This document shows, piece by piece, positions 1-43,340 of a stretch of DNA of 43,340 nucleotides (position 1 is the first letter of the stretch; each line of letters begins with the position of its first letter). The notes beneath the pieces were generated by a model that saw nothing but the letters and a program-made list of their open reading frames with translations, did not search any database and was not told the origin of the DNA. The stretch spans positions 1 through 43,340 of the IMG/VR virus record IMGVR_UViG_3300044293_000888. One strand, 5' to 3'. This stretch comes from a virus. A program made the position numbers and the translations under genes.

Positions 1-260
1 TTCTTTAACTCTACTCCTTTAAATTCTTTAAATCTTAGCTTATATTGTTCAATAAGACTGTTATAACGTTCAACACCAAAGGTTGTTATAATTAAACTAC
101 CATCTTCCGTAAATCCAATAATACCGGAGTTTAAATTATCGTAATTAACGGGTGTGGTTGAATCAAAAGAAGCAGTACTGTCTTCTACTTTATCTGGAGT
201 AATTGTGGCACAACTAGCTAATAAAAAACTACTCAGACAAAAGCTTACGAATAGTTTCAA
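1..260 (-). CDS. Small lipoprotein, 3' end cut by window edge
   Basis: This gene begins at a TTG (260), preceded by an AAGGAG ribosome binding site. The frame runs open to the window edge, so the C terminus is missing. The first 18 or so residues form a lipoprotein signal: Lys2, a hydrophobic run, then a lipobox reading LLAS|C. A Ser/Thr-rich linker and a short mixed alpha/beta region follow. Its start lies inside the end of the upstream gene (229-426), which implies coupled translation. The product should be an inner- or outer-membrane lipoprotein. A role with the neighbouring membrane proteins in lysis (for example an outer-membrane spanin) is possible but not shown. No family was recognised. 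Confidence 0.7.
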   Translation of the reverse strand, partial: MKLFVSFCLSSFLLASCATITPDKVEDSTASFDSTTPVNYDNLNSGIIGFTEDGSLIITTFGVERYNSLIEQYKLRFKEFKGVELK

Positions 261-426
261 TGTCTTTCTCCTTAATTGCTTTCTCTATTTTATTTTGAAA
301 GTCAGTTTCTTTTTGTTTAATCTGCCTATCTTTCATTTCTTTGGTATTTTTATGACCAAAAAGATTATTTATAGCTTGAAATATCCCAGAAATGGCACCT
401 ATAATTGCTTCGGCTATACCAGGCAT
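229..426 (-). CDS. Small amphipathic/charged protein of unknown function
   Basis: A 65-residue protein. Residues 1-23 are hydrophobic and amphipathic (Ile, Ala and Gly with Phe), which could be a membrane-associating helix. Residues 27-65 are Lys/Glu-rich and probably form a helix or coiled coil. It starts at the stop codon of the lipoprotein gene 426-911 and overlaps the next lipoprotein gene, so all four genes look like one operon. No family was recognised. The size and layout would suit a small lysis-cassette protein (antiholin or spanin partner), but that rests on context only. Confidence 0.6.
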   Translation of the reverse strand: MPGIAEAIIGAISGIFQAINNLFGHKNTKEMKDRQIKQKETDFQNKIEKAIKEKDIETIRKLLSE

Positions 427-911
427 TATTGTACGTATTCGTCGGTTGCTGTCTTACAACCCTTTGCAATAGCATTAAGCACATCAACACATAGCTTTGC
501 ATCACCATCAAGCTTGGTAAATTGAGCGGCATAAATGTCTTTAACCACGGTGACATACTTTACCCAATGTGTTTTTTCTTGAGGAAGATAATCAACTAAT
601 GCCTTCTGCAATTGATCGGGAGTAGGAGTAGACCCTCTTGTAAGGCTTTCAACAATGGAAGCCACATGATTAATCATTTTAGCCTTCTCTACTCTATCAT
701 CAGCAGAAACAGCCTGTTCAAGTACAACAGTACAAGCAAGAGTTATTGCAGGAGCGATATAGGGTAGAGCATTTTCCACGGCCTGCTTAGGGGTAACTGT
801 GGTACCCCCGGTTTGATTATCTTCACCAGAATTTGTGGAGGTGCAGCCTGCGAGAATAACCATTAATGCAAAAGGTAATAATATATTCATATTATTAATT
901 AGTCTTTTCAT
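426..911 (-). CDS. Lipoprotein
   Basis: A 161-residue protein with a classic lipoprotein signal: basic start (MKR), hydrophobic stretch at about 9-21, lipobox LAG|C, then a Ser/Thr/Gly/Asp-rich linker. The mature part is helical in composition and contains two cysteines near the C terminus. An internal Met at residue 8 could be the true start, because the annotated start overlaps the upstream gene by 17 bp. It lies between the membrane protein 895-1167 and the small protein 229-426. No enzyme motif was seen. It is probably anchored in the cell envelope, with lysis or superinfection exclusion as candidate roles. Confidence 0.75.
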   Translation of the reverse strand: MKRLINNMNILLPFALMVILAGCTSTNSGEDNQTGGTTVTPKQAVENALPYIAPAITLACTVVLEQAVSADDRVEKAKMINHVASIVESLTRGSTPTPDQLQKALVDYLPQEKTHWVKYVTVVKDIYAAQFTKLDGDAKLCVDVLNAIAKGCKTATDEYVQ

Positions 912-1167
912 TTAATAATTCCAGTTTTTTATTTGTTTTTTCTTTATGAGTACGACTAATTGACTGATCAATAAACGCGCGTACAGCAATTAAGCCTTGA
1001 AGAACAAAATTTGCAGATATTACTGCCAATGAAATGTCTGAAATATCTGAGAACGATTTATACTGCTGCAAATCAATCATTAATGTAGGGATTGCTGCTA
1101 TAAAAAAGTATAACATTGCTCTCATTAATACGCAATCTCTCATAATAGTATTTATTCTGTCGTTCAT
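895..1167 (-). CDS. Small membrane protein, holin-like
   Basis: A 90-residue protein with two hydrophobic segments, at about residues 13-33 and 46-66, and a strongly basic, hydrophilic C-terminal tail rich in Lys. A polar loop of about 12 residues separates the segments. Two short membrane spans with a charged tail, at the head of an operon with two lipoproteins, is the layout of many class II phage holins. The holin call is inference from topology and neighbours. It is the first gene of the minus-strand operon, with an AATAAATC late-like octamer 8 bases before the start (1176-1183). Confidence 0.6.
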   Translation of the reverse strand: MNDRINTIMRDCVLMRAMLYFFIAAIPTLMIDLQQYKSFSDISDISLAVISANFVLQGLIAVRAFIDQSISRTHKEKTNKKLELLNEKTN

Positions 1168-1173
1168 TATATG

Positions 1174-1201
1174 TTGATTTATTCATATCATATGTTATTA
1201 T
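1174..1201 (+). promoter_or_regulatory. Sigma70-like promoter of the small basic gene
   Basis: TTGATT (1174-1179), 16 bases, then TATTAT (1196-1201). Transcription would begin near 1208, leaving a leader of about 20 bases that holds the strong ribosome binding site. This is one of few promoters here with room for a normal leader. It overlaps the divergent late-like site at 1176-1183. Confidence 0.55.
1176..1183 (-). promoter_or_regulatory. Possible late promoter of the minus-strand membrane/lipoprotein operon
   Basis: Read on the minus strand this is AATAAATC, one mismatch from the AATAAATA form seen elsewhere in the window. It lies 8 bases before the ATG at 1167. It is the weakest of the late-like sites listed. 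Confidence 0.35.
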
Positions 1202-1211
1202 CAATAGCATG

Positions 1212-1219
1212 AAAGGAGG
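1212..1219 (+). promoter_or_regulatory. Perfect Shine-Dalgarno that fixes the start at 1227
   Basis: AAAGGAGG is followed by ATG at 1221 and again at 1227. The spacing to 1221 is only 1 base, too short to work. The spacing to 1227 is 7 bases, which is ideal, so 1227 is taken as the start. An earlier ATG at 1209 lies upstream of the site and is rejected. Confidence 0.8.
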
Positions 1220-1226
1220 AATGAAA

Positions 1227-1424
1227 ATGTCAATCGATTATACAAACAAGGATCTTCGCGCGAAGACGTTCTACGTTAAGATTGAGCGTTCCCGTAATGG
1301 TCAATTCACTGTGAAGCGCGCCCGCGTTCTCGAGCAGAAGAATCAGTATGCAACGACGATTCGTCGTGTTGATGCTCGTGATCTGACCCGTGCGATTCGT
1401 CGCAACGGTCTTCAGGTCGCTTAA
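1227..1424 (+). CDS. Small highly basic protein, probably highly expressed
   Basis: A 65-residue protein rich in Arg and Lys, with about a quarter of its residues basic and few acidic ones. It has no Cys, signal peptide or membrane segment. Arg-rich patches (ending in an RRNG stretch) suit nucleic-acid binding. Codon use is strikingly different from the neighbours: the central 120 bases are about half G+C (CGC, CGT, AAG, GAG, ACG codons), while flanking genes are near one third. With the perfect ribosome binding site and a strong terminator just downstream, this points to a self-contained, highly expressed monocistronic gene. Candidates are a DNA-binding or transcription-modifying phage protein. 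No family was recognised. Confidence 0.8.
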   Translation: MSIDYTNKDLRAKTFYVKIERSRNGQFTVKRARVLEQKNQYATTIRRVDARDLTRAIRRNGLQVA

Positions 1425-1432
1425 TACCTCCC

Positions 1433-1451
1433 TCTGCGAGAGTTTCGCAGA
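1433..1451 (+). other. Hairpin after the small basic gene
   Basis: A 7-bp perfect stem (TCTGCGA / TCGCAGA) with a 5-base loop, 8 bases after the stop codon and directly before the terminator. It has no T-tract. It may protect the 3' end of the mRNA or slow the polymerase. Confidence 0.6.
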
Positions 1452-1456
1452 AAATT

Positions 1457-1486
1457 AAATACCGAGTTACCTCGGTATTTTTTTTT
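1457..1486 (+). terminator. Strong intrinsic terminator
   Basis: A perfect 10-bp stem (AAATACCGAG / CTCGGTATTT) with a TTAC tetraloop and a continuous T-run. It ends the small basic gene and insulates the glycan island that follows. It is the only textbook rho-independent terminator I see in the window. Confidence 0.93.
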
Positions 1487-1515
1487 GTTGCCTTACAGGT
1501 AAAACAACTTAAATT
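1485..1515 (+). promoter_or_regulatory. Weak promoter for gene 1521
   Basis: TTGCCT (1488-1493), 16 bases, TAAATT (1510-1515), then 5 bases to the ATG at 1521. The match is weak, but the layout is the same as at the other putative leaderless promoters here. Confidence 0.4.
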
Positions 1516-1520
1516 ATCGC

Positions 1521-2300
1521 ATGAAATATGTAATATTTGAATGTACTGGAAGACCTGCTGGTGGATTAGCGGACAGATTCAAGGGTCTTATCTCAACATA
1601 CGCATTAGCAAAAGTTTTAAAGAGAGATTTTATCATAAATTGGACGTATCCATTTAAACTCACGTCTGCTGTAGAATCAAACAAATACAACTGGTTACCT
1701 AGACCCATAGAAGGTAAAACTCAAGAAAATTATTTCTTAATTGATAATGAAAATTTTAATATTCATCTACCTAGAATAAAGGCGCTCAACGAGGACAGTT
1801 TTCCAGAAGACATAGTTAAAATTAGATGTAATATAAATTTTATAAATCATTTAAAAATAAACCAAACATTTGGAGCGCTTTTTGAAGAACTCTTTAAACC
1901 AAAATTTACCCCAATAACCAAGAATAAGGAATGTATCGGTTTAAGCGCGAGATTTGGTGGTAATCAAAGCAATTGGCCAGACCATGATTTTAATAGAGTA
2001 ATTTCCTTTGATTATGTATATGAAAAAATACAAGAACAGATTAAAACAAAAAATTTGTTTGTATGCTCAGATAGTAATGATTTTTTAGAATTTCTAAAAG
2101 ATAAAAATGTAGAGTTTTTATCTACGGAAAACTACGCTGAACATATTGATTACCCAGGGTGTACTGAGACCGGCTATAAAAAGGCTTTTGAAGATTTTTT
2201 TGCATTAAGAGAGTGTAATCCTATATTTACTATTAAGGGGGAGTTGGCCAAAACCGTAGCTAATACCACAAGTCAGCAAAAAAAGCTTATAGAATTATAA
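1521..2300 (+). CDS. Fucosyltransferase-like glycosyltransferase
   Basis: A 259-residue protein. The N-terminal GGLADR motif (residues 14-19), followed by a hydrophobic helix and a basic patch, resembles the GG.xNR region of O-/alpha-1,6-fucosyltransferase-type GT-B enzymes. A later SARFGG motif and an LFVCSD motif fit the nucleotide-sugar half of that fold. It would transfer a sugar, perhaps fucose from GDP-fucose, to a glycan. It opens the glycan island and is followed by two small late genes and the tmRNA. Family assignment rests on motif resemblance only, and the acceptor is unknown. Confidence 0.6.
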   Translation: MKYVIFECTGRPAGGLADRFKGLISTYALAKVLKRDFIINWTYPFKLTSAVESNKYNWLPRPIEGKTQENYFLIDNENFNIHLPRIKALNEDSFPEDIVKIRCNINFINHLKINQTFGALFEELFKPKFTPITKNKECIGLSARFGGNQSNWPDHDFNRVISFDYVYEKIQEQIKTKNLFVCSDSNDFLEFLKDKNVEFLSTENYAEHIDYPGCTETGYKKAFEDFFALRECNPIFTIKGELAKTVANTTSQQKKLIEL

Positions 2301-2303
2301 ATA
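2296..2303 (+). promoter_or_regulatory. T4-type late promoter
   Basis: An exact TATAAATA octamer, 4 bases before the ATG at 2308 and overlapping the end of the previous gene. It matches the consensus read by T4 sigma gp55, which this phage encodes at 32525-33124. Confidence 0.75.
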
Positions 2304-2307
2304 GAAT

Positions 2308-2535
2308 ATGGTAGCTCCAAAAAACGCAGGCAATGCCGGAAAGCGTGTTACACACGAACGTAAAAGGTTTCTTGTTGTGAACGGGGAGAAAAAACTAGTA
2401 ACACCTGTCTTTTATAGTGGTTCTCGCTCTGGTCATGGCAATTACATGGCCGGTTATATAGATGGTAAGACAGTTGAAGATAATAGTGGAAGGCCAATAC
2501 CATTAAAGCAAATAGGTTTTTTAGATTATCCTTGA
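2308..2535 (+). CDS. Small late protein of unknown function
   Basis: A 75-residue basic protein with a Lys/Arg/Gly/Asn-rich N terminus, a central Gly/Ser/Tyr-rich stretch and a hydrophobic C-terminal end. It has no signal, membrane segment or Cys. It follows a perfect late promoter, so it is probably a virion or late protein. The tmRNA promoter's -35 overlaps its stop codon. No family was recognised. Confidence 0.65.
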   Translation: MVAPKNAGNAGKRVTHERKRFLVVNGEKKLVTPVFYSGSRSGHGNYMAGYIDGKTVEDNSGRPIPLKQIGFLDYP

Positions 2536-2561
2536 CTTATATAAAAAATCATTTATAAATA
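2532..2561 (+). promoter_or_regulatory. Promoter of the tmRNA gene (sigma70-like and late octamer combined)
   Basis: TTGACT (2532-2537), 16 bases, TATAAA (2554-2559), giving a start near 2566 and a 5' leader of about 16 bases for RNase P to remove before 2582. The -10 is embedded in a perfect late octamer TATAAATA (2554-2561). The gene may therefore be read early by the host sigma factor and late by gp55. Confidence 0.7.
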
Positions 2562-2581
2562 TTACTAGATCTTTGATAACT

Positions 2582-2985
2582 GGGGCTGAATGGAATCGAT
2601 TGAATTGTGTAGCTTTTAGTTGCAAGTACTGGGGCATGCCAGTAAAAAATAGCATTACATAAAAATGCCGAGGAAAACTTCGACATGGCTATGAGTCTCG
2701 AAGAAGCTGATGCAATTCTTGCACAGTATGGCTTTGAAGACGCAGAAGCTGAACTCGAGCTAGTTTAACTACTCGATCATCTTACTGTAGGATAGAGTTA
2801 GTAAGGTAAGGTGTGTTACAAGCTCTCGACTTGGTGTGTTATGATGATTGTCTGCCAAGCGTATAAAATCATCATATCGAATGTGTTTTGCTTAGTTTTA
2901 CACATTCTGAAGTTTAACTAAGATAAACTTGTAGTAATTATAAGTAAATCATTTCAAGACCTGGGTTCAAATCCCAGCAGCTCCA
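2582..2985 (+). ncRNA. ssrA: Transfer-messenger RNA (tmRNA), one-piece, phage-encoded
   Basis: This 404-base RNA would rescue stalled ribosomes: it enters charged with alanine, then supplies a short reading frame that tags the stalled protein. The acceptor arms pair over 7 bp (GGGGCTG 2582-2588 with CAGCTCC 2978-2984), with discriminator A2985; CCA is not encoded. The T arm is CTGGG/TTCAAAT/CCCAG (2961-2977). The D-like segment reads TGGAATCGAT. A long helix pairs 2621-2627 with 2927-2933. Four pseudoknots can be drawn: PK1 (2627-2632/2639-2644 and 2633-2637/2665-2669), PK2 (2781-2786/2800-2805 and 2794-2797/2823-2826), PK3 (2830-2834/2855-2859 and 2841-2848/2868-2875) and PK4 (2879-2886/2900-2907 and 2891-2897/2916-2922). 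The ends resemble the E. coli molecule. The messenger section between PK1 and PK2 is unusually long. Confidence 0.97.
2667..2768 (+). other. tmRNA tag reading frame, 33 codons
   Basis: From GCC at 2667, an open frame of 33 sense codons ends at TAA 2766-2768, between PK1 and PK2. It begins Ala-Glu-Glu-Asn-Phe, like many bacterial tags, but continues through an acidic, Ala/Glu/Leu-rich stretch with Tyr-Gly-Phe in the middle. It ends Glu-Leu-Glu-Leu-Val instead of the usual Ala-Leu-Ala-Ala. The resume codon is uncertain. If PK1 stem 2 uses 2665-2669, translation might resume 12 bases later at GAC 2682 in the same frame (28 codons). A resume at 2681 would give only a 9-residue tag in another frame. 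Confidence 0.65.
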
Positions 2986-2987
2986 GG

Positions 2988-2995
2988 TATAAATA
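2988..2995 (+). promoter_or_regulatory. T4-type late promoter directly after the tmRNA
   Basis: An exact TATAAATA, two bases after the mature 3' end of the tmRNA and 4 bases before the ATG at 3000. Spacing to the start codon is identical to that at 2296-2303. Confidence 0.75.
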
Positions 2996-2999
2996 AGAT

Positions 3000-3215
3000 A
3001 TGGCAGTACTACCTTCAGGAAATTTAAAATCATCTTTTGCTTCTAAAACAACACCAACAGGAGATGATTTCAGTAATTTAATAGACTCTACCTACGGGTT
3101 TCCTACTTCCGCAGTTAATTTTTCTACTGGTTTAACCCTAACTCAGGGTGCAACAGGTTTGCCGGTTGTTATTAATGGTGCCACATATTATATTCCTCTG
3201 TTTACGGCAGTGTAA
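3000..3215 (+). CDS. Small fibre- or baseplate-like late protein
   Basis: A 71-residue protein of Ser/Thr/Gly/Pro-rich, beta-type composition with no charged clusters. It contains a TGDDFSNLIDS stretch like the short 'pTxxDFxxLIDS' element at the start of many phage fibre and baseplate proteins. It ends in hydrophobic beta-type sequence. It follows a perfect late octamer. It is probably a virion component, either a stand-alone fragment of a fibre N terminus or a small structural subunit. The exact role is unknown. Confidence 0.6.
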   Translation: MAVLPSGNLKSSFASKTTPTGDDFSNLIDSTYGFPTSAVNFSTGLTLTQGATGLPVVINGATYYIPLFTAV

Positions 3216-3217
3216 TA

Positions 3218-3244
3218 TTGATTTATTAATCTTAATTTTATAAT
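3218..3244 (+). promoter_or_regulatory. Sigma70-like promoter of the first glycan operon
   Basis: TTGATT (3218-3223), 15 bases, TATAAT (3239-3244), then 6 bases to the ATG at 3251. The expected start of transcription falls at the start codon. Confidence 0.65.
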
Positions 3245-3250
3245 ATATGA

Positions 3251-3847
3251 ATGGTTTATTACTGTCTTCATCATCCTGATCTTCTTGACAGAAAAGTGTA
3301 TTTAGACAAAATATTTCTCGACAGTGATATATATCCAATCTGGATCTGCGGGTATCATCCCAGCTCATTAACTCTTCCGAAAGATTCATCTTTTAAAAAT
3401 ATAAATGAATATTCACTATATCGTAAACAACAACACGCAATAGAAGAACAAATTAAACATAAGATTGAGTATATAGTAGTTCTAGAAGATGATGTCTTGC
3501 TACCGGACAATTTTAAAAATTATGTTCAGATATGTCTTCATGAATTTATAGATGTCAAAGGTGATATTCTTTTCCTAGGAAAATGTTGTAATATTTCTGC
3601 AAGAGATATTAAGCAAGATAAACATGTTTATTATGCACCAGATTATAGAAGCAGATGTGCACACTGCTACATGCTTACATTAGATGCGGCTAAAAATATT
3701 TACCCTCACCTATTAAGCAATCAGTGTGCATATGATTTTAAGTTGAACCAGGTAATAGATATAGAAAAATTAAGGGTATGCTATGCGGAACCCGGAATTC
3801 TACAAGCTACAGAGGAGAAACAGATACCCTCCTCACTACAAAGATGA
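3251..3847 (+). CDS. Glycosyltransferase, GT25-like
   Basis: A 198-residue protein. The N terminus (CLHHPDLLDRK, then a basic helix) and a VVLEDDV motif at 77-82 match the pattern of GT25 (LPS/galactosyl) transferases, where the acidic EDD triplet binds the metal and nucleotide sugar. Several Cys/His residues lie in the second half. It is the first gene of a tightly packed operon: its TGA overlaps the ATG of the next gene by 4 bases, and a good promoter ends 6 bases before its start. The acceptor and sugar are unknown. Confidence 0.65.
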   Translation: MVYYCLHHPDLLDRKVYLDKIFLDSDIYPIWICGYHPSSLTLPKDSSFKNINEYSLYRKQQHAIEEQIKHKIEYIVVLEDDVLLPDNFKNYVQICLHEFIDVKGDILFLGKCCNISARDIKQDKHVYYAPDYRSRCAHCYMLTLDAAKNIYPHLLSNQCAYDFKLNQVIDIEKLRVCYAEPGILQATEEKQIPSSLQR

Positions 3848-4731
3848 AGACATTAAAAATTTATTTTGAAGATATGTGGGGATATGATCAGTTTCAATTT
3901 AATCACCACAACAATTATTTCGTTAGCCTATTAAGTAAAAAATACAATGTAGTTATAGATCCTAATCCAGATATTCTTTTTTTCTCGGTTTTTGGATTAA
4001 ACAATAGAAGATATAACTGTAAAAAAGTTTTTGTTTGTGGTGAAAATACTGGCCATCACTTTAGAAATCCTTTATCAGAGCCTTGCGATGTGTCTCTTTC
4101 GCAGCTTGATGAAAAAGATAAAAATATATATTTTCCTCTCTGGGTATTATTTGTAAACTGGTTTCATCAAAAACAACCAAATAAACTTCCATCTAATCCT
4201 ACATTTTTATGCGACGTAAATGATATAATAAATTCAGGGATAATTAAAAAAATTAAATTTTGTGCCTTTATTAATAATAATCCTATAGAAGATAGATTGA
4301 AGATATTTGACCTCCTGAATGAATATAAAAAAGTAGATAGCTACGGTGGATTAAATAATAATGTTGGAGGCCCTATTAGGGGCTCAGAACAAGAAAAAAT
4401 AAATGTCTTAAGAGACTATAAATTTACTATAGCCTTTGAGAACTCGTATCATTCAGGTTATAATACAGAAAAAATTATTCAACCTTTATCAGTCAATACA
4501 GTTCCTCTCTATAAAGGAGGCGAAAGGGTTAAAGAATTTTTTAATATGAAAAAAATAATATACGCAAATGATTTCAACAGTTTAGAGGAGATGGCTAATT
4601 ATATTATTGAACTGGATAAAGATGAACAAAAATTTAGTAATATAATTAATAGTGTAGGGGTTCATAATAGATTTTTTGATTTTATGCCCACTAATATCCT
4701 AGCTAAGCTTTGTTGCCTTCTAGGTTTATAA
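3844..4731 (+). CDS. Alpha-1,3-fucosyltransferase-like protein, GT10
   Basis: A 295-residue protein close in size to bacterial GT10 enzymes. Visible family features are KFCAFINNN (138-146), RLKIFDLLNEYK, VDSYGGLNNN (165-173) and the strong signature YKFTIAFENS...GYNTEKI (192-211), followed by NTVPLY. GT10 enzymes move fucose from GDP-fucose to GlcNAc or related sugars using a GT-B fold. The start at 3844 is chosen because it overlaps the previous stop in ATGA and begins MKTLKIYFED; an in-frame ATG 66 bases upstream lies deep in the previous gene. Together with the GDP-mannose-dehydratase-like gene at 6602, it suggests fucosylated or related glycans. Confidence 0.8.
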   Translation: MKTLKIYFEDMWGYDQFQFNHHNNYFVSLLSKKYNVVIDPNPDILFFSVFGLNNRRYNCKKVFVCGENTGHHFRNPLSEPCDVSLSQLDEKDKNIYFPLWVLFVNWFHQKQPNKLPSNPTFLCDVNDIINSGIIKKIKFCAFINNNPIEDRLKIFDLLNEYKKVDSYGGLNNNVGGPIRGSEQEKINVLRDYKFTIAFENSYHSGYNTEKIIQPLSVNTVPLYKGGERVKEFFNMKKIIYANDFNSLEEMANYIIELDKDEQKFSNIINSVGVHNRFFDFMPTNILAKLCCLLGL

Positions 4732-4744
4732 GTTAAGTAGTAAT

Positions 4745-5842
4745 ATGAATATTGCAGTAGTAAAATTTGGAGGGCTTGCTGCCGGAGGTACTGAAAAAGA
4801 TTTACAGACTTTAGCGAGTATACTGGCAAAAAACGGCCACAATGTTGACTACTACTTTACAAATGCAGCTCCATATATTAGATCGGGCTATATACACGCT
4901 AATAATTCATTAAAAAGAAAAGAATTTGTTGAATCTTTTGGTATCAAAACTTTACCTATCCATGTTGGTCAACGTGTTGGGGATATATTTCCCTATGAGT
5001 GGATTGATACCAATTTTTGGGAACTTTTTGATGAATCAAAATATGATATATTACAAACTGCAAGAGGTGGTCATCCGGAATATCCTTTTAATTTAATTAA
5101 CAAGATAAAGATGATTGACAGAGTTGCAAGCATACATGCTGAGAGAAAGGCTAATGTAGCAAAATCTATTCTTTTTTGTAATTGGCAGGCAGATCAATGG
5201 ATAGCAAACGGTGGAGATTCGTCACGTATGATTATTATACCTATGATAGTTGACGTACCCAGCAAAAAACCTTCTACCTTACGCAAAGAACTAGGTATTC
5301 CAGAAGATGTATTCGTATATGGTTATCATCAAAGAAATGAGGACGGACTATTCTCTTCTATGTCAATGGATGCCTATAAAACTATTGAAAGTAGGAATAA
5401 CTATTTTGTATTACTAGGTGGTGCAGATAGACATCGTAAATATGCCAGGCAAATAGGTATAAAAAATATTAAATTTCTAGACCATGCTAAGGATTTAGAA
5501 ACCATACATAATTTTCTTGGCGCATTAAATGTTTATGCACATGCAAGATCTGATGGTGAAGTTTGCTCAAACTGTATGATTGAAGCTCTTTATAATGGAA
5601 AGCCTATTGTATCTCATCCTGCAGAAAATATGGGTCACAAGGAAATGATTGAAGGTTGCGGTTTACTAGTTAATAATGCAACAGAATATGCAGAAGAGCT
5701 CAAAAAGCTTGAAGGTGATAAATTTTATTATCAAGATAAGGTCAATAAGAGTCTTGAGCGCTACAAGACAAGATACAGTTTTACAAAGATAGAGAGAGAT
5801 CTATTAGACTTATACAATGATGTACACACTACATCATTATGA
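4745..5842 (+). CDS. Glycosyltransferase, GT4 (GT-B fold)
   Basis: A 365-residue protein. The N-terminal GGLAAGGTEKDL loop (9-20) is the donor-side glycine-rich turn of GT-B enzymes. The C-terminal half has the GT4-type E-x7-E region (EVCSNCMIE), followed by the usual NGKPIVS and GCGLLV segments. It would be a retaining hexosyltransferase using a nucleotide sugar. It sits 13 bases after the GT10 gene and overlaps the next gene by 4 bases, so it belongs to the same operon. Confidence 0.8.
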   Translation: MNIAVVKFGGLAAGGTEKDLQTLASILAKNGHNVDYYFTNAAPYIRSGYIHANNSLKRKEFVESFGIKTLPIHVGQRVGDIFPYEWIDTNFWELFDESKYDILQTARGGHPEYPFNLINKIKMIDRVASIHAERKANVAKSILFCNWQADQWIANGGDSSRMIIIPMIVDVPSKKPSTLRKELGIPEDVFVYGYHQRNEDGLFSSMSMDAYKTIESRNNYFVLLGGADRHRKYARQIGIKNIKFLDHAKDLETIHNFLGALNVYAHARSDGEVCSNCMIEALYNGKPIVSHPAENMGHKEMIEGCGLLVNNATEYAEELKKLEGDKFYYQDKVNKSLERYKTRYSFTKIERDLLDLYNDVHTTSL

Positions 5843-6564
5843 AAAAAACAGTTATAATAAAACAATCAGCCGGGTTAGGTGATATACTCTTTATACAAAA
5901 GATTGCCGAACACTATAAACAGTTAGGCCATAGAGTAGTTTGGCCTGTTGTATCTACGTATAGTTATTTGAAAGAATATCTTGAAAACTGCGAATATATA
6001 AATGTAGAATCTAACTTTGACTTAAAGAATCATTACAATAATAGTCATAGTTGCCATATAACAGAGACGGATACCTGTATTATTATATGTACTGATGGCT
6101 GTAGTTTTGGTGATAACGGAGTAATGAGATCAAAATATAAATTAGTTAATCTAGACTATAGTGATTGGGTAAATTATATAAAAATTAAACGTAACACTGA
6201 AAGAGAAGAGGCACTCTTTAAAAAACTTAATATTACAAAAAACTCAGAATATATCTTTATTAATAGACAATTCGGTACACCACCAAATGATTGTGCAGTA
6301 AATATTTTTTTTAAAAAACCCGATAAACTACCTGTAGTTGAACTAGAATATATAGAAGGTGTGCGTGTGTTTGATTGGATGGGTATAATAGAGAATGCTA
6401 AAGAAATACACACCGTAGATACTAGCTTCTCATATATTATAGCAGCAATGAAGCTAGAAAATGTAAATTTATATCCAAGATTAAAACAAAACGATAATGA
6501 AGTTAATTTAAATTATTGCAGCGATTTTTACAGCAAGACATGGAAATTTTGCTCTAACTCATAA
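5839..6564 (+). CDS. Glycosyltransferase, GT9/heptosyltransferase-like
   Basis: A 241-residue protein. The start, IIKQSAGLGDILFIQKIAEHY, has the GLGD turn and helix typical of ADP-heptose:LPS heptosyltransferase relatives. The later EIHTVDTSFSYIIAAMKL matches the second sugar-nucleotide motif (xVDTSxxHxAxAL) with Tyr in the usual His position. It is shorter than true WaaC/WaaF (about 320-350). It overlaps the GT4 gene by 4 bases and ends the first glycan operon; a new promoter follows. Confidence 0.7.
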   Translation: MKKTVIIKQSAGLGDILFIQKIAEHYKQLGHRVVWPVVSTYSYLKEYLENCEYINVESNFDLKNHYNNSHSCHITETDTCIIICTDGCSFGDNGVMRSKYKLVNLDYSDWVNYIKIKRNTEREEALFKKLNITKNSEYIFINRQFGTPPNDCAVNIFFKKPDKLPVVELEYIEGVRVFDWMGIIENAKEIHTVDTSFSYIIAAMKLENVNLYPRLKQNDNEVNLNYCSDFYSKTWKFCSNS

Positions 6565-6567
6565 TTC

Positions 6568-6595
6568 TTGATTTACACTGGAGCTACAATATAAT
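6568..6595 (+). promoter_or_regulatory. Sigma70-like promoter, leaderless layout
   Basis: TTGATT (6568-6573), 16 bases, TATAAT (6590-6595), then 6 bases to the ATG at 6602. Transcription should begin at or within a base of the start codon. Confidence 0.75.
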
Positions 6596-6601
6596 AATAG
6601 C

Positions 6602-7579
6602 ATGAAGTATCTTATTACTGGTATTACTGGTTTCGCAGGGCCACATTTGGTCAATCTTTTAATTAATAATGGCCATCAAGTCTTTGGATTAGTACGTAAT
6701 AGTAATGGTCGTGAAACTGATATTTTAGATGTAGTTTCTGAAGCTAATTTTCAAAAAATAAAATTCCTATATAGCGATCTTACGAATTTTAGAACACTTA
6801 ATGATATTTTTAAAAATAATAAATTTGATGGTGTATTTCATTTAGCTGCGCAGTCACACCCACCTACAAGTTTTATTGATCCTATAGGTACATTTAGTGC
6901 AAATGTCGATGGTAGCGTTAACTTAATTCAGGCAATAATGGATAACCAACCAGAATGCATGCTAATGTTTTGCAGTACATCTGAGGTATATGGTAATGTT
7001 GGTAAAGATGGTCGTAGGATTAAAATTGACGATCAACTGTTACCAGCAAACCCATATGGGGCTAGTAAGGCTGCTATTGATCTGTATTTGCAGGAAAGAT
7101 TTAAAAATAAAAAAATTAGAGGTTTTATTACGAGGGCATTCTCCCATACTGGCCCGCGCCGCGGAAAAACATTTTCTATTTCTTCCGATGCCTATCAAAT
7201 AGCAAAAATGATAAAAGATCTTCAAGACAATATACTTTTAGTTGGTAACTTAAAGTCAGTTCGCGTTGTTCTTGATGTACGAGATATAGTAAATGCTTAT
7301 TATTTGTTAATGCTTAATAATAATTCTAACGGAAAAATATTTAATGTTTCCGGCGATACGCCATATGAAATGGGTGTTTATACCGATAAGTTAATAGAGT
7401 TTAGTAAACTAACAAATATAGAAAAGAAGATTAGTGATCAGCTTTACAGACCAATAGACATTCATTACCAACATGGGGATTGTGACGAACTCATTAACAT
7501 AACCGGGTGGAAGCCCGACTATGATCTTGATACCACGCTAAACGATCTGCTTAATTATTGGCTGAAGAAGATAAGTTAA
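6602..7579 (+). CDS. NAD(P)-dependent nucleotide-sugar dehydratase/epimerase, GDP-mannose 4,6-dehydratase type
   Basis: A 325-residue extended short-chain dehydrogenase. GITGFAG (7-13) is the Rossmann dinucleotide loop, HLAAQSHPPTSF is the conserved beta4 region, CSTSEVYG (124-131) carries the catalytic Ser/Thr, and Tyr152-Gly-Ala-Ser-Lys156 is the YxxxK pair. TRAFSHTGPRR matches GDP-mannose 4,6-dehydratase best. That enzyme makes GDP-4-keto-6-deoxymannose, the precursor of GDP-fucose and GDP-rhamnose. It has its own promoter and ends next to the methyltransferase-GT gene. The substrate is inferred from motif resemblance. Confidence 0.8.
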   Translation: MKYLITGITGFAGPHLVNLLINNGHQVFGLVRNSNGRETDILDVVSEANFQKIKFLYSDLTNFRTLNDIFKNNKFDGVFHLAAQSHPPTSFIDPIGTFSANVDGSVNLIQAIMDNQPECMLMFCSTSEVYGNVGKDGRRIKIDDQLLPANPYGASKAAIDLYLQERFKNKKIRGFITRAFSHTGPRRGKTFSISSDAYQIAKMIKDLQDNILLVGNLKSVRVVLDVRDIVNAYYLLMLNNNSNGKIFNVSGDTPYEMGVYTDKLIEFSKLTNIEKKISDQLYRPIDIHYQHGDCDELINITGWKPDYDLDTTLNDLLNYWLKKIS

Positions 7580-7581
7580 AT

Positions 7582-9147
7582 ATGGGACATATAAGTTTTT
7601 TTGATCTTGAAAAATTAAAGCGTGAACACAATGCTGAAGTTTTTATCGAGACAGGTACATATCTGGGTGATTCGCTTGCTCATGCTGCAAAGTACAATTT
7701 TAAAAAGCTTATTTCTATTGAGATAACTCCCGAATTGGTAATAAAAGCTAGGGAAAGATTTAAGAATGATTTACGAATAGAAATTGTGGAAGGATCTTCA
7801 TCAGATGTTTTGGGCGGTATAATTAAAAACATCGATGGTAATATTATTCTTTGGCTTGACGCACATTTCCCCGGGTATTTTGTCGATTTAAATGGTGAGA
7901 AAGATAAAGATAAGAGAATACCTCTCGAAAAAGAAGTATCAGTTCTTGCCCAGCGTGTTGGTCAGTATGAGGATGTAATTCTAATAGATGACTTGAGATG
8001 CTATGAGGATAATTTACCTAATATAAAATCATTTGACGAGCATGTAAAAGATTGCGGGCTTTCCCTAGATACAAGAAAAAATATTATAGGAACAGATTCA
8101 CAATTTATATATGATGCTTTTTCTACTTCTCATGATATAGAAAAAATATTTGTACACGAAGGCTATCTTTCAGTATTACCTAAAAAAAAAAATTTAAATC
8201 TTAAGAAAATAGTTTTCTTTAATCACGGTCATTTAGGTGATACTCTTATTGCAAAAATTTTTATAAAAGAAATAATTAAACAGTTGCCTGCTACACGTAC
8301 AGCCCTTTCAAACAATTATTCTTATGACTATATAAAGGATATTGTTGACGAGCATATTCCTATATCGAGTTTATTCGATAGGTTTGAGAGTAACGGAAAA
8401 TGTAAAGAGGCTTTTATTGAGAACGATATATTGTATATCAACACATGGTTTGCACCACCCTGTATTCAACCGTCTGATAATATTGGTTACAATAATTATA
8501 GAGAACCATTAAAAATTAATAATATTGTGTACAATTTTGACCTGCATTTAAAATGTTTTGAAACTTTATTAGATAATTTTAATAAAAAATATAATGTTAA
8601 TATAGATATAAGCTATATAGCGAAAAATAAAAAGAATTATATACTCGATCTCTACGAAGAAAGTGTAGATTTGAGTAGTATACCTTTTATAAGCAGCAGC
8701 AATAAAAAAATATTAATTTTCAATCAAATTGCCACTTCCGGCCAATCGGATAACGGTAATTACGAACCAGGTATTTTAAATATATTAAGCAATGAAAATA
8801 TAGTAATATACACATCTCTTCAAACAAGCATTAATCATTCTCGATTAATAAATTTAAAAAACTATTTTTCAGATCCAGATCTCTTTAAAACTGCTAAATT
8901 AAGTACACTATGTGACTATATTTGCGGTCCAAGCAATGCAACCATTATCTCTACATGGGTAAAGCCTAATCTCTTGCGACCCAATCTTGAATATATTGTC
9001 GTTAATAGAAATGATATAGGCGAGGCTACGTTACTTTCAGACTTGGATTGTAAGACAACTGTAGTAAATAGTGTATCAGATCTTTTCTTAAAACTAGGAG
9101 AAAAATTAAATGGCCAATCTTTACAGTATAGCAGAGTTAATAGATAA
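7582..9147 (+). CDS. Two-domain protein: SAM-methyltransferase-like plus GT9-like domain
   Basis: A 521-residue protein. Residues about 1-200 look like a class I methyltransferase: VFIETGTYLGDSL is a motif I-like turn, ISIEITPELV is the acidic motif II, and LWLDAHFPG and ILIDDLRCYEDN are later acidic motifs. Residues about 210-500 start with IVFFNHGHLGDTLIAKIF, a heptosyltransferase-type GLGD-like turn, and end in a nucleotide-sugar-like region (LCDYICGPSNATII). It probably modifies and transfers a sugar. The ATG at 7582 is preferred over the in-frame TTG at 7558, because the TTG overlaps the previous gene. The last 38 bases overlap the next gene. Confidence 0.65.
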   Translation: MGHISFFDLEKLKREHNAEVFIETGTYLGDSLAHAAKYNFKKLISIEITPELVIKARERFKNDLRIEIVEGSSSDVLGGIIKNIDGNIILWLDAHFPGYFVDLNGEKDKDKRIPLEKEVSVLAQRVGQYEDVILIDDLRCYEDNLPNIKSFDEHVKDCGLSLDTRKNIIGTDSQFIYDAFSTSHDIEKIFVHEGYLSVLPKKKNLNLKKIVFFNHGHLGDTLIAKIFIKEIIKQLPATRTALSNNYSYDYIKDIVDEHIPISSLFDRFESNGKCKEAFIENDILYINTWFAPPCIQPSDNIGYNNYREPLKINNIVYNFDLHLKCFETLLDNFNKKYNVNIDISYIAKNKKNYILDLYEESVDLSSIPFISSSNKKILIFNQIATSGQSDNGNYEPGILNILSNENIVIYTSLQTSINHSRLINLKNYFSDPDLFKTAKLSTLCDYICGPSNATIISTWVKPNLLRPNLEYIVVNRNDIGEATLLSDLDCKTTVVNSVSDLFLKLGEKLNGQSLQYSRVNR

Positions 9148-9370
9148 GTTAATTATCGAAAATATAAAAATATTTACTAGTCGAGAGAAAATTCATGATA
9201 AAAGTGTTACGGATGATGAATATGTTGCTAACGAAAATAAAATGAATATTTTAAATGAAAATAGGGGAATTATAATTAAATTTCTAGACGAGAAGATAAA
9301 AAATGTAATTGAACGTAAAGAGGAGAATACACATGTTAGAAACGTTAAAACCTACTATCATTCCAAATAG
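9110..9370 (+). CDS. Small helical protein of the glycan cluster
   Basis: An 86-residue Lys/Glu/Ile/Asn-rich, almost certainly helical protein. The pattern 'LIDKLIIENIKIFTSREKIHD' followed by acidic DDEYVANE resembles short helical proteins that often sit beside phage and bacterial glycosyltransferases, but I cannot name the family with certainty. It begins inside the preceding bifunctional gene and its end overlaps the next gene. It may be a partner subunit of a transferase or of the gene at 9333. Confidence 0.6.
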   Translation: MANLYSIAELIDKLIIENIKIFTSREKIHDKSVTDDEYVANENKMNILNENRGIIIKFLDEKIKNVIERKEENTHVRNVKTYYHSK

Positions 9371-9557
9371 GATTTCCGAGCTAATAACAGAATTAACTGA
9401 GCTATGGTTAGACTGGATGAAGAATCATAACTTTTCGAACAATAGCAATAATAGCATGTCACAAAGAAGATTGGGCGGAGAAAGATGTGAAGCACTTCAG
9501 AGAAGGCGTCAAGAAATATTAGTAGAGATTAATCAAGAATTCAATAATATACTATGA
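9333..9557 (+). CDS. Small helical protein of the glycan cluster
   Basis: A 74-residue protein with a proline-containing N terminus (LKPTIIPNR), an amphipathic helix with Trp (LTELWLDWMKNH), an Asn/Ser spacer and a basic Arg/Gln/Glu helix. The start at 9333 (MLETLKP) is preferred over an ATG at 9309, because 9309 lies deeper in the previous gene. It overlaps both neighbours, so translation is coupled. It may form a pair with the 9110-9370 product. No function was recognised. Confidence 0.6.
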   Translation: MLETLKPTIIPNRISELITELTELWLDWMKNHNFSNNSNNSMSQRRLGGERCEALQRRRQEILVEINQEFNNIL

Positions 9558-10435
9558 GATATAAAATCTGGGTTATAGGATGTGGAGGAATGCTTGGCAA
9601 AGCTTTCTATAATACATTCTCCGGTAAATATCATATTTATGCATATGATGTAAATTTAAATGAAGTATGGCTAAAGCACGGTAACATTTACGATTATAGT
9701 TTTTGTAAAAAAAGTATTGAGTCTCATAATCCGGATATAATTGTTAATCTTGCTGCAGAGACTGATTTAGAGTTTTGTGAAGTAAATTCAGAGTTATCCT
9801 ACAAGACCAATGCGCTTGGACCGGAAATATTAGCCTTTATAGCCTCAAAGCTAAACAAACCTTTTATACAAGTCTCTACAGCAGGCATATTTGATGGAAA
9901 ACAAAATTTATATACAGAGTATGATACTCCAAATCCTTTAAGTATATACGGAAAGAGTAAGTATGAAGGAGAAAAAGCAGTACTTAAGTATAGCAATACA
10001 TATGTTTTTAGAGCTGGGTGGATGATGGGTGGCGGTGCTAAGGACAAGAAATTTATTAATAAAATTCTAAAACAAGTTGATGCAGGCAAAAAAGAAATTT
10101 TTGCTGTAAACGATAAATTTGGAACACCGACTTATACAAATGATTTTGCTAAAAATATATTTACTCTAGTACGTGGTGGGCTACTACCAGGTCTTTATAA
10201 TTTAGTATGTGATGGTGAATGTAGTAGGTATGATGTTGCGAAGTACCTATGCAATAAGGTGAATAAAGAAATCATCGTTAAAGAAGTTAGTTCTGATTAT
10301 TTTAGCAAAGAGTATTTTGCAACTAGACCATATTCGGAAGCTCTTATTAATTTTAAACTTAATGCGTTAGGATTAAATAGAATGAGAAACTGGGATGAAT
10401 GTTTAGATGATTATTTGAAGGAATTAGGTAGATAA
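9554..10435 (+). CDS. dTDP-4-dehydrorhamnose reductase-like (RmlD family)
   Basis: A 293-residue extended SDR. GCGGMLG (9-15) is the NADPH loop typical of RmlD. VNLAAETDLEFCEVN is the signature of this family, STAGIFDG carries the catalytic Ser/Thr, and Tyr132-Gly-Lys-Ser-Lys136 is the YxxxK pair. RAGWMMGGG and GTPTYTNDFA fit RmlD-type enzymes, which reduce the 4-keto group of dTDP-6-deoxy-L-lyxo-4-hexulose. Other sugar-nucleotide reductases share this layout. It closes the plus-strand glycan operon and overlaps the convergent gene 10424-11200 by 12 bases. Confidence 0.8.
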   Translation: MRYKIWVIGCGGMLGKAFYNTFSGKYHIYAYDVNLNEVWLKHGNIYDYSFCKKSIESHNPDIIVNLAAETDLEFCEVNSELSYKTNALGPEILAFIASKLNKPFIQVSTAGIFDGKQNLYTEYDTPNPLSIYGKSKYEGEKAVLKYSNTYVFRAGWMMGGGAKDKKFINKILKQVDAGKKEIFAVNDKFGTPTYTNDFAKNIFTLVRGGLLPGLYNLVCDGECSRYDVAKYLCNKVNKEIIVKEVSSDYFSKEYFATRPYSEALINFKLNALGLNRMRNWDECLDDYLKELGR

Positions 10436-11200
10436 CAATTTTTTATAAAAAATAAAATCTGATTTTTCTTTATTTCTAGAAACTAATGAGCTATATTTTT
10501 CATTTAGAAGCTGTTCTGTAATATCATTCCAATCATTAATAAACAAAATAGGACAATCTCTAAAATAAACCATAGCTACACTCTTAAGACAAATAGGTAC
10601 AGTGTCTAGATAAATAGACTCCCAGATCCTATGACAATCAATACTATTACCTGGTGGGGAGACTACATACTTATATTTGCTTAGAATAATTAGATATTCT
10701 TCAAACGTATGATGGTTAAAGTCAAAAGTAATGAAGCTTTTGTTTTGTAGGCATTGAAGTGCTTTTTCTCTCTCAGTAATATTAGTCTCAGTTTTATAGT
10801 TACAGTAAATCAAGTTTTCCTTGGCATTTTTTTGTTTAATTACCTTTAATAATGTCTTAATATCACCGTGAGGCCATAAGGAACATGCAAGGCCTATGGG
10901 TATTGGTTGTAGCTTTTCATGAAGTATTTGCACATTCATACCAAACCATTTTACTAGAAGGGGGTGCTCTAGTAACCGTTCATATTTGCCAGGTACCTCG
11001 TGATCGGATTCATGCGTTATAATGTAAAAGGGGTATGAAATTTGTGGTAGTATATTCCAAACAAAGAAGTCTAAAAAATCTGTTTTAACAAAAAAAATGT
11101 TTTTTTTGGGACTATGATTAATAAAGGTTTTTTGTCTAGAAATAATATTATGGGAAATATCTATAAATTTGTCTGAAGTAATAATGTTATCAAATATCAT
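10424..11200 (-). CDS. Exostosin-like glycosyltransferase
   Basis: A 258-residue protein. The C-terminal region YKYVVSPPGNSIDCHRIWESIYLDTVPI is the typical donor-binding pattern of exostosin/GT47-like proteins (SPxGxxxDxxRxxExxxxxxxPI). The N-terminal half is hydrophobic and lacks a membrane anchor, as expected for a cytoplasmic phage enzyme. It is last in a minus-strand operon of three and overlaps the upstream gene by 4 bases. The sugar and acceptor are unknown. Confidence 0.65.
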   Translation of the reverse strand: MIFDNIITSDKFIDISHNIISRQKTFINHSPKKNIFFVKTDFLDFFVWNILPQISYPFYIITHESDHEVPGKYERLLEHPLLVKWFGMNVQILHEKLQPIPIGLACSLWPHGDIKTLLKVIKQKNAKENLIYCNYKTETNITEREKALQCLQNKSFITFDFNHHTFEEYLIILSKYKYVVSPPGNSIDCHRIWESIYLDTVPICLKSVAMVYFRDCPILFINDWNDITEQLLNEKYSSLVSRNKEKSDFIFYKKLLST

Positions 11201-12129
11201 AAAAAGTCATTTATAGCTTTTTTGTTATGTATGTGAAGATTGTAGATTGGATATTTTTCATTTTTATAGAGAACAAAAGGTTGTTTTTTATAAATTACTT
11301 CTATTTTTTCAGTAGATATCATTCTACCAATATAATGGCTAGGCTCAAAATAGCCTTTTTTGTGCCCGTTATTAGTACCACCAAGAAACTGACCGTATGA
11401 AGCAGGATCAAACAGGAAGTTAAATTCATTATAATGATTGGACAGCTCTGTAAACGGTAGACTGGGCAATAATTTAAAATACTTACTACCCCTAGAAATA
11501 ATATCTAAGAAATTCATATCCGTCAAGTAGTCTATATTAAAACCTATAGTTGCAAGAACTTGCTCTTCCCCTGCCATAAGCATTTTTACTATACGGGTAA
11601 GAAAATTTCTTCCTGAAATCCTATCTTTAAAAATCATAATACCCGGAGCTGCAACTAGTGGGGAAACCAAACTATATCCAAATTCCCCAGAAGAAATTAC
11701 ACTATTTTTAAATATCTCCTCACCACTATAGTATACTATATTATCGGCCTCTAAATGTATAATATTTGTAGTATTTAATATTTCTATAAAAATACTAACA
11801 AAGATCAATCTTAAAAAAGCGTGATACAAAAACACCTCCGTTCTATATCGCGGCCATATTGTTCTTAGTAATTCATCTACTACCTTATACTCTTCTGTAT
11901 TTAAAATCTGCTCTTCTAGGGAAATTAACATAATGTTTTCTGATATTTTATCTTTAATTTGTTGTATAATTTTTTCTTGTAAGATAAAGTAACTTTTATC
12001 AAAAAAAGCTGAATTATATTCAATAGTTTTTATATAATATTCTGGTAATGTATCGTAGCTATAGTTTTTTTTAACACTATTATTATTATTAAAATTACTA
12101 TCTATAAATGCGTAAATTAGATTACTCAT
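11197..12129 (-). CDS. Putative glycosyltransferase, GT-A type
   Basis: A 310-residue protein. A long helical N-terminal half ends in IIHLEADNIVYY, an acidic E-A-D motif that could be the metal-binding DxD of a GT-A enzyme. The C-terminal part has FLFDPASYGQFLGG followed by an acceptor-site-like YNLHIHNK ending, as in some bacterial GT-A proteins. It is the middle gene of three overlapping genes (4 bases each side) and is certainly translated. The glycosyltransferase assignment is moderate and rests on these motifs and the neighbours. Confidence 0.55.
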   Translation of the reverse strand: MSNLIYAFIDSNFNNNNSVKKNYSYDTLPEYYIKTIEYNSAFFDKSYFILQEKIIQQIKDKISENIMLISLEEQILNTEEYKVVDELLRTIWPRYRTEVFLYHAFLRLIFVSIFIEILNTTNIIHLEADNIVYYSGEEIFKNSVISSGEFGYSLVSPLVAAPGIMIFKDRISGRNFLTRIVKMLMAGEEQVLATIGFNIDYLTDMNFLDIISRGSKYFKLLPSLPFTELSNHYNEFNFLFDPASYGQFLGGTNNGHKKGYFEPSHYIGRMISTEKIEVIYKKQPFVLYKNEKYPIYNLHIHNKKAINDFL

Positions 12130-12860
12130 TGAATTATACCACGGTGATGTCTGAATAATTGCTTATATTCAGATTTATCAGTAATTAAATGGTTTCCCCA
12201 CTCTGAAGGTTCACGGGCAATAGGTAGGTCATGTTTTATACTAAGAAGCGAAAGTATAGATTGATCGTGCCTGTGTTGTCTGAAGGCAGGATAATCCGCG
12301 CCAAGCTTACTAGGCTCATCTGTGATAATATCACCGGTTTCACACCATTTTAAATATTCATTAAAAAAATCTACTGAGAAAGAATTCTTTTTTATTAAAA
12401 CATATGAACCGTCAATTTGATTCCCACTTACGTACTTATCTGTATTGCATCCCATAACTTCGAAACAGTCAAACTTTGTCCACATATCATTCTTCCATAC
12501 CGATCCATCGGAGGTACCATCCCTATTGTCAAAGAAGAGTATGCCTCTCTTGTCTTTTTTACATATCGTAAATAGTGGATTAATATCATCAACAATTAGG
12601 TTACCGCTATCAATATAAAAAACAAAATCTCCTTCCTTTACCATATCCAGAGTTTTTTTAATAATATATGGCTTCCACAGCCAGTAACCTCCCCCCCTAG
12701 ATAAACTAAAAATATGTTTATTCTTCTCTTTGAAATCACTATCAATTAGGTCCGGGGTAAACGAAGCATGTCCAGAAAAGAACGGTTTACCAGATTCGAC
12801 TAAGAGTGACTGACTACGAAAATAATTTGGAGTTGCGTAGCTAACTAGAATTTTTCTCAC
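12126..12860 (-). CDS. Glycosyltransferase, GT-A type
   Basis: A 244-residue protein starting at GTG. GGGYWLWKPYIIKKTL is a strong match to a GT-A group in which this motif precedes the DxD. FVFYIDSGN carries the putative metal-binding Asp. The C-terminal RQHRHDQSILSLL is a second hallmark of the same group (capsular-type transferases). It heads the minus-strand operon with a TTGAAA-N16-TAAAAT promoter 6 bases before the GTG. The GTG with so short an upstream region suggests a leaderless message. Confidence 0.7.
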   Translation of the reverse strand: MRKILVSYATPNYFRSQSLLVESGKPFFSGHASFTPDLIDSDFKEKNKHIFSLSRGGGYWLWKPYIIKKTLDMVKEGDFVFYIDSGNLIVDDINPLFTICKKDKRGILFFDNRDGTSDGSVWKNDMWTKFDCFEVMGCNTDKYVSGNQIDGSYVLIKKNSFSVDFFNEYLKWCETGDIITDEPSKLGADYPAFRQHRHDQSILSLLSIKHDLPIAREPSEWGNHLITDKSEYKQLFRHHRGIIQ

Positions 12861-12866
12861 AATATA

Positions 12867-12894
12867 ATTTTATATTATAATTATTGGATTTCAA
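12867..12894 (-). promoter_or_regulatory. Sigma70-like promoter of the minus-strand glycan operon
   Basis: On the minus strand: TTGAAA (12894-12889), 16 bases, TAAAAT (12872-12867), 6 bases, then the GTG start at 12860. It overlaps the divergent promoter of gene 12918. Confidence 0.65.
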
Positions 12895-12912
12895 CCATAT
12901 ACAGGTTAAAAT
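12884..12912 (+). promoter_or_regulatory. Sigma70-like promoter of gene 12918
   Basis: TTGGAT (12884-12889), 17 bases, TAAAAT (12907-12912), 5 bases, ATG 12918. The two divergent promoters share the bases around 12889, so use of one may limit use of the other. Confidence 0.5.
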
Positions 12913-12917
12913 ATCTT

Positions 12918-13784
12918 ATGGATACTAAGGTATTAGGGTTTTTAGACGGGGCTGTAGATATTCTGGAAAAATTTAAAAGCGGTGCACCACTTTGCATTGG
13001 AAAAATAGGTAATGCCGAGTTAATGTGTGCTTATAATTATTATTTTGCTCAACACCACAATCAAACACCGATACCGTGGAACCCTACAGTAGTAAAAGAA
13101 ATTTTTATAAATGCAGGGGTTTTTCCGCAAACCGAAGAGGCTAGAGTATATTTTTCGGAGCAACTGTCTGATGCAGTAGCTAATGCAGATGTAATGGCTC
13201 CATGGAATAGAGGGTTAGGAGATTTTGAGATGCGATTTATTAGAAGTAGAAACCAAAAATGTTCTTTAGTCGACTTACAATCGTTAGAGCCTTTTTATAG
13301 CGGCATACCTTGGAGTTCAGAATTAGAAAATAAAAATGTACTTGTAATAAGTCCGTTTGTTGAAACTATAAAGAAACAATACGAAAATAGAGAGAAAATA
13401 TGGGCTAATCCCAAAGTATTGCCAAAATTTAATTTGAAGACAATATATCATCCAACTAGTAAAGCTATATCTGGGGATAAGAATAGATATGTAACCTGGA
13501 AAGAAATGATTGATGATATCAAGTATCAAATGCTTAATACCGAGTTCGACATAGCGTTAATAGGAACTGGAGCATCCTCGCTACCATTAACATCTTTTGC
13601 AAAGCAAATCAAGAGACAGGCTGTACATTTGGGTGGATCATTACAGCTATTGTTCGGAATAAAAGGTAAGCGTTGGGAGCAAATGAAAATATTTGATCAT
13701 TTTTATAATAATAGTTGGACTAGACCGTCAATAGAAGAAACACCAGAAGGGTATAAATTGGTTGAAGACGGTACTTACTGGTAA
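12918..13784 (+). CDS. Putative GT-D-type glycosyltransferase
   Basis: A 288-residue protein. The early IGKIGNAEL motif (28-36) resembles the RxGDGE-like loop of GT-D enzymes (the DUF1792 group), which bind UDP-sugars there. The middle VLVISPFVETI and DIALIGTGASSLPL strands and the late HLGGSLQLLFGIKGKRW are typical of the phage/bacterial GT-D-like relatives. It stands alone on the plus strand with its own promoter and overlaps the convergent gene by 10 bases. Confidence 0.6.
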   Translation: MDTKVLGFLDGAVDILEKFKSGAPLCIGKIGNAELMCAYNYYFAQHHNQTPIPWNPTVVKEIFINAGVFPQTEEARVYFSEQLSDAVANADVMAPWNRGLGDFEMRFIRSRNQKCSLVDLQSLEPFYSGIPWSSELENKNVLVISPFVETIKKQYENREKIWANPKVLPKFNLKTIYHPTSKAISGDKNRYVTWKEMIDDIKYQMLNTEFDIALIGTGASSLPLTSFAKQIKRQAVHLGGSLQLLFGIKGKRWEQMKIFDHFYNNSWTRPSIEETPEGYKLVEDGTYW

Positions 13785-14662
13785 CCTGCAGCCTGTAGAT
13801 ACTGCATTGTTAGTTTTTTCTGAAAATCTTCGTAAGACCAGTAATTATTCTTAAACCATTCATCATTAAAATACATTTTTTCTAGCTCTGCTTCATTAGG
13901 ATGAGGCTGCCAGTAATTAGCACCCGGTCTAACTAAGAGAACATTAAACAAATAGTTGTGCCACATATCTACATCAAATTTACAAGGCTTCCAGTATAAA
14001 CTATTATTATAATCATTATCATAATTTTCATACTGAGATCCACCACCGTGTTTTATGTGAAATGTAGGCGGTGGCCAACCATTTACAAACTTCGATACAC
14101 CATGTCTAAGACAAAGAGTAGCATAGTGAACATCCCAACATGGATGGCCTAGAATATAATTAGGAAACTTAGACGAGTGCTCTTTCCACCAGCTTGTCTT
14201 TATAATAAATGTATCAAAGCCTGCTACCTGATAATGATCACCAGTTATAGGGTCTGTTAAAGTAAAAATATTTTCTATAGCAAGACGGCTTACTGGCCAG
14301 GAGTCAAGATCTGTTTCAAGGAAGTATTTTATTAGTCGATCAGATATAATGATATCATCGTTAGTAAAAGCGAAATATTCATACTTTAATTCGGTCAACC
14401 TATCAAAAATCTCTCGCATTAATGGTATAGTTCTAGTAGATTCAGGAACATATGTTTTATTGGATTCTTTGAGTACATGTAGGGGCTTAAACGAAGGATG
14501 CTCCCGTCCAACTATACTTTTATCTTCGAACTGTATATTATACAAATCTATAGTATCTGGGTATTTTTCCTTAATTTTTAGAAGTGAATCTACACACAAG
14601 TCAGTGCGGTTTGTTTTGCCAAACAAATTTACACCAAGTGCTATCTTCTTATTTTGTGGCAT
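13775..14662 (-). CDS. Glycosyltransferase, GT-A type
   Basis: A 295-residue protein. An N-terminal strand (KIALGVNLFG) leads to FAFTNDDIII at about 118-127, where NDD is the likely DxD metal site. GWPPPTFHIKHGGG near 212 supplies the His expected after the acceptor loop. It is Trp/Tyr-rich, as in carbohydrate-binding proteins. It overlaps the upstream guaC-like gene by 14 bases, so the two are translated together. The donor and acceptor are unknown. Confidence 0.65.
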   Translation of the reverse strand: MPQNKKIALGVNLFGKTNRTDLCVDSLLKIKEKYPDTIDLYNIQFEDKSIVGREHPSFKPLHVLKESNKTYVPESTRTIPLMREIFDRLTELKYEYFAFTNDDIIISDRLIKYFLETDLDSWPVSRLAIENIFTLTDPITGDHYQVAGFDTFIIKTSWWKEHSSKFPNYILGHPCWDVHYATLCLRHGVSKFVNGWPPPTFHIKHGGGSQYENYDNDYNNSLYWKPCKFDVDMWHNYLFNVLLVRPGANYWQPHPNEAELEKMYFNDEWFKNNYWSYEDFQKKLTMQYLQAAGYQ

Positions 14663-15614
14663 AAAAATTGTTATAACCTTTCAAGTCTTTTAATGTAGTG
14701 CCACCGCAATAACTGATTGCTGAGGAAAGATCTTGACAAAGCTCTTCATATTTCTGAGCATAGGAAAGTGTATTTTGAGGAATTTTTTTCAGAGTACCCT
14801 CAATATGACATGTATCATTTTTATTGTATTCTGAAGCAGAGCCAAAATATAATTTATAGCTCTGCCCATCAGGACCTAAGAAGGTGTCCGAAGGACTGTC
14901 TTTGCATTCTGCAAATAGCGATCCACACATAACCATGGAAGCACCTGCAACAATAGCTTTAGCTATATCTCCATTACACTTTACACCACCATCGGCGATA
15001 ATGGGAAGCTTTACACCAGAGCCCGCTATGTCATGTATACAAGTAAACATAGGCACTGTGAACCCGGTTTTGTCTTTTGTCGTACATGCATTACCTTGAC
15101 CGATGCCGACCTTGATTGCATTTGCACCTGCTAATTCAAGATCTATTGCTGCTTCTGCAGTTGCAATATTACCTGCAATAATAAATGTTTTTGATAAATT
15201 ATCTTTAATATATTTGATCATATCTAATACTTGTAGAGAGTGCCCGTGCGCTATATCTATAGTAATATAATCTACCCCAATATTATTTTCCTTTATATGC
15301 TTAATTAAGAGTTTATCTTCGTTTTTTACCCCAACACTTATTGAAATATAGTATCCACTCTCTAAAGCCTCATTTATAAAGTTTATATTATTATCAAACC
15401 TATGCATAATATAGAAGTAACCACTTTGTGCCAATTGTTGAGCTAATTTATGATCAATGGTACACTTCATATTTGACGGTATGACTGGTGATTGAAATGT
15501 ACGTGAACCTAGGTGAATATTAGTATCCGCTTTTGATCGGGAAATTAAATGACCGCGCTGTGGTACTAGACAGATATCTGAATAATGATAGGCTCTTTTA
15601 ATCTCTTTTTGCAT
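14649..15614 (-). CDS. guaC: GMP reductase (IMPDH/GMPR family)
   Basis: A 321-residue TIM-barrel enzyme, close to the usual length for GMP reductase (about 345) and lacking the CBS domains of IMP dehydrogenase. Key parts are YSDICLVPQRG near the start, VDYITIDIAHGH, the catalytic loop GIGQGNACTTKDKTG with Cys177 and the following Thr-Thr, and the phosphate-binding IIADGG (205-210). CTTK/KTG after the Cys favours GMP reductase, which converts GMP to IMP with NADPH. Its place between glycosyltransferase genes is odd. It could adjust guanine nucleotide pools for GDP-sugars or for the deazaguanine pathway. Confidence 0.85.
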   Translation of the reverse strand: MQKEIKRAYHYSDICLVPQRGHLISRSKADTNIHLGSRTFQSPVIPSNMKCTIDHKLAQQLAQSGYFYIMHRFDNNINFINEALESGYYISISVGVKNEDKLLIKHIKENNIGVDYITIDIAHGHSLQVLDMIKYIKDNLSKTFIIAGNIATAEAAIDLELAGANAIKVGIGQGNACTTKDKTGFTVPMFTCIHDIAGSGVKLPIIADGGVKCNGDIAKAIVAGASMVMCGSLFAECKDSPSDTFLGPDGQSYKLYFGSASEYNKNDTCHIEGTLKKIPQNTLSYAQKYEELCQDLSSAISYCGGTTLKDLKGYNNFYATK

Positions 15615-16407
15615 GAAACCTTTGTATATCTTTTAAGATACGCTTTACTTTTTTTTCTTCCATATCTGGTACACAACCTTGCCATGCAGGTAAATACCCA
15701 TGTTTGTTCTTGAAAAGCATTACACCGTGTTCAATATTCTTTCGCCAGTCATCTCTTGGTCGTATTGCACTACTTCTTTCTGAACACTCAATTTCATCTA
15801 GATAATCAATACTATCTGCTATATCAGGGAAATGCCAATATGGAGCCCCCATACCTACTTTAAAAATTTTATAGTCATGATCTACATGTTCAAATGCATT
15901 AGTATAATCCTCATCAATTAAACCAGCTTTTTCGAGTACTTGCTTGCTATAGTAGCAAAACGCACCAACACTATGTGCATTAAACGCAATGTTTATATCT
16001 CCATAATTTATAATATATCTAGGTTTAGGAGCACCACCCGATACTCCTCCTTTATTTGCAGGCCCATGATATCCGAAATTAAAATGCTGTATACCGGTAA
16101 TATCTTTAGCTCGGATATACTCGTTAAATACATTTTCGTTCTTTACAATTATATCATCTTCTACTAAAAATAAATCTGTACAACCTTTATCGAGAAGATA
16201 TCTTAAAGCTTTATTTTTTGATTTACCAACGCCAAGATTAACTTCATTATGCAAATATTTAAAAGTCCTGTCTGTCAATAACTTCCTCCAATCTTCAAAA
16301 TCGGAACCGTCGTTTACAACGACTAATTCAACGTTCTTAGGTATTGACCTAAAACATTTTAGAAAGAATTGAGGTCTATTACAGGTTATAATACCAACAC
16401 CAATCAC
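15598..16407 (-). CDS. Glycosyltransferase, GT2
   Basis: A 269-residue protein starting at GTG. It opens with VGIITCNRP (3-11), the first strand of GT2 enzymes, then VVVNDGS (29-35) for nucleotide binding and a DLFLVEDDIIV segment (78-88) with the metal-binding EDD. AFEHVDHDYKIF fits the catalytic ED.E/HxD region. It would be an inverting transferase using a UDP- or dTDP-sugar. It heads the operon with guaC and the GT-A gene, with a TATAAT 6 bases before the GTG. Confidence 0.8.
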   Translation of the reverse strand: MIGVGIITCNRPQFFLKCFRSIPKNVELVVVNDGSDFEDWRKLLTDRTFKYLHNEVNLGVGKSKNKALRYLLDKGCTDLFLVEDDIIVKNENVFNEYIRAKDITGIQHFNFGYHGPANKGGVSGGAPKPRYIINYGDINIAFNAHSVGAFCYYSKQVLEKAGLIDEDYTNAFEHVDHDYKIFKVGMGAPYWHFPDIADSIDYLDEIECSERSSAIRPRDDWRKNIEHGVMLFKNKHGYLPAWQGCVPDMEEKKVKRILKDIQRFHAKRD

Positions 16408-16413
16408 AAATAT

Positions 16414-16440
16414 ATTATATAGGAAAGAGTTCTATTGCAA
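16414..16440 (-). promoter_or_regulatory. Sigma70-like promoter of the GT2-guaC operon
   Basis: Minus strand: TTGCAA (16440-16435), 15 bases, TATAAT (16419-16414), 6 bases, GTG at 16407. Confidence 0.65.
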
Positions 16441-16453
16441 CTAGATTGAATGA

Positions 16454-16461
16454 TATAAATA
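16454..16461 (+). promoter_or_regulatory. T4-type late promoter of the Gly-rich fibre gene
   Basis: An exact TATAAATA, 8 bases before the ATG at 16470. An in-frame TTG at 16446 would place the promoter inside the gene, which supports 16470 as the start. Confidence 0.75.
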
Positions 16462-16469
16462 ACAAGTAT

Positions 16470-17294
16470 ATGCCAACATTTAATAACATTAATTTAAAGG
16501 ATTTAAATCAGGTTGAAGAAATCACCAATGGTGATTATCTTATTGCTGAGACACAAGCTGGAACGCAGATAATAGATTTTAAGGATTTTGTTATTGGTCC
16601 AAATAATGTAAGTTTTTATTCTGCCTTTGCTACAGTAAGCTCTCAGGTAGTTTCACTTAGTGCGGATATAAATTCTAAAGCTTCAGGTTTCATCACTAAA
16701 GTGGTGTATACTGGTGGCACTGGAACGGTGGCAATACCTTCTAATATTAAAAATCTTAAGGTTACCATTATCGGTGGTGGCGGTGGGGGAGGCGCAGCAT
16801 CTAGTGCTGCTGGTTCTGCAGGGGGTGGAGGCGGGTCTGGTAGCATAGCAATAAAATACTTTACCAATGTAAGCGGCTCATATTCTTATGCAGTAGGCAG
16901 TGGCGGTAATTCAGGGTCTGCTGGAAGTAACTCTACTTTTACTTATGGTGCAACGACTGTAACAGGTTACGGTGGTAGTGCAGGTGCAGCAGGTAGTGCA
17001 TCTGTCAGTACTATTGTTGCGGGAGGAGCCGGCGGTGTAATCGGTACAAATGGAGATTATAATTCTGTTGGAGCAGCAGGCGGTAATGGTATTGGTGGTG
17101 CAACTGCAGGAAGCTCTAGCGGAGGTTCTGGTGGTCCCGGATTTCTCGGTCAGGGTAACGGCAGGGGAGGGTTAGGTAGTGGCGGAGCTGGTGCAGCTGG
17201 TGCAGTAGGTACTGGTGCCGGAGGCGGTGGAGGTAGCGGTGCTTCTGGTTCCGGGGGAACCGGGGGTAGTGGTGCGGTTATTATTGAATATTAA
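16470..17294 (+). CDS. Glycine-rich tail fibre/adhesin-type protein
   Basis: A 274-residue protein. Residues 1-70 form a short non-repetitive head (NGDYLIAETQAG, then IIDFKDFV) like the virion-attachment start of phage fibre proteins. From about 95 on it is dominated by Gly, Ser and Ala with many GG and GGGG runs, ending SGAVIIEY. KVTIIGGGGGGG opening and a VIIEY closing strand bracket the Gly-rich core in many phage fibre tips; similar Gly-rich cores form polyglycine-II sandwiches in phage S16-type gp38 adhesins. It probably contacts the host receptor. It lies next to the glycan island and convergent to 17281-17520. Confidence 0.75.
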   Translation: MPTFNNINLKDLNQVEEITNGDYLIAETQAGTQIIDFKDFVIGPNNVSFYSAFATVSSQVVSLSADINSKASGFITKVVYTGGTGTVAIPSNIKNLKVTIIGGGGGGGAASSAAGSAGGGGGSGSIAIKYFTNVSGSYSYAVGSGGNSGSAGSNSTFTYGATTVTGYGGSAGAAGSASVSTIVAGGAGGVIGTNGDYNSVGAAGGNGIGGATAGSSSGGSGGPGFLGQGNGRGGLGSGGAGAAGAVGTGAGGGGGSGASGSGGTGGSGAVIIEY

Positions 17295-17520
17295 ACTCTT
17301 CAGGTTTAATCCCATCTTTATGAAATGGTAGAGCCTTTGCCATTTTTTGCAAAATTCTTCTATCATCAATTTTCATTGACTTTAATCTTGCGTACTCTTT
17401 TCTAAATGCTTTAATAAATTCGTCCGAAAGATTAAAATTTCTCGGATAAAAGAGCCTTGATACCGTTTTAATTGACTTGAAGTTTTCTAGTAGTATTTTG
17501 TAATTCTCGTTAAATAGCAT
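17281..17520 (-). CDS. Small late protein with LLE-type N terminus
   Basis: A 79-residue basic, helical protein. The first 16 residues contain a YKILLEN stretch that resembles the T4 capsid-targeting peptide with its LxE prohead-protease site. The rest is Lys/Arg-rich. An AATAAATA octamer lies 5 bases before the ATG, so it is a late gene. It may be an internal head protein. No known family was recognised. Confidence 0.6.
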   Translation of the reverse strand: MLFNENYKILLENFKSIKTVSRLFYPRNFNLSDEFIKAFRKEYARLKSMKIDDRRILQKMAKALPFHKDGIKPEEFNIQ

Positions 17521-17525
17521 GTATA

Positions 17526-17533
17526 TATTTATT
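17526..17533 (-). promoter_or_regulatory. Late promoter of gene 17281-17520
   Basis: Minus-strand AATAAATA, 5 bases before the ATG at 17520, overlapping the stop of the upstream kinase gene. Confidence 0.6.
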
Positions 17534-18224
17534 ACAATATACCCTTTTCCTTTGCAGCGATACCCTTTTGCTCACGTAATAAACGCTCCATCTTTGCTAT
17601 TTCGTCCATATCTACCAAGCTTTGCTCTTCACCGTACATATCACCTTCTGTAGTTACATACATAGAAATTTGCTTTAATCTCTCTTCGACCGTACCTGTT
17701 ACTTCTATTAATGCGGGGCTGTCGTTAAGGGGAAAGAATGGCGAACCTGCTACTGAAAGTTGTGCTTGAATTGCGCGAAAAATATTATCTGTTTCTGTAA
17801 TAAAATCGGGATCTGTTTCGCGACTATTATTATCTTTTATTGGACCCATTAAATCTCGCGTACTTAAAAAAACTATATCTAAATATCTCATACTTTCACG
17901 CACTATTTCAATACAATCATCAACAAATTGTCTATTAAACCCCTTCTTGCCCTTCTCATGACACCACAGGGTATAAACAATATTATCCAAACCACAGCGA
18001 TCATATACAACTTTATCATGCGGGGTACATTGTTTTTGCTGATTGAGCATAAATTCTAAGATAGACTTTTGCAATTTTTTATCTGTTTTTTTACTATGAT
18101 TATTCTCTGTTATTAAGCTTCTATATGTAGGTTGTGGTAATCTATACGTTGGCCACTTCCTAAGAAATGCGTTTAATGTTGTCGTTTTACCTGTACAAGC
18201 TGCGCCGCTAAATGCTATTCGCAT
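17532..18224 (-). CDS. P-loop kinase/ATPase, NadR-like (AAA_28 type)
   Basis: A 230-residue protein. GAACTGKTTT (7-16) is a Walker A motif directly after a first hydrophobic strand. VVYDRCGLDNIVYT provides the DR lid/substrate motif of NadR- and deoxynucleotide-kinase-like proteins, and DIVFLSTRD is the following strand with Asp. It probably phosphorylates a nucleotide, nucleoside or ribosylnicotinamide. A nicotinamide link would fit the HxGH nucleotidyltransferase at 26656, but the substrate cannot be read from sequence. It has a TTGATA-N16-TAATAT promoter. Confidence 0.7.
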   Translation of the reverse strand: MRIAFSGAACTGKTTTLNAFLRKWPTYRLPQPTYRSLITENNHSKKTDKKLQKSILEFMLNQQKQCTPHDKVVYDRCGLDNIVYTLWCHEKGKKGFNRQFVDDCIEIVRESMRYLDIVFLSTRDLMGPIKDNNSRETDPDFITETDNIFRAIQAQLSVAGSPFFPLNDSPALIEVTGTVEERLKQISMYVTTEGDMYGEEQSLVDMDEIAKMERLLREQKGIAAKEKGIL

Positions 18225-18230
18225 ATCAAT

Positions 18231-18258
18231 ATATTAACTAATTACAATAGTTTATCAA
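18231..18258 (-). promoter_or_regulatory. Sigma70-like promoter of the NadR-like kinase
   Basis: Minus strand: TTGATA (18258-18253), 16 bases, TAATAT (18236-18231), 6 bases, ATG at 18224. Confidence 0.65.
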
Positions 18259-18259
18259 C

Positions 18260-19177
18260 TCATTTAAACAAATTAGCAATTCCACCAAATGCTTTAGTAC
18301 CCTCATATTCATTAGGATTATCTGCCCTATATTGATATTTTGCTCTTAGTGATTTTGGAGCATTAGGTATATCGCCCTGCGGTTCAACTTGCTTTACAGG
18401 TGGTTGATTCAAACCAACATTAAAAGCCTGCATAGACGGTAAATTAAAAGTATCTCTATAAGCGGTCTTAGTTCCTGGTACGTTGATATTGCCAAGCTGT
18501 TGATCGACCGGGTAAGCCTCTATAGTATCTCTCTTTTTATAGGGTGATCTAAAGGATACTGCAGGCGGAGGTACAACAACAGGTAGGGAGCCACCCTTCT
18601 GTTGACCTGATCGTGCTTGACGATCTGGGGACATGTCCCCAGATCGTTGAGATTGTGGTGGCTGGGGACCAGGTGGCTGGGGACCACCAGGCTGAGTAAT
18701 TTGATCTTGACGTACAGCTTGGCGTACTGGTATTACCGGGGGCGTCTGCACTTGAGTTTGTTGTTGTGTTTTAGGTGCAGTCTCTGGGATACCTGGCCTT
18801 ACATCAGGTCCTGTTGGTCTAAATGTAGGTATTTTTGTAGGTACTGCATAACCCGGTTTACCAGGCTCAACATTAGGAAGCGTTACGGGCTGTTGTTCTG
18901 CTGGATTAGGTTGTGTTTCCTTAGGGGTACCTATAGTTACTCCGCCTCCTAAATCTATTGGAGCAGAGGGTGTTGCTATAGCAGGAGACTGAGATTTATT
19001 AGTACTCGACTGACTAGAATGAATAACAGCTGCCGTGCCAAGGACTGCAATAAGACCTTTTATAAGACCAGCAGCTATAGCCCCTATTTCTGGGGCTGCT
19101 AGAGCACTCGGTGCAACTGCAGGCAGAAACTCTACTAATAAATCGTTAGCTTTTTTATCGAAATTGCTATAAACCAC
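18260..19177 (-). CDS. Proline/glutamine-rich late protein
   Basis: A 305-residue protein starting at GTG. The N terminus (LLVEFLPAVAPSALAAPE) is followed by a hydrophobic Ala/Gly/Ile helix at about 28-53 that could span or touch a membrane. Residues 60-230 are low-complexity Pro/Gln/Thr/Ser-rich sequence without predicted fold. The C-terminal 70 residues are more ordered and basic. A 28-bp perfect DNA palindrome lies in the low-complexity part. A late octamer sits 4 bases before the GTG. This layout suits a virion-associated or ejected protein, and its function is unknown. Confidence 0.65.
   Translation of the reverse strand: MVYSNFDKKANDLLVEFLPAVAPSALAAPEIGAIAAGLIKGLIAVLGTAAVIHSSQSSTNKSQSPAIATPSAPIDLGGGVTIGTPKETQPNPAEQQPVTLPNVEPGKPGYAVPTKIPTFRPTGPDVRPGIPETAPKTQQQTQVQTPPVIPVRQAVRQDQITQPGGPQPPGPQPPQSQRSGDMSPDRQARSGQQKGGSLPVVVPPPAVSFRSPYKKRDTIEAYPVDQQLGNINVPGTKTAYRDTFNLPSMQAFNVGLNQPPVKQVEPQGDIPNAPKSLRAKYQYRADNPNEYEGTKAFGGIANLFK
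18620..18647. repeat. 28-bp perfect palindrome inside a coding region
   Basis: ACGATCTGGGGACA and its exact complement meet with no spacer, giving a 28-bp palindrome centred between 18633 and 18634. It lies within the Pro/Gln-rich gene and encodes an RSGDMSPDR stretch there. No T-run follows on either strand. Confidence 0.95.
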
Positions 19178-19181
19178 TTAT

Positions 19182-19189
19182 TATTTATT
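19182..19189 (-). promoter_or_regulatory. Late promoter of the Pro/Gln-rich gene
   Basis: Minus-strand AATAAATA, 4 bases before the GTG at 19177. Confidence 0.6.
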
Positions 19190-19191
19190 AA

Positions 19192-19389
19192 TTAGCGATT
19201 AATAACAGATGACAGCTTAGACTTAAATTGAAGGACGAACTTTTCAACAAAACCATCTAATGCTTTATTTCCCGCTTCAAGTCCCTGTGTTTTAATAATG
19301 TTTGTGAGGTCATTTTGATTTAGAATAACTCTATATGATTCCTCACCACCGTTTTCACCAGCAATCTTTACATCTATATTTACGTTCAT
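19192..19389 (-). CDS. Small acidic/neutral protein of unknown function
   Basis: A 65-residue protein: an N-terminal beta hairpin-like stretch (NVNIDVKIAGENGGE), then helices with alternating charged and hydrophobic residues. It has no Cys, signal or membrane span. A TTGATT-N16-TAAAAT promoter ends 5 bases before its ATG. It lies between the Pro/Gln-rich late gene and queE on the same strand. No family was recognised. Confidence 0.6.
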   Translation of the reverse strand: MNVNIDVKIAGENGGEESYRVILNQNDLTNIIKTQGLEAGNKALDGFVEKFVLQFKSKLSSVINR

Positions 19390-19394
19390 ATTAT

Positions 19395-19422
19395 ATTTTA
19401 CTGTAATTTAGTATAAAATCAA
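19395..19422 (-). promoter_or_regulatory. Sigma70-like promoter of gene 19192-19389
   Basis: Minus strand: TTGATT (19422-19417), 16 bases, TAAAAT (19400-19395), 5 bases, ATG at 19389. It overlaps the start of the queE stop region. Confidence 0.65.
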
Positions 19423-19423
19423 C

Positions 19424-20173
19424 TTATACCTTTAGAGCTTTATCCCAAATAACAAGCTGTAATCTTGGGCTAAAATTAAAATTATACTTCTTACATAATT
19501 CGGCCACTAAACCAGCCTTTTCTGTATGTTCCTGTCTACTACCGCAACAAGGCATTAACCACACACGATTAGGCGGTATCAAAACGTCCGGATGATTTAT
19601 ATACTTCTCAAATACCTCATCTAAATCTTTTTGCTCACTTATTACAAATTTGAACCCTGAATTATTATTTACATGCCACCTTAATACTGTTGGTTTATAT
19701 CTTTTTTCTTCAGGATCTCCATTATTTGAAAGCTTAGGAGATGTTGTAAAAGTAGCAACATAGACTTTTCTCCATTCTTCATCAGGCATAATTGTTGCAT
19801 TAGTCTCGAAATCAATATCTGGAATAAAACCGAACCGCTTTGCAAACTCTCTCACTAAATCGAGTAAAGCCTTTTGTTGAATTAAAGGTTCACCACCGGT
19901 TATCTTCCAGATTGCTTTATTTCTTAAATGATTTACAAACGATTCCTTTTCTAGCAAATCTAATATTTCACCTACAGTTAGTCTATTCTTTACAGACCAA
20001 CTCACAAAACTATCACATCCATGCGGTGAGTCTGCAGATGCAAACCCCCTACACGTTAGATTACACATAGAAAGACGCATGAAAACTGAAGGTTTACCAA
20101 TATATTCACCCTCTCCTTCTATAGTATAAAAAATCTTATCATCACTCAAATATATTACTGTATCTAAAGGCAT
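19424..20173 (-). CDS. queE: 7-carboxy-7-deazaguanine synthase (radical SAM)
   Basis: A 249-residue radical-SAM enzyme that turns 6-carboxytetrahydropterin into 7-carboxy-7-deazaguanine, the third step to preQ0. FYTIEGEGEYIGKPSVFMRLSMCNLTC is the QueE N-terminal signature. GGEP (93-96) binds SAM. The iron-sulfur cysteines are unusual: Cys37-x3-Cys41, then no Cys at the normal +2 position (Phe44) and the next Cys at 53. The motif is thus C-x3-C-x11-C, with an inserted loop, instead of C-x3-C-x2-C. Some QueE variants also carry inserted loops. It has its own leaderless-type promoter. Confidence 0.88.
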   Translation of the reverse strand: MPLDTVIYLSDDKIFYTIEGEGEYIGKPSVFMRLSMCNLTCRGFASADSPHGCDSFVSWSVKNRLTVGEILDLLEKESFVNHLRNKAIWKITGGEPLIQQKALLDLVREFAKRFGFIPDIDFETNATIMPDEEWRKVYVATFTTSPKLSNNGDPEEKRYKPTVLRWHVNNNSGFKFVISEQKDLDEVFEKYINHPDVLIPPNRVWLMPCCGSRQEHTEKAGLVAELCKKYNFNFSPRLQLVIWDKALKV

Positions 20174-20180
20174 AGTTTAT

Positions 20181-20208
20181 ATTATAATACCTTTCTATAA
20201 AAAAACAA
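20181..20208 (-). promoter_or_regulatory. Sigma70-like promoter of queE
   Basis: Minus strand: TTGTTT (20208-20203), 16 bases, TATAAT (20186-20181), 7 bases, ATG at 20173. Confidence 0.7.
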
Positions 20209-20237
20209 GATAACGCTACTTTAGACAATTAAACTAG

Positions 20238-20245
20238 AATAAATA
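20238..20245 (+). promoter_or_regulatory. Late-like promoter of phoH
   Basis: AATAAATA, 6 bases before the ATG at 20252. Confidence 0.55.
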
Positions 20246-20251
20246 GTACAG

Positions 20252-20989
20252 ATGTCAAAGAAAGACAGAGCGGCTCGAAAAGCCGTCAAGATTGAAGATA
20301 AGTTTATAAAATCTGATATTCTTCTTAATTTTAAGATAGATCAAAAATTTCATCTAAACGATCATCACAAGCAATTTATTGAAAGAGCATTAAAAGAAGA
20401 GAATAATATAATTTTTGCTGACGGCCCGGCGGGCAGCTCAAAGACTTATCTGGTTGTTTTCGTAGCATTAACACTCTTAAAAGAAAAAAAAGCTGATGAA
20501 ATAGTTTACATAAGAAGTATTGTTGAATCTGCATCCCGTAAATTAGGTAGCTTACCTGGTGAAGTAGATGAAAAATTTAAACCATGGAGCATACCTTTGG
20601 TTGAAAAGTGTGACGAACTTGTTGGAAAGCAAGTAACAAATGTTTTATTTGATAATGAATATCTAAAGTGTATACCTGTTAATTTTTTAAGGGGATCTAC
20701 CTTTGCTAACAATGTTGTTATAGTAGATGAAGCACAAAACCTAGAACATAATGAATTAGTAACTATCTTAACAAGATTTGGTAAAAATTGTAAGCTATTT
20801 GTTATAGGTGATTCTCAGCAGTCAGATATACCGAAATCAGGTTTTCAGGGATTTATAAAGGCTTTTAGTACACCAGATAGTACAGAGCACGGCATAGACT
20901 GCTTTCATTTTACCGAAGAAGATATTACTAGAAGTAAGCTACTTAAGTTTATTGTAGGCGTAATAAAGAAAATTAAGCTCCCCAACTAG
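20252..20989 (+). CDS. phoH: PhoH-like P-loop ATPase
   Basis: A 245-residue member of the PhoH family, common in marine phages. Residues 58-65 (GPAGSSKT) form the Walker A loop, with Ser-Ser in place of the usual Thr-Gly. Next come SIVESASRKLGSLPGEVDEKF, a strong PhoH signature, then NVVIVDEAQN (Walker B) and LFVIGDSQQSD. The biochemical role of phage PhoH is not settled; ATPase and RNA-related roles have been proposed. The basic N-terminal 20 residues are extra. It lies between queE and queD and overlaps the convergent queD by 17 bases. Confidence 0.9.
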   Translation: MSKKDRAARKAVKIEDKFIKSDILLNFKIDQKFHLNDHHKQFIERALKEENNIIFADGPAGSSKTYLVVFVALTLLKEKKADEIVYIRSIVESASRKLGSLPGEVDEKFKPWSIPLVEKCDELVGKQVTNVLFDNEYLKCIPVNFLRGSTFANNVVIVDEAQNLEHNELVTILTRFGKNCKLFVIGDSQQSDIPKSGFQGFIKAFSTPDSTEHGIDCFHFTEEDITRSKLLKFIVGVIKKIKLPN

Positions 20990-21644
20990 TCCCACCAAAC
21001 GGATTGCCCCAGCCAGTAGTTATTTTATTACCCACAGCAGCTCCTGATTCAACCGCTTTTTGAATTTCTGAAGCAGGTGCAGCCACTGTATTAGCAATTG
21101 GGGCATGCTCTAAAGGCTGTACGGTTGTTTCTGTTTTATTAAAGTTAAATTCAAATTGATCTGCACTATATTTTTGTTGCGAGTCATTAATATCTGATCT
21201 CTGCATTGTACAGATAGCAGAGTTTTTCTCATGTTCCCATACTTCGACTCGTTCAACCCAGCATCTACCATTGGTAATATTCTTACAGTAATCATTAGCT
21301 GCCGTAAAACACCATTCTGCAGTTCGCTCTATACCAACACCGTTTTTCATAATACGTAAATCGAGAGCTCCAAGCTTATGAAGCTGCTGAAAATGTGATA
21401 GTAATGGATCATCCCCAGCAACACAAAATGTATGATCAAATTGCTTTTGCAGAATATTCTTTAGATCGTTTAACCCGCCAAAGTCCACTACCCAGTTTTT
21501 ATTATCCAAGCTCTTACAGCCAAACCAAAACTTTGCTTGTAATCTATAGCCATGAATAAACTTACAATGACTATGCTCGGCCTTCCATTGTCTAAATGCA
21601 CATGAACCTAACTCAATAATTTTTGTACTTTGAAATGATATCAT
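20973..21644 (-). CDS. queD: 6-carboxy-tetrahydropterin synthase with C-terminal extension
   Basis: A 223-residue protein; the enzyme core is residues 1-140. The zinc and catalytic sites are visible: His24, His26, Cys27 and His31 in HSHCKFIHGY, Asp/His in FDHT (69-72), and a later acidic EVWEHE. QueD converts dihydroneopterin triphosphate into 6-carboxy-tetrahydropterin, the second step of preQ0 synthesis. Residues about 150-223 are an extra, low-complexity tail (Gln/Ala/Thr, ending GGTSWGA) not found in short QueD enzymes. A promoter with its -10 at 21650-21655 ends 5 bases before the ATG, and a 9-bp inverted repeat covers this site. Confidence 0.88.
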   Translation of the reverse strand: MISFQSTKIIELGSCAFRQWKAEHSHCKFIHGYRLQAKFWFGCKSLDNKNWVVDFGGLNDLKNILQKQFDHTFCVAGDDPLLSHFQQLHKLGALDLRIMKNGVGIERTAEWCFTAANDYCKNITNGRCWVERVEVWEHEKNSAICTMQRSDINDSQQKYSADQFEFNFNKTETTVQPLEHAPIANTVAAPASEIQKAVESGAAVGNKITTGWGNPFGGTSWGA

Positions 21645-21661
21645 ACGATATTGTATGATAT
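21638..21661. repeat. Inverted repeat over the queD start and -10 element
   Basis: Arms ATATCATAC and GTATGATAT (9 bp each) with a 6-base loop. It includes the queD start codon in one arm and touches the -10 hexamer, so it could be an operator. If the message has a leader, it could also be a start-masking hairpin. Confidence 0.7.
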
Positions 21662-21677
21662 ATCTATATTATTTCAA
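21650..21677 (-). promoter_or_regulatory. Sigma70-like promoter of queD
   Basis: Minus strand: TTGAAA (21677-21672), 16 bases, TACAAT (21655-21650), 5 bases, ATG at 21644. Confidence 0.65.
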
Positions 21678-21683
21678 CTAACT

Positions 21684-21759
21684 TTAAGCGGCCGACTGAT
21701 TTTCTATACACTCTTGACAACCACCACACTCACAACTTTCTTTAGCATATTGACATTTG
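21684..21759 (-). pseudogene. Displaced Cys-rich tail of gene 21779-21994
   Basis: This stretch has no start codon. It reads, in the frame that results if one copy of the 20-bp repeat is removed, as 25 residues with five cysteines spaced C-x6-C-x-C-x2-C-x2-C, ending at TAA 21684-21686. It would directly continue the upstream protein (after LEKS). As it stands the tail is cut off. Its Cys pattern suggests a lost zinc-binding element. Confidence 0.75.
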
Positions 21760-21799
21760 TAGCTTTTTTCGAGAGTTATTAGCTTTTTTCGAGAGTTAT
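21760..21799. repeat. Exact 20-bp tandem duplication
   Basis: TAGCTTTTTTCGAGAGTTAT occurs twice head to tail (21760-21779 and 21780-21799). It places a TAA TAA into the minus-strand gene and shifts the frame by 20 bases. Confidence 0.97.
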
Positions 21800-21994
21800 A
21801 CCTTCTTTAAAAAACTTCTCTAAAAGGTTGTTTACTACATCATCAAAACTCTCTTTCTTTAGAAACTTCTTAATCTCCTTTTCAGGCATCTCTTTTGCAG
21901 CTTTCTTTGCACAACCTGTTACACCAGATTGACCTTTCTTAGCACCCATTACAGCACCAAAAAACTTTTTTTGCTTCTCTGATTTTGCTGACAT
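21779..21994 (-). CDS. DUF3008-like small basic protein, truncated by tandem duplication
   Basis: A 71-residue protein. The start SAKSEKQKKFFGAVMGAKKG, followed by AKKAAKEMPEKEIKKF, is typical of the DUF3008 family found in many T4-like phages (SKxQQKFMG.V, then K-rich helix). Function is unknown. The C terminus normally could have continued for 25 Cys-rich residues; a 20-bp duplication stops it after LEKS. The start codon overlaps the stop of the upstream structural-type gene, so both are on one late message. Confidence 0.75.
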   Translation of the reverse strand: MSAKSEKQKKFFGAVMGAKKGQSGVTGCAKKAAKEMPEKEIKKFLKKESFDDVVNNLLEKFFKEGITLEKS

Positions 21995-23304
21995 TATATA
22001 TTTTCCTTGATGAATTGTATCAAACTTTTCAAGTTATTTAGTTTATCTGCTAAGGGTTTTTTAACGAATTCCTCATCATGTTTTAAATTAGTGAACGCCG
22101 TCTCAATGTCGGATAACTTATTTTTATCATACTTGCTAAGATCTGATGCAAAAGACATTACTATATCATTATATATAGGTTGTTTTAAAGCTTGCTTTAT
22201 TTCATCTGGACCCAGTGCAGCACTTAGTAGATTGTTTGCTAGTAATATAAAGGCAATACCTTTTTTACTTTCGGACGACTCATCTGGTATACCGTATCTT
22301 AATACCCTTGCCTCCCAACCATTAGGTCCCAGAAAAATACGTGCTAAACTAAACCTTTTTTTACCGTCTTTAAAATTAAAAATTACCTTTCCAGTTTTAG
22401 TTGAATTGTTTATAATAGAGAAATCTAGCATTGCTGAAGCTAAATCTTTGATCGGCGGCTCTAAGTTTGTAATGATATACTTCACTCCATCAGAAGTATA
22501 ATTTATACCTGTAACTTTTCCCTTAATTTGATACTTTTGTTCCTCTGTTTTAACATATTTTAATGTAGGTAATCCATAGATATAAACTGGTACATCTTGG
22601 TATGGAAGAACTGGGTAGTCTTTTGATTTTAATTTTAAATTTTTTAAATTTATAAGATCGTTTACATCAAAAGTTTTTAAGAATCTTGTCAACCTACCTA
22701 TAATATTTTTATCTCTATCAAACAGTAATTCACTAGTAGTAGAAAGTGCTTTGTCGAAAATAGATAAACCCTTCTCAAGACTTTTTAAGAATTTTTTATT
22801 CTTACTTTCCGGTTTTCCAAATGTGTAATCTAACGATATTTGATCTTTATCAGGTGTAGTAGAGGAAGTAAGGTCACTAGCTTCAGCAAATATTGCTAGC
22901 TCTTCAGGCTTAATACCGGCTTGATCTAGAAAAGTCTTTACAAACTCTGGATTGTTAGTATTCTTTATTTGATTAAAGACTGGCGTGCCCTCATTAAAAC
23001 CAGCTTTTAATAATGCTTTCAGCAACATGGTTTTTAGCTCTTCGTATGAATGAGGTTTATTCAAAGTAACCGGTTGAGGTATTTCTTCAATCCTCGCAAT
23101 ACTTACAGTTTGAAGAGGATCTACATTTGGTGGGGCATTAATTATATATACACTAAGTTTATTACCGCATTCTTCTAATATATAGCCCTCGAAATGAGTT
23201 ACATTTTCATAACCAAAGACAGGTGGAATAGAGGGATCTGATTTAACTCTAACCTTTCTAAGTCTTATATTTTTTAGTGTATTTTCTATTAATTGATTTA
23301 GCAT
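21994..23304 (-). CDS. Large late protein of unknown function
   Basis: A 436-residue protein of mixed alpha/beta composition, with many Lys, Asn and Leu residues. It has no signal, membrane segment, Cys cluster or nucleotide-binding motif. The N terminus (MLNQLIENTLKNIRLRK) is amphipathic. Residues about 120-190 are a Ser/Thr/Asp/Lys-rich flexible stretch. A GATAAATA late-like octamer lies 14 bases upstream. It is followed by the DUF3008-like gene, a pairing seen in late regions of T4-like phages. It is probably a virion protein, but I cannot identify it. Confidence 0.7.
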   Translation of the reverse strand: MLNQLIENTLKNIRLRKVRVKSDPSIPPVFGYENVTHFEGYILEECGNKLSVYIINAPPNVDPLQTVSIARIEEIPQPVTLNKPHSYEELKTMLLKALLKAGFNEGTPVFNQIKNTNNPEFVKTFLDQAGIKPEELAIFAEASDLTSSTTPDKDQISLDYTFGKPESKNKKFLKSLEKGLSIFDKALSTTSELLFDRDKNIIGRLTRFLKTFDVNDLINLKNLKLKSKDYPVLPYQDVPVYIYGLPTLKYVKTEEQKYQIKGKVTGINYTSDGVKYIITNLEPPIKDLASAMLDFSIINNSTKTGKVIFNFKDGKKRFSLARIFLGPNGWEARVLRYGIPDESSESKKGIAFILLANNLLSAALGPDEIKQALKQPIYNDIVMSFASDLSKYDKNKLSDIETAFTNLKHDEEFVKKPLADKLNNLKSLIQFIKENI

Positions 23305-23318
23305 ACAATTCTTTCTAT

Positions 23319-23326
23319 TATTTATC
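23319..23326 (-). promoter_or_regulatory. Late-like promoter of gene 21994-23304
   Basis: Minus-strand GATAAATA, 14 bases before the ATG at 23304. The next bases on the plus strand begin the divergent folE promoter. Confidence 0.5.
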
Positions 23327-23353
23327 TTGATTATCTAACATTTATAATATAAT
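23327..23353 (+). promoter_or_regulatory. Sigma70-like promoter of folE
   Basis: TTGATT (23327-23332), 15 bases, TATAAT (23348-23353), 6 bases, ATG 23360. Confidence 0.65.
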
Positions 23354-23359
23354 AAGAAT

Positions 23360-24016
23360 ATGCTTAAGAAACGTAATTTACCCTTTGCAAATCATAATCA
23401 CCCTACAACAGAAGAAGAGAGGAAAGATATTATAGAAAGAGCCGCTAAAGCGTATGAAGTATATATGGACGCATTAGGGTATGATTGGCGAAATGATCCT
23501 AACTCTAGTAATACCCCTTATAGAGTTGCAAAAGCATTTGTAGAAGACTTTGCATGGGGTTGCTATAGTACCTCACCTAAGATTACAGCCTTTGAGAATG
23601 TTGATAAATATGATGGTATTGTTGCCCAAAATAATATCAAAGTTACATCTCTTTGTTCTCATCATCACGCACCCTTTACTGGTTTTGCCCATGTTGCGTA
23701 TATACCTTCCAAGAACGGTAAAGTGATTGGGTTAAGTAAGCTTAATAGAATTGTAGATTGGTTTTCTCGTCGACCTCAAGTACAAGAAAATCTTACTATG
23801 CAGATTCACGATTATATAAATGAAGTTTGTGAAAAAAATAATGGTGTTGCAGTTATGATTGAAGCAGGTCACACGTGTTGTTCGAATAGAGGAATTAGAC
23901 ACGATTCAACAATGAGAACTGCTAGAATGTCTGGTGCATTTCTCGATAATAAAGATAATTCCCGAGCTGAGTTCTATAAGTTTGTAGAGTTTGCACAGAA
24001 CCGTAAATTGACCTGA
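23360..24016 (+). CDS. folE: GTP cyclohydrolase I
   Basis: A 218-residue enzyme that opens GTP to dihydroneopterin triphosphate. This is the first step of both folate and preQ0 synthesis; with queD, queE and queC present, preQ0 is the likely use. NTPYRVAKAFVED (51-63) is the family substrate region. Zinc ligands are Cys99 and His102/103 in SLCSHHHAPF, where Ser replaces the usual Glu, and Cys173/174 in HTCCSNRGIRHDS. GLSKLNRIVDWFSRRPQVQE is the highly conserved core. It has its own promoter. It is followed by an ATG-less frame at 24038. Confidence 0.93.
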   Translation: MLKKRNLPFANHNHPTTEEERKDIIERAAKAYEVYMDALGYDWRNDPNSSNTPYRVAKAFVEDFAWGCYSTSPKITAFENVDKYDGIVAQNNIKVTSLCSHHHAPFTGFAHVAYIPSKNGKVIGLSKLNRIVDWFSRRPQVQENLTMQIHDYINEVCEKNNGVAVMIEAGHTCCSNRGIRHDSTMRTARMSGAFLDNKDNSRAEFYKFVEFAQNRKLT

Positions 24017-24037
24017 CTAAATAATTAGTGTAATCTG

Positions 24038-24352
24038 ATTATACGTGGGGATTTAGTAAATCCTCCTACTAGTATCTCATGCTTTAGGGATCTCACTTTT
24101 TACGCCCATGAATATTGCTACTATAATGTCCTGGTAGAAGGCGAACCAAAAGATAGTTATTATCAATTTCTTAAGAGTCGCGGGGCAATGGATTATGTTG
24201 ATGATATATTGCTACCTGGAGAAGAAATAGGTATGAGAGTTGATAATGATTTTATATATGCACCGACAGTATGTGTAGTAAAGAAAATTGATGTTTTCAA
24301 CTTAAAGTATGTTTTATCTTCTATTGGGTTTACTGGGTTAAACCGCTGTTGA
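24038..24352 (+). CDS. Open frame with no standard start codon, about 104 residues
   Basis: An open frame runs from a TAG at 24026 to TGA at 24350-24352 and encodes a protein-like sequence with balanced composition (GDLVNPPTSISCFRDLTFYAH near its start, then YYQFLKSRGAMDYVDDILLPGE). No ATG, GTG or TTG occurs before the internal ATG at about 24190. Only CTG or ATT codons near 24035-24038 could serve as full-length starts. It fills the gap after folE and overlaps the convergent gene by 23 bases. Either it uses a rare start, or a base change has removed the start, or the reading begins internally. No family was recognised. Confidence 0.5.
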   Translation: MIRGDLVNPPTSISCFRDLTFYAHEYCYYNVLVEGEPKDSYYQFLKSRGAMDYVDDILLPGEEIGMRVDNDFIYAPTVCVVKKIDVFNLKYVLSSIGFTGLNRC

Positions 24353-24746
24353 TATTAACGTTAACAACCCCACCATTTTGCTTTATAAAATCTTTGCTTA
24401 ACAATACTGGATTATCTTGACCACTTCTATCAGCAATACTAAAGAGAGTACTGTTAAACTGGTCTTTACCTAAACTACAGTCTAATGCAACAACAGGTCT
24501 CTCGTTAGTATTATTATTACCTGAAACTGTAATAATTTCCTTTACAGGTAACTCTAGAACTTTATCGTTAACTGTTTTAAATTTTACATATCCTTTTTTT
24601 GCATCATCTAAAATTATACCGTGAAGTACGTTGTAACCACCATTGCCAGTATCTACAGTTGCTCTAACAGTTCCAACATGTTGAATAGTAATACCTTCCG
24701 TAGATCCAAGAATTTGTTCGTAGAAATAATCTTTGTAACTACGCAT
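24330..24746 (-). CDS. Retropepsin-like aspartic protease with capsid-targeting-like N terminus
   Basis: A 138-residue protein. The first 11 residues (MRSYKDYFYEQ) look like a T4 capsid-targeting peptide. Then VRATVDTGNGGYNVLHG (27-43) carries Asp-Thr-Gly. NERPVVALDCSL (81-92), ADRSGQ and NPVLLSKDF (112-120) match the order of motifs in the RimB / 'ATP-dependent zinc protease' (PF05618) type of retropepsin-like proteases. Such enzymes act as dimers, one Asp each (here Asp32). It could be packaged in the head. Protease activity is inferred from motifs. Confidence 0.65.
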   Translation of the reverse strand: MRSYKDYFYEQILGSTEGITIQHVGTVRATVDTGNGGYNVLHGIILDDAKKGYVKFKTVNDKVLELPVKEIITVSGNNNTNERPVVALDCSLGKDQFNSTLFSIADRSGQDNPVLLSKDFIKQNGGVVNVNINSGLTQ

Positions 24747-24764
24747 ATATTATGTATTTAGTGG

Positions 24765-24772
24765 AATAAATA
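24765..24772 (+). promoter_or_regulatory. Late promoter of gene 24779
   Basis: AATAAATA, 6 bases before the ATG at 24779. The divergent protease gene starts at 24746, only 18 bases away. Confidence 0.6.
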
Positions 24773-24778
24773 TATAAA

Positions 24779-25333
24779 ATGAGCAGAAAGTCAGAATTAG
24801 TCAAATTATCAGAAGCCTATAATGAAGTTGTAGTTAATGAGCTAAGTATTAGTCCTGCTGCAGAAACTACAAATATGGTACCATCGACAACTACACCAAC
24901 AATATTAAAGATAAGCGATACTGCTAAGCCTGAAAATTGTGAAGATATGTCAGATGTAAGTAATGATGAGTCTGACGCTAACATGGCTAAAAATGAACTC
25001 TACAAACTGCACAAAGGTGCAAAAGAATTATACAACATTATACAAGATGGGGAAAATTTAGAACCTTGGGTTTTTAGTAAAATTACTCTTGCTGCAAGTT
25101 ATATTGAAAGTGTAAAGAACTATCTTGAATATAATAAATTTAAAAAGCAAGGTGAATTCAATTCAGAACAAGATGCGCATGAATATAAAATAGTTTCTAG
25201 AATTCGCGATATGTTACACGGTGAAAGTAAAGACGTCTTAGAAAGTGTATTGCGCCAAACAATTTTTAATCTCGAAGCTATTAATGCAATAAATGAAGAT
25301 AAAAAATTAAATACGTCTTCCGCCACCAACTAA
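24779..25333 (+). CDS. T4-like virion-associated protein
   Basis: A 184-residue acidic protein. After a Thr/Pro/Ser-rich linker (about 25-60), it has a helical segment MAKNELYKLHKGAKELYNIIQDGENLEPWVFSKITLAASYIESVKNYLEY split over residues about 69-118. This follows a pattern common to head-associated proteins of T4-like cyanophages and relatives (MAKxEL..L...A..L......LE.WV..KIT.AA.YI.SV..YL). The N-terminal LVKLSEAYNEV may be a short targeting peptide. A late octamer precedes it. The exact role in the head is unknown. Confidence 0.7.
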   Translation: MSRKSELVKLSEAYNEVVVNELSISPAAETTNMVPSTTTPTILKISDTAKPENCEDMSDVSNDESDANMAKNELYKLHKGAKELYNIIQDGENLEPWVFSKITLAASYIESVKNYLEYNKFKKQGEFNSEQDAHEYKIVSRIRDMLHGESKDVLESVLRQTIFNLEAINAINEDKKLNTSSATN

Positions 25334-26659
25334 TCTATTCATTTTTGTAAAATCTACTCTATCTACTATTTTAACCTGATTGTTGCCTAAGAACAATACA
25401 AAACCTTCATCTTTAGTTTTAGTGTATGAACCATCCGCTAGCCTGAAAAAAGCATTGGCAGTTAGTTTGGAATCTAAATGAGATAATATTTCAATTATAA
25501 TATACTTTATTTTCACCATTTGAAAAGTTGCTTGCAATAGATTTATAAAACTTATTTGGTTCTGTTCTAAAAAGGCAAGATAACTCAGGACTTTTTGATC
25601 CCTTACACTTTTACCCTTAGCGGTAAGCTCTTCTATTCCTTTAGATAATCTTTGCTTTACAAATTCCTTAAACCCTTTATAAAAATTAGATACATTAAAA
25701 GATGAGCCAGTTTTAGCAGCACCAAATATTCCACTATTCTCCAAGTCAACCTGTTTATTTAAATAAATCTTTAACATTAGTACTATCTGAGAGGTAGGGG
25801 AGCCAGCGCTTGGGTTAGCATATTCTTTATCAAATATACTATCTATGTTGTTAATATATGTTGTTGCTATAGAAAGAGATTTTTCTATATCTGCTATGGT
25901 TTTATCCGAAATATCAAACGAAACATCTCTGTAATTACTGCTTTGAATAAATGCCTTGCTATTTTTACTACTTTGAATTAATGAACTAATATCCTTACCA
26001 GCAGGCCGTAATTTAATGTTACCCTTTGACGTAGAAACCCCTTTAAAAGAATCATGTACAACCACGCCAACATTACTGTTTAGAACCTTATGAAAGATAG
26101 GAGACTTTTCATCCATCGGAACCGCATATAAAATAGTATTAGGTTCGAAAGCTAAATACTCTTCATTACCTATTTTAATTCTTTTTTTATCTTCATTTGA
26201 CGTATATAGTACGTCGCCTTGATATATTTTACCTGAACCATCATATGCTTGCGAAAGATTAACTAAAAGACTTTTAAGTTTTTTTGCTAATTCTGGCTTT
26301 TCAGCAAACGCGTTATTTATTTCTTCATCATTGTGCATTAATTTTGCATTTTCTTTTATTTCGTCTTTTTGTTCATCTATTACATATTTTAACGCTACAA
26401 AAAAAACACCTTTTTGAAACTTAGGATCATAACCAAACAGTATCGACGGTGAACCGTCAATCTTAGCATTTATCTCTTGTTCAGATTCAAAACCTTTAAC
26501 TTTATTCACCATTTGAGATACTTGCATAACAAAATCATTAAAACCTGCTTTACCTTTTTCTATAGCTAAATCTTCTAAATGCGATAGATGCGAAGAAAAA
26601 TAATTACCATTTTCTAGTAGAATATTGTTACCTGTAATATACGTTTTAAACGGAATCAT
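25307..26659 (-). CDS. Putative ligase/nucleotidyltransferase-like virion protein (DUF6267-like)
   Basis: A 450-residue protein. The N terminus MIPFKTYITGNNILLEN looks like a capsid-targeting peptide ending in an LLE cleavage site. Residues 64-71 (NAKIDGSP) fit motif I of the DNA/RNA ligase superfamily (KxDGS), with Lys66 as the possible adenylated residue, and FVALKYV and EYLAFEPNTILYAVP may be later strands. The layout resembles the DUF6267 proteins of T4-like phages as I recall them. Function is unproven: it could be a true ligase, an RNA-modifying enzyme, or an inactive relative. It overlaps the upstream gene by 4 bases. Confidence 0.6.
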   Translation of the reverse strand: MIPFKTYITGNNILLENGNYFSSHLSHLEDLAIEKGKAGFNDFVMQVSQMVNKVKGFESEQEINAKIDGSPSILFGYDPKFQKGVFFVALKYVIDEQKDEIKENAKLMHNDEEINNAFAEKPELAKKLKSLLVNLSQAYDGSGKIYQGDVLYTSNEDKKRIKIGNEEYLAFEPNTILYAVPMDEKSPIFHKVLNSNVGVVVHDSFKGVSTSKGNIKLRPAGKDISSLIQSSKNSKAFIQSSNYRDVSFDISDKTIADIEKSLSIATTYINNIDSIFDKEYANPSAGSPTSQIVLMLKIYLNKQVDLENSGIFGAAKTGSSFNVSNFYKGFKEFVKQRLSKGIEELTAKGKSVRDQKVLSYLAFLEQNQISFINLLQATFQMVKIKYIIIEILSHLDSKLTANAFFRLADGSYTKTKDEGFVLFLGNNQVKIVDRVDFTKMNRLVGGGRRI

Positions 26660-27282
26660 TTTTTAAGTCTTTTAAATATTTCTAATTTAATATTTTCCGG
26701 TATATTAGGAAGAAAGTTCATAAATGTTTTTTGTTTATTAGACTTAAGCGCAGCTCTAACAGCAGTAGATGAGGTAAGTCTGGATACTCCCTTAATATCT
26801 ATTTCAGATACACTTTTACCTGTGTAAATATTTTTTGATGGGCCATGGAAAGCATTGAATCTGTCTTTATCCTCTTCACTAGAATAAAGATTAATTTTAT
26901 ATGGTGTAGCTAACCCTAACAAATTATCTGCAATTTCTTTTGCTCTTGGTAAAGGTGCTAAAATTTTTTGAGTTGCGGTAAACTTACCGTTATTTAAAAT
27001 GTCAATTATTTGATAAATGTTAAGAACTGGTGATCCTTGAATTGTATAGATGTAGAGATTTTTTGGAAGAAACGGCTTGTACAAGTTCCATATTTGAAAA
27101 GAGTCATCAGATGTAATGCCTTCTCTGTCTATACTAGATACTAAAACCACCGCTACACCATTAGTGGTTGCCGCCTGTTTTGCAGTATCGAAATGTCCCT
27201 TATGAGGTGGTTTAAATGCACCAGGGAAAAAGCCGATTGTCGTACCGCTTTGTTCTAATAAAAAATGCTTAAAAGGCTTCAT
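26656..27282 (-). CDS. HxGH nucleotidyltransferase with capsid-targeting-like N terminus
   Basis: A 208-residue protein. Residues 1-11 (MKPFKHFLLEQ) match the T4 capsid-targeting pattern with an LLE|Q site. FFPGAFKPPHKGH (18-30) is the HxGH active loop of the cytidylyltransferase/NMN-adenylyltransferase superfamily. SRLTSSTAVRAAL (166-178) is the second signature (ISSTxxR), with Arg175. It could join a nucleotide to NMN, pantetheine phosphate or a polyol phosphate. With the NadR-like kinase at 17532, an NAD-salvage role is possible. Overlaps of 1 and 4 bases place it in a four-gene late message. Confidence 0.72.
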   Translation of the reverse strand: MKPFKHFLLEQSGTTIGFFPGAFKPPHKGHFDTAKQAATTNGVAVVLVSSIDREGITSDDSFQIWNLYKPFLPKNLYIYTIQGSPVLNIYQIIDILNNGKFTATQKILAPLPRAKEIADNLLGLATPYKINLYSSEEDKDRFNAFHGPSKNIYTGKSVSEIDIKGVSRLTSSTAVRAALKSNKQKTFMNFLPNIPENIKLEIFKRLKK

Positions 27283-28475
27283 TATGATATAGGTACTTTA
27301 AGTCCAATCTTAGGTGCACCTGCACTAATTTGGTTTGCTTCAATAAATTCGTTTAATCTTTCTCTTGAAATGTAGGTAAACATTGTAGGACTTACTATAA
27401 AAAGACCAGTTTCAGGGAATGTAACACGTAAGACATTTTTAAGTGCCACGCGTATTTCATCTAGTCCTTGCTGAAGATTTAAACTACGCAATATCTGCTT
27501 AAAGGTATCTTGATTTGTACATTTCTTAAATAGCCTACATTGCTTTTGAGTAATTGATCTATCAAGTAGCTTAGCTTCTTTTTCAAAAAACTCTTTCTCT
27601 TGCTCATTATCTATATTAATTCTATAATTTTTTACCATGGTATCATACAAATCCTTTATACTCGGGTTAATACCTGTCGTAACTGTTGTACTACTTATTT
27701 CATTTAAAACATCTACTAGTTGCTTTAAGGAAAAAATTAATGCGGGGCGATGTTTATAGTTTCCAAGACTTACAAAATCACCTAATAAAATTTTTTGTGA
27801 TAACTCTACACTAGATTTACTCGTTATATCGTTAATGTAAGCTTCTAATGTCCAGTTACGAATTTTATCTTCAGTCCAGTACTTTGATTGAGATTTAGAA
27901 CCGAGAATCGTATTTTGTACAACACTACTTTTTAATATAGCATCGTTAACTGCTGCTTTACTGTTGTCATCCATAGAAGAATATGCCTTCAGAATATCTT
28001 GCAAAAAATTATTTACCGTATCTGTAACAATAGCTGCGGCTTGTTTACCGTTTGCTCCTGTCCGCACCGTTCTTGTTGATTTTTTATTCGAATCTTTAGA
28101 AAATTCTAATTCTTTTACCTCGTAACGTTCATCAGTAGGGCCTAGTACATCGAATGTTGATCCCGTACCTTGTATTATATTAAAAGCTTTTTTGTTTAGC
28201 TCTTTAGCCTTTTGTTCTTCTATTTGTTTTAATTCCTTTACTGTACGTACGCCCCATAGTATACAGGCTAGTGAATATTCCCCTCTACCCATACCGCCAT
28301 CAGTATTATAAAACATATGGGACGGATTTTCTAAATTAAAATTATTCCAACTATACAGTTTTCCTGGTTCCAAAATGTTTGTCTGCTCAGTCAACATAAC
28401 AAGTTGTCTAGGAAGGTGTTGTACCGACTTTCCGTGTACAGCTTTAGAATAAAGCTCTGTTAAAGATACGTACAT
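27282..28475 (-). CDS. Late protein with possible PD-(D/E)XK nuclease core
   Basis: A 397-residue protein heading the operon. LPRQLVMLTEQT (21-32) holds a possible LTE prohead-protease site. FDVLGPTDERYEVKELEF (108-125) has an Asp followed about 10 residues later by Glu-Val-Lys on a strand, the D...ExK arrangement of PD-(D/E)XK nucleases, and TRTVRTG follows. The remainder is helical and unrecognised. A late octamer AATAAATA lies 7 bases before the ATG. A nuclease carried in the head could degrade host DNA on entry. This is inference and needs a structure check. Confidence 0.5.
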   Translation of the reverse strand: MYVSLTELYSKAVHGKSVQHLPRQLVMLTEQTNILEPGKLYSWNNFNLENPSHMFYNTDGGMGRGEYSLACILWGVRTVKELKQIEEQKAKELNKKAFNIIQGTGSTFDVLGPTDERYEVKELEFSKDSNKKSTRTVRTGANGKQAAAIVTDTVNNFLQDILKAYSSMDDNSKAAVNDAILKSSVVQNTILGSKSQSKYWTEDKIRNWTLEAYINDITSKSSVELSQKILLGDFVSLGNYKHRPALIFSLKQLVDVLNEISSTTVTTGINPSIKDLYDTMVKNYRINIDNEQEKEFFEKEAKLLDRSITQKQCRLFKKCTNQDTFKQILRSLNLQQGLDEIRVALKNVLRVTFPETGLFIVSPTMFTYISRERLNEFIEANQISAGAPKIGLKVPIS

Positions 28476-28482
28476 TATCTGT

Positions 28483-28490
28483 TATTTATT
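28483..28490 (-). promoter_or_regulatory. Late promoter of the 28475-25307 operon
   Basis: Minus-strand AATAAATA, 7 bases before the ATG at 28475. Confidence 0.65.
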
Positions 28491-28500
28491 CTTTTTTAAA

Positions 28501-28845
28501 CTAAGCTTTTTCGCTAGATGTATTTACATCTAAGTCTATAGCTTCTATCTGCATTAGTTTTATGATTTGCTTTAAAACATCAGATGCGTTTTTTTCGTTG
28601 ATTTCAGGTAAATTTTTTAATACATTCAACCCTAAATCATCGGGATTCATAAATAGTGCTTTTTTAATTAGATTTATTAGAAAAACCTCTCCCTCTGGGG
28701 TAAGTGCTTTTTGTACCGGTACTTCTGCAGCAGGGGCTTGTATCGGTGCAGGAGCTGCAGGCGCCGGTGCGGTAAAATCAGCTGGTACAGGTGTTTGCTC
28801 TAATAGCGTTTTTAACCTAGTGTCGATTAAATCTGTAAACTTCAT
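28501..28845 (-). CDS. Small Ala/Pro-rich late protein with LLE site
   Basis: A 114-residue protein. Residues 1-17 (MKFTDLIDTRLKTLLEQ) end in an LLE|Q site like a prohead-protease cleavage signal. An Ala/Pro linker (18-48) follows, then a helical domain rich in Leu, Ile and Asn to the C terminus. It overlaps the previous gene by 4 bases and ends just after the promoter of the next operon. It is probably an internal or scaffold-like head protein. No family was recognised. Confidence 0.65.
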   Translation of the reverse strand: MKFTDLIDTRLKTLLEQTPVPADFTAPAPAAPAPIQAPAAEVPVQKALTPEGEVFLINLIKKALFMNPDDLGLNVLKNLPEINEKNASDVLKQIIKLMQIEAIDLDVNTSSEKA

Positions 28846-29183
28846 GTTGTAGGCGTTGTTGATGTAGTGGTAGAAGGGGTAGCGGTTAAATCAGTAGATG
28901 TCTGCTTTAATTTGTTAGTAGCCTCGACTGCTTTTTTCTTAAGTGCATCTGCAACCTGCTTATAAACAACATCAAGCTCTTCCTTCTTTTTTGCAAGATC
29001 GGCGTCCTGCTTAATCCCGAGCGTCGTGGCAATAGATGTGTCTAATGACGCTGGCTTACCAGTGATAGCAGTAGGTGTAGAGGGTACTGCTACTTGTGCA
29101 GGTGTAACATATTCTTTAACCCATTGAGGTGCACCAATTTCTAGTTTGTTATATTTATCTACAACTTTTGCTAAAAACTTCAT
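28842..29183 (-). CDS. Small late protein with Thr/Pro-rich ends
   Basis: A 113-residue protein. A basic, helical N terminus (MKFLAKVVDKYNKLE) leads to a Pro/Thr/Ala linker (about 27-50), a Lys/Ala/Asp-rich coiled-coil-like helix (55-95) and a Thr-rich tail. A late octamer CATAAATA lies 7 bases before the ATG. Its 3' end overlaps the start of the LLE-site gene by 4 bases. It is presumably virion-associated; no known family was recognised. Confidence 0.65.
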   Translation of the reverse strand: MKFLAKVVDKYNKLEIGAPQWVKEYVTPAQVAVPSTPTAITGKPASLDTSIATTLGIKQDADLAKKKEELDVVYKQVADALKKKAVEATNKLKQTSTDLTATPSTTTSTTPTT

Positions 29184-29190
29184 TATATTA

Positions 29191-29198
29191 TATTTATG
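29191..29198 (-). promoter_or_regulatory. Late promoter of gene 28842-29183
   Basis: Minus-strand CATAAATA, 7 bases before the ATG at 29183, overlapping the stop of the upstream gene. Confidence 0.55.
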
Positions 29199-29721
29199 TT
29201 ACAAATAACCCTAATTTTACTTTAAAATTTTGACTTACTTCACCCTGTAATTTGTGAATCTTGTATTTTTCCAAAAATTTATTTATTTCATTAAATCTAA
29301 TATTCTTCTTATTACTTGTCACAATGCCGTGTATCTTATTCCTAAGCTCCTTACTTTCACCTGTAGTACATTCTAGCATTCGAACACAGCTAAAATCTGT
29401 ATCTCTTAAAAGATTTAAAGACAACAAATCTGTAAATTTGCGAAATATGTTAGTGATAAACATCTCATTTTTAGAATAAAGAGAAAGGCTTATACTTGTT
29501 GGTAGAACAAATATATTTTTCATAGCATTATTCTCTAAAACAGAAAAAATAAAGGTTGCAACCCTATATACTATAAACTGCCGCAAAAGGCGATTATTCT
29601 TATCAAGATTATACTTTAGATTATCTTCACTAAGCTGTGGCTCTATTAATGTAATAATAGCTGACTGAATATCTATTAACCTTAAATTATGTACCTTACT
29701 CTCTACAAAATAGTTCTTCAC
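29194..29721 (-). CDS. Protein of unknown function, GTG start
   Basis: A 175-residue protein that is Lys-, Asn-, Leu- and Phe-rich. It has a central hydrophobic strand/helix pair and two cysteines near residues 115-122. It has no signal and no clear enzyme motif. The start is a GTG with a TATAAT 6 bases upstream, so it is transcribed apart from the late messages around it. It ends 10 bases before the late gene 28842-29183. Confidence 0.65.
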   Translation of the reverse strand: MKNYFVESKVHNLRLIDIQSAIITLIEPQLSEDNLKYNLDKNNRLLRQFIVYRVATFIFSVLENNAMKNIFVLPTSISLSLYSKNEMFITNIFRKFTDLLSLNLLRDTDFSCVRMLECTTGESKELRNKIHGIVTSNKKNIRFNEINKFLEKYKIHKLQGEVSQNFKVKLGLFVT

Positions 29722-29727
29722 ATCTTT

Positions 29728-29756
29728 ATTATAAAGGAATATTTTTCGCCGTGCAA
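29728..29756 (-). promoter_or_regulatory. Sigma70-like promoter of gene 29194-29721
   Basis: Minus strand: TTGCAC (29756-29751), 17 bases, TATAAT (29733-29728), 6 bases, GTG at 29721. Confidence 0.6.
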
Positions 29757-30170
29757 TTAAATTTTAAAAGTTTTTGGAGGTGTCCCAATTCTTACGTTTA
29801 GTATTCCGTTATAATAATCATCTCTAAGAATAACATCTCTTGCTATCTGTTCTTTAATTTCTCTATATCCTAACTCCCATTTAGACCCACACGCATGTAA
29901 TATTGTAAATGTAAATTTATCTTTTCCGTATTTTTCTATATCTTCGTTTAATTCCTTTGATGACCCTGTATATGCCCTCCAGTCAGATTCTTTTAGTTCT
30001 ATACGCTTGTTCTTTTTACCCTTCAATGGTTTTCGCTTTAATTTACTTGTGCACTGTTTTTTACCGATATACTTACGCCCAGTTACAGTATTACATATTT
30101 CGTATATAAAACCAAAAGCGGTTTTATCGAAGCTGACCCCTTCTAATATTTTCCAGTGACCAAGTTCCAT
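29757..30170 (-). CDS. GIY-YIG endonuclease-like protein
   Basis: A 137-residue protein. GFIYEICNTVTGRKYIGKKQ (20-39) carries the two-strand GIY-YIG pattern (here FIY...YIG) with the spacing of the nuclease superfamily. DWRAYTGSSKELNEDIEKYGKDKF follows, as in T4 Seg-type and related phage proteins, including a YTGS/YGK block. A central Lys/Arg patch (residues about 38-57) could bind DNA. It lacks an obvious separate DNA-binding repeat, so it may be a fixed phage gene and not a free-standing homing enzyme. It shares a base with the gene upstream. Confidence 0.72.
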   Translation of the reverse strand: MELGHWKILEGVSFDKTAFGFIYEICNTVTGRKYIGKKQCTSKLKRKPLKGKKNKRIELKESDWRAYTGSSKELNEDIEKYGKDKFTFTILHACGSKWELGYREIKEQIARDVILRDDYYNGILNVRIGTPPKTFKI

Positions 30171-30391
30171 TAGAAGTATTTAAATAAACTTCTTCTTTGT
30201 ACAAGTATTTTTTTTGGCTTACCCTTTATTTTTTTAAACCCTAAAGGTGTGGGTATTCTTGAGTCGCCTGGAGCATAATAGTCAGTATTACCTACATCTC
30301 CACCGTGTCCCATACTTGGTGCGTCTCCGAATACGCCACCAGCACCAGCTGTATTCTCTTCTCCTAAAACATATTGCTTAAATGTTATCAT
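30170..30391 (-). CDS. Small late protein with capsid-targeting-like N terminus
   Basis: A 73-residue protein. MITFKQYVLGEEN (1-13) fits the T4 capsid-targeting pattern (hydrophobic, Lys, aromatic, GE cleavage-like end). It is followed by a Gly-rich linker, then YYAPGDSRIP, a short motif common to small proteins of T4-like marine phages, and a basic tail. A CATAAATA octamer lies 31 bases before the ATG (30423-30430), giving this gene, unlike most here, room for a leader. Probably an internal head protein. Confidence 0.65.
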   Translation of the reverse strand: MITFKQYVLGEENTAGAGGVFGDAPSMGHGGDVGNTDYYAPGDSRIPTPLGFKKIKGKPKKILVQRRSLFKYF

Positions 30392-30392
30392 A

Positions 30393-30420
30393 TTGATTTT
30401 AAGTATATATAAACTATACT
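30393..30420 (+). promoter_or_regulatory. Sigma70-like promoter of the uvsY-uvsW-55-47-46 operon
   Basis: TTGATT (30393-30398), 16 bases, TATACT (30415-30420), 7 bases, ATG 30428. Confidence 0.7.
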
Positions 30421-30422
30421 CT

Positions 30423-30430
30423 TATTTATG
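30423..30430 (-). promoter_or_regulatory. Late-like promoter of gene 30170-30391
   Basis: Minus-strand CATAAATA, 31 bases before the ATG at 30391. It overlaps the start of uvsY. Confidence 0.4.
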
Positions 30431-30823
30431 AGTTTGCTACAAAAGTATATTCAGGAACTAGAAGAAGACGTACGCTTGGACGAATTAAATTTAAAAGGCG
30501 CAGCACTAACTTTACCTGGTAAAAAGGCTAAGTGGGTCTCACGCTTAATGCTTGAGAAAAGCAGTTTAATTGAACTTAATAAAAAGAAGGAAAAAACACT
30601 TAATCTAGTGATTGAGGAAATAAAGAAAGAATCGCCTGTTAAATTAACATATCCTACATTAAAGGATGCAGCTGAGCGTCACTCTACTGTTGCTGATTTA
30701 ATTCTAGAAATGAAAGAAAAGGAAAGTGTTATTGAGTTTTTAGAGCGTGTTGACAAAACTATTCATAGTATCGGATTTGATATAAAGAATTTAATTGAAC
30801 TTATAAAGATGGAAACAACGTAA
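30428..30823 (+). CDS. uvsY: UvsY-like recombination mediator
   Basis: A 131-residue protein, almost the size of T4 UvsY (137). It is highly helical and Lys/Glu-rich. The pattern near the start (LDELNLKGAALTLPGKKAKWVSRLMLEK) and the C-terminal VEFLERVDKTIHSIGFDIKNLIELIK resemble UvsY from T4-like phages. UvsY loads UvsX recombinase on single-stranded DNA coated with gp32. It lies immediately before uvsW, the same neighbour as in T4, and its stop overlaps the uvsW start. Confidence 0.78.
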   Translation: MSLLQKYIQELEEDVRLDELNLKGAALTLPGKKAKWVSRLMLEKSSLIELNKKKEKTLNLVIEEIKKESPVKLTYPTLKDAAERHSTVADLILEMKEKESVIEFLERVDKTIHSIGFDIKNLIELIKMETT

Positions 30824-32295
30824 TGGTTTATTTTGATCTAGACAAAAATAAAATTACTGGTGTTATCTCTGGTGATTTTTTTAATGATATTCGAGAGCAT
30901 TTTTCAGTGAAGAATGAAGGTGCCCGTTTCGCTAGAATGCGCGGTAGATTTATACCATCACGTACATATTCAATAACTCCGGGTGGTCGTATGGACCCAT
31001 GTTTATTTTTCGAAATAACTAAATTTTTGCTACAAAACAATTATTGTAATAAAGACAGCATTCGCGCATCAAAAGATTTCTTAGACGCTATTATACCGGC
31101 ACCTACTGTATATCAAAAAAATATTTACTATACAAACCAACCATATGATAATCTTGAGTTAAAATTGCGTGATTATCAAAAATCTATTGTAACTAAATGT
31201 CTCGATGCTGGTCGCGGTGTCGTTGTGTTAGCTACAGCTGGTGGTAAAACATTAATTATGGCCTCTCTTCTTTCAAATTTCTTTCATTTTAATAAAAAAT
31301 TTAAATGTTTACTTATTGTACCCGACTTGGGTTTAGTTTCTCAGACATTTAACGATTTTAAGAGCTATAATGTTCCATTTTTTTGTAGTAAATGGACTGG
31401 TAGCGATAATTTAGATCTTAGTGCAAATGTTATTATAGCAAATCTAGGTATTCTTCAGTCTGAAAAGTCAGATTTATCTTGGTTGGAAGGTATTGACATG
31501 CTGCTTTTTGATGAGATTCATAAAGCACGTAGAGGGAATCAAATTAATAAAATTTTAAAGAATATTAAAACCCCTATTCGCTTTGGATTTACCGGAACAA
31601 TGCCAGAGGAAAAACTTGATCAATGGAATATTATAGGTAAGATAGGCCCTATACTCTATGAAAAGAACAGTTTTCAATTACGTACAGAAAAATACATATC
31701 TAATGTAACCGCCAATGTAATTGAATTACACTATTCCGATAAACCATATCAATCACAAGAATTAATTAATCCCGCCGAAAGATATAAGCAAGAGCTTGAA
31801 TTTTTATTTACGAACAGCTTTCGCAATAATACAATAGCATCAATATGTAATAATGCACCTAACAACGTTCTTATTTTAATAGATTTTATAAAGCATGGTG
31901 AAGAACTATTAAGAGTTCTTACCGCATCATGTAATAGAAAGAAAGTTTTCTTTATTCGCGGAGAAGTAGAGATAAATGACAGGGAAAAAATTAAAGAATT
32001 AATGGAAAAAAATAATAATATAGTGTGCGTTGCAATTAGTAAAATATTTAGCACAGGAGTTAATATTAAAAATCTTCATTTTATTGTTTTTGCAGGCGGT
32101 GGTAAGGCAAAAATAAAGACTATTCAGAGTATCGGAAGAGGTTTAAGATTGCATAAATCTAAAGAAAAATTGTATATCATTGATTTAGCAGATCAATTTA
32201 CATATGGGAAGAGACATCAGCTAAAACGTCAGACCCTTTATGAGATTGAACAAATACCTTTTCAAATAAAAAGGATTACAGAGAAAACTATATGA
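30823..32295 (+). CDS. uvsW: UvsW helicase
   Basis: A 490-residue superfamily 2 helicase, close to T4 UvsW (about 500). Visible motifs: ATAGGKT (137-143, Walker A), DEIH (230-233), FTGTMPEE (motif III), ISKIFSTGVNIKNL (motif V) and QSIGRGLRLHKSK (motif VI). The N-terminal domain has the extra fold region found in UvsW. It unwinds branched DNA and R-loops during the switch from origin- to recombination-dependent replication. It overlaps uvsY by 1 base and the next small gene by 4 bases. Confidence 0.93.
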   Translation: MVYFDLDKNKITGVISGDFFNDIREHFSVKNEGARFARMRGRFIPSRTYSITPGGRMDPCLFFEITKFLLQNNYCNKDSIRASKDFLDAIIPAPTVYQKNIYYTNQPYDNLELKLRDYQKSIVTKCLDAGRGVVVLATAGGKTLIMASLLSNFFHFNKKFKCLLIVPDLGLVSQTFNDFKSYNVPFFCSKWTGSDNLDLSANVIIANLGILQSEKSDLSWLEGIDMLLFDEIHKARRGNQINKILKNIKTPIRFGFTGTMPEEKLDQWNIIGKIGPILYEKNSFQLRTEKYISNVTANVIELHYSDKPYQSQELINPAERYKQELEFLFTNSFRNNTIASICNNAPNNVLILIDFIKHGEELLRVLTASCNRKKVFFIRGEVEINDREKIKELMEKNNNIVCVAISKIFSTGVNIKNLHFIVFAGGGKAKIKTIQSIGRGLRLHKSKEKLYIIDLADQFTYGKRHQLKRQTLYEIEQIPFQIKRITEKTI

Positions 32296-32528
32296 GTTTT
32301 ATTAATTTAGATGTTCAAGGCTACGAACTAAAAGTTTTAAAAGGAGGCCAAAAAACATTAAATAACATACTAGCTTTGAATACAGAAGTTAATACAATAG
32401 AGTTATATGAGGGGTGTGCGTTAATAGATGAATTATATCAATTTTTAAGTACATTTGGCTTTAAGAAGGTCGAACTAGCTATGACCGATTTTAGTTGGGG
32501 CGATGAATTATATTTGAAATCTTTATGA
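32292..32528 (+). CDS. C-terminal fragment of an FkbM-type methyltransferase
   Basis: A 78-residue protein. INLDVQGYELKVLKGGQKTL (4-23) is the central FkbM methyltransferase motif, and LNTEVNTIELYEGCALIDELYQFL then WGDELYLK complete the domain's last third. The N-terminal SAM-binding part, about 100-150 residues in normal FkbM proteins, is missing. It is joined to uvsW and gene 55 by 4-base overlaps. It is odd in a replication operon. It may be a relic from a glycan-type gene or a co-opted mini-domain; catalytic activity is doubtful. Confidence 0.7.
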   Translation: MSFINLDVQGYELKVLKGGQKTLNNILALNTEVNTIELYEGCALIDELYQFLSTFGFKKVELAMTDFSWGDELYLKSL

Positions 32529-33124
32529 GTAAAAAAACAAACATCAAGCTTAAGAAACCAATAAAAAAGACTGATACTGATGTAGAGTTAGATATCCCAC
32601 CAGAATTGCTCGACGTTAGTACTTTTGTTGCCGCTATGACCGGCATAACAAATGAAAATTCTAAGCGAAAATTAAAACCATCCGAGAAGCCACACTATGT
32701 AAACAGTAAGCAGTTTGAAGAGGAAATACGGCGTTATTATAAAACCGATAATATGACCGAGTATCTTGCGGACGCTATTAGGCGTATAGCTTATGGATTA
32801 TCTTTTGCACCTAATTTTATTAACTACAGCTACCGTGATGAAATGATGGGAGACGCGTTAGTTAAAATGTATCAAGCGTTAAAATATAAGAAATTTAAAC
32901 TTGATCATGGATTCAGCCCTTTTAGTTATTTCACTACGATTGCTTTTCATGCATTTATTAGCAGAATTAAAAAAGAGAAGAAACATCATCAATTAATTGC
33001 TGACTATCGTGAACGAAATTACGACAGTCTTATTAATCGGGACGAAGAGGAGACCGGTATACGGGTTTGTACTAAGGACTATGGAGTTCTGGACAATAGT
33101 ATATATAATCAAAGTAACGCGTAA
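32525..33124 (+). CDS. 55: Late transcription sigma factor, gp55-like
   Basis: A 199-residue protein, similar to T4 gp55 (185). A charged N terminus (1-60) precedes a sigma-type core: MTEYLADAIRRIAYGLSFAPNF, YRDEMMGDALVKMYQALKY and FSPFSYFTTIAFHAFISRIKKEKK, together the region-2-like helices that bind core RNA polymerase and the -10 octamer. Its expected target is TATAAATA, which occurs exactly or with one change before many genes here. It lies between the FkbM fragment (4-base overlap) and gp47, as in many T4-like phages. Confidence 0.9.
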   Translation: MSKKTNIKLKKPIKKTDTDVELDIPPELLDVSTFVAAMTGITNENSKRKLKPSEKPHYVNSKQFEEEIRRYYKTDNMTEYLADAIRRIAYGLSFAPNFINYSYRDEMMGDALVKMYQALKYKKFKLDHGFSPFSYFTTIAFHAFISRIKKEKKHHQLIADYRERNYDSLINRDEEETGIRVCTKDYGVLDNSIYNQSNA

Positions 33125-33133
33125 GCGTTATAA

Positions 33134-34177
33134 ATGAGTCAAGATAAACGAGTAGCAATCATTTCTGATCTTCACTTAGGGGTTCATTTGAATAGCCCTA
33201 CGTGGCATGAAATTTCTATATTCTGGGCAACCTGGCTTAGAGATCAGCTTCTTAAAAAAGATATTACTCAGATAATCTTTTGTGGTGATTTTTTTCACAG
33301 TAGAAGTGAAATAACAGTCAATACTCTGCATCACGCAGGTAGGCTGTTAAACCTTTTTAAAGACTTCAATGTTATAATGATAGCTGGTAACCACGACTCC
33401 TTTTATAAGCATGATAGTCGTGTTAACAGTATTAGTATTTTAGATGGAAGACCAAATATAGAAATTATCGATAAACCTTTACAAAAACAGCTGTTTGGTA
33501 GAGAGATATTTCTTGCACCCTGGGGTACAGGAATTCAGGATATGACTGAATGTGATGTTATTTTTGGTCATTTTGAGATTGAAAGCTTTAAAATGAATTC
33601 TTTTAAGGTTTGTGATGAAGGGTTTAAGTCTAAGGACCTATTAAAGTACGCACCTCTAGTAGTATCAGGTCATTTTCATCTTAGAGAGGAAAGACAATAC
33701 GAACAGGGTAATATTCTTTATGTAGGGTCTCCTTTCGAGCTTGATTTCGGTGATACTGGTACTACTAAGGGATATTATGTACTTGATTTTAATACAATGA
33801 AATATGAGTTTACTCCTAATAATATCTCACCAAAGCATATAAAAATAACTCTTTCAGATCTTATAAAAATCGATAATTTTAGTACGCAGAGTAAGGAATT
33901 ATTTGGTAAAAATATTGTAAAGCTTTTTGTAGATCGTTTAGTAGATAGTTCAGATCTAGAGATAATCACCTCAAAGATTAATACAACTACTCCTTTAAGC
34001 TTAGTTGTTGATCATGTGGCTACATTTGATAAGTTTGGTGCAACCAGTCAGAGTGAAGTAGATCTTAGCGGGGTTGATATAGCACAAGCTATAACAGACT
34101 TTGTAAATCTATTAGATATTCAAAATAAAAAAGAAGTAACGGAGTATACGGTTTCGCTGTATAATAGCTGTAAATGA
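33134..34177 (+). CDS. 47: Recombination endonuclease subunit gp47 (SbcD/Mre11-like)
   Basis: A 347-residue calcineurin-like phosphoesterase. The metal-binding motifs are in order: ISDLHLG (Asp/His), IFCGDFFHSR (Gly-Asp), MIAGNHDSF (Asn-His-Asp) and VVSGHFHLREE (Gly-His-x-His). This fits gp47 of T4 (about 339 residues), which with gp46 forms an end-resecting nuclease needed for recombination-dependent replication. The gene ends in a 4-base overlap with gp46, so the two subunits are made together. Confidence 0.94.
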   Translation: MSQDKRVAIISDLHLGVHLNSPTWHEISIFWATWLRDQLLKKDITQIIFCGDFFHSRSEITVNTLHHAGRLLNLFKDFNVIMIAGNHDSFYKHDSRVNSISILDGRPNIEIIDKPLQKQLFGREIFLAPWGTGIQDMTECDVIFGHFEIESFKMNSFKVCDEGFKSKDLLKYAPLVVSGHFHLREERQYEQGNILYVGSPFELDFGDTGTTKGYYVLDFNTMKYEFTPNNISPKHIKITLSDLIKIDNFSTQSKELFGKNIVKLFVDRLVDSSDLEIITSKINTTTPLSLVVDHVATFDKFGATSQSEVDLSGVDIAQAITDFVNLLDIQNKKEVTEYTVSLYNSCK

Positions 34178-35976
34178 AAAAAGTAGTTTTTGAAAAACTT
34201 TTAATAAAAAACTTTCTAAGTGTTGGTGATAAGCCTGTTGTTATTACGTTTAAACCAGGGTTACACGGTATTACGGGTATTAATAAAGATCAATTAGATC
34301 GTCGAAACGGAGTAGGTAAAAGTACGATTCCAGATGCTCTTCATTTTGCATTGTTTGGTACTACTATTAGGGAATTAAAAAAAGAATTTATTCTAAACAA
34401 TATTACTGGTAAAACGTGTGAGGTTTCACTTTCTTTTAGTGTGGTTAACGGGAAGCAACAGGATCAATATGAAATTGTAAGAACATTAGAGCCAAGCAAA
34501 TGCTTTCTCTTTCATAACCAACGTGATGTTACACGTGATAGTATAATAAACACAACTGAATATATAGAGCAAATTATTGATTGTAACTCGGAGCTTTTTC
34601 AAAACTGTGTTATAATGACGGTAAATAATACTGTACCTTTTATGGCAAAAAAGAAAGCCGAAAAGAGAAAGTTTATTGAAGGTATTTTTAATTTAGAGAT
34701 TTTTAGTAAAATGTTATCTCAATTAAGAGAAGAACAATCGGAAGTTAAGTCAAATCTAGAAACAGAGCTTGCAAGAGAAGACGAGGTATTGAAATCGGTT
34801 GAATCGCTGAAAGCACAGCAAATCAAATCTCATGAAGAGTATATTAATAGAAAAGCATTACTTGAAAAGCGTCAAAAAGATAATACTAGAGAATTAGCTG
34901 TTTTAACGGAGAAGCTTGATAAGTTTAAGCCTTTAAATATAGAAGATATATCTAAAAACGTACAGCTACTTACTGAAAAATTAAAATCATGTGATAATCA
35001 AACGCAAGAGATAGGTAAACAATTAGCTACCTTAGAAACAAAAAATGAGTACTGTTTTACAACTATGAGTAAGATAGGAACAGATAAAGATATCTGCCCT
35101 ACATGTTTACGCTCGGTAACCGATCACGATATAAAGACTATAAAAGAGAGTAAAAAGAATTATAAAAAAGAGATTGAAGAAAGAGATAAAGAGATAAAAT
35201 CTTTAGAGGTAAAGATTAATGAGCTTAATACGCTTAAAACTAAAATAAACGATGCTATTAAAACTGGACAGAATAATATAAATCAAAGCAAGTTAGTAGA
35301 ACAGCAATATGAAAATGATAATAAGCGAATTAAACAATTAAACGACTATAATAAGCAGGTCGAGCAAGATCTACAACACCTTACGGATACAAGCAGTGGA
35401 CTTACAACGATGATTGATGATGCGTCAAAAAACCTTTCTCAACTTCAAGAAAAGGTTAATGGACTTAGAAAAATTATAAATCTACTAGATACGGTAAAAT
35501 TTGTAGTTAGTGAAGAAGGTGTAAAGAGTTTGATTGTAAAAAGAATTCTTGATCTTTTCAATAGCAAGTTATCCTACTATCTTAAAAAATTAAACTCCAC
35601 TGCAATTATTTCATTTAATGAATATTTTGAAGAACAAATAATTAACGAAAAAGGTAAACTAACAAGTTATTTTAATTTTAGTGGAGCAGAACGTAAGGCT
35701 ATCGATCTAGCTACTATGTTTGCATTTATAGATATGCTCAGATTACAAGGTAATATTTTTTATAATATTCAATTTTATGATGAACTCTTAGATACCAGTT
35801 TAGACGAGACTGGTGTAGAGTTAGTATTATCACTACTAAATGAATTTGTTGCTAGGAATAACTTCGGTGTATATATCATTTCTCATAGAAAAGAATGTGC
35901 TAGATTTGTTACTGGTGATTTGATATTTCTCGAAAAGCAGAACGGGATAACAACTCTATCGAATCAGATTGCTTGA
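34174..35976 (+). CDS. 46: Recombination endonuclease subunit gp46 (SbcC/Rad50-like)
   Basis: A 600-residue SMC-type ATPase. NGVGKST (near residue 46) is the Walker A loop. A coiled-coil rich in Glu/Lys/Leu spans about 180-440, interrupted by the zinc hook Cys-Pro-Thr-Cys (308-311). The second half has the signature FSGAERKAIDLA and the Walker B strand FYDELLDTSLDE. It pairs with gp47 to resect DNA ends. The length is slightly above the T4 protein (560). It overlaps gp47 by 4 bases and is followed by a promoter for the next gene. Confidence 0.94.
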   Translation: MKKVVFEKLLIKNFLSVGDKPVVITFKPGLHGITGINKDQLDRRNGVGKSTIPDALHFALFGTTIRELKKEFILNNITGKTCEVSLSFSVVNGKQQDQYEIVRTLEPSKCFLFHNQRDVTRDSIINTTEYIEQIIDCNSELFQNCVIMTVNNTVPFMAKKKAEKRKFIEGIFNLEIFSKMLSQLREEQSEVKSNLETELAREDEVLKSVESLKAQQIKSHEEYINRKALLEKRQKDNTRELAVLTEKLDKFKPLNIEDISKNVQLLTEKLKSCDNQTQEIGKQLATLETKNEYCFTTMSKIGTDKDICPTCLRSVTDHDIKTIKESKKNYKKEIEERDKEIKSLEVKINELNTLKTKINDAIKTGQNNINQSKLVEQQYENDNKRIKQLNDYNKQVEQDLQHLTDTSSGLTTMIDDASKNLSQLQEKVNGLRKIINLLDTVKFVVSEEGVKSLIVKRILDLFNSKLSYYLKKLNSTAIISFNEYFEEQIINEKGKLTSYFNFSGAERKAIDLATMFAFIDMLRLQGNIFYNIQFYDELLDTSLDETGVELVLSLLNEFVARNNFGVYIISHRKECARFVTGDLIFLEKQNGITTLSNQIA

Positions 35977-36000
35977 TTTTATATATTGAAGATATAATAT
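35973..36000 (+). promoter_or_regulatory. Sigma70-like promoter of gene 36007
   Basis: TTGATT (35973-35978), 16 bases, TAATAT (35995-36000), 6 bases, ATG 36007. A TATAAT at 35993-35998 overlaps it. Confidence 0.55.
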
Positions 36001-36006
36001 ATTCTA

Positions 36007-37242
36007 ATGTTTACAACAGGCGAGTTTGCATCTCCTTTAGTCCGCAATATTCCAACTTTCATACCACTGGCAGGTTCTTTTGGTACACCATCATCGCTAG
36101 CAAAACCTGTGCTACAGCCCGATAATACCCCACCTGCTGATGTTCATCTTCTACGTGTTGTGCAATACTATGCTGACTATTCAGGTTGCGGTTTTTGGCG
36201 AATGATTTGGCCAGAACACCTTCTTAATGCATTTGGTATGATGACAGTACATGGTAGTACAGTTATGGTATTAGATCCAAGATGGTATACCAACGTTAAG
36301 GTTGTAAGAGTTCAGAGACAGGCGACATCCTCACAACTACAGTTTGTAAAATTTTTGAAAGAAGTCTCAAAAGTACATGGGTTTAGAATAATATATGAAA
36401 TTGATGATTTAGTTTTCTGTGAGGATATTCCGGATTATAATAAATTTAAAACAGCATTTGTAGACCCAGAAATTAGAAAAAATGCGCAGGAGATAATGTC
36501 ACTTTGCGATGAAATAACTGTTACATGTCAATTCATGAAGGACTATTATGCTGAGAAAACCGGGCATAAGAATATTACTATTATACCTAATTATCCACCT
36601 AAATTCTGGCTTGGTAGATTTTATGATGAAAAACAAATAAGCGGAAATTACGACAAATATAAAAATAAGCCTAGAATTTTATATGCGGGATCTGGTGCAC
36701 ATTTTGATGTTGAAAACAGGGTAAATCAAAACGACGATTTCGCACATGTTGTTCGTGCAATTTACGATACATGTGATGAATTTCAGTGGGTATTCCTGGG
36801 TGCTTTTCCTCTACCTTTGAGACCATTAGTTGAAGCGGGTAAAGTTGAATTTCATCCCTGGGTTAATTTATACCATTATGGTGAGAAGTTAAAGAACCTT
36901 CGTATTAATATGCTTGTTGCGCCTCTTCAAAATAACACTTTCAATAAAAGCAAATCAGATTTGAAATGGATTGAGTCAAATTGCTTAGGATTGCCAATAG
37001 CCTGTCAAGATTTATGTACGTATAAAGATGCTGAGTTTAAGTTTAATACCGGTGAAGAAATGGTTAGAACTATAAGGGATGTTCTGAGTAAGAAGGGCAG
37101 ATATATGAACATCTGTGCCGCCGCTAAGAAACAGGCCGATGCGCGATGGATGGAAGATAATATTGACGCCTATCAAGAGCTCTTCAACCACCCGTATGGT
37201 AGTCCAGAGCGCAAGAAACTTAATGCCATTAACGGTATATAA
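36007..37242 (+). CDS. GT-B glycosyltransferase inside the replication block
   Basis: A 411-residue protein. After a variable Pro-rich start, the core shows VVQYYADYSGCGFWRMIWP, RIIYEIDDLVF, ITVTCQFMKDYY and the C-terminal RILYAGSGAHFD and FNKSKSDLKWIESNCLGLPIACQD, the donor-site pattern of GT4-like enzymes. It is cytoplasmic. It lies between gp46 and the DNA polymerase, away from the glycan island, with its own promoter. This position raises the chance that its acceptor is DNA and not a surface glycan, but nothing in the sequence proves it. Confidence 0.75.
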   Translation: MFTTGEFASPLVRNIPTFIPLAGSFGTPSSLAKPVLQPDNTPPADVHLLRVVQYYADYSGCGFWRMIWPEHLLNAFGMMTVHGSTVMVLDPRWYTNVKVVRVQRQATSSQLQFVKFLKEVSKVHGFRIIYEIDDLVFCEDIPDYNKFKTAFVDPEIRKNAQEIMSLCDEITVTCQFMKDYYAEKTGHKNITIIPNYPPKFWLGRFYDEKQISGNYDKYKNKPRILYAGSGAHFDVENRVNQNDDFAHVVRAIYDTCDEFQWVFLGAFPLPLRPLVEAGKVEFHPWVNLYHYGEKLKNLRINMLVAPLQNNTFNKSKSDLKWIESNCLGLPIACQDLCTYKDAEFKFNTGEEMVRTIRDVLSKKGRYMNICAAAKKQADARWMEDNIDAYQELFNHPYGSPERKKLNAINGI

Positions 37243-37256
37243 TTTCAGCTAAATAA

Positions 37257-37454
37257 TCAACTTTTGTTAGCCATAATGTTCTGCAGTTTAATTATAAAAT
37301 CATTTTTTATTCTATTCTCTACACACTTGCTACAGCCGCCGCTTCGTTTGAGTTGCTCCAAACTGTCCTGGTATTCTACCCTTAATGCCTCACAGTTTGC
37401 AAATTCTACCGGACAAGGTAAGGAATAATTAAAAAACTGCATGATCTTTTCCAT
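37257..37454 (-). CDS. Small Cys-containing protein, possible zinc binder
   Basis: A 65-residue protein with four cysteines at about residues 14, 21, 41 and 44. The last pair forms a CSKC motif preceded by GG, like half of a zinc finger, and the first pair (CPVEFANC) could complete it. It is rich in Glu, Gln and Asn. It stands alone on the minus strand between the glycosyltransferase and gene 43, with a TTGATA-N15-TAAAAT promoter 5 bases before the ATG. No family was recognised. Confidence 0.6.
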   Translation of the reverse strand: MEKIMQFFNYSLPCPVEFANCEALRVEYQDSLEQLKRSGGCSKCVENRIKNDFIIKLQNIMANKS

Positions 37455-37459
37455 ATATT

Positions 37460-37486
37460 ATTTTATTGCTAAAGATATAATATCAA
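37460..37486 (-). promoter_or_regulatory. Sigma70-like promoter of gene 37257-37454
   Basis: Minus strand: TTGATA (37486-37481), 15 bases, TAAAAT (37465-37460), 5 bases, ATG at 37454. It overlaps the divergent gene 43 promoter. Confidence 0.5.
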
Positions 37487-37493
37487 ATATAAT
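37466..37493 (+). promoter_or_regulatory. Sigma70-like promoter of gene 43
   Basis: TTGCTA (37466-37471), 16 bases, TATAAT (37488-37493), 6 bases, ATG 37500. Confidence 0.65.
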
Positions 37494-37499
37494 TCTATT

Positions 37500-40091
37500 A
37501 TGATAGGATATAGGAATGTTGCATACGATCCTAGACAGGAGTTAATTCGACTGTTTACTTGGGATATTAACGGCAATAGAATTGCTGTAGATAGTACATA
37601 TAGACCTTACATTTATCTAGAATCTAATAATGCGAAAGATGCAATTAGTATTTTTAATACTAACCTAAAAAAGAAGACCTTTAAAAATCAATTTGAAAAG
37701 TCCAAATATTTAAAAGAATCTGGTGTTACTAGAGTTTTTGAAAATTTATCACCCGCGCAGCAGTTTCTTATAGATAGCTTCTGGGAGCATAATGAATCTT
37801 CAGAATTCTCCAAGCATCCTATGAAGCTGTTTTTTATAGATATTGAGACATATTCTGTAGATGATTTTCCTAATGTAGAGCAGGCAAACCACCCGGTCAA
37901 TGTTATTACTATCTATGATAGTTTATCTAAGAAATATGTTACTTGGGGTACTAAACCATATGCGAAGGTAGAATCTGATCATAAATTTATTTTCTGTAAA
38001 ACAGAGAGAGAGATGTTTTCTAAATTTATTTCTTTTATTGAATCAGATTATCCTGATGTTATTTTGGGGTGGAATTCAATTTTGTTTGACTTACCGTATT
38101 TGATAAATAGAATTCGTGTTTTGTTTGATGATGAAACAGTGGCTCGGTTGAGTCCTATGGGTAGAGTTCATAGTAGAAGCTTACGCGGTCAATTTGGAAG
38201 AGAACAAATAAGATGGTATATAGACGGTATTTCATGTTTGGATTATTTGGACATCTACAAGAGATTCTGTCTTGTTTTGCGGGAAAACTATAAATTAGAT
38301 AATATAGCTCGAATAGAATTAGGTGAATCTAAAATAGATTATGGTGGTACAAATTTAAGTAGCTTAGCAGACGAGAATTGGAACAAATTTGTTGAATATA
38401 ACGTTCAGGACGTACGTCTTCTTATTAGGCTAGAAGAAAAGCTTCAGTATTTTGAGTTATTAAGAATGTTAAGCTATACCGGTTTAACATCGATGGAAGC
38501 TGCAATGGGTAGTATGAGTGTAATTATCGGTGCATGTGCAATTCGTGCTAGATATAAAAATAAAAAGATTCCCACGTTTGTCCGGGGCGAAGATGACGGT
38601 AAGCAAAACGAGGGTGCCTATGTCGGGGATCCTAAGAGAGGATTTCAAAAATACATAGTTAGCTTTGACGCAAACAGTCTATATCCCTCAGTAATGATAA
38701 CGTTAAATCTATCTCCAGAAACTAAAATGGGTGTAATAGAGGCTCAAAATGAAAAGGGTGTAACTATTAGAGAAGTAAATGGTAAAACAGTAACAATACC
38801 ACTAGCTAAATTCTCTAGACTTGTTCAATCTGAGCAACTAGCAATAAGCAAAGCAAAGGTTTTATTTAGTCAAAAGCACAAAGGTATTATTCCAGAGATG
38901 GTGGATCAGTATTATAAGCTTAGAGTGCTTGTAAGAAAGGAACATAAGAAAATAAAGAAACAGCTAGCGGCCACTGATAAATCGGACCCAAATTATCAAG
39001 AATTAAAGTATGAGCTGTCTAGACTTAACATCAAGCAGCACACTTTCAAGATTTTTATTAATACCGTATACGGCGCGCTAGGTAATAAAGTTTTTCCTTT
39101 AGGTGATGACGACCTAGCAAGAAGTATAACCCTAACTGGTCAAGCAGTAATCAAGCAAGGTAATAAAATTTTAACTGAATATATTAAAAATAAGACTGGA
39201 GTATCAGCAGAGGAAATAGAGAAGGATACACCCATTATCTATAACGATACTGATTCTAGTTACATCTCTCTAGAGAAGCTTGTTATCAAGCTAAATATAC
39301 CTGCAGTAGATGAAAAAGGTAAAATAACACAAGATTTTCATTCAATAGTTAACGAAATAGAGACTCATTTAAATGAAAAAATTAAAGTATGGTGTGAGAA
39401 AAATCTTAACAGTATTGATAGTAGAATCACATTTAAGAGAGAGGTTATATGTGATGTTGGTTTGTTTTTGCAGAAGAAACGGTATGTTATTCATGTATTA
39501 GACGAAGAAGGTATACCCTATAGTAAGTTTAAGTATACTGGTGTTGAAATAGCAAGAACGACTATGCCTGCACCAATCAAGCCGTTAGCTAAAAAAATTG
39601 TAGAGACTATGCTACTAACACAAGATCAGGTGAAAACAAACGAGGTTATTGCGGAAACTTACGAAGTTTTTAAAAAGCTACCTATTAGCGATATTTCTTT
39701 TGTCATGGGATTGAAAGGCTACGAAAAGTATTCGGGTCGATGTGATGGGTTCAAAACCGTTAAGTCAATGCCTCTGCATGTAAAAGCAGCATACTATTAT
39801 AATATACTATTAAAAACATTTAAGATTGATAAAAAATATGAACAAATTAGCAGCGGGGATAAAATTAGATATTTTTACGTCAAACAACCTAATAGATATG
39901 GTATTAACGCTATAGCATACAAATACTATTATCCGGAAGAGTTTGAATCCGTATTTCAACCTGATAGTGAGCTTATGTTTGATAAGATTATCTATAGCTC
40001 TGTAGAGCGCTTTTACGAGGCCGTAAACTGGTCTCCCCGCAAGCCAGGAGAAGCTACACAGTGCGATCTTTTTCAGCTACTTGGTGCTTGA
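37500..40091 (+). CDS. 43: Family B DNA polymerase, gp43-like
   Basis: An 863-residue replicative polymerase, near T4 gp43 (898). The 3'-5' exonuclease is intact: FFIDIETY (about 110-117), VILGWNSILFDLPYL, and YNVQDVRLLIRLE. The polymerase motifs are SFDANSLYPSVM (motif A, about 388-399), KIFINTVYGALGN (motif B) and YNDTDSSYI (motif C, about 580-588), with Asn in the position that is Gly in many relatives. KKRY follows. A C-terminal LFQLLGA may be the short clamp-binding peptide that docks on gp45. It has its own promoter and a UvsX operon downstream. Confidence 0.97.
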   Translation: MIGYRNVAYDPRQELIRLFTWDINGNRIAVDSTYRPYIYLESNNAKDAISIFNTNLKKKTFKNQFEKSKYLKESGVTRVFENLSPAQQFLIDSFWEHNESSEFSKHPMKLFFIDIETYSVDDFPNVEQANHPVNVITIYDSLSKKYVTWGTKPYAKVESDHKFIFCKTEREMFSKFISFIESDYPDVILGWNSILFDLPYLINRIRVLFDDETVARLSPMGRVHSRSLRGQFGREQIRWYIDGISCLDYLDIYKRFCLVLRENYKLDNIARIELGESKIDYGGTNLSSLADENWNKFVEYNVQDVRLLIRLEEKLQYFELLRMLSYTGLTSMEAAMGSMSVIIGACAIRARYKNKKIPTFVRGEDDGKQNEGAYVGDPKRGFQKYIVSFDANSLYPSVMITLNLSPETKMGVIEAQNEKGVTIREVNGKTVTIPLAKFSRLVQSEQLAISKAKVLFSQKHKGIIPEMVDQYYKLRVLVRKEHKKIKKQLAATDKSDPNYQELKYELSRLNIKQHTFKIFINTVYGALGNKVFPLGDDDLARSITLTGQAVIKQGNKILTEYIKNKTGVSAEEIEKDTPIIYNDTDSSYISLEKLVIKLNIPAVDEKGKITQDFHSIVNEIETHLNEKIKVWCEKNLNSIDSRITFKREVICDVGLFLQKKRYVIHVLDEEGIPYSKFKYTGVEIARTTMPAPIKPLAKKIVETMLLTQDQVKTNEVIAETYEVFKKLPISDISFVMGLKGYEKYSGRCDGFKTVKSMPLHVKAAYYYNILLKTFKIDKKYEQISSGDKIRYFYVKQPNRYGINAIAYKYYYPEEFESVFQPDSELMFDKIIYSSVERFYEAVNWSPRKPGEATQCDLFQLLGA

Positions 40092-40115
40092 TTTATCACA
40101 AATATACATTATATT
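40088..40115 (+). promoter_or_regulatory. Sigma70-like promoter of the 40122-uvsX-queC-GAT operon
   Basis: TTGATT (40088-40093), 16 bases, TATATT (40110-40115), 6 bases, ATG 40122. Confidence 0.7.
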
Positions 40116-40121
40116 AATTCT

Positions 40122-40475
40122 ATGAGTAATATTATTGTGTTTGTAAATCATGTCGGTCAAACTGTAATTGCTGAGCAAGTCTCAGATAATGCAAACAGTC
40201 TTGTCGTGAAGAACCCAGCTGTACTTCATGTAACTCCCAATCAAACGGGTCAATTGCAGGTTCAGTTAATTCCGCTGTTTTTCAAGGAATTTATTGAAGA
40301 AGCTACTCGTAACGATGGATCTGTTTTTACCTTTAGTAAGAACAGTATAGTTACATCTGCAGTCAAGCTCGAGCCTAAGATTAGTGAGCAGTATGTTAGG
40401 ATCTTTACACCTGCAAAGCCAGTAAATGAAGGCAAAGGTAAAGATGCTCCAGTAATCAAGTTGTTTGATGAATAA
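40122..40475 (+). CDS. Conserved T4-like phage protein of unknown function
   Basis: A 117-residue beta-rich protein. The start IIVFVNHVGQTVIAEQV, followed by SLVVKNPAVLHVTPNQTG and QVQLIPLFFKEF, is a pattern found in small proteins next to uvsX in T4-like marine phages, and the alternating short strands look like an Sm/LSm-type barrel. That would suit RNA or DNA binding. It overlaps uvsX by 1 base and is first in the operon with uvsX, queC and the amidotransferase. The function is unknown. Confidence 0.7.
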   Translation: MSNIIVFVNHVGQTVIAEQVSDNANSLVVKNPAVLHVTPNQTGQLQVQLIPLFFKEFIEEATRNDGSVFTFSKNSIVTSAVKLEPKISEQYVRIFTPAKPVNEGKGKDAPVIKLFDE

Positions 40476-41557
40476 TGAAGCAAGACGACATTATTTCAAA
40501 AGCGTTCAAGTCGCTCGATGCTCTAAACCCTGAAGCCACGTTTTTATCAGAGAATGCATTATGTAATGTAGATACCTGGTATGATACTGGTTGCTATGCG
40601 TTAAATGCAATTGTTTCCGGAAGGCTAAAGGATGGCGGGGTACCCAAGGGTCGTATTGTTATTTTTGCTGGCCCCTCGCAGACCGGTAAAACCTTACTTG
40701 TCAATAAAATCCTTGGACTTGCTCAAAAGAAGGGTATAGTTCCGGTAATATTTGATACGGAGTTTGCCATCGATAAAACTACAACAGCAGGTGTTGGTCT
40801 TGATCCAGATAAAACAAAATATGTCCCTGTGTATACTATTGAAAATGCACGTAATCAAATTAGTACATTTCTAGATAGTATTATCGAGAATAATCTACAA
40901 GGTAAGTTCATTATTAGTTTAGACAGTCTAGGTAATCTTGCCGGTAGTAAGGAGGTTATGGACGTTGAGAAGGACAAGAGTGCAGCTGATATGGGTACGC
41001 GTGCAAAAGGCTTGAAGAGTATGCTACGTCTTCTAACTTACAAGGCCGGAAGGGCAGGCGTTACAATTCTAATGACTAACCATACGTATAGTGATCCTGC
41101 ATCGTTATATCCTTCTTTAGTGCAGAATCAAAGCGGCGGCAGTGGACCTCTTTATATGGCTAGTGTTATTGTTCAGCTAGCTAAAAAGAATGAAAAGCAA
41201 GAGAATGAAGATGAGGCTATCCTGCCGGAAGCGAGAAATTATAACGGAGTTACATTGAGAGCATTAACTGTAAAGAATCGCTTTGTTCCACCGTTCTTAG
41301 AAGCTAATATTAATTTAAATTATTTAACTGGTCTCGACAAATATAGTGGTTTGTTAGAGATGGCTGTTAACCATGGTTTGATTATTCAAACTGGTTCTAC
41401 TTACACCAAACCAGACGGTACTAAGCTTGGATATGCAAAGAACTTCGTCAAAGATAAGAAGTTTTTTGATGAACTTATCCCATTGTTAGATAAAAAGCTT
41501 GAAACCGCGTACAAATATGGAAATGTATCTGGCGAGGTTGTAAGTGAAAAAGAGTAG
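40475..41557 (+). CDS. uvsX: UvsX recombinase (RecA-like)
   Basis: A 360-residue recombinase, close to T4 UvsX (391). FAGPSQTGKT is the Walker A motif, VIFDTEFAI has the catalytic Glu, and FIISLDSLGNLA is Walker B. MGTRAKGLKSMLR and TILMTNHTYSDP with a Gly-rich loop (NQSGGSG) match the DNA-binding L1/L2 region. It forms filaments on single-stranded DNA for strand exchange, helped by UvsY. Its end overlaps the queC-like gene by 14 bases, joining recombination and base-modification genes in one message. Confidence 0.95.
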   Translation: MKQDDIISKAFKSLDALNPEATFLSENALCNVDTWYDTGCYALNAIVSGRLKDGGVPKGRIVIFAGPSQTGKTLLVNKILGLAQKKGIVPVIFDTEFAIDKTTTAGVGLDPDKTKYVPVYTIENARNQISTFLDSIIENNLQGKFIISLDSLGNLAGSKEVMDVEKDKSAADMGTRAKGLKSMLRLLTYKAGRAGVTILMTNHTYSDPASLYPSLVQNQSGGSGPLYMASVIVQLAKKNEKQENEDEAILPEARNYNGVTLRALTVKNRFVPPFLEANINLNYLTGLDKYSGLLEMAVNHGLIIQTGSTYTKPDGTKLGYAKNFVKDKKFFDELIPLLDKKLETAYKYGNVSGEVVSEKE

Positions 41558-42287
41558 AGTAGTAGTTCCTATCTCTGGCGGTATGGATAGTACCGTTATA
41601 TTATACAAAGCTGCAGAGCAATTTGGTGCCGAAAATGTTTACGGGCTATCTTATGATTACGGTCAACGCCACAAAAGAGAACTTGGACTGGCTGAGTATC
41701 ATGTCAATAGGATAAAGATAAAAGAGTGGCAAACAATAGATACATCTTTTATAAGGAATCTTGCACCTACAAGTAGTCTTACGAACGATGACATAGAGAC
41801 CCCGGATATAAGAAAGATTGCAGGTGAGGCGCAACCGAAATCATATGTTCCAAATAGAAATATGATTTTTTTAAGTATTGCGGCATCATACGCTGAAGCT
41901 GTAGAAGCTAAGATAGTATATCACGGAGCAACAAAAGTCGACAGCCTTGCTGGTTATTGGGATGCAAGCCCTGAGTTCCTACCAACAATTAATGATGTTT
42001 TAGCCCTTAACAGAAGTACAAGAATTGTTATTGAAGCGCCGTTAATCGAAATGGATAAGGCCGATATTATTAAAGAGGGTATTAGACTAAAAGTATACTT
42101 TAGTAAGACGTATACTTGTTATAGTGGAGAGGATTTGTGTGATGCTAATTCTCCTAGCAGTGCATTACGTATTAAAGGCTTTGCTAACGCAGGGTATATA
42201 GACCCTATTCCTTACAAACAAGACTTATCTAAGGTATGGTCAAAATATAATTGTAGATTAATAGACTACGATACTTATAATAATTAA
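41544..42287 (+). CDS. queC: QueC-like protein (7-cyano-7-deazaguanine synthase family) lacking two zinc cysteines
   Basis: A 247-residue PP-loop ATPase. SGGMDST (11-17) binds ATP; YGLSYDYGQRHKREL and YVPNRNMIFLSIA are strong QueC signatures. QueC makes preQ0 from 7-carboxy-7-deazaguanine and ammonia. The C-terminal zinc site is unusual: Cys192 (in TYTCYSG) and Cys199 remain, but the usual following C-x2-C pair is replaced (CDANSPSSALRIKGF), leaving two of four cysteines. The TAA is followed at once by the ATG of a glutamine amidotransferase gene. This pair resembles a split Gat-QueC, which makes archaeosine-type bases. Confidence 0.88.
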   Translation: MKKSRVVVPISGGMDSTVILYKAAEQFGAENVYGLSYDYGQRHKRELGLAEYHVNRIKIKEWQTIDTSFIRNLAPTSSLTNDDIETPDIRKIAGEAQPKSYVPNRNMIFLSIAASYAEAVEAKIVYHGATKVDSLAGYWDASPEFLPTINDVLALNRSTRIVIEAPLIEMDKADIIKEGIRLKVYFSKTYTCYSGEDLCDANSPSSALRIKGFANAGYIDPIPYKQDLSKVWSKYNCRLIDYDTYNN

Positions 42288-42974
42288 ATGTGTGGTGTCT
42301 TCGGATCAAATGATAAAGAGAGATTTTTAACGCTATATAATTTGAATCGTAAGCGTGGTACGTTTTCTACCTCACTAGTTATATATACTACGACAGGTGA
42401 TATGGTTGTACATAGATGGAGTGGTACTATAGGTATTAAAGAAGCTAGAAAGGAATTAGAAAAAAGTCTAGATAATAAATCCACCCCCTACTTTTATCTT
42501 GGACACACACAAGCACCTACATCATCAAAAAGAAAATTCTCTCGCGAGACTTCCCATCCATTTAATTCTAATAACTGGCTTGTTGCACACAATGGTGTTC
42601 TTACAAATTTTGATGACATTAAAACTGAATTTGCCCCTAAATGGACAAACCCTGTAGATTCAAGTATAATACCCTATGTCTTAGACAAAGTATATGAAGC
42701 AGGCGATGGTCAATTATCACCTTTAGAGTGTATAGTAAATGGTTTATCTCTACTACAGGGCACTTTTGGGGTATGGATAGCTAATGCATCTAACCGTGGG
42801 CTATATCTAGCTAGATGTGGTAGTACCTTATTTGCTAATTTGATCGATAATGATTTTAGTAGTGTTGAGTTTGATTCTAGCGAACCTTTGGATGAGGGTG
42901 TTGTTTATGAAGTGACACAAGAGGGTTTAACGTCTGTAGCTAATTTTGATTTTAACAGTCCGTTTTTTACTTAG
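42288..42974 (+). CDS. Class II glutamine amidotransferase, stand-alone, partner of the QueC-like protein
   Basis: A 228-residue Ntn-type amidotransferase. Cys2 after Met is the nucleophile, exposed when Met is removed. YLGHTQAP (70-77) and AHNGVLTNFDD (100-110) are the glutamine-binding and oxyanion motifs (Asn102-Gly103). NPVDSSIIPY holds the substrate Asp. It has no synthetase, isomerase or PRPP domain, so it must give ammonia to a partner. The gene starts at the base after the queC stop. QueC normally uses free ammonia, while Gat-QueC couples exactly this kind of domain to preQ0 amidation. The 3' end overlaps the convergent gene. Confidence 0.85.
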   Translation: MCGVFGSNDKERFLTLYNLNRKRGTFSTSLVIYTTTGDMVVHRWSGTIGIKEARKELEKSLDNKSTPYFYLGHTQAPTSSKRKFSRETSHPFNSNNWLVAHNGVLTNFDDIKTEFAPKWTNPVDSSIIPYVLDKVYEAGDGQLSPLECIVNGLSLLQGTFGVWIANASNRGLYLARCGSTLFANLIDNDFSSVEFDSSEPLDEGVVYEVTQEGLTSVANFDFNSPFFT

Positions 42975-43340
42975 TCACTAAAGCTAAAGTTACCTGGATC
43001 GAAGCCTCTACCTCTGCCTACATACCCTAGCTCTCTTGCAACTGATCCAACGTCATCTGACTCTGGAAAGTCTTCAATAGTCTCTACTTCTCCAGAACCT
43101 TCTCCTTCTTTTTCCGCTTGTGCAGCTTTGGATGGCTTAAGAATACCATCAGAAATAAATTGAGATAGCAAGTCAGGAGCAAACTCAGATATCTTATCAT
43201 CTTCATTCTCGCTATTATACTGATCTTTCTTTAATTTTATCTCAGCAATCCATTCTCTAGCTGTAGCTGGCTCATCAAATAAACTATATACTAATTTCTT
43301 AATTTTTTTATCTGCTATTGCTGTATCTTTATGAATCTCT
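42971..43340 (-). CDS. Acidic protein of unknown function, N terminus outside window
   Basis: At least 122 residues, open to the window edge on the minus strand (stop TAA at 42971-42973). Residues visible first are helical and charged (KKIKKLVYSLFDEPATAREWIAE, split by Lys), followed by an acidic Glu/Gly/Ser-rich linker and a Gly/Arg-rich end (GYVGRGRGFDPGNFSFSD). An internal Met at 43171 is unlikely to be the true start, because the frame continues upstream with coding-like sequence. It is convergent with the amidotransferase. The function is unknown. Confidence 0.65.
   Translation of the reverse strand, partial: EIHKDTAIADKKIKKLVYSLFDEPATAREWIAEIKLKKDQYNSENEDDKISEFAPDLLSQFISDGILKPSKAAQAEKEGEGSGEVETIEDFPESDDVGSVARELGYVGRGRGFDPGNFSFSD

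Follow-up and report, generated by a model that had tools for sequence, protein, structure and literature searches.

A QueC-family protein of an apparently zinc-free type and a stand-alone class II glutamine amidotransferase (GAT), encoded back to back in a T4-like phage, probably form a glutamine-fed pair that makes preQ0 for a preQ1 or formyl-preQ1 DNA base and not for archaeosine. The stretch of DNA analysed (the window, 43,340 bases) is a whole IMG/VR virus record and a fragment of a larger phage genome, whose T4-like identity is indicated by a family B DNA polymerase, UvsX, and gp46/47-like and late sigma genes. The relevant features are:

41544–42287, + strand: QueC-family ATP-pyrophosphatase, predicted zinc-free variant (motifs, profiles, AlphaFold model)
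42117–42161, + strand: degenerate zinc motif, C192 with D200, S203 and S206 (alignment with relatives)
42288–42974, + strand: stand-alone class II (N-terminal nucleophile) glutamine amidotransferase, GAT, proposed ammonia donor of QueC
40475–41557, + strand: UvsX/RecA-like recombinase, upstream gene in the same operon as QueC and GAT
19424–20173, − strand: QueE-like radical SAM enzyme (QueE PHROG match, 2.9e-44)
20973–21644, − strand: QueD-like 6-carboxytetrahydropterin synthase with a C-terminal extension (passes the Pfam cut-off)
23360–24016, + strand: FolE, GTP cyclohydrolase I (passes the Pfam cut-off)
14649–15614, − strand: GMP reductase (in relatives often inside the transglycosylase/formyltransferase/QueF cluster)
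17532–18224, − strand: P-loop nucleotide-kinase-like protein (AAA_28, thymidylate-kinase PHROG)

The QueC reading frame starts with GTG and overlaps the end of uvsX by 14 nt. GAT follows as a separate reading frame, with exactly 0 nt between the QueC stop and the GAT start, which confirms the zero-spaced pair in the uvsX operon described in the initial annotation. Within the window lineage, more than 30 loci retain the zero spacing. In IMG/VR, GAT accompanies QueC at 37 of the 40 loci without the zinc site and at 38 of the 39 with it. The spacing and the counts confirm that the association is more than chance. The amidotransferase goes with QueC rather than with sugar-related genes. The two genes are 0.6–2.1 kb apart in loci L036–L043 and L058–L067. 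In one locus (L068) the gene order is reversed, with GAT ahead of QueC.

Descriptions of QueC present it as a zinc enzyme with ammonia as a substrate. The window protein matches the Pfam QueC family (PF06508; 6e-52, 176.6 bits, cut-off 22) and passes the TIGR00364 QueC equivalog (163.9 bits, cut-off 150.3). Its AlphaFold model (pLDDT 90.6) has the QueC structures 2pg3 and 3bl5 as top Foldseek matches. The motifs SGGMDS, YGQRHKRE, VPNRN, and TCY are kept. A 2026 family study reported YxQxHxxE, VPxRN, the Y of YPDC, and the Y after the first Cys as important active-site motifs (PMC13329287); all are intact in the window protein except YPDC, which reads YWDA, with the essential Tyr and Asp kept and Pro and Cys changed. 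The retained Tyr/Asp pair reads the 7-deazaguanine ring in QueC-family enzymes (PMC13279940). Trp is general within the YWD subgroup of QueC, and the last position is variable (Cys, Thr, Ala, or Gly). The window protein thus shares with canonical QueC (E. coli, B. subtilis; 2pg3, 3bl5) the fold, SGGxDS, YxQxHxxE, VPxRN, the aromatic-D substrate site, TCY, and the TIGR00364 pass, but differs in having D-x2-S-x2-S at three of the four zinc ligands, YWDA in place of YPDC, and a dedicated glutamine amidotransferase partner. By its sequence, it is a predicted zinc-free variant of QueC and not a canonical QueC.

The zinc motif of the window protein is C-x7-D-x2-S-x2-S in place of C-x7-C-x2-C-x2-C. 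When 47 relatives are aligned, zinc-bearing and zinc-free sequences span the same number of residues from C192 through R209, which places D200, S203, and S206 at ligand positions 2–4. C199 misses the register by one residue, and most relatives have Ala, Ser, or Pro there. Therefore, the altered zinc site noted before is real, but of its four cysteines a single one, C192, survives, and not two. Over 86 sequences, positions 2–4 are CCC in 45, DSS in 36, DTS in 3, and STS in 2; intermediate states do not occur. Within the window lineage, all zinc-free sequences fall into a single clade (21 rows, support 100/99). In its sister group the zinc site is intact and GAT already lies beside QueC, indicating that pairing with GAT preceded zinc loss. 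The same D-x2-S-x2-S is also found elsewhere in sequence space, in Flavobacterium phage immuto_2-6A and contig L052. The long branch of the immuto QueC makes its tree position uncertain. Loss of the zinc site does not strictly go together with GAT, since GAT is not adjacent in immuto.

GAT scores above the Pfam cut-off for GATase_6; its best PDB match is the glutaminase domain of glucosamine-6-phosphate synthase (GFAT). It begins with Met-Cys and keeps HNG and Asp124. Cys2, H73, H101-N102-G103, and D124 are invariant columns among 25 aligned relatives, and Cys is at position 2 in all GAT sequences inspected. These motifs identify GAT as a class II glutamine amidotransferase that is predicted to release ammonia from glutamine. 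Where GFAT has HTRWAT, GAT has HTQAPT; as Gln replaces Arg, glutamine binding by GAT may differ.

The genes for FolE, QueD, and QueE were also correctly recognized in the window earlier, as their Pfam and PHROG matches confirm. A 436-residue protein next to FolE (21994–23304) was considered as a DpdA2 candidate and rejected, having no profile match. Elsewhere in the window, the gene for a DUF6267 protein (25307–26659, − strand) adjoins that for a nucleotidyltransferase-like protein (26656–27282, − strand).

The QueC+GAT pair is also encoded by KVP40 (KVP40.0124/0125), nt-1 (VPFG_00172/00173), pf16 (gp78/77), and related phages; in L002–L006 (the known Vibrio and Pseudomonas phages KVP40, nt-1, K566, pf16, and 2.275.O) the GAT beside QueC is mostly annotated as a hypothetical protein. 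These Schizotequatrovirus-type phages (KVP40, nt-1, pf16) resemble the window in both proteins, their order and adjacency, and the 7-deazaguanine operons, but keep the four zinc cysteines. The same likeness and the same difference apply to the QueC and stand-alone GAT of Chloroflexi and Methylococcaceae, in which the operons read QueF-QueC-GAT-QueD-QueE (Chloroflexi, L270) and QueD-QueE-QueC-GAT (Methylococcaceae, L266). In the bacterial loci L266, L270, L274, and L289, a YWDT-type QueC with an intact zinc site has a stand-alone GAT directly 3′ of it, in queuosine operons. The bacterial pair looks like an undescribed glutamine-dependent QueC. Because bacteria with the pair are expected to make queuosine and not archaeosine, the simplest role that GAT could have in all these settings is to supply ammonia. 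Vibrio phage 6E35.1a (H42/H105) carries the pair and QueF, and its DNA contains 15% dPreQ1 (PMC12028318). The DNA of nt-1 contains mostly dPreQ0, along with dG+ at a trace level (0.02% of Gs; PMC6884629).

The window is colinear with a relative of 229,717 bases (G001) at 154–183 kb, with identities of 93% for UvsX, 88% for QueC, 86% for the polymerase, and 69% for GAT. G001 and two other relatives (G008 and G011) have a separate cluster that encodes a 268-residue protein, a PurN-like formyltransferase (PF00551), a nucleotide-kinase-like protein, and a bimodular QueF carrying a SNCRVTSQPDWGD stretch. The 268-residue protein is 46% identical to a Campylobacter phage CP220 protein and 41% identical to the annotated DNA guanine transglycosylase of immuto. 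Its model (pLDDT 91.7) has the TGT fold, with TGT as the best Foldseek match (E 1.4e-8, probability 1.00). It is matched by neither PF01702 nor the DpdA2 profile; a PF01702 (TGT) search of 19 related records gave no match, and DpdA2 of the nt-1/pf16 type is found only in pf16-like relatives. An early idea, insertion of the base without a transglycosylase, was dropped, since the QueF neighbourhood holds this TGT-fold protein outside both profiles. A search for DpdA/TGT, which the initial annotation had proposed, is negative within the 43 kb window, where QueF and the formyltransferase are not found either, and positive in all six records of at least 190 kb with the QueC+GAT pair, each of which has the TGT-fold transglycosylase.

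Among the 80 nearest transglycosylase loci, QueF is nearby in 76 and the formyltransferase in 65. All four zinc-free records with the transglycosylase (G001, G003, G006, and G008) also have full-length QueF and the formyltransferase, whereas the zinc-bearing records are split both ways. In G014–G018, G029, and G033, which are zinc-bearing, have the pair and the transglycosylase, and include several fragments, QueF and the formyltransferase were not found, and their DNA base may differ from that of other relatives. The lack of a detected QueF in G014–G018 indicates that the end product varies among relatives. G011, also zinc-bearing, has a second, short QueF-family protein (171 residues, 50982–51494) and a second formyltransferase (48404–48694). 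The order transglycosylase-formyltransferase-kinase-QueF recurs in immuto_2-6A, which shares D-x2-S-x2-S with the window but has no GAT beside QueC, has lost the first Cys too, keeps YPDC, and has a family A DNA polymerase.

Cui et al. are said to have described, in 2023, a transglycosylase subfamily (DpdA3) that allows complete guanine replacement and a predicted dPreQ1 formyltransferase (DpdN) that would make formyl-dPreQ1. The cluster in the relatives of the window fits this pathway closely, except that the pathway is not known to include GAT or a zinc-free QueC. This fit, together with the dPreQ1 of 6E35.1a and the dPreQ0 of nt-1, predicts preQ1 or formyl-preQ1 in the window phage.

Two further genes of the window have counterparts in or near such clusters. 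The gene at 14649–15614 was first labelled IMP dehydrogenase, but GMP reductase is a better fit. A homologue lies near the transglycosylase in 29 of the 80 loci, and in G001 the homologue (49% identity) is within the transglycosylase cluster. In the window the gene lies between two glycosyltransferase genes, the G001 counterparts of which are directly adjacent; the gene has thus moved or been gained. We speculate that, as base exchange frees guanine, conversion of GMP to IMP might dispose of guanine after salvage. The surrounding region (1521–16407) holds many glycosyltransferase and sugar-nucleotide genes (GT10 fucosyltransferase, GDP-mannose dehydratase-like, RmlD-like) and is colinear with G001 in part only. 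The kinase-like protein at 17532–18224 belongs to the same broad family as the kinase beside QueF in relatives, a weak link to the pathway.

In the preferred reading, FolE, QueD, and QueE would make 7-carboxy-7-deazaguanine (CDG). GAT would hydrolyse glutamine via its N-terminal cysteine and hand the ammonia to the QueC-like subunit, which would use ATP to convert CDG to the amide and then to the nitrile preQ0, the two polypeptides acting as one glutamine-dependent preQ0 synthase. The zinc knuckle would have been swapped for the conserved D-x2-S-x2-S with the active-site motifs preserved. Outside the 43 kb fragment, QueF would convert preQ0 to preQ1, which the PurN-like formyltransferase would then formylate to formyl-preQ1, and a DNA guanine transglycosylase of the DpdA type would insert the base. 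Because the window is a fragment without the genes for these last steps, we infer them from the colinear relatives, by analogy with which the window phage most likely encodes QueF, the formyltransferase, and the transglycosylase beyond the fragment. Ammonia channelling and the order of the later steps are put forward as the likeliest course. Full-length QueF needs preQ0. Since the zinc-free records have full-length QueF, zinc-free QueC should still form the nitrile.

Alternatively, zinc-free QueC and GAT could be an ADG synthase that stops at the amide, with dADG as the DNA base and QueF silent or acting elsewhere. CP220, which has a transglycosylase of the same family, lends this some colour, as all its Gs are reported to be replaced by dADG (cited in PMC8306585). 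However, the QueC of CP220 keeps all four zinc cysteines, indicating that zinc loss does not track dADG; given that report, zinc loss is ruled out as a mark of the amide product. In addition, CP220 gives no QueF match, whereas full-length QueF is present in the zinc-less records holding the cluster, and immuto, zinc-free, has QueF too. An ADG synthase is therefore unlikely.

The initial annotation took the pair for a split Gat-QueC-like one and the base for a possible archaeosine type. In phage 9g, a fused Gat-QueC and DpdA make dG+ (PMC6884629), and the Gat domain of 9g is recognized by the GAT profile (37.8 bits; hhalign probability 97%). Fused Gat-QueC (9g, NP1, PSTCR4, PhiXhv-12, and archaea) resembles the window pair in that class II amidotransferase and QueC domains work together, but it is a single chain with Gat first. 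The four phage proteins have full zinc sites and YPDN or YADR and form one clade of their own (100/99), and a tree forced to unite them with the window clade is rejected (AU test, p = 0.0037; the test covered these four and did not include archaeal Gat-QueC). The GAT profile scores higher on glucosamine-6-phosphate synthase (66 bits), and far higher on bacterial QueC-paired GATs (107–130 bits), than on 9g. The QueF of bacteria with the pair and the dPreQ1 of 6E35.1a also argue against archaeosine. The trace dG+ of nt-1, a phage with the pair, is credited to an ArcS homologue in the main text of the 2019 survey (PMC6884629), in which no mention of the nt-1 GAT was found. We thus consider it quite improbable that a split Gat-QueC, or GAT and QueC acting on preQ0, makes archaeosine for the phage DNA. 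Of the proposed shift of QueC to amidation, the amidation is kept, but as ammonia supply to QueC. A Bacillus phage BSTP12 protein annotated as GATase/QueC was set aside, having 223 residues and no amidotransferase domain.

The pair might also serve only to raise host queuosine in tRNA, as suggested for phages with preQ0 genes but without DpdA (PMC6884629), and no transglycosylase is found within the window. However, the TGT-fold transglycosylase in six of six large records with the pair, which PF01702 does not match and which has relatives among the proteins of modified-DNA phages, makes this very unlikely. A protein-modifying role, in which QueC would attach 7-deazaguanine to a partner in the manner of QatC/Cap9 defence systems and GAT would be acceptor or regulator, is hardly credible: QueC-family enzymes can modify partner proteins (PMC13279940), GAT is tightly linked to QueC, and there is a weak match to the PADLOC QueC model, but GAT keeps an amidotransferase active site and starts with Met-Cys instead of the N-terminal glycine of QatB, and the full preQ0 pathway is present.

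A preQ0 synthase feeding a preQ1-type base is thus preferred, and the earlier placement of the pair in a phage 7-deazaguanine DNA-modification route stands. The chances are about even that the pair represents a distinct, undescribed two-subunit, glutamine-dependent, zinc-free preQ0 synthase, in which C-x2-C-x2-C changes to D-x2-S-x2-S as a unit, across large T4-like phages of aquatic habitats, in whose DNA a preQ1-derived base probably takes the place of many or all guanines. We found no description of a glutamine-dependent preQ0 synthase in the accessible literature; it is signalled by GAT in Vibrio phages and in bacterial queuosine operons. The zinc site has been exchanged in an all-or-none manner more than once, in two or more separate sequence lineages, and this recurrence makes it possible to test what the zinc of QueC does. 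The predicted DNA base is re-assigned from archaeosine to the preQ1 type, which alters the LC-MS target, and such a base suggests that G-containing restriction sites of these phages are shielded.
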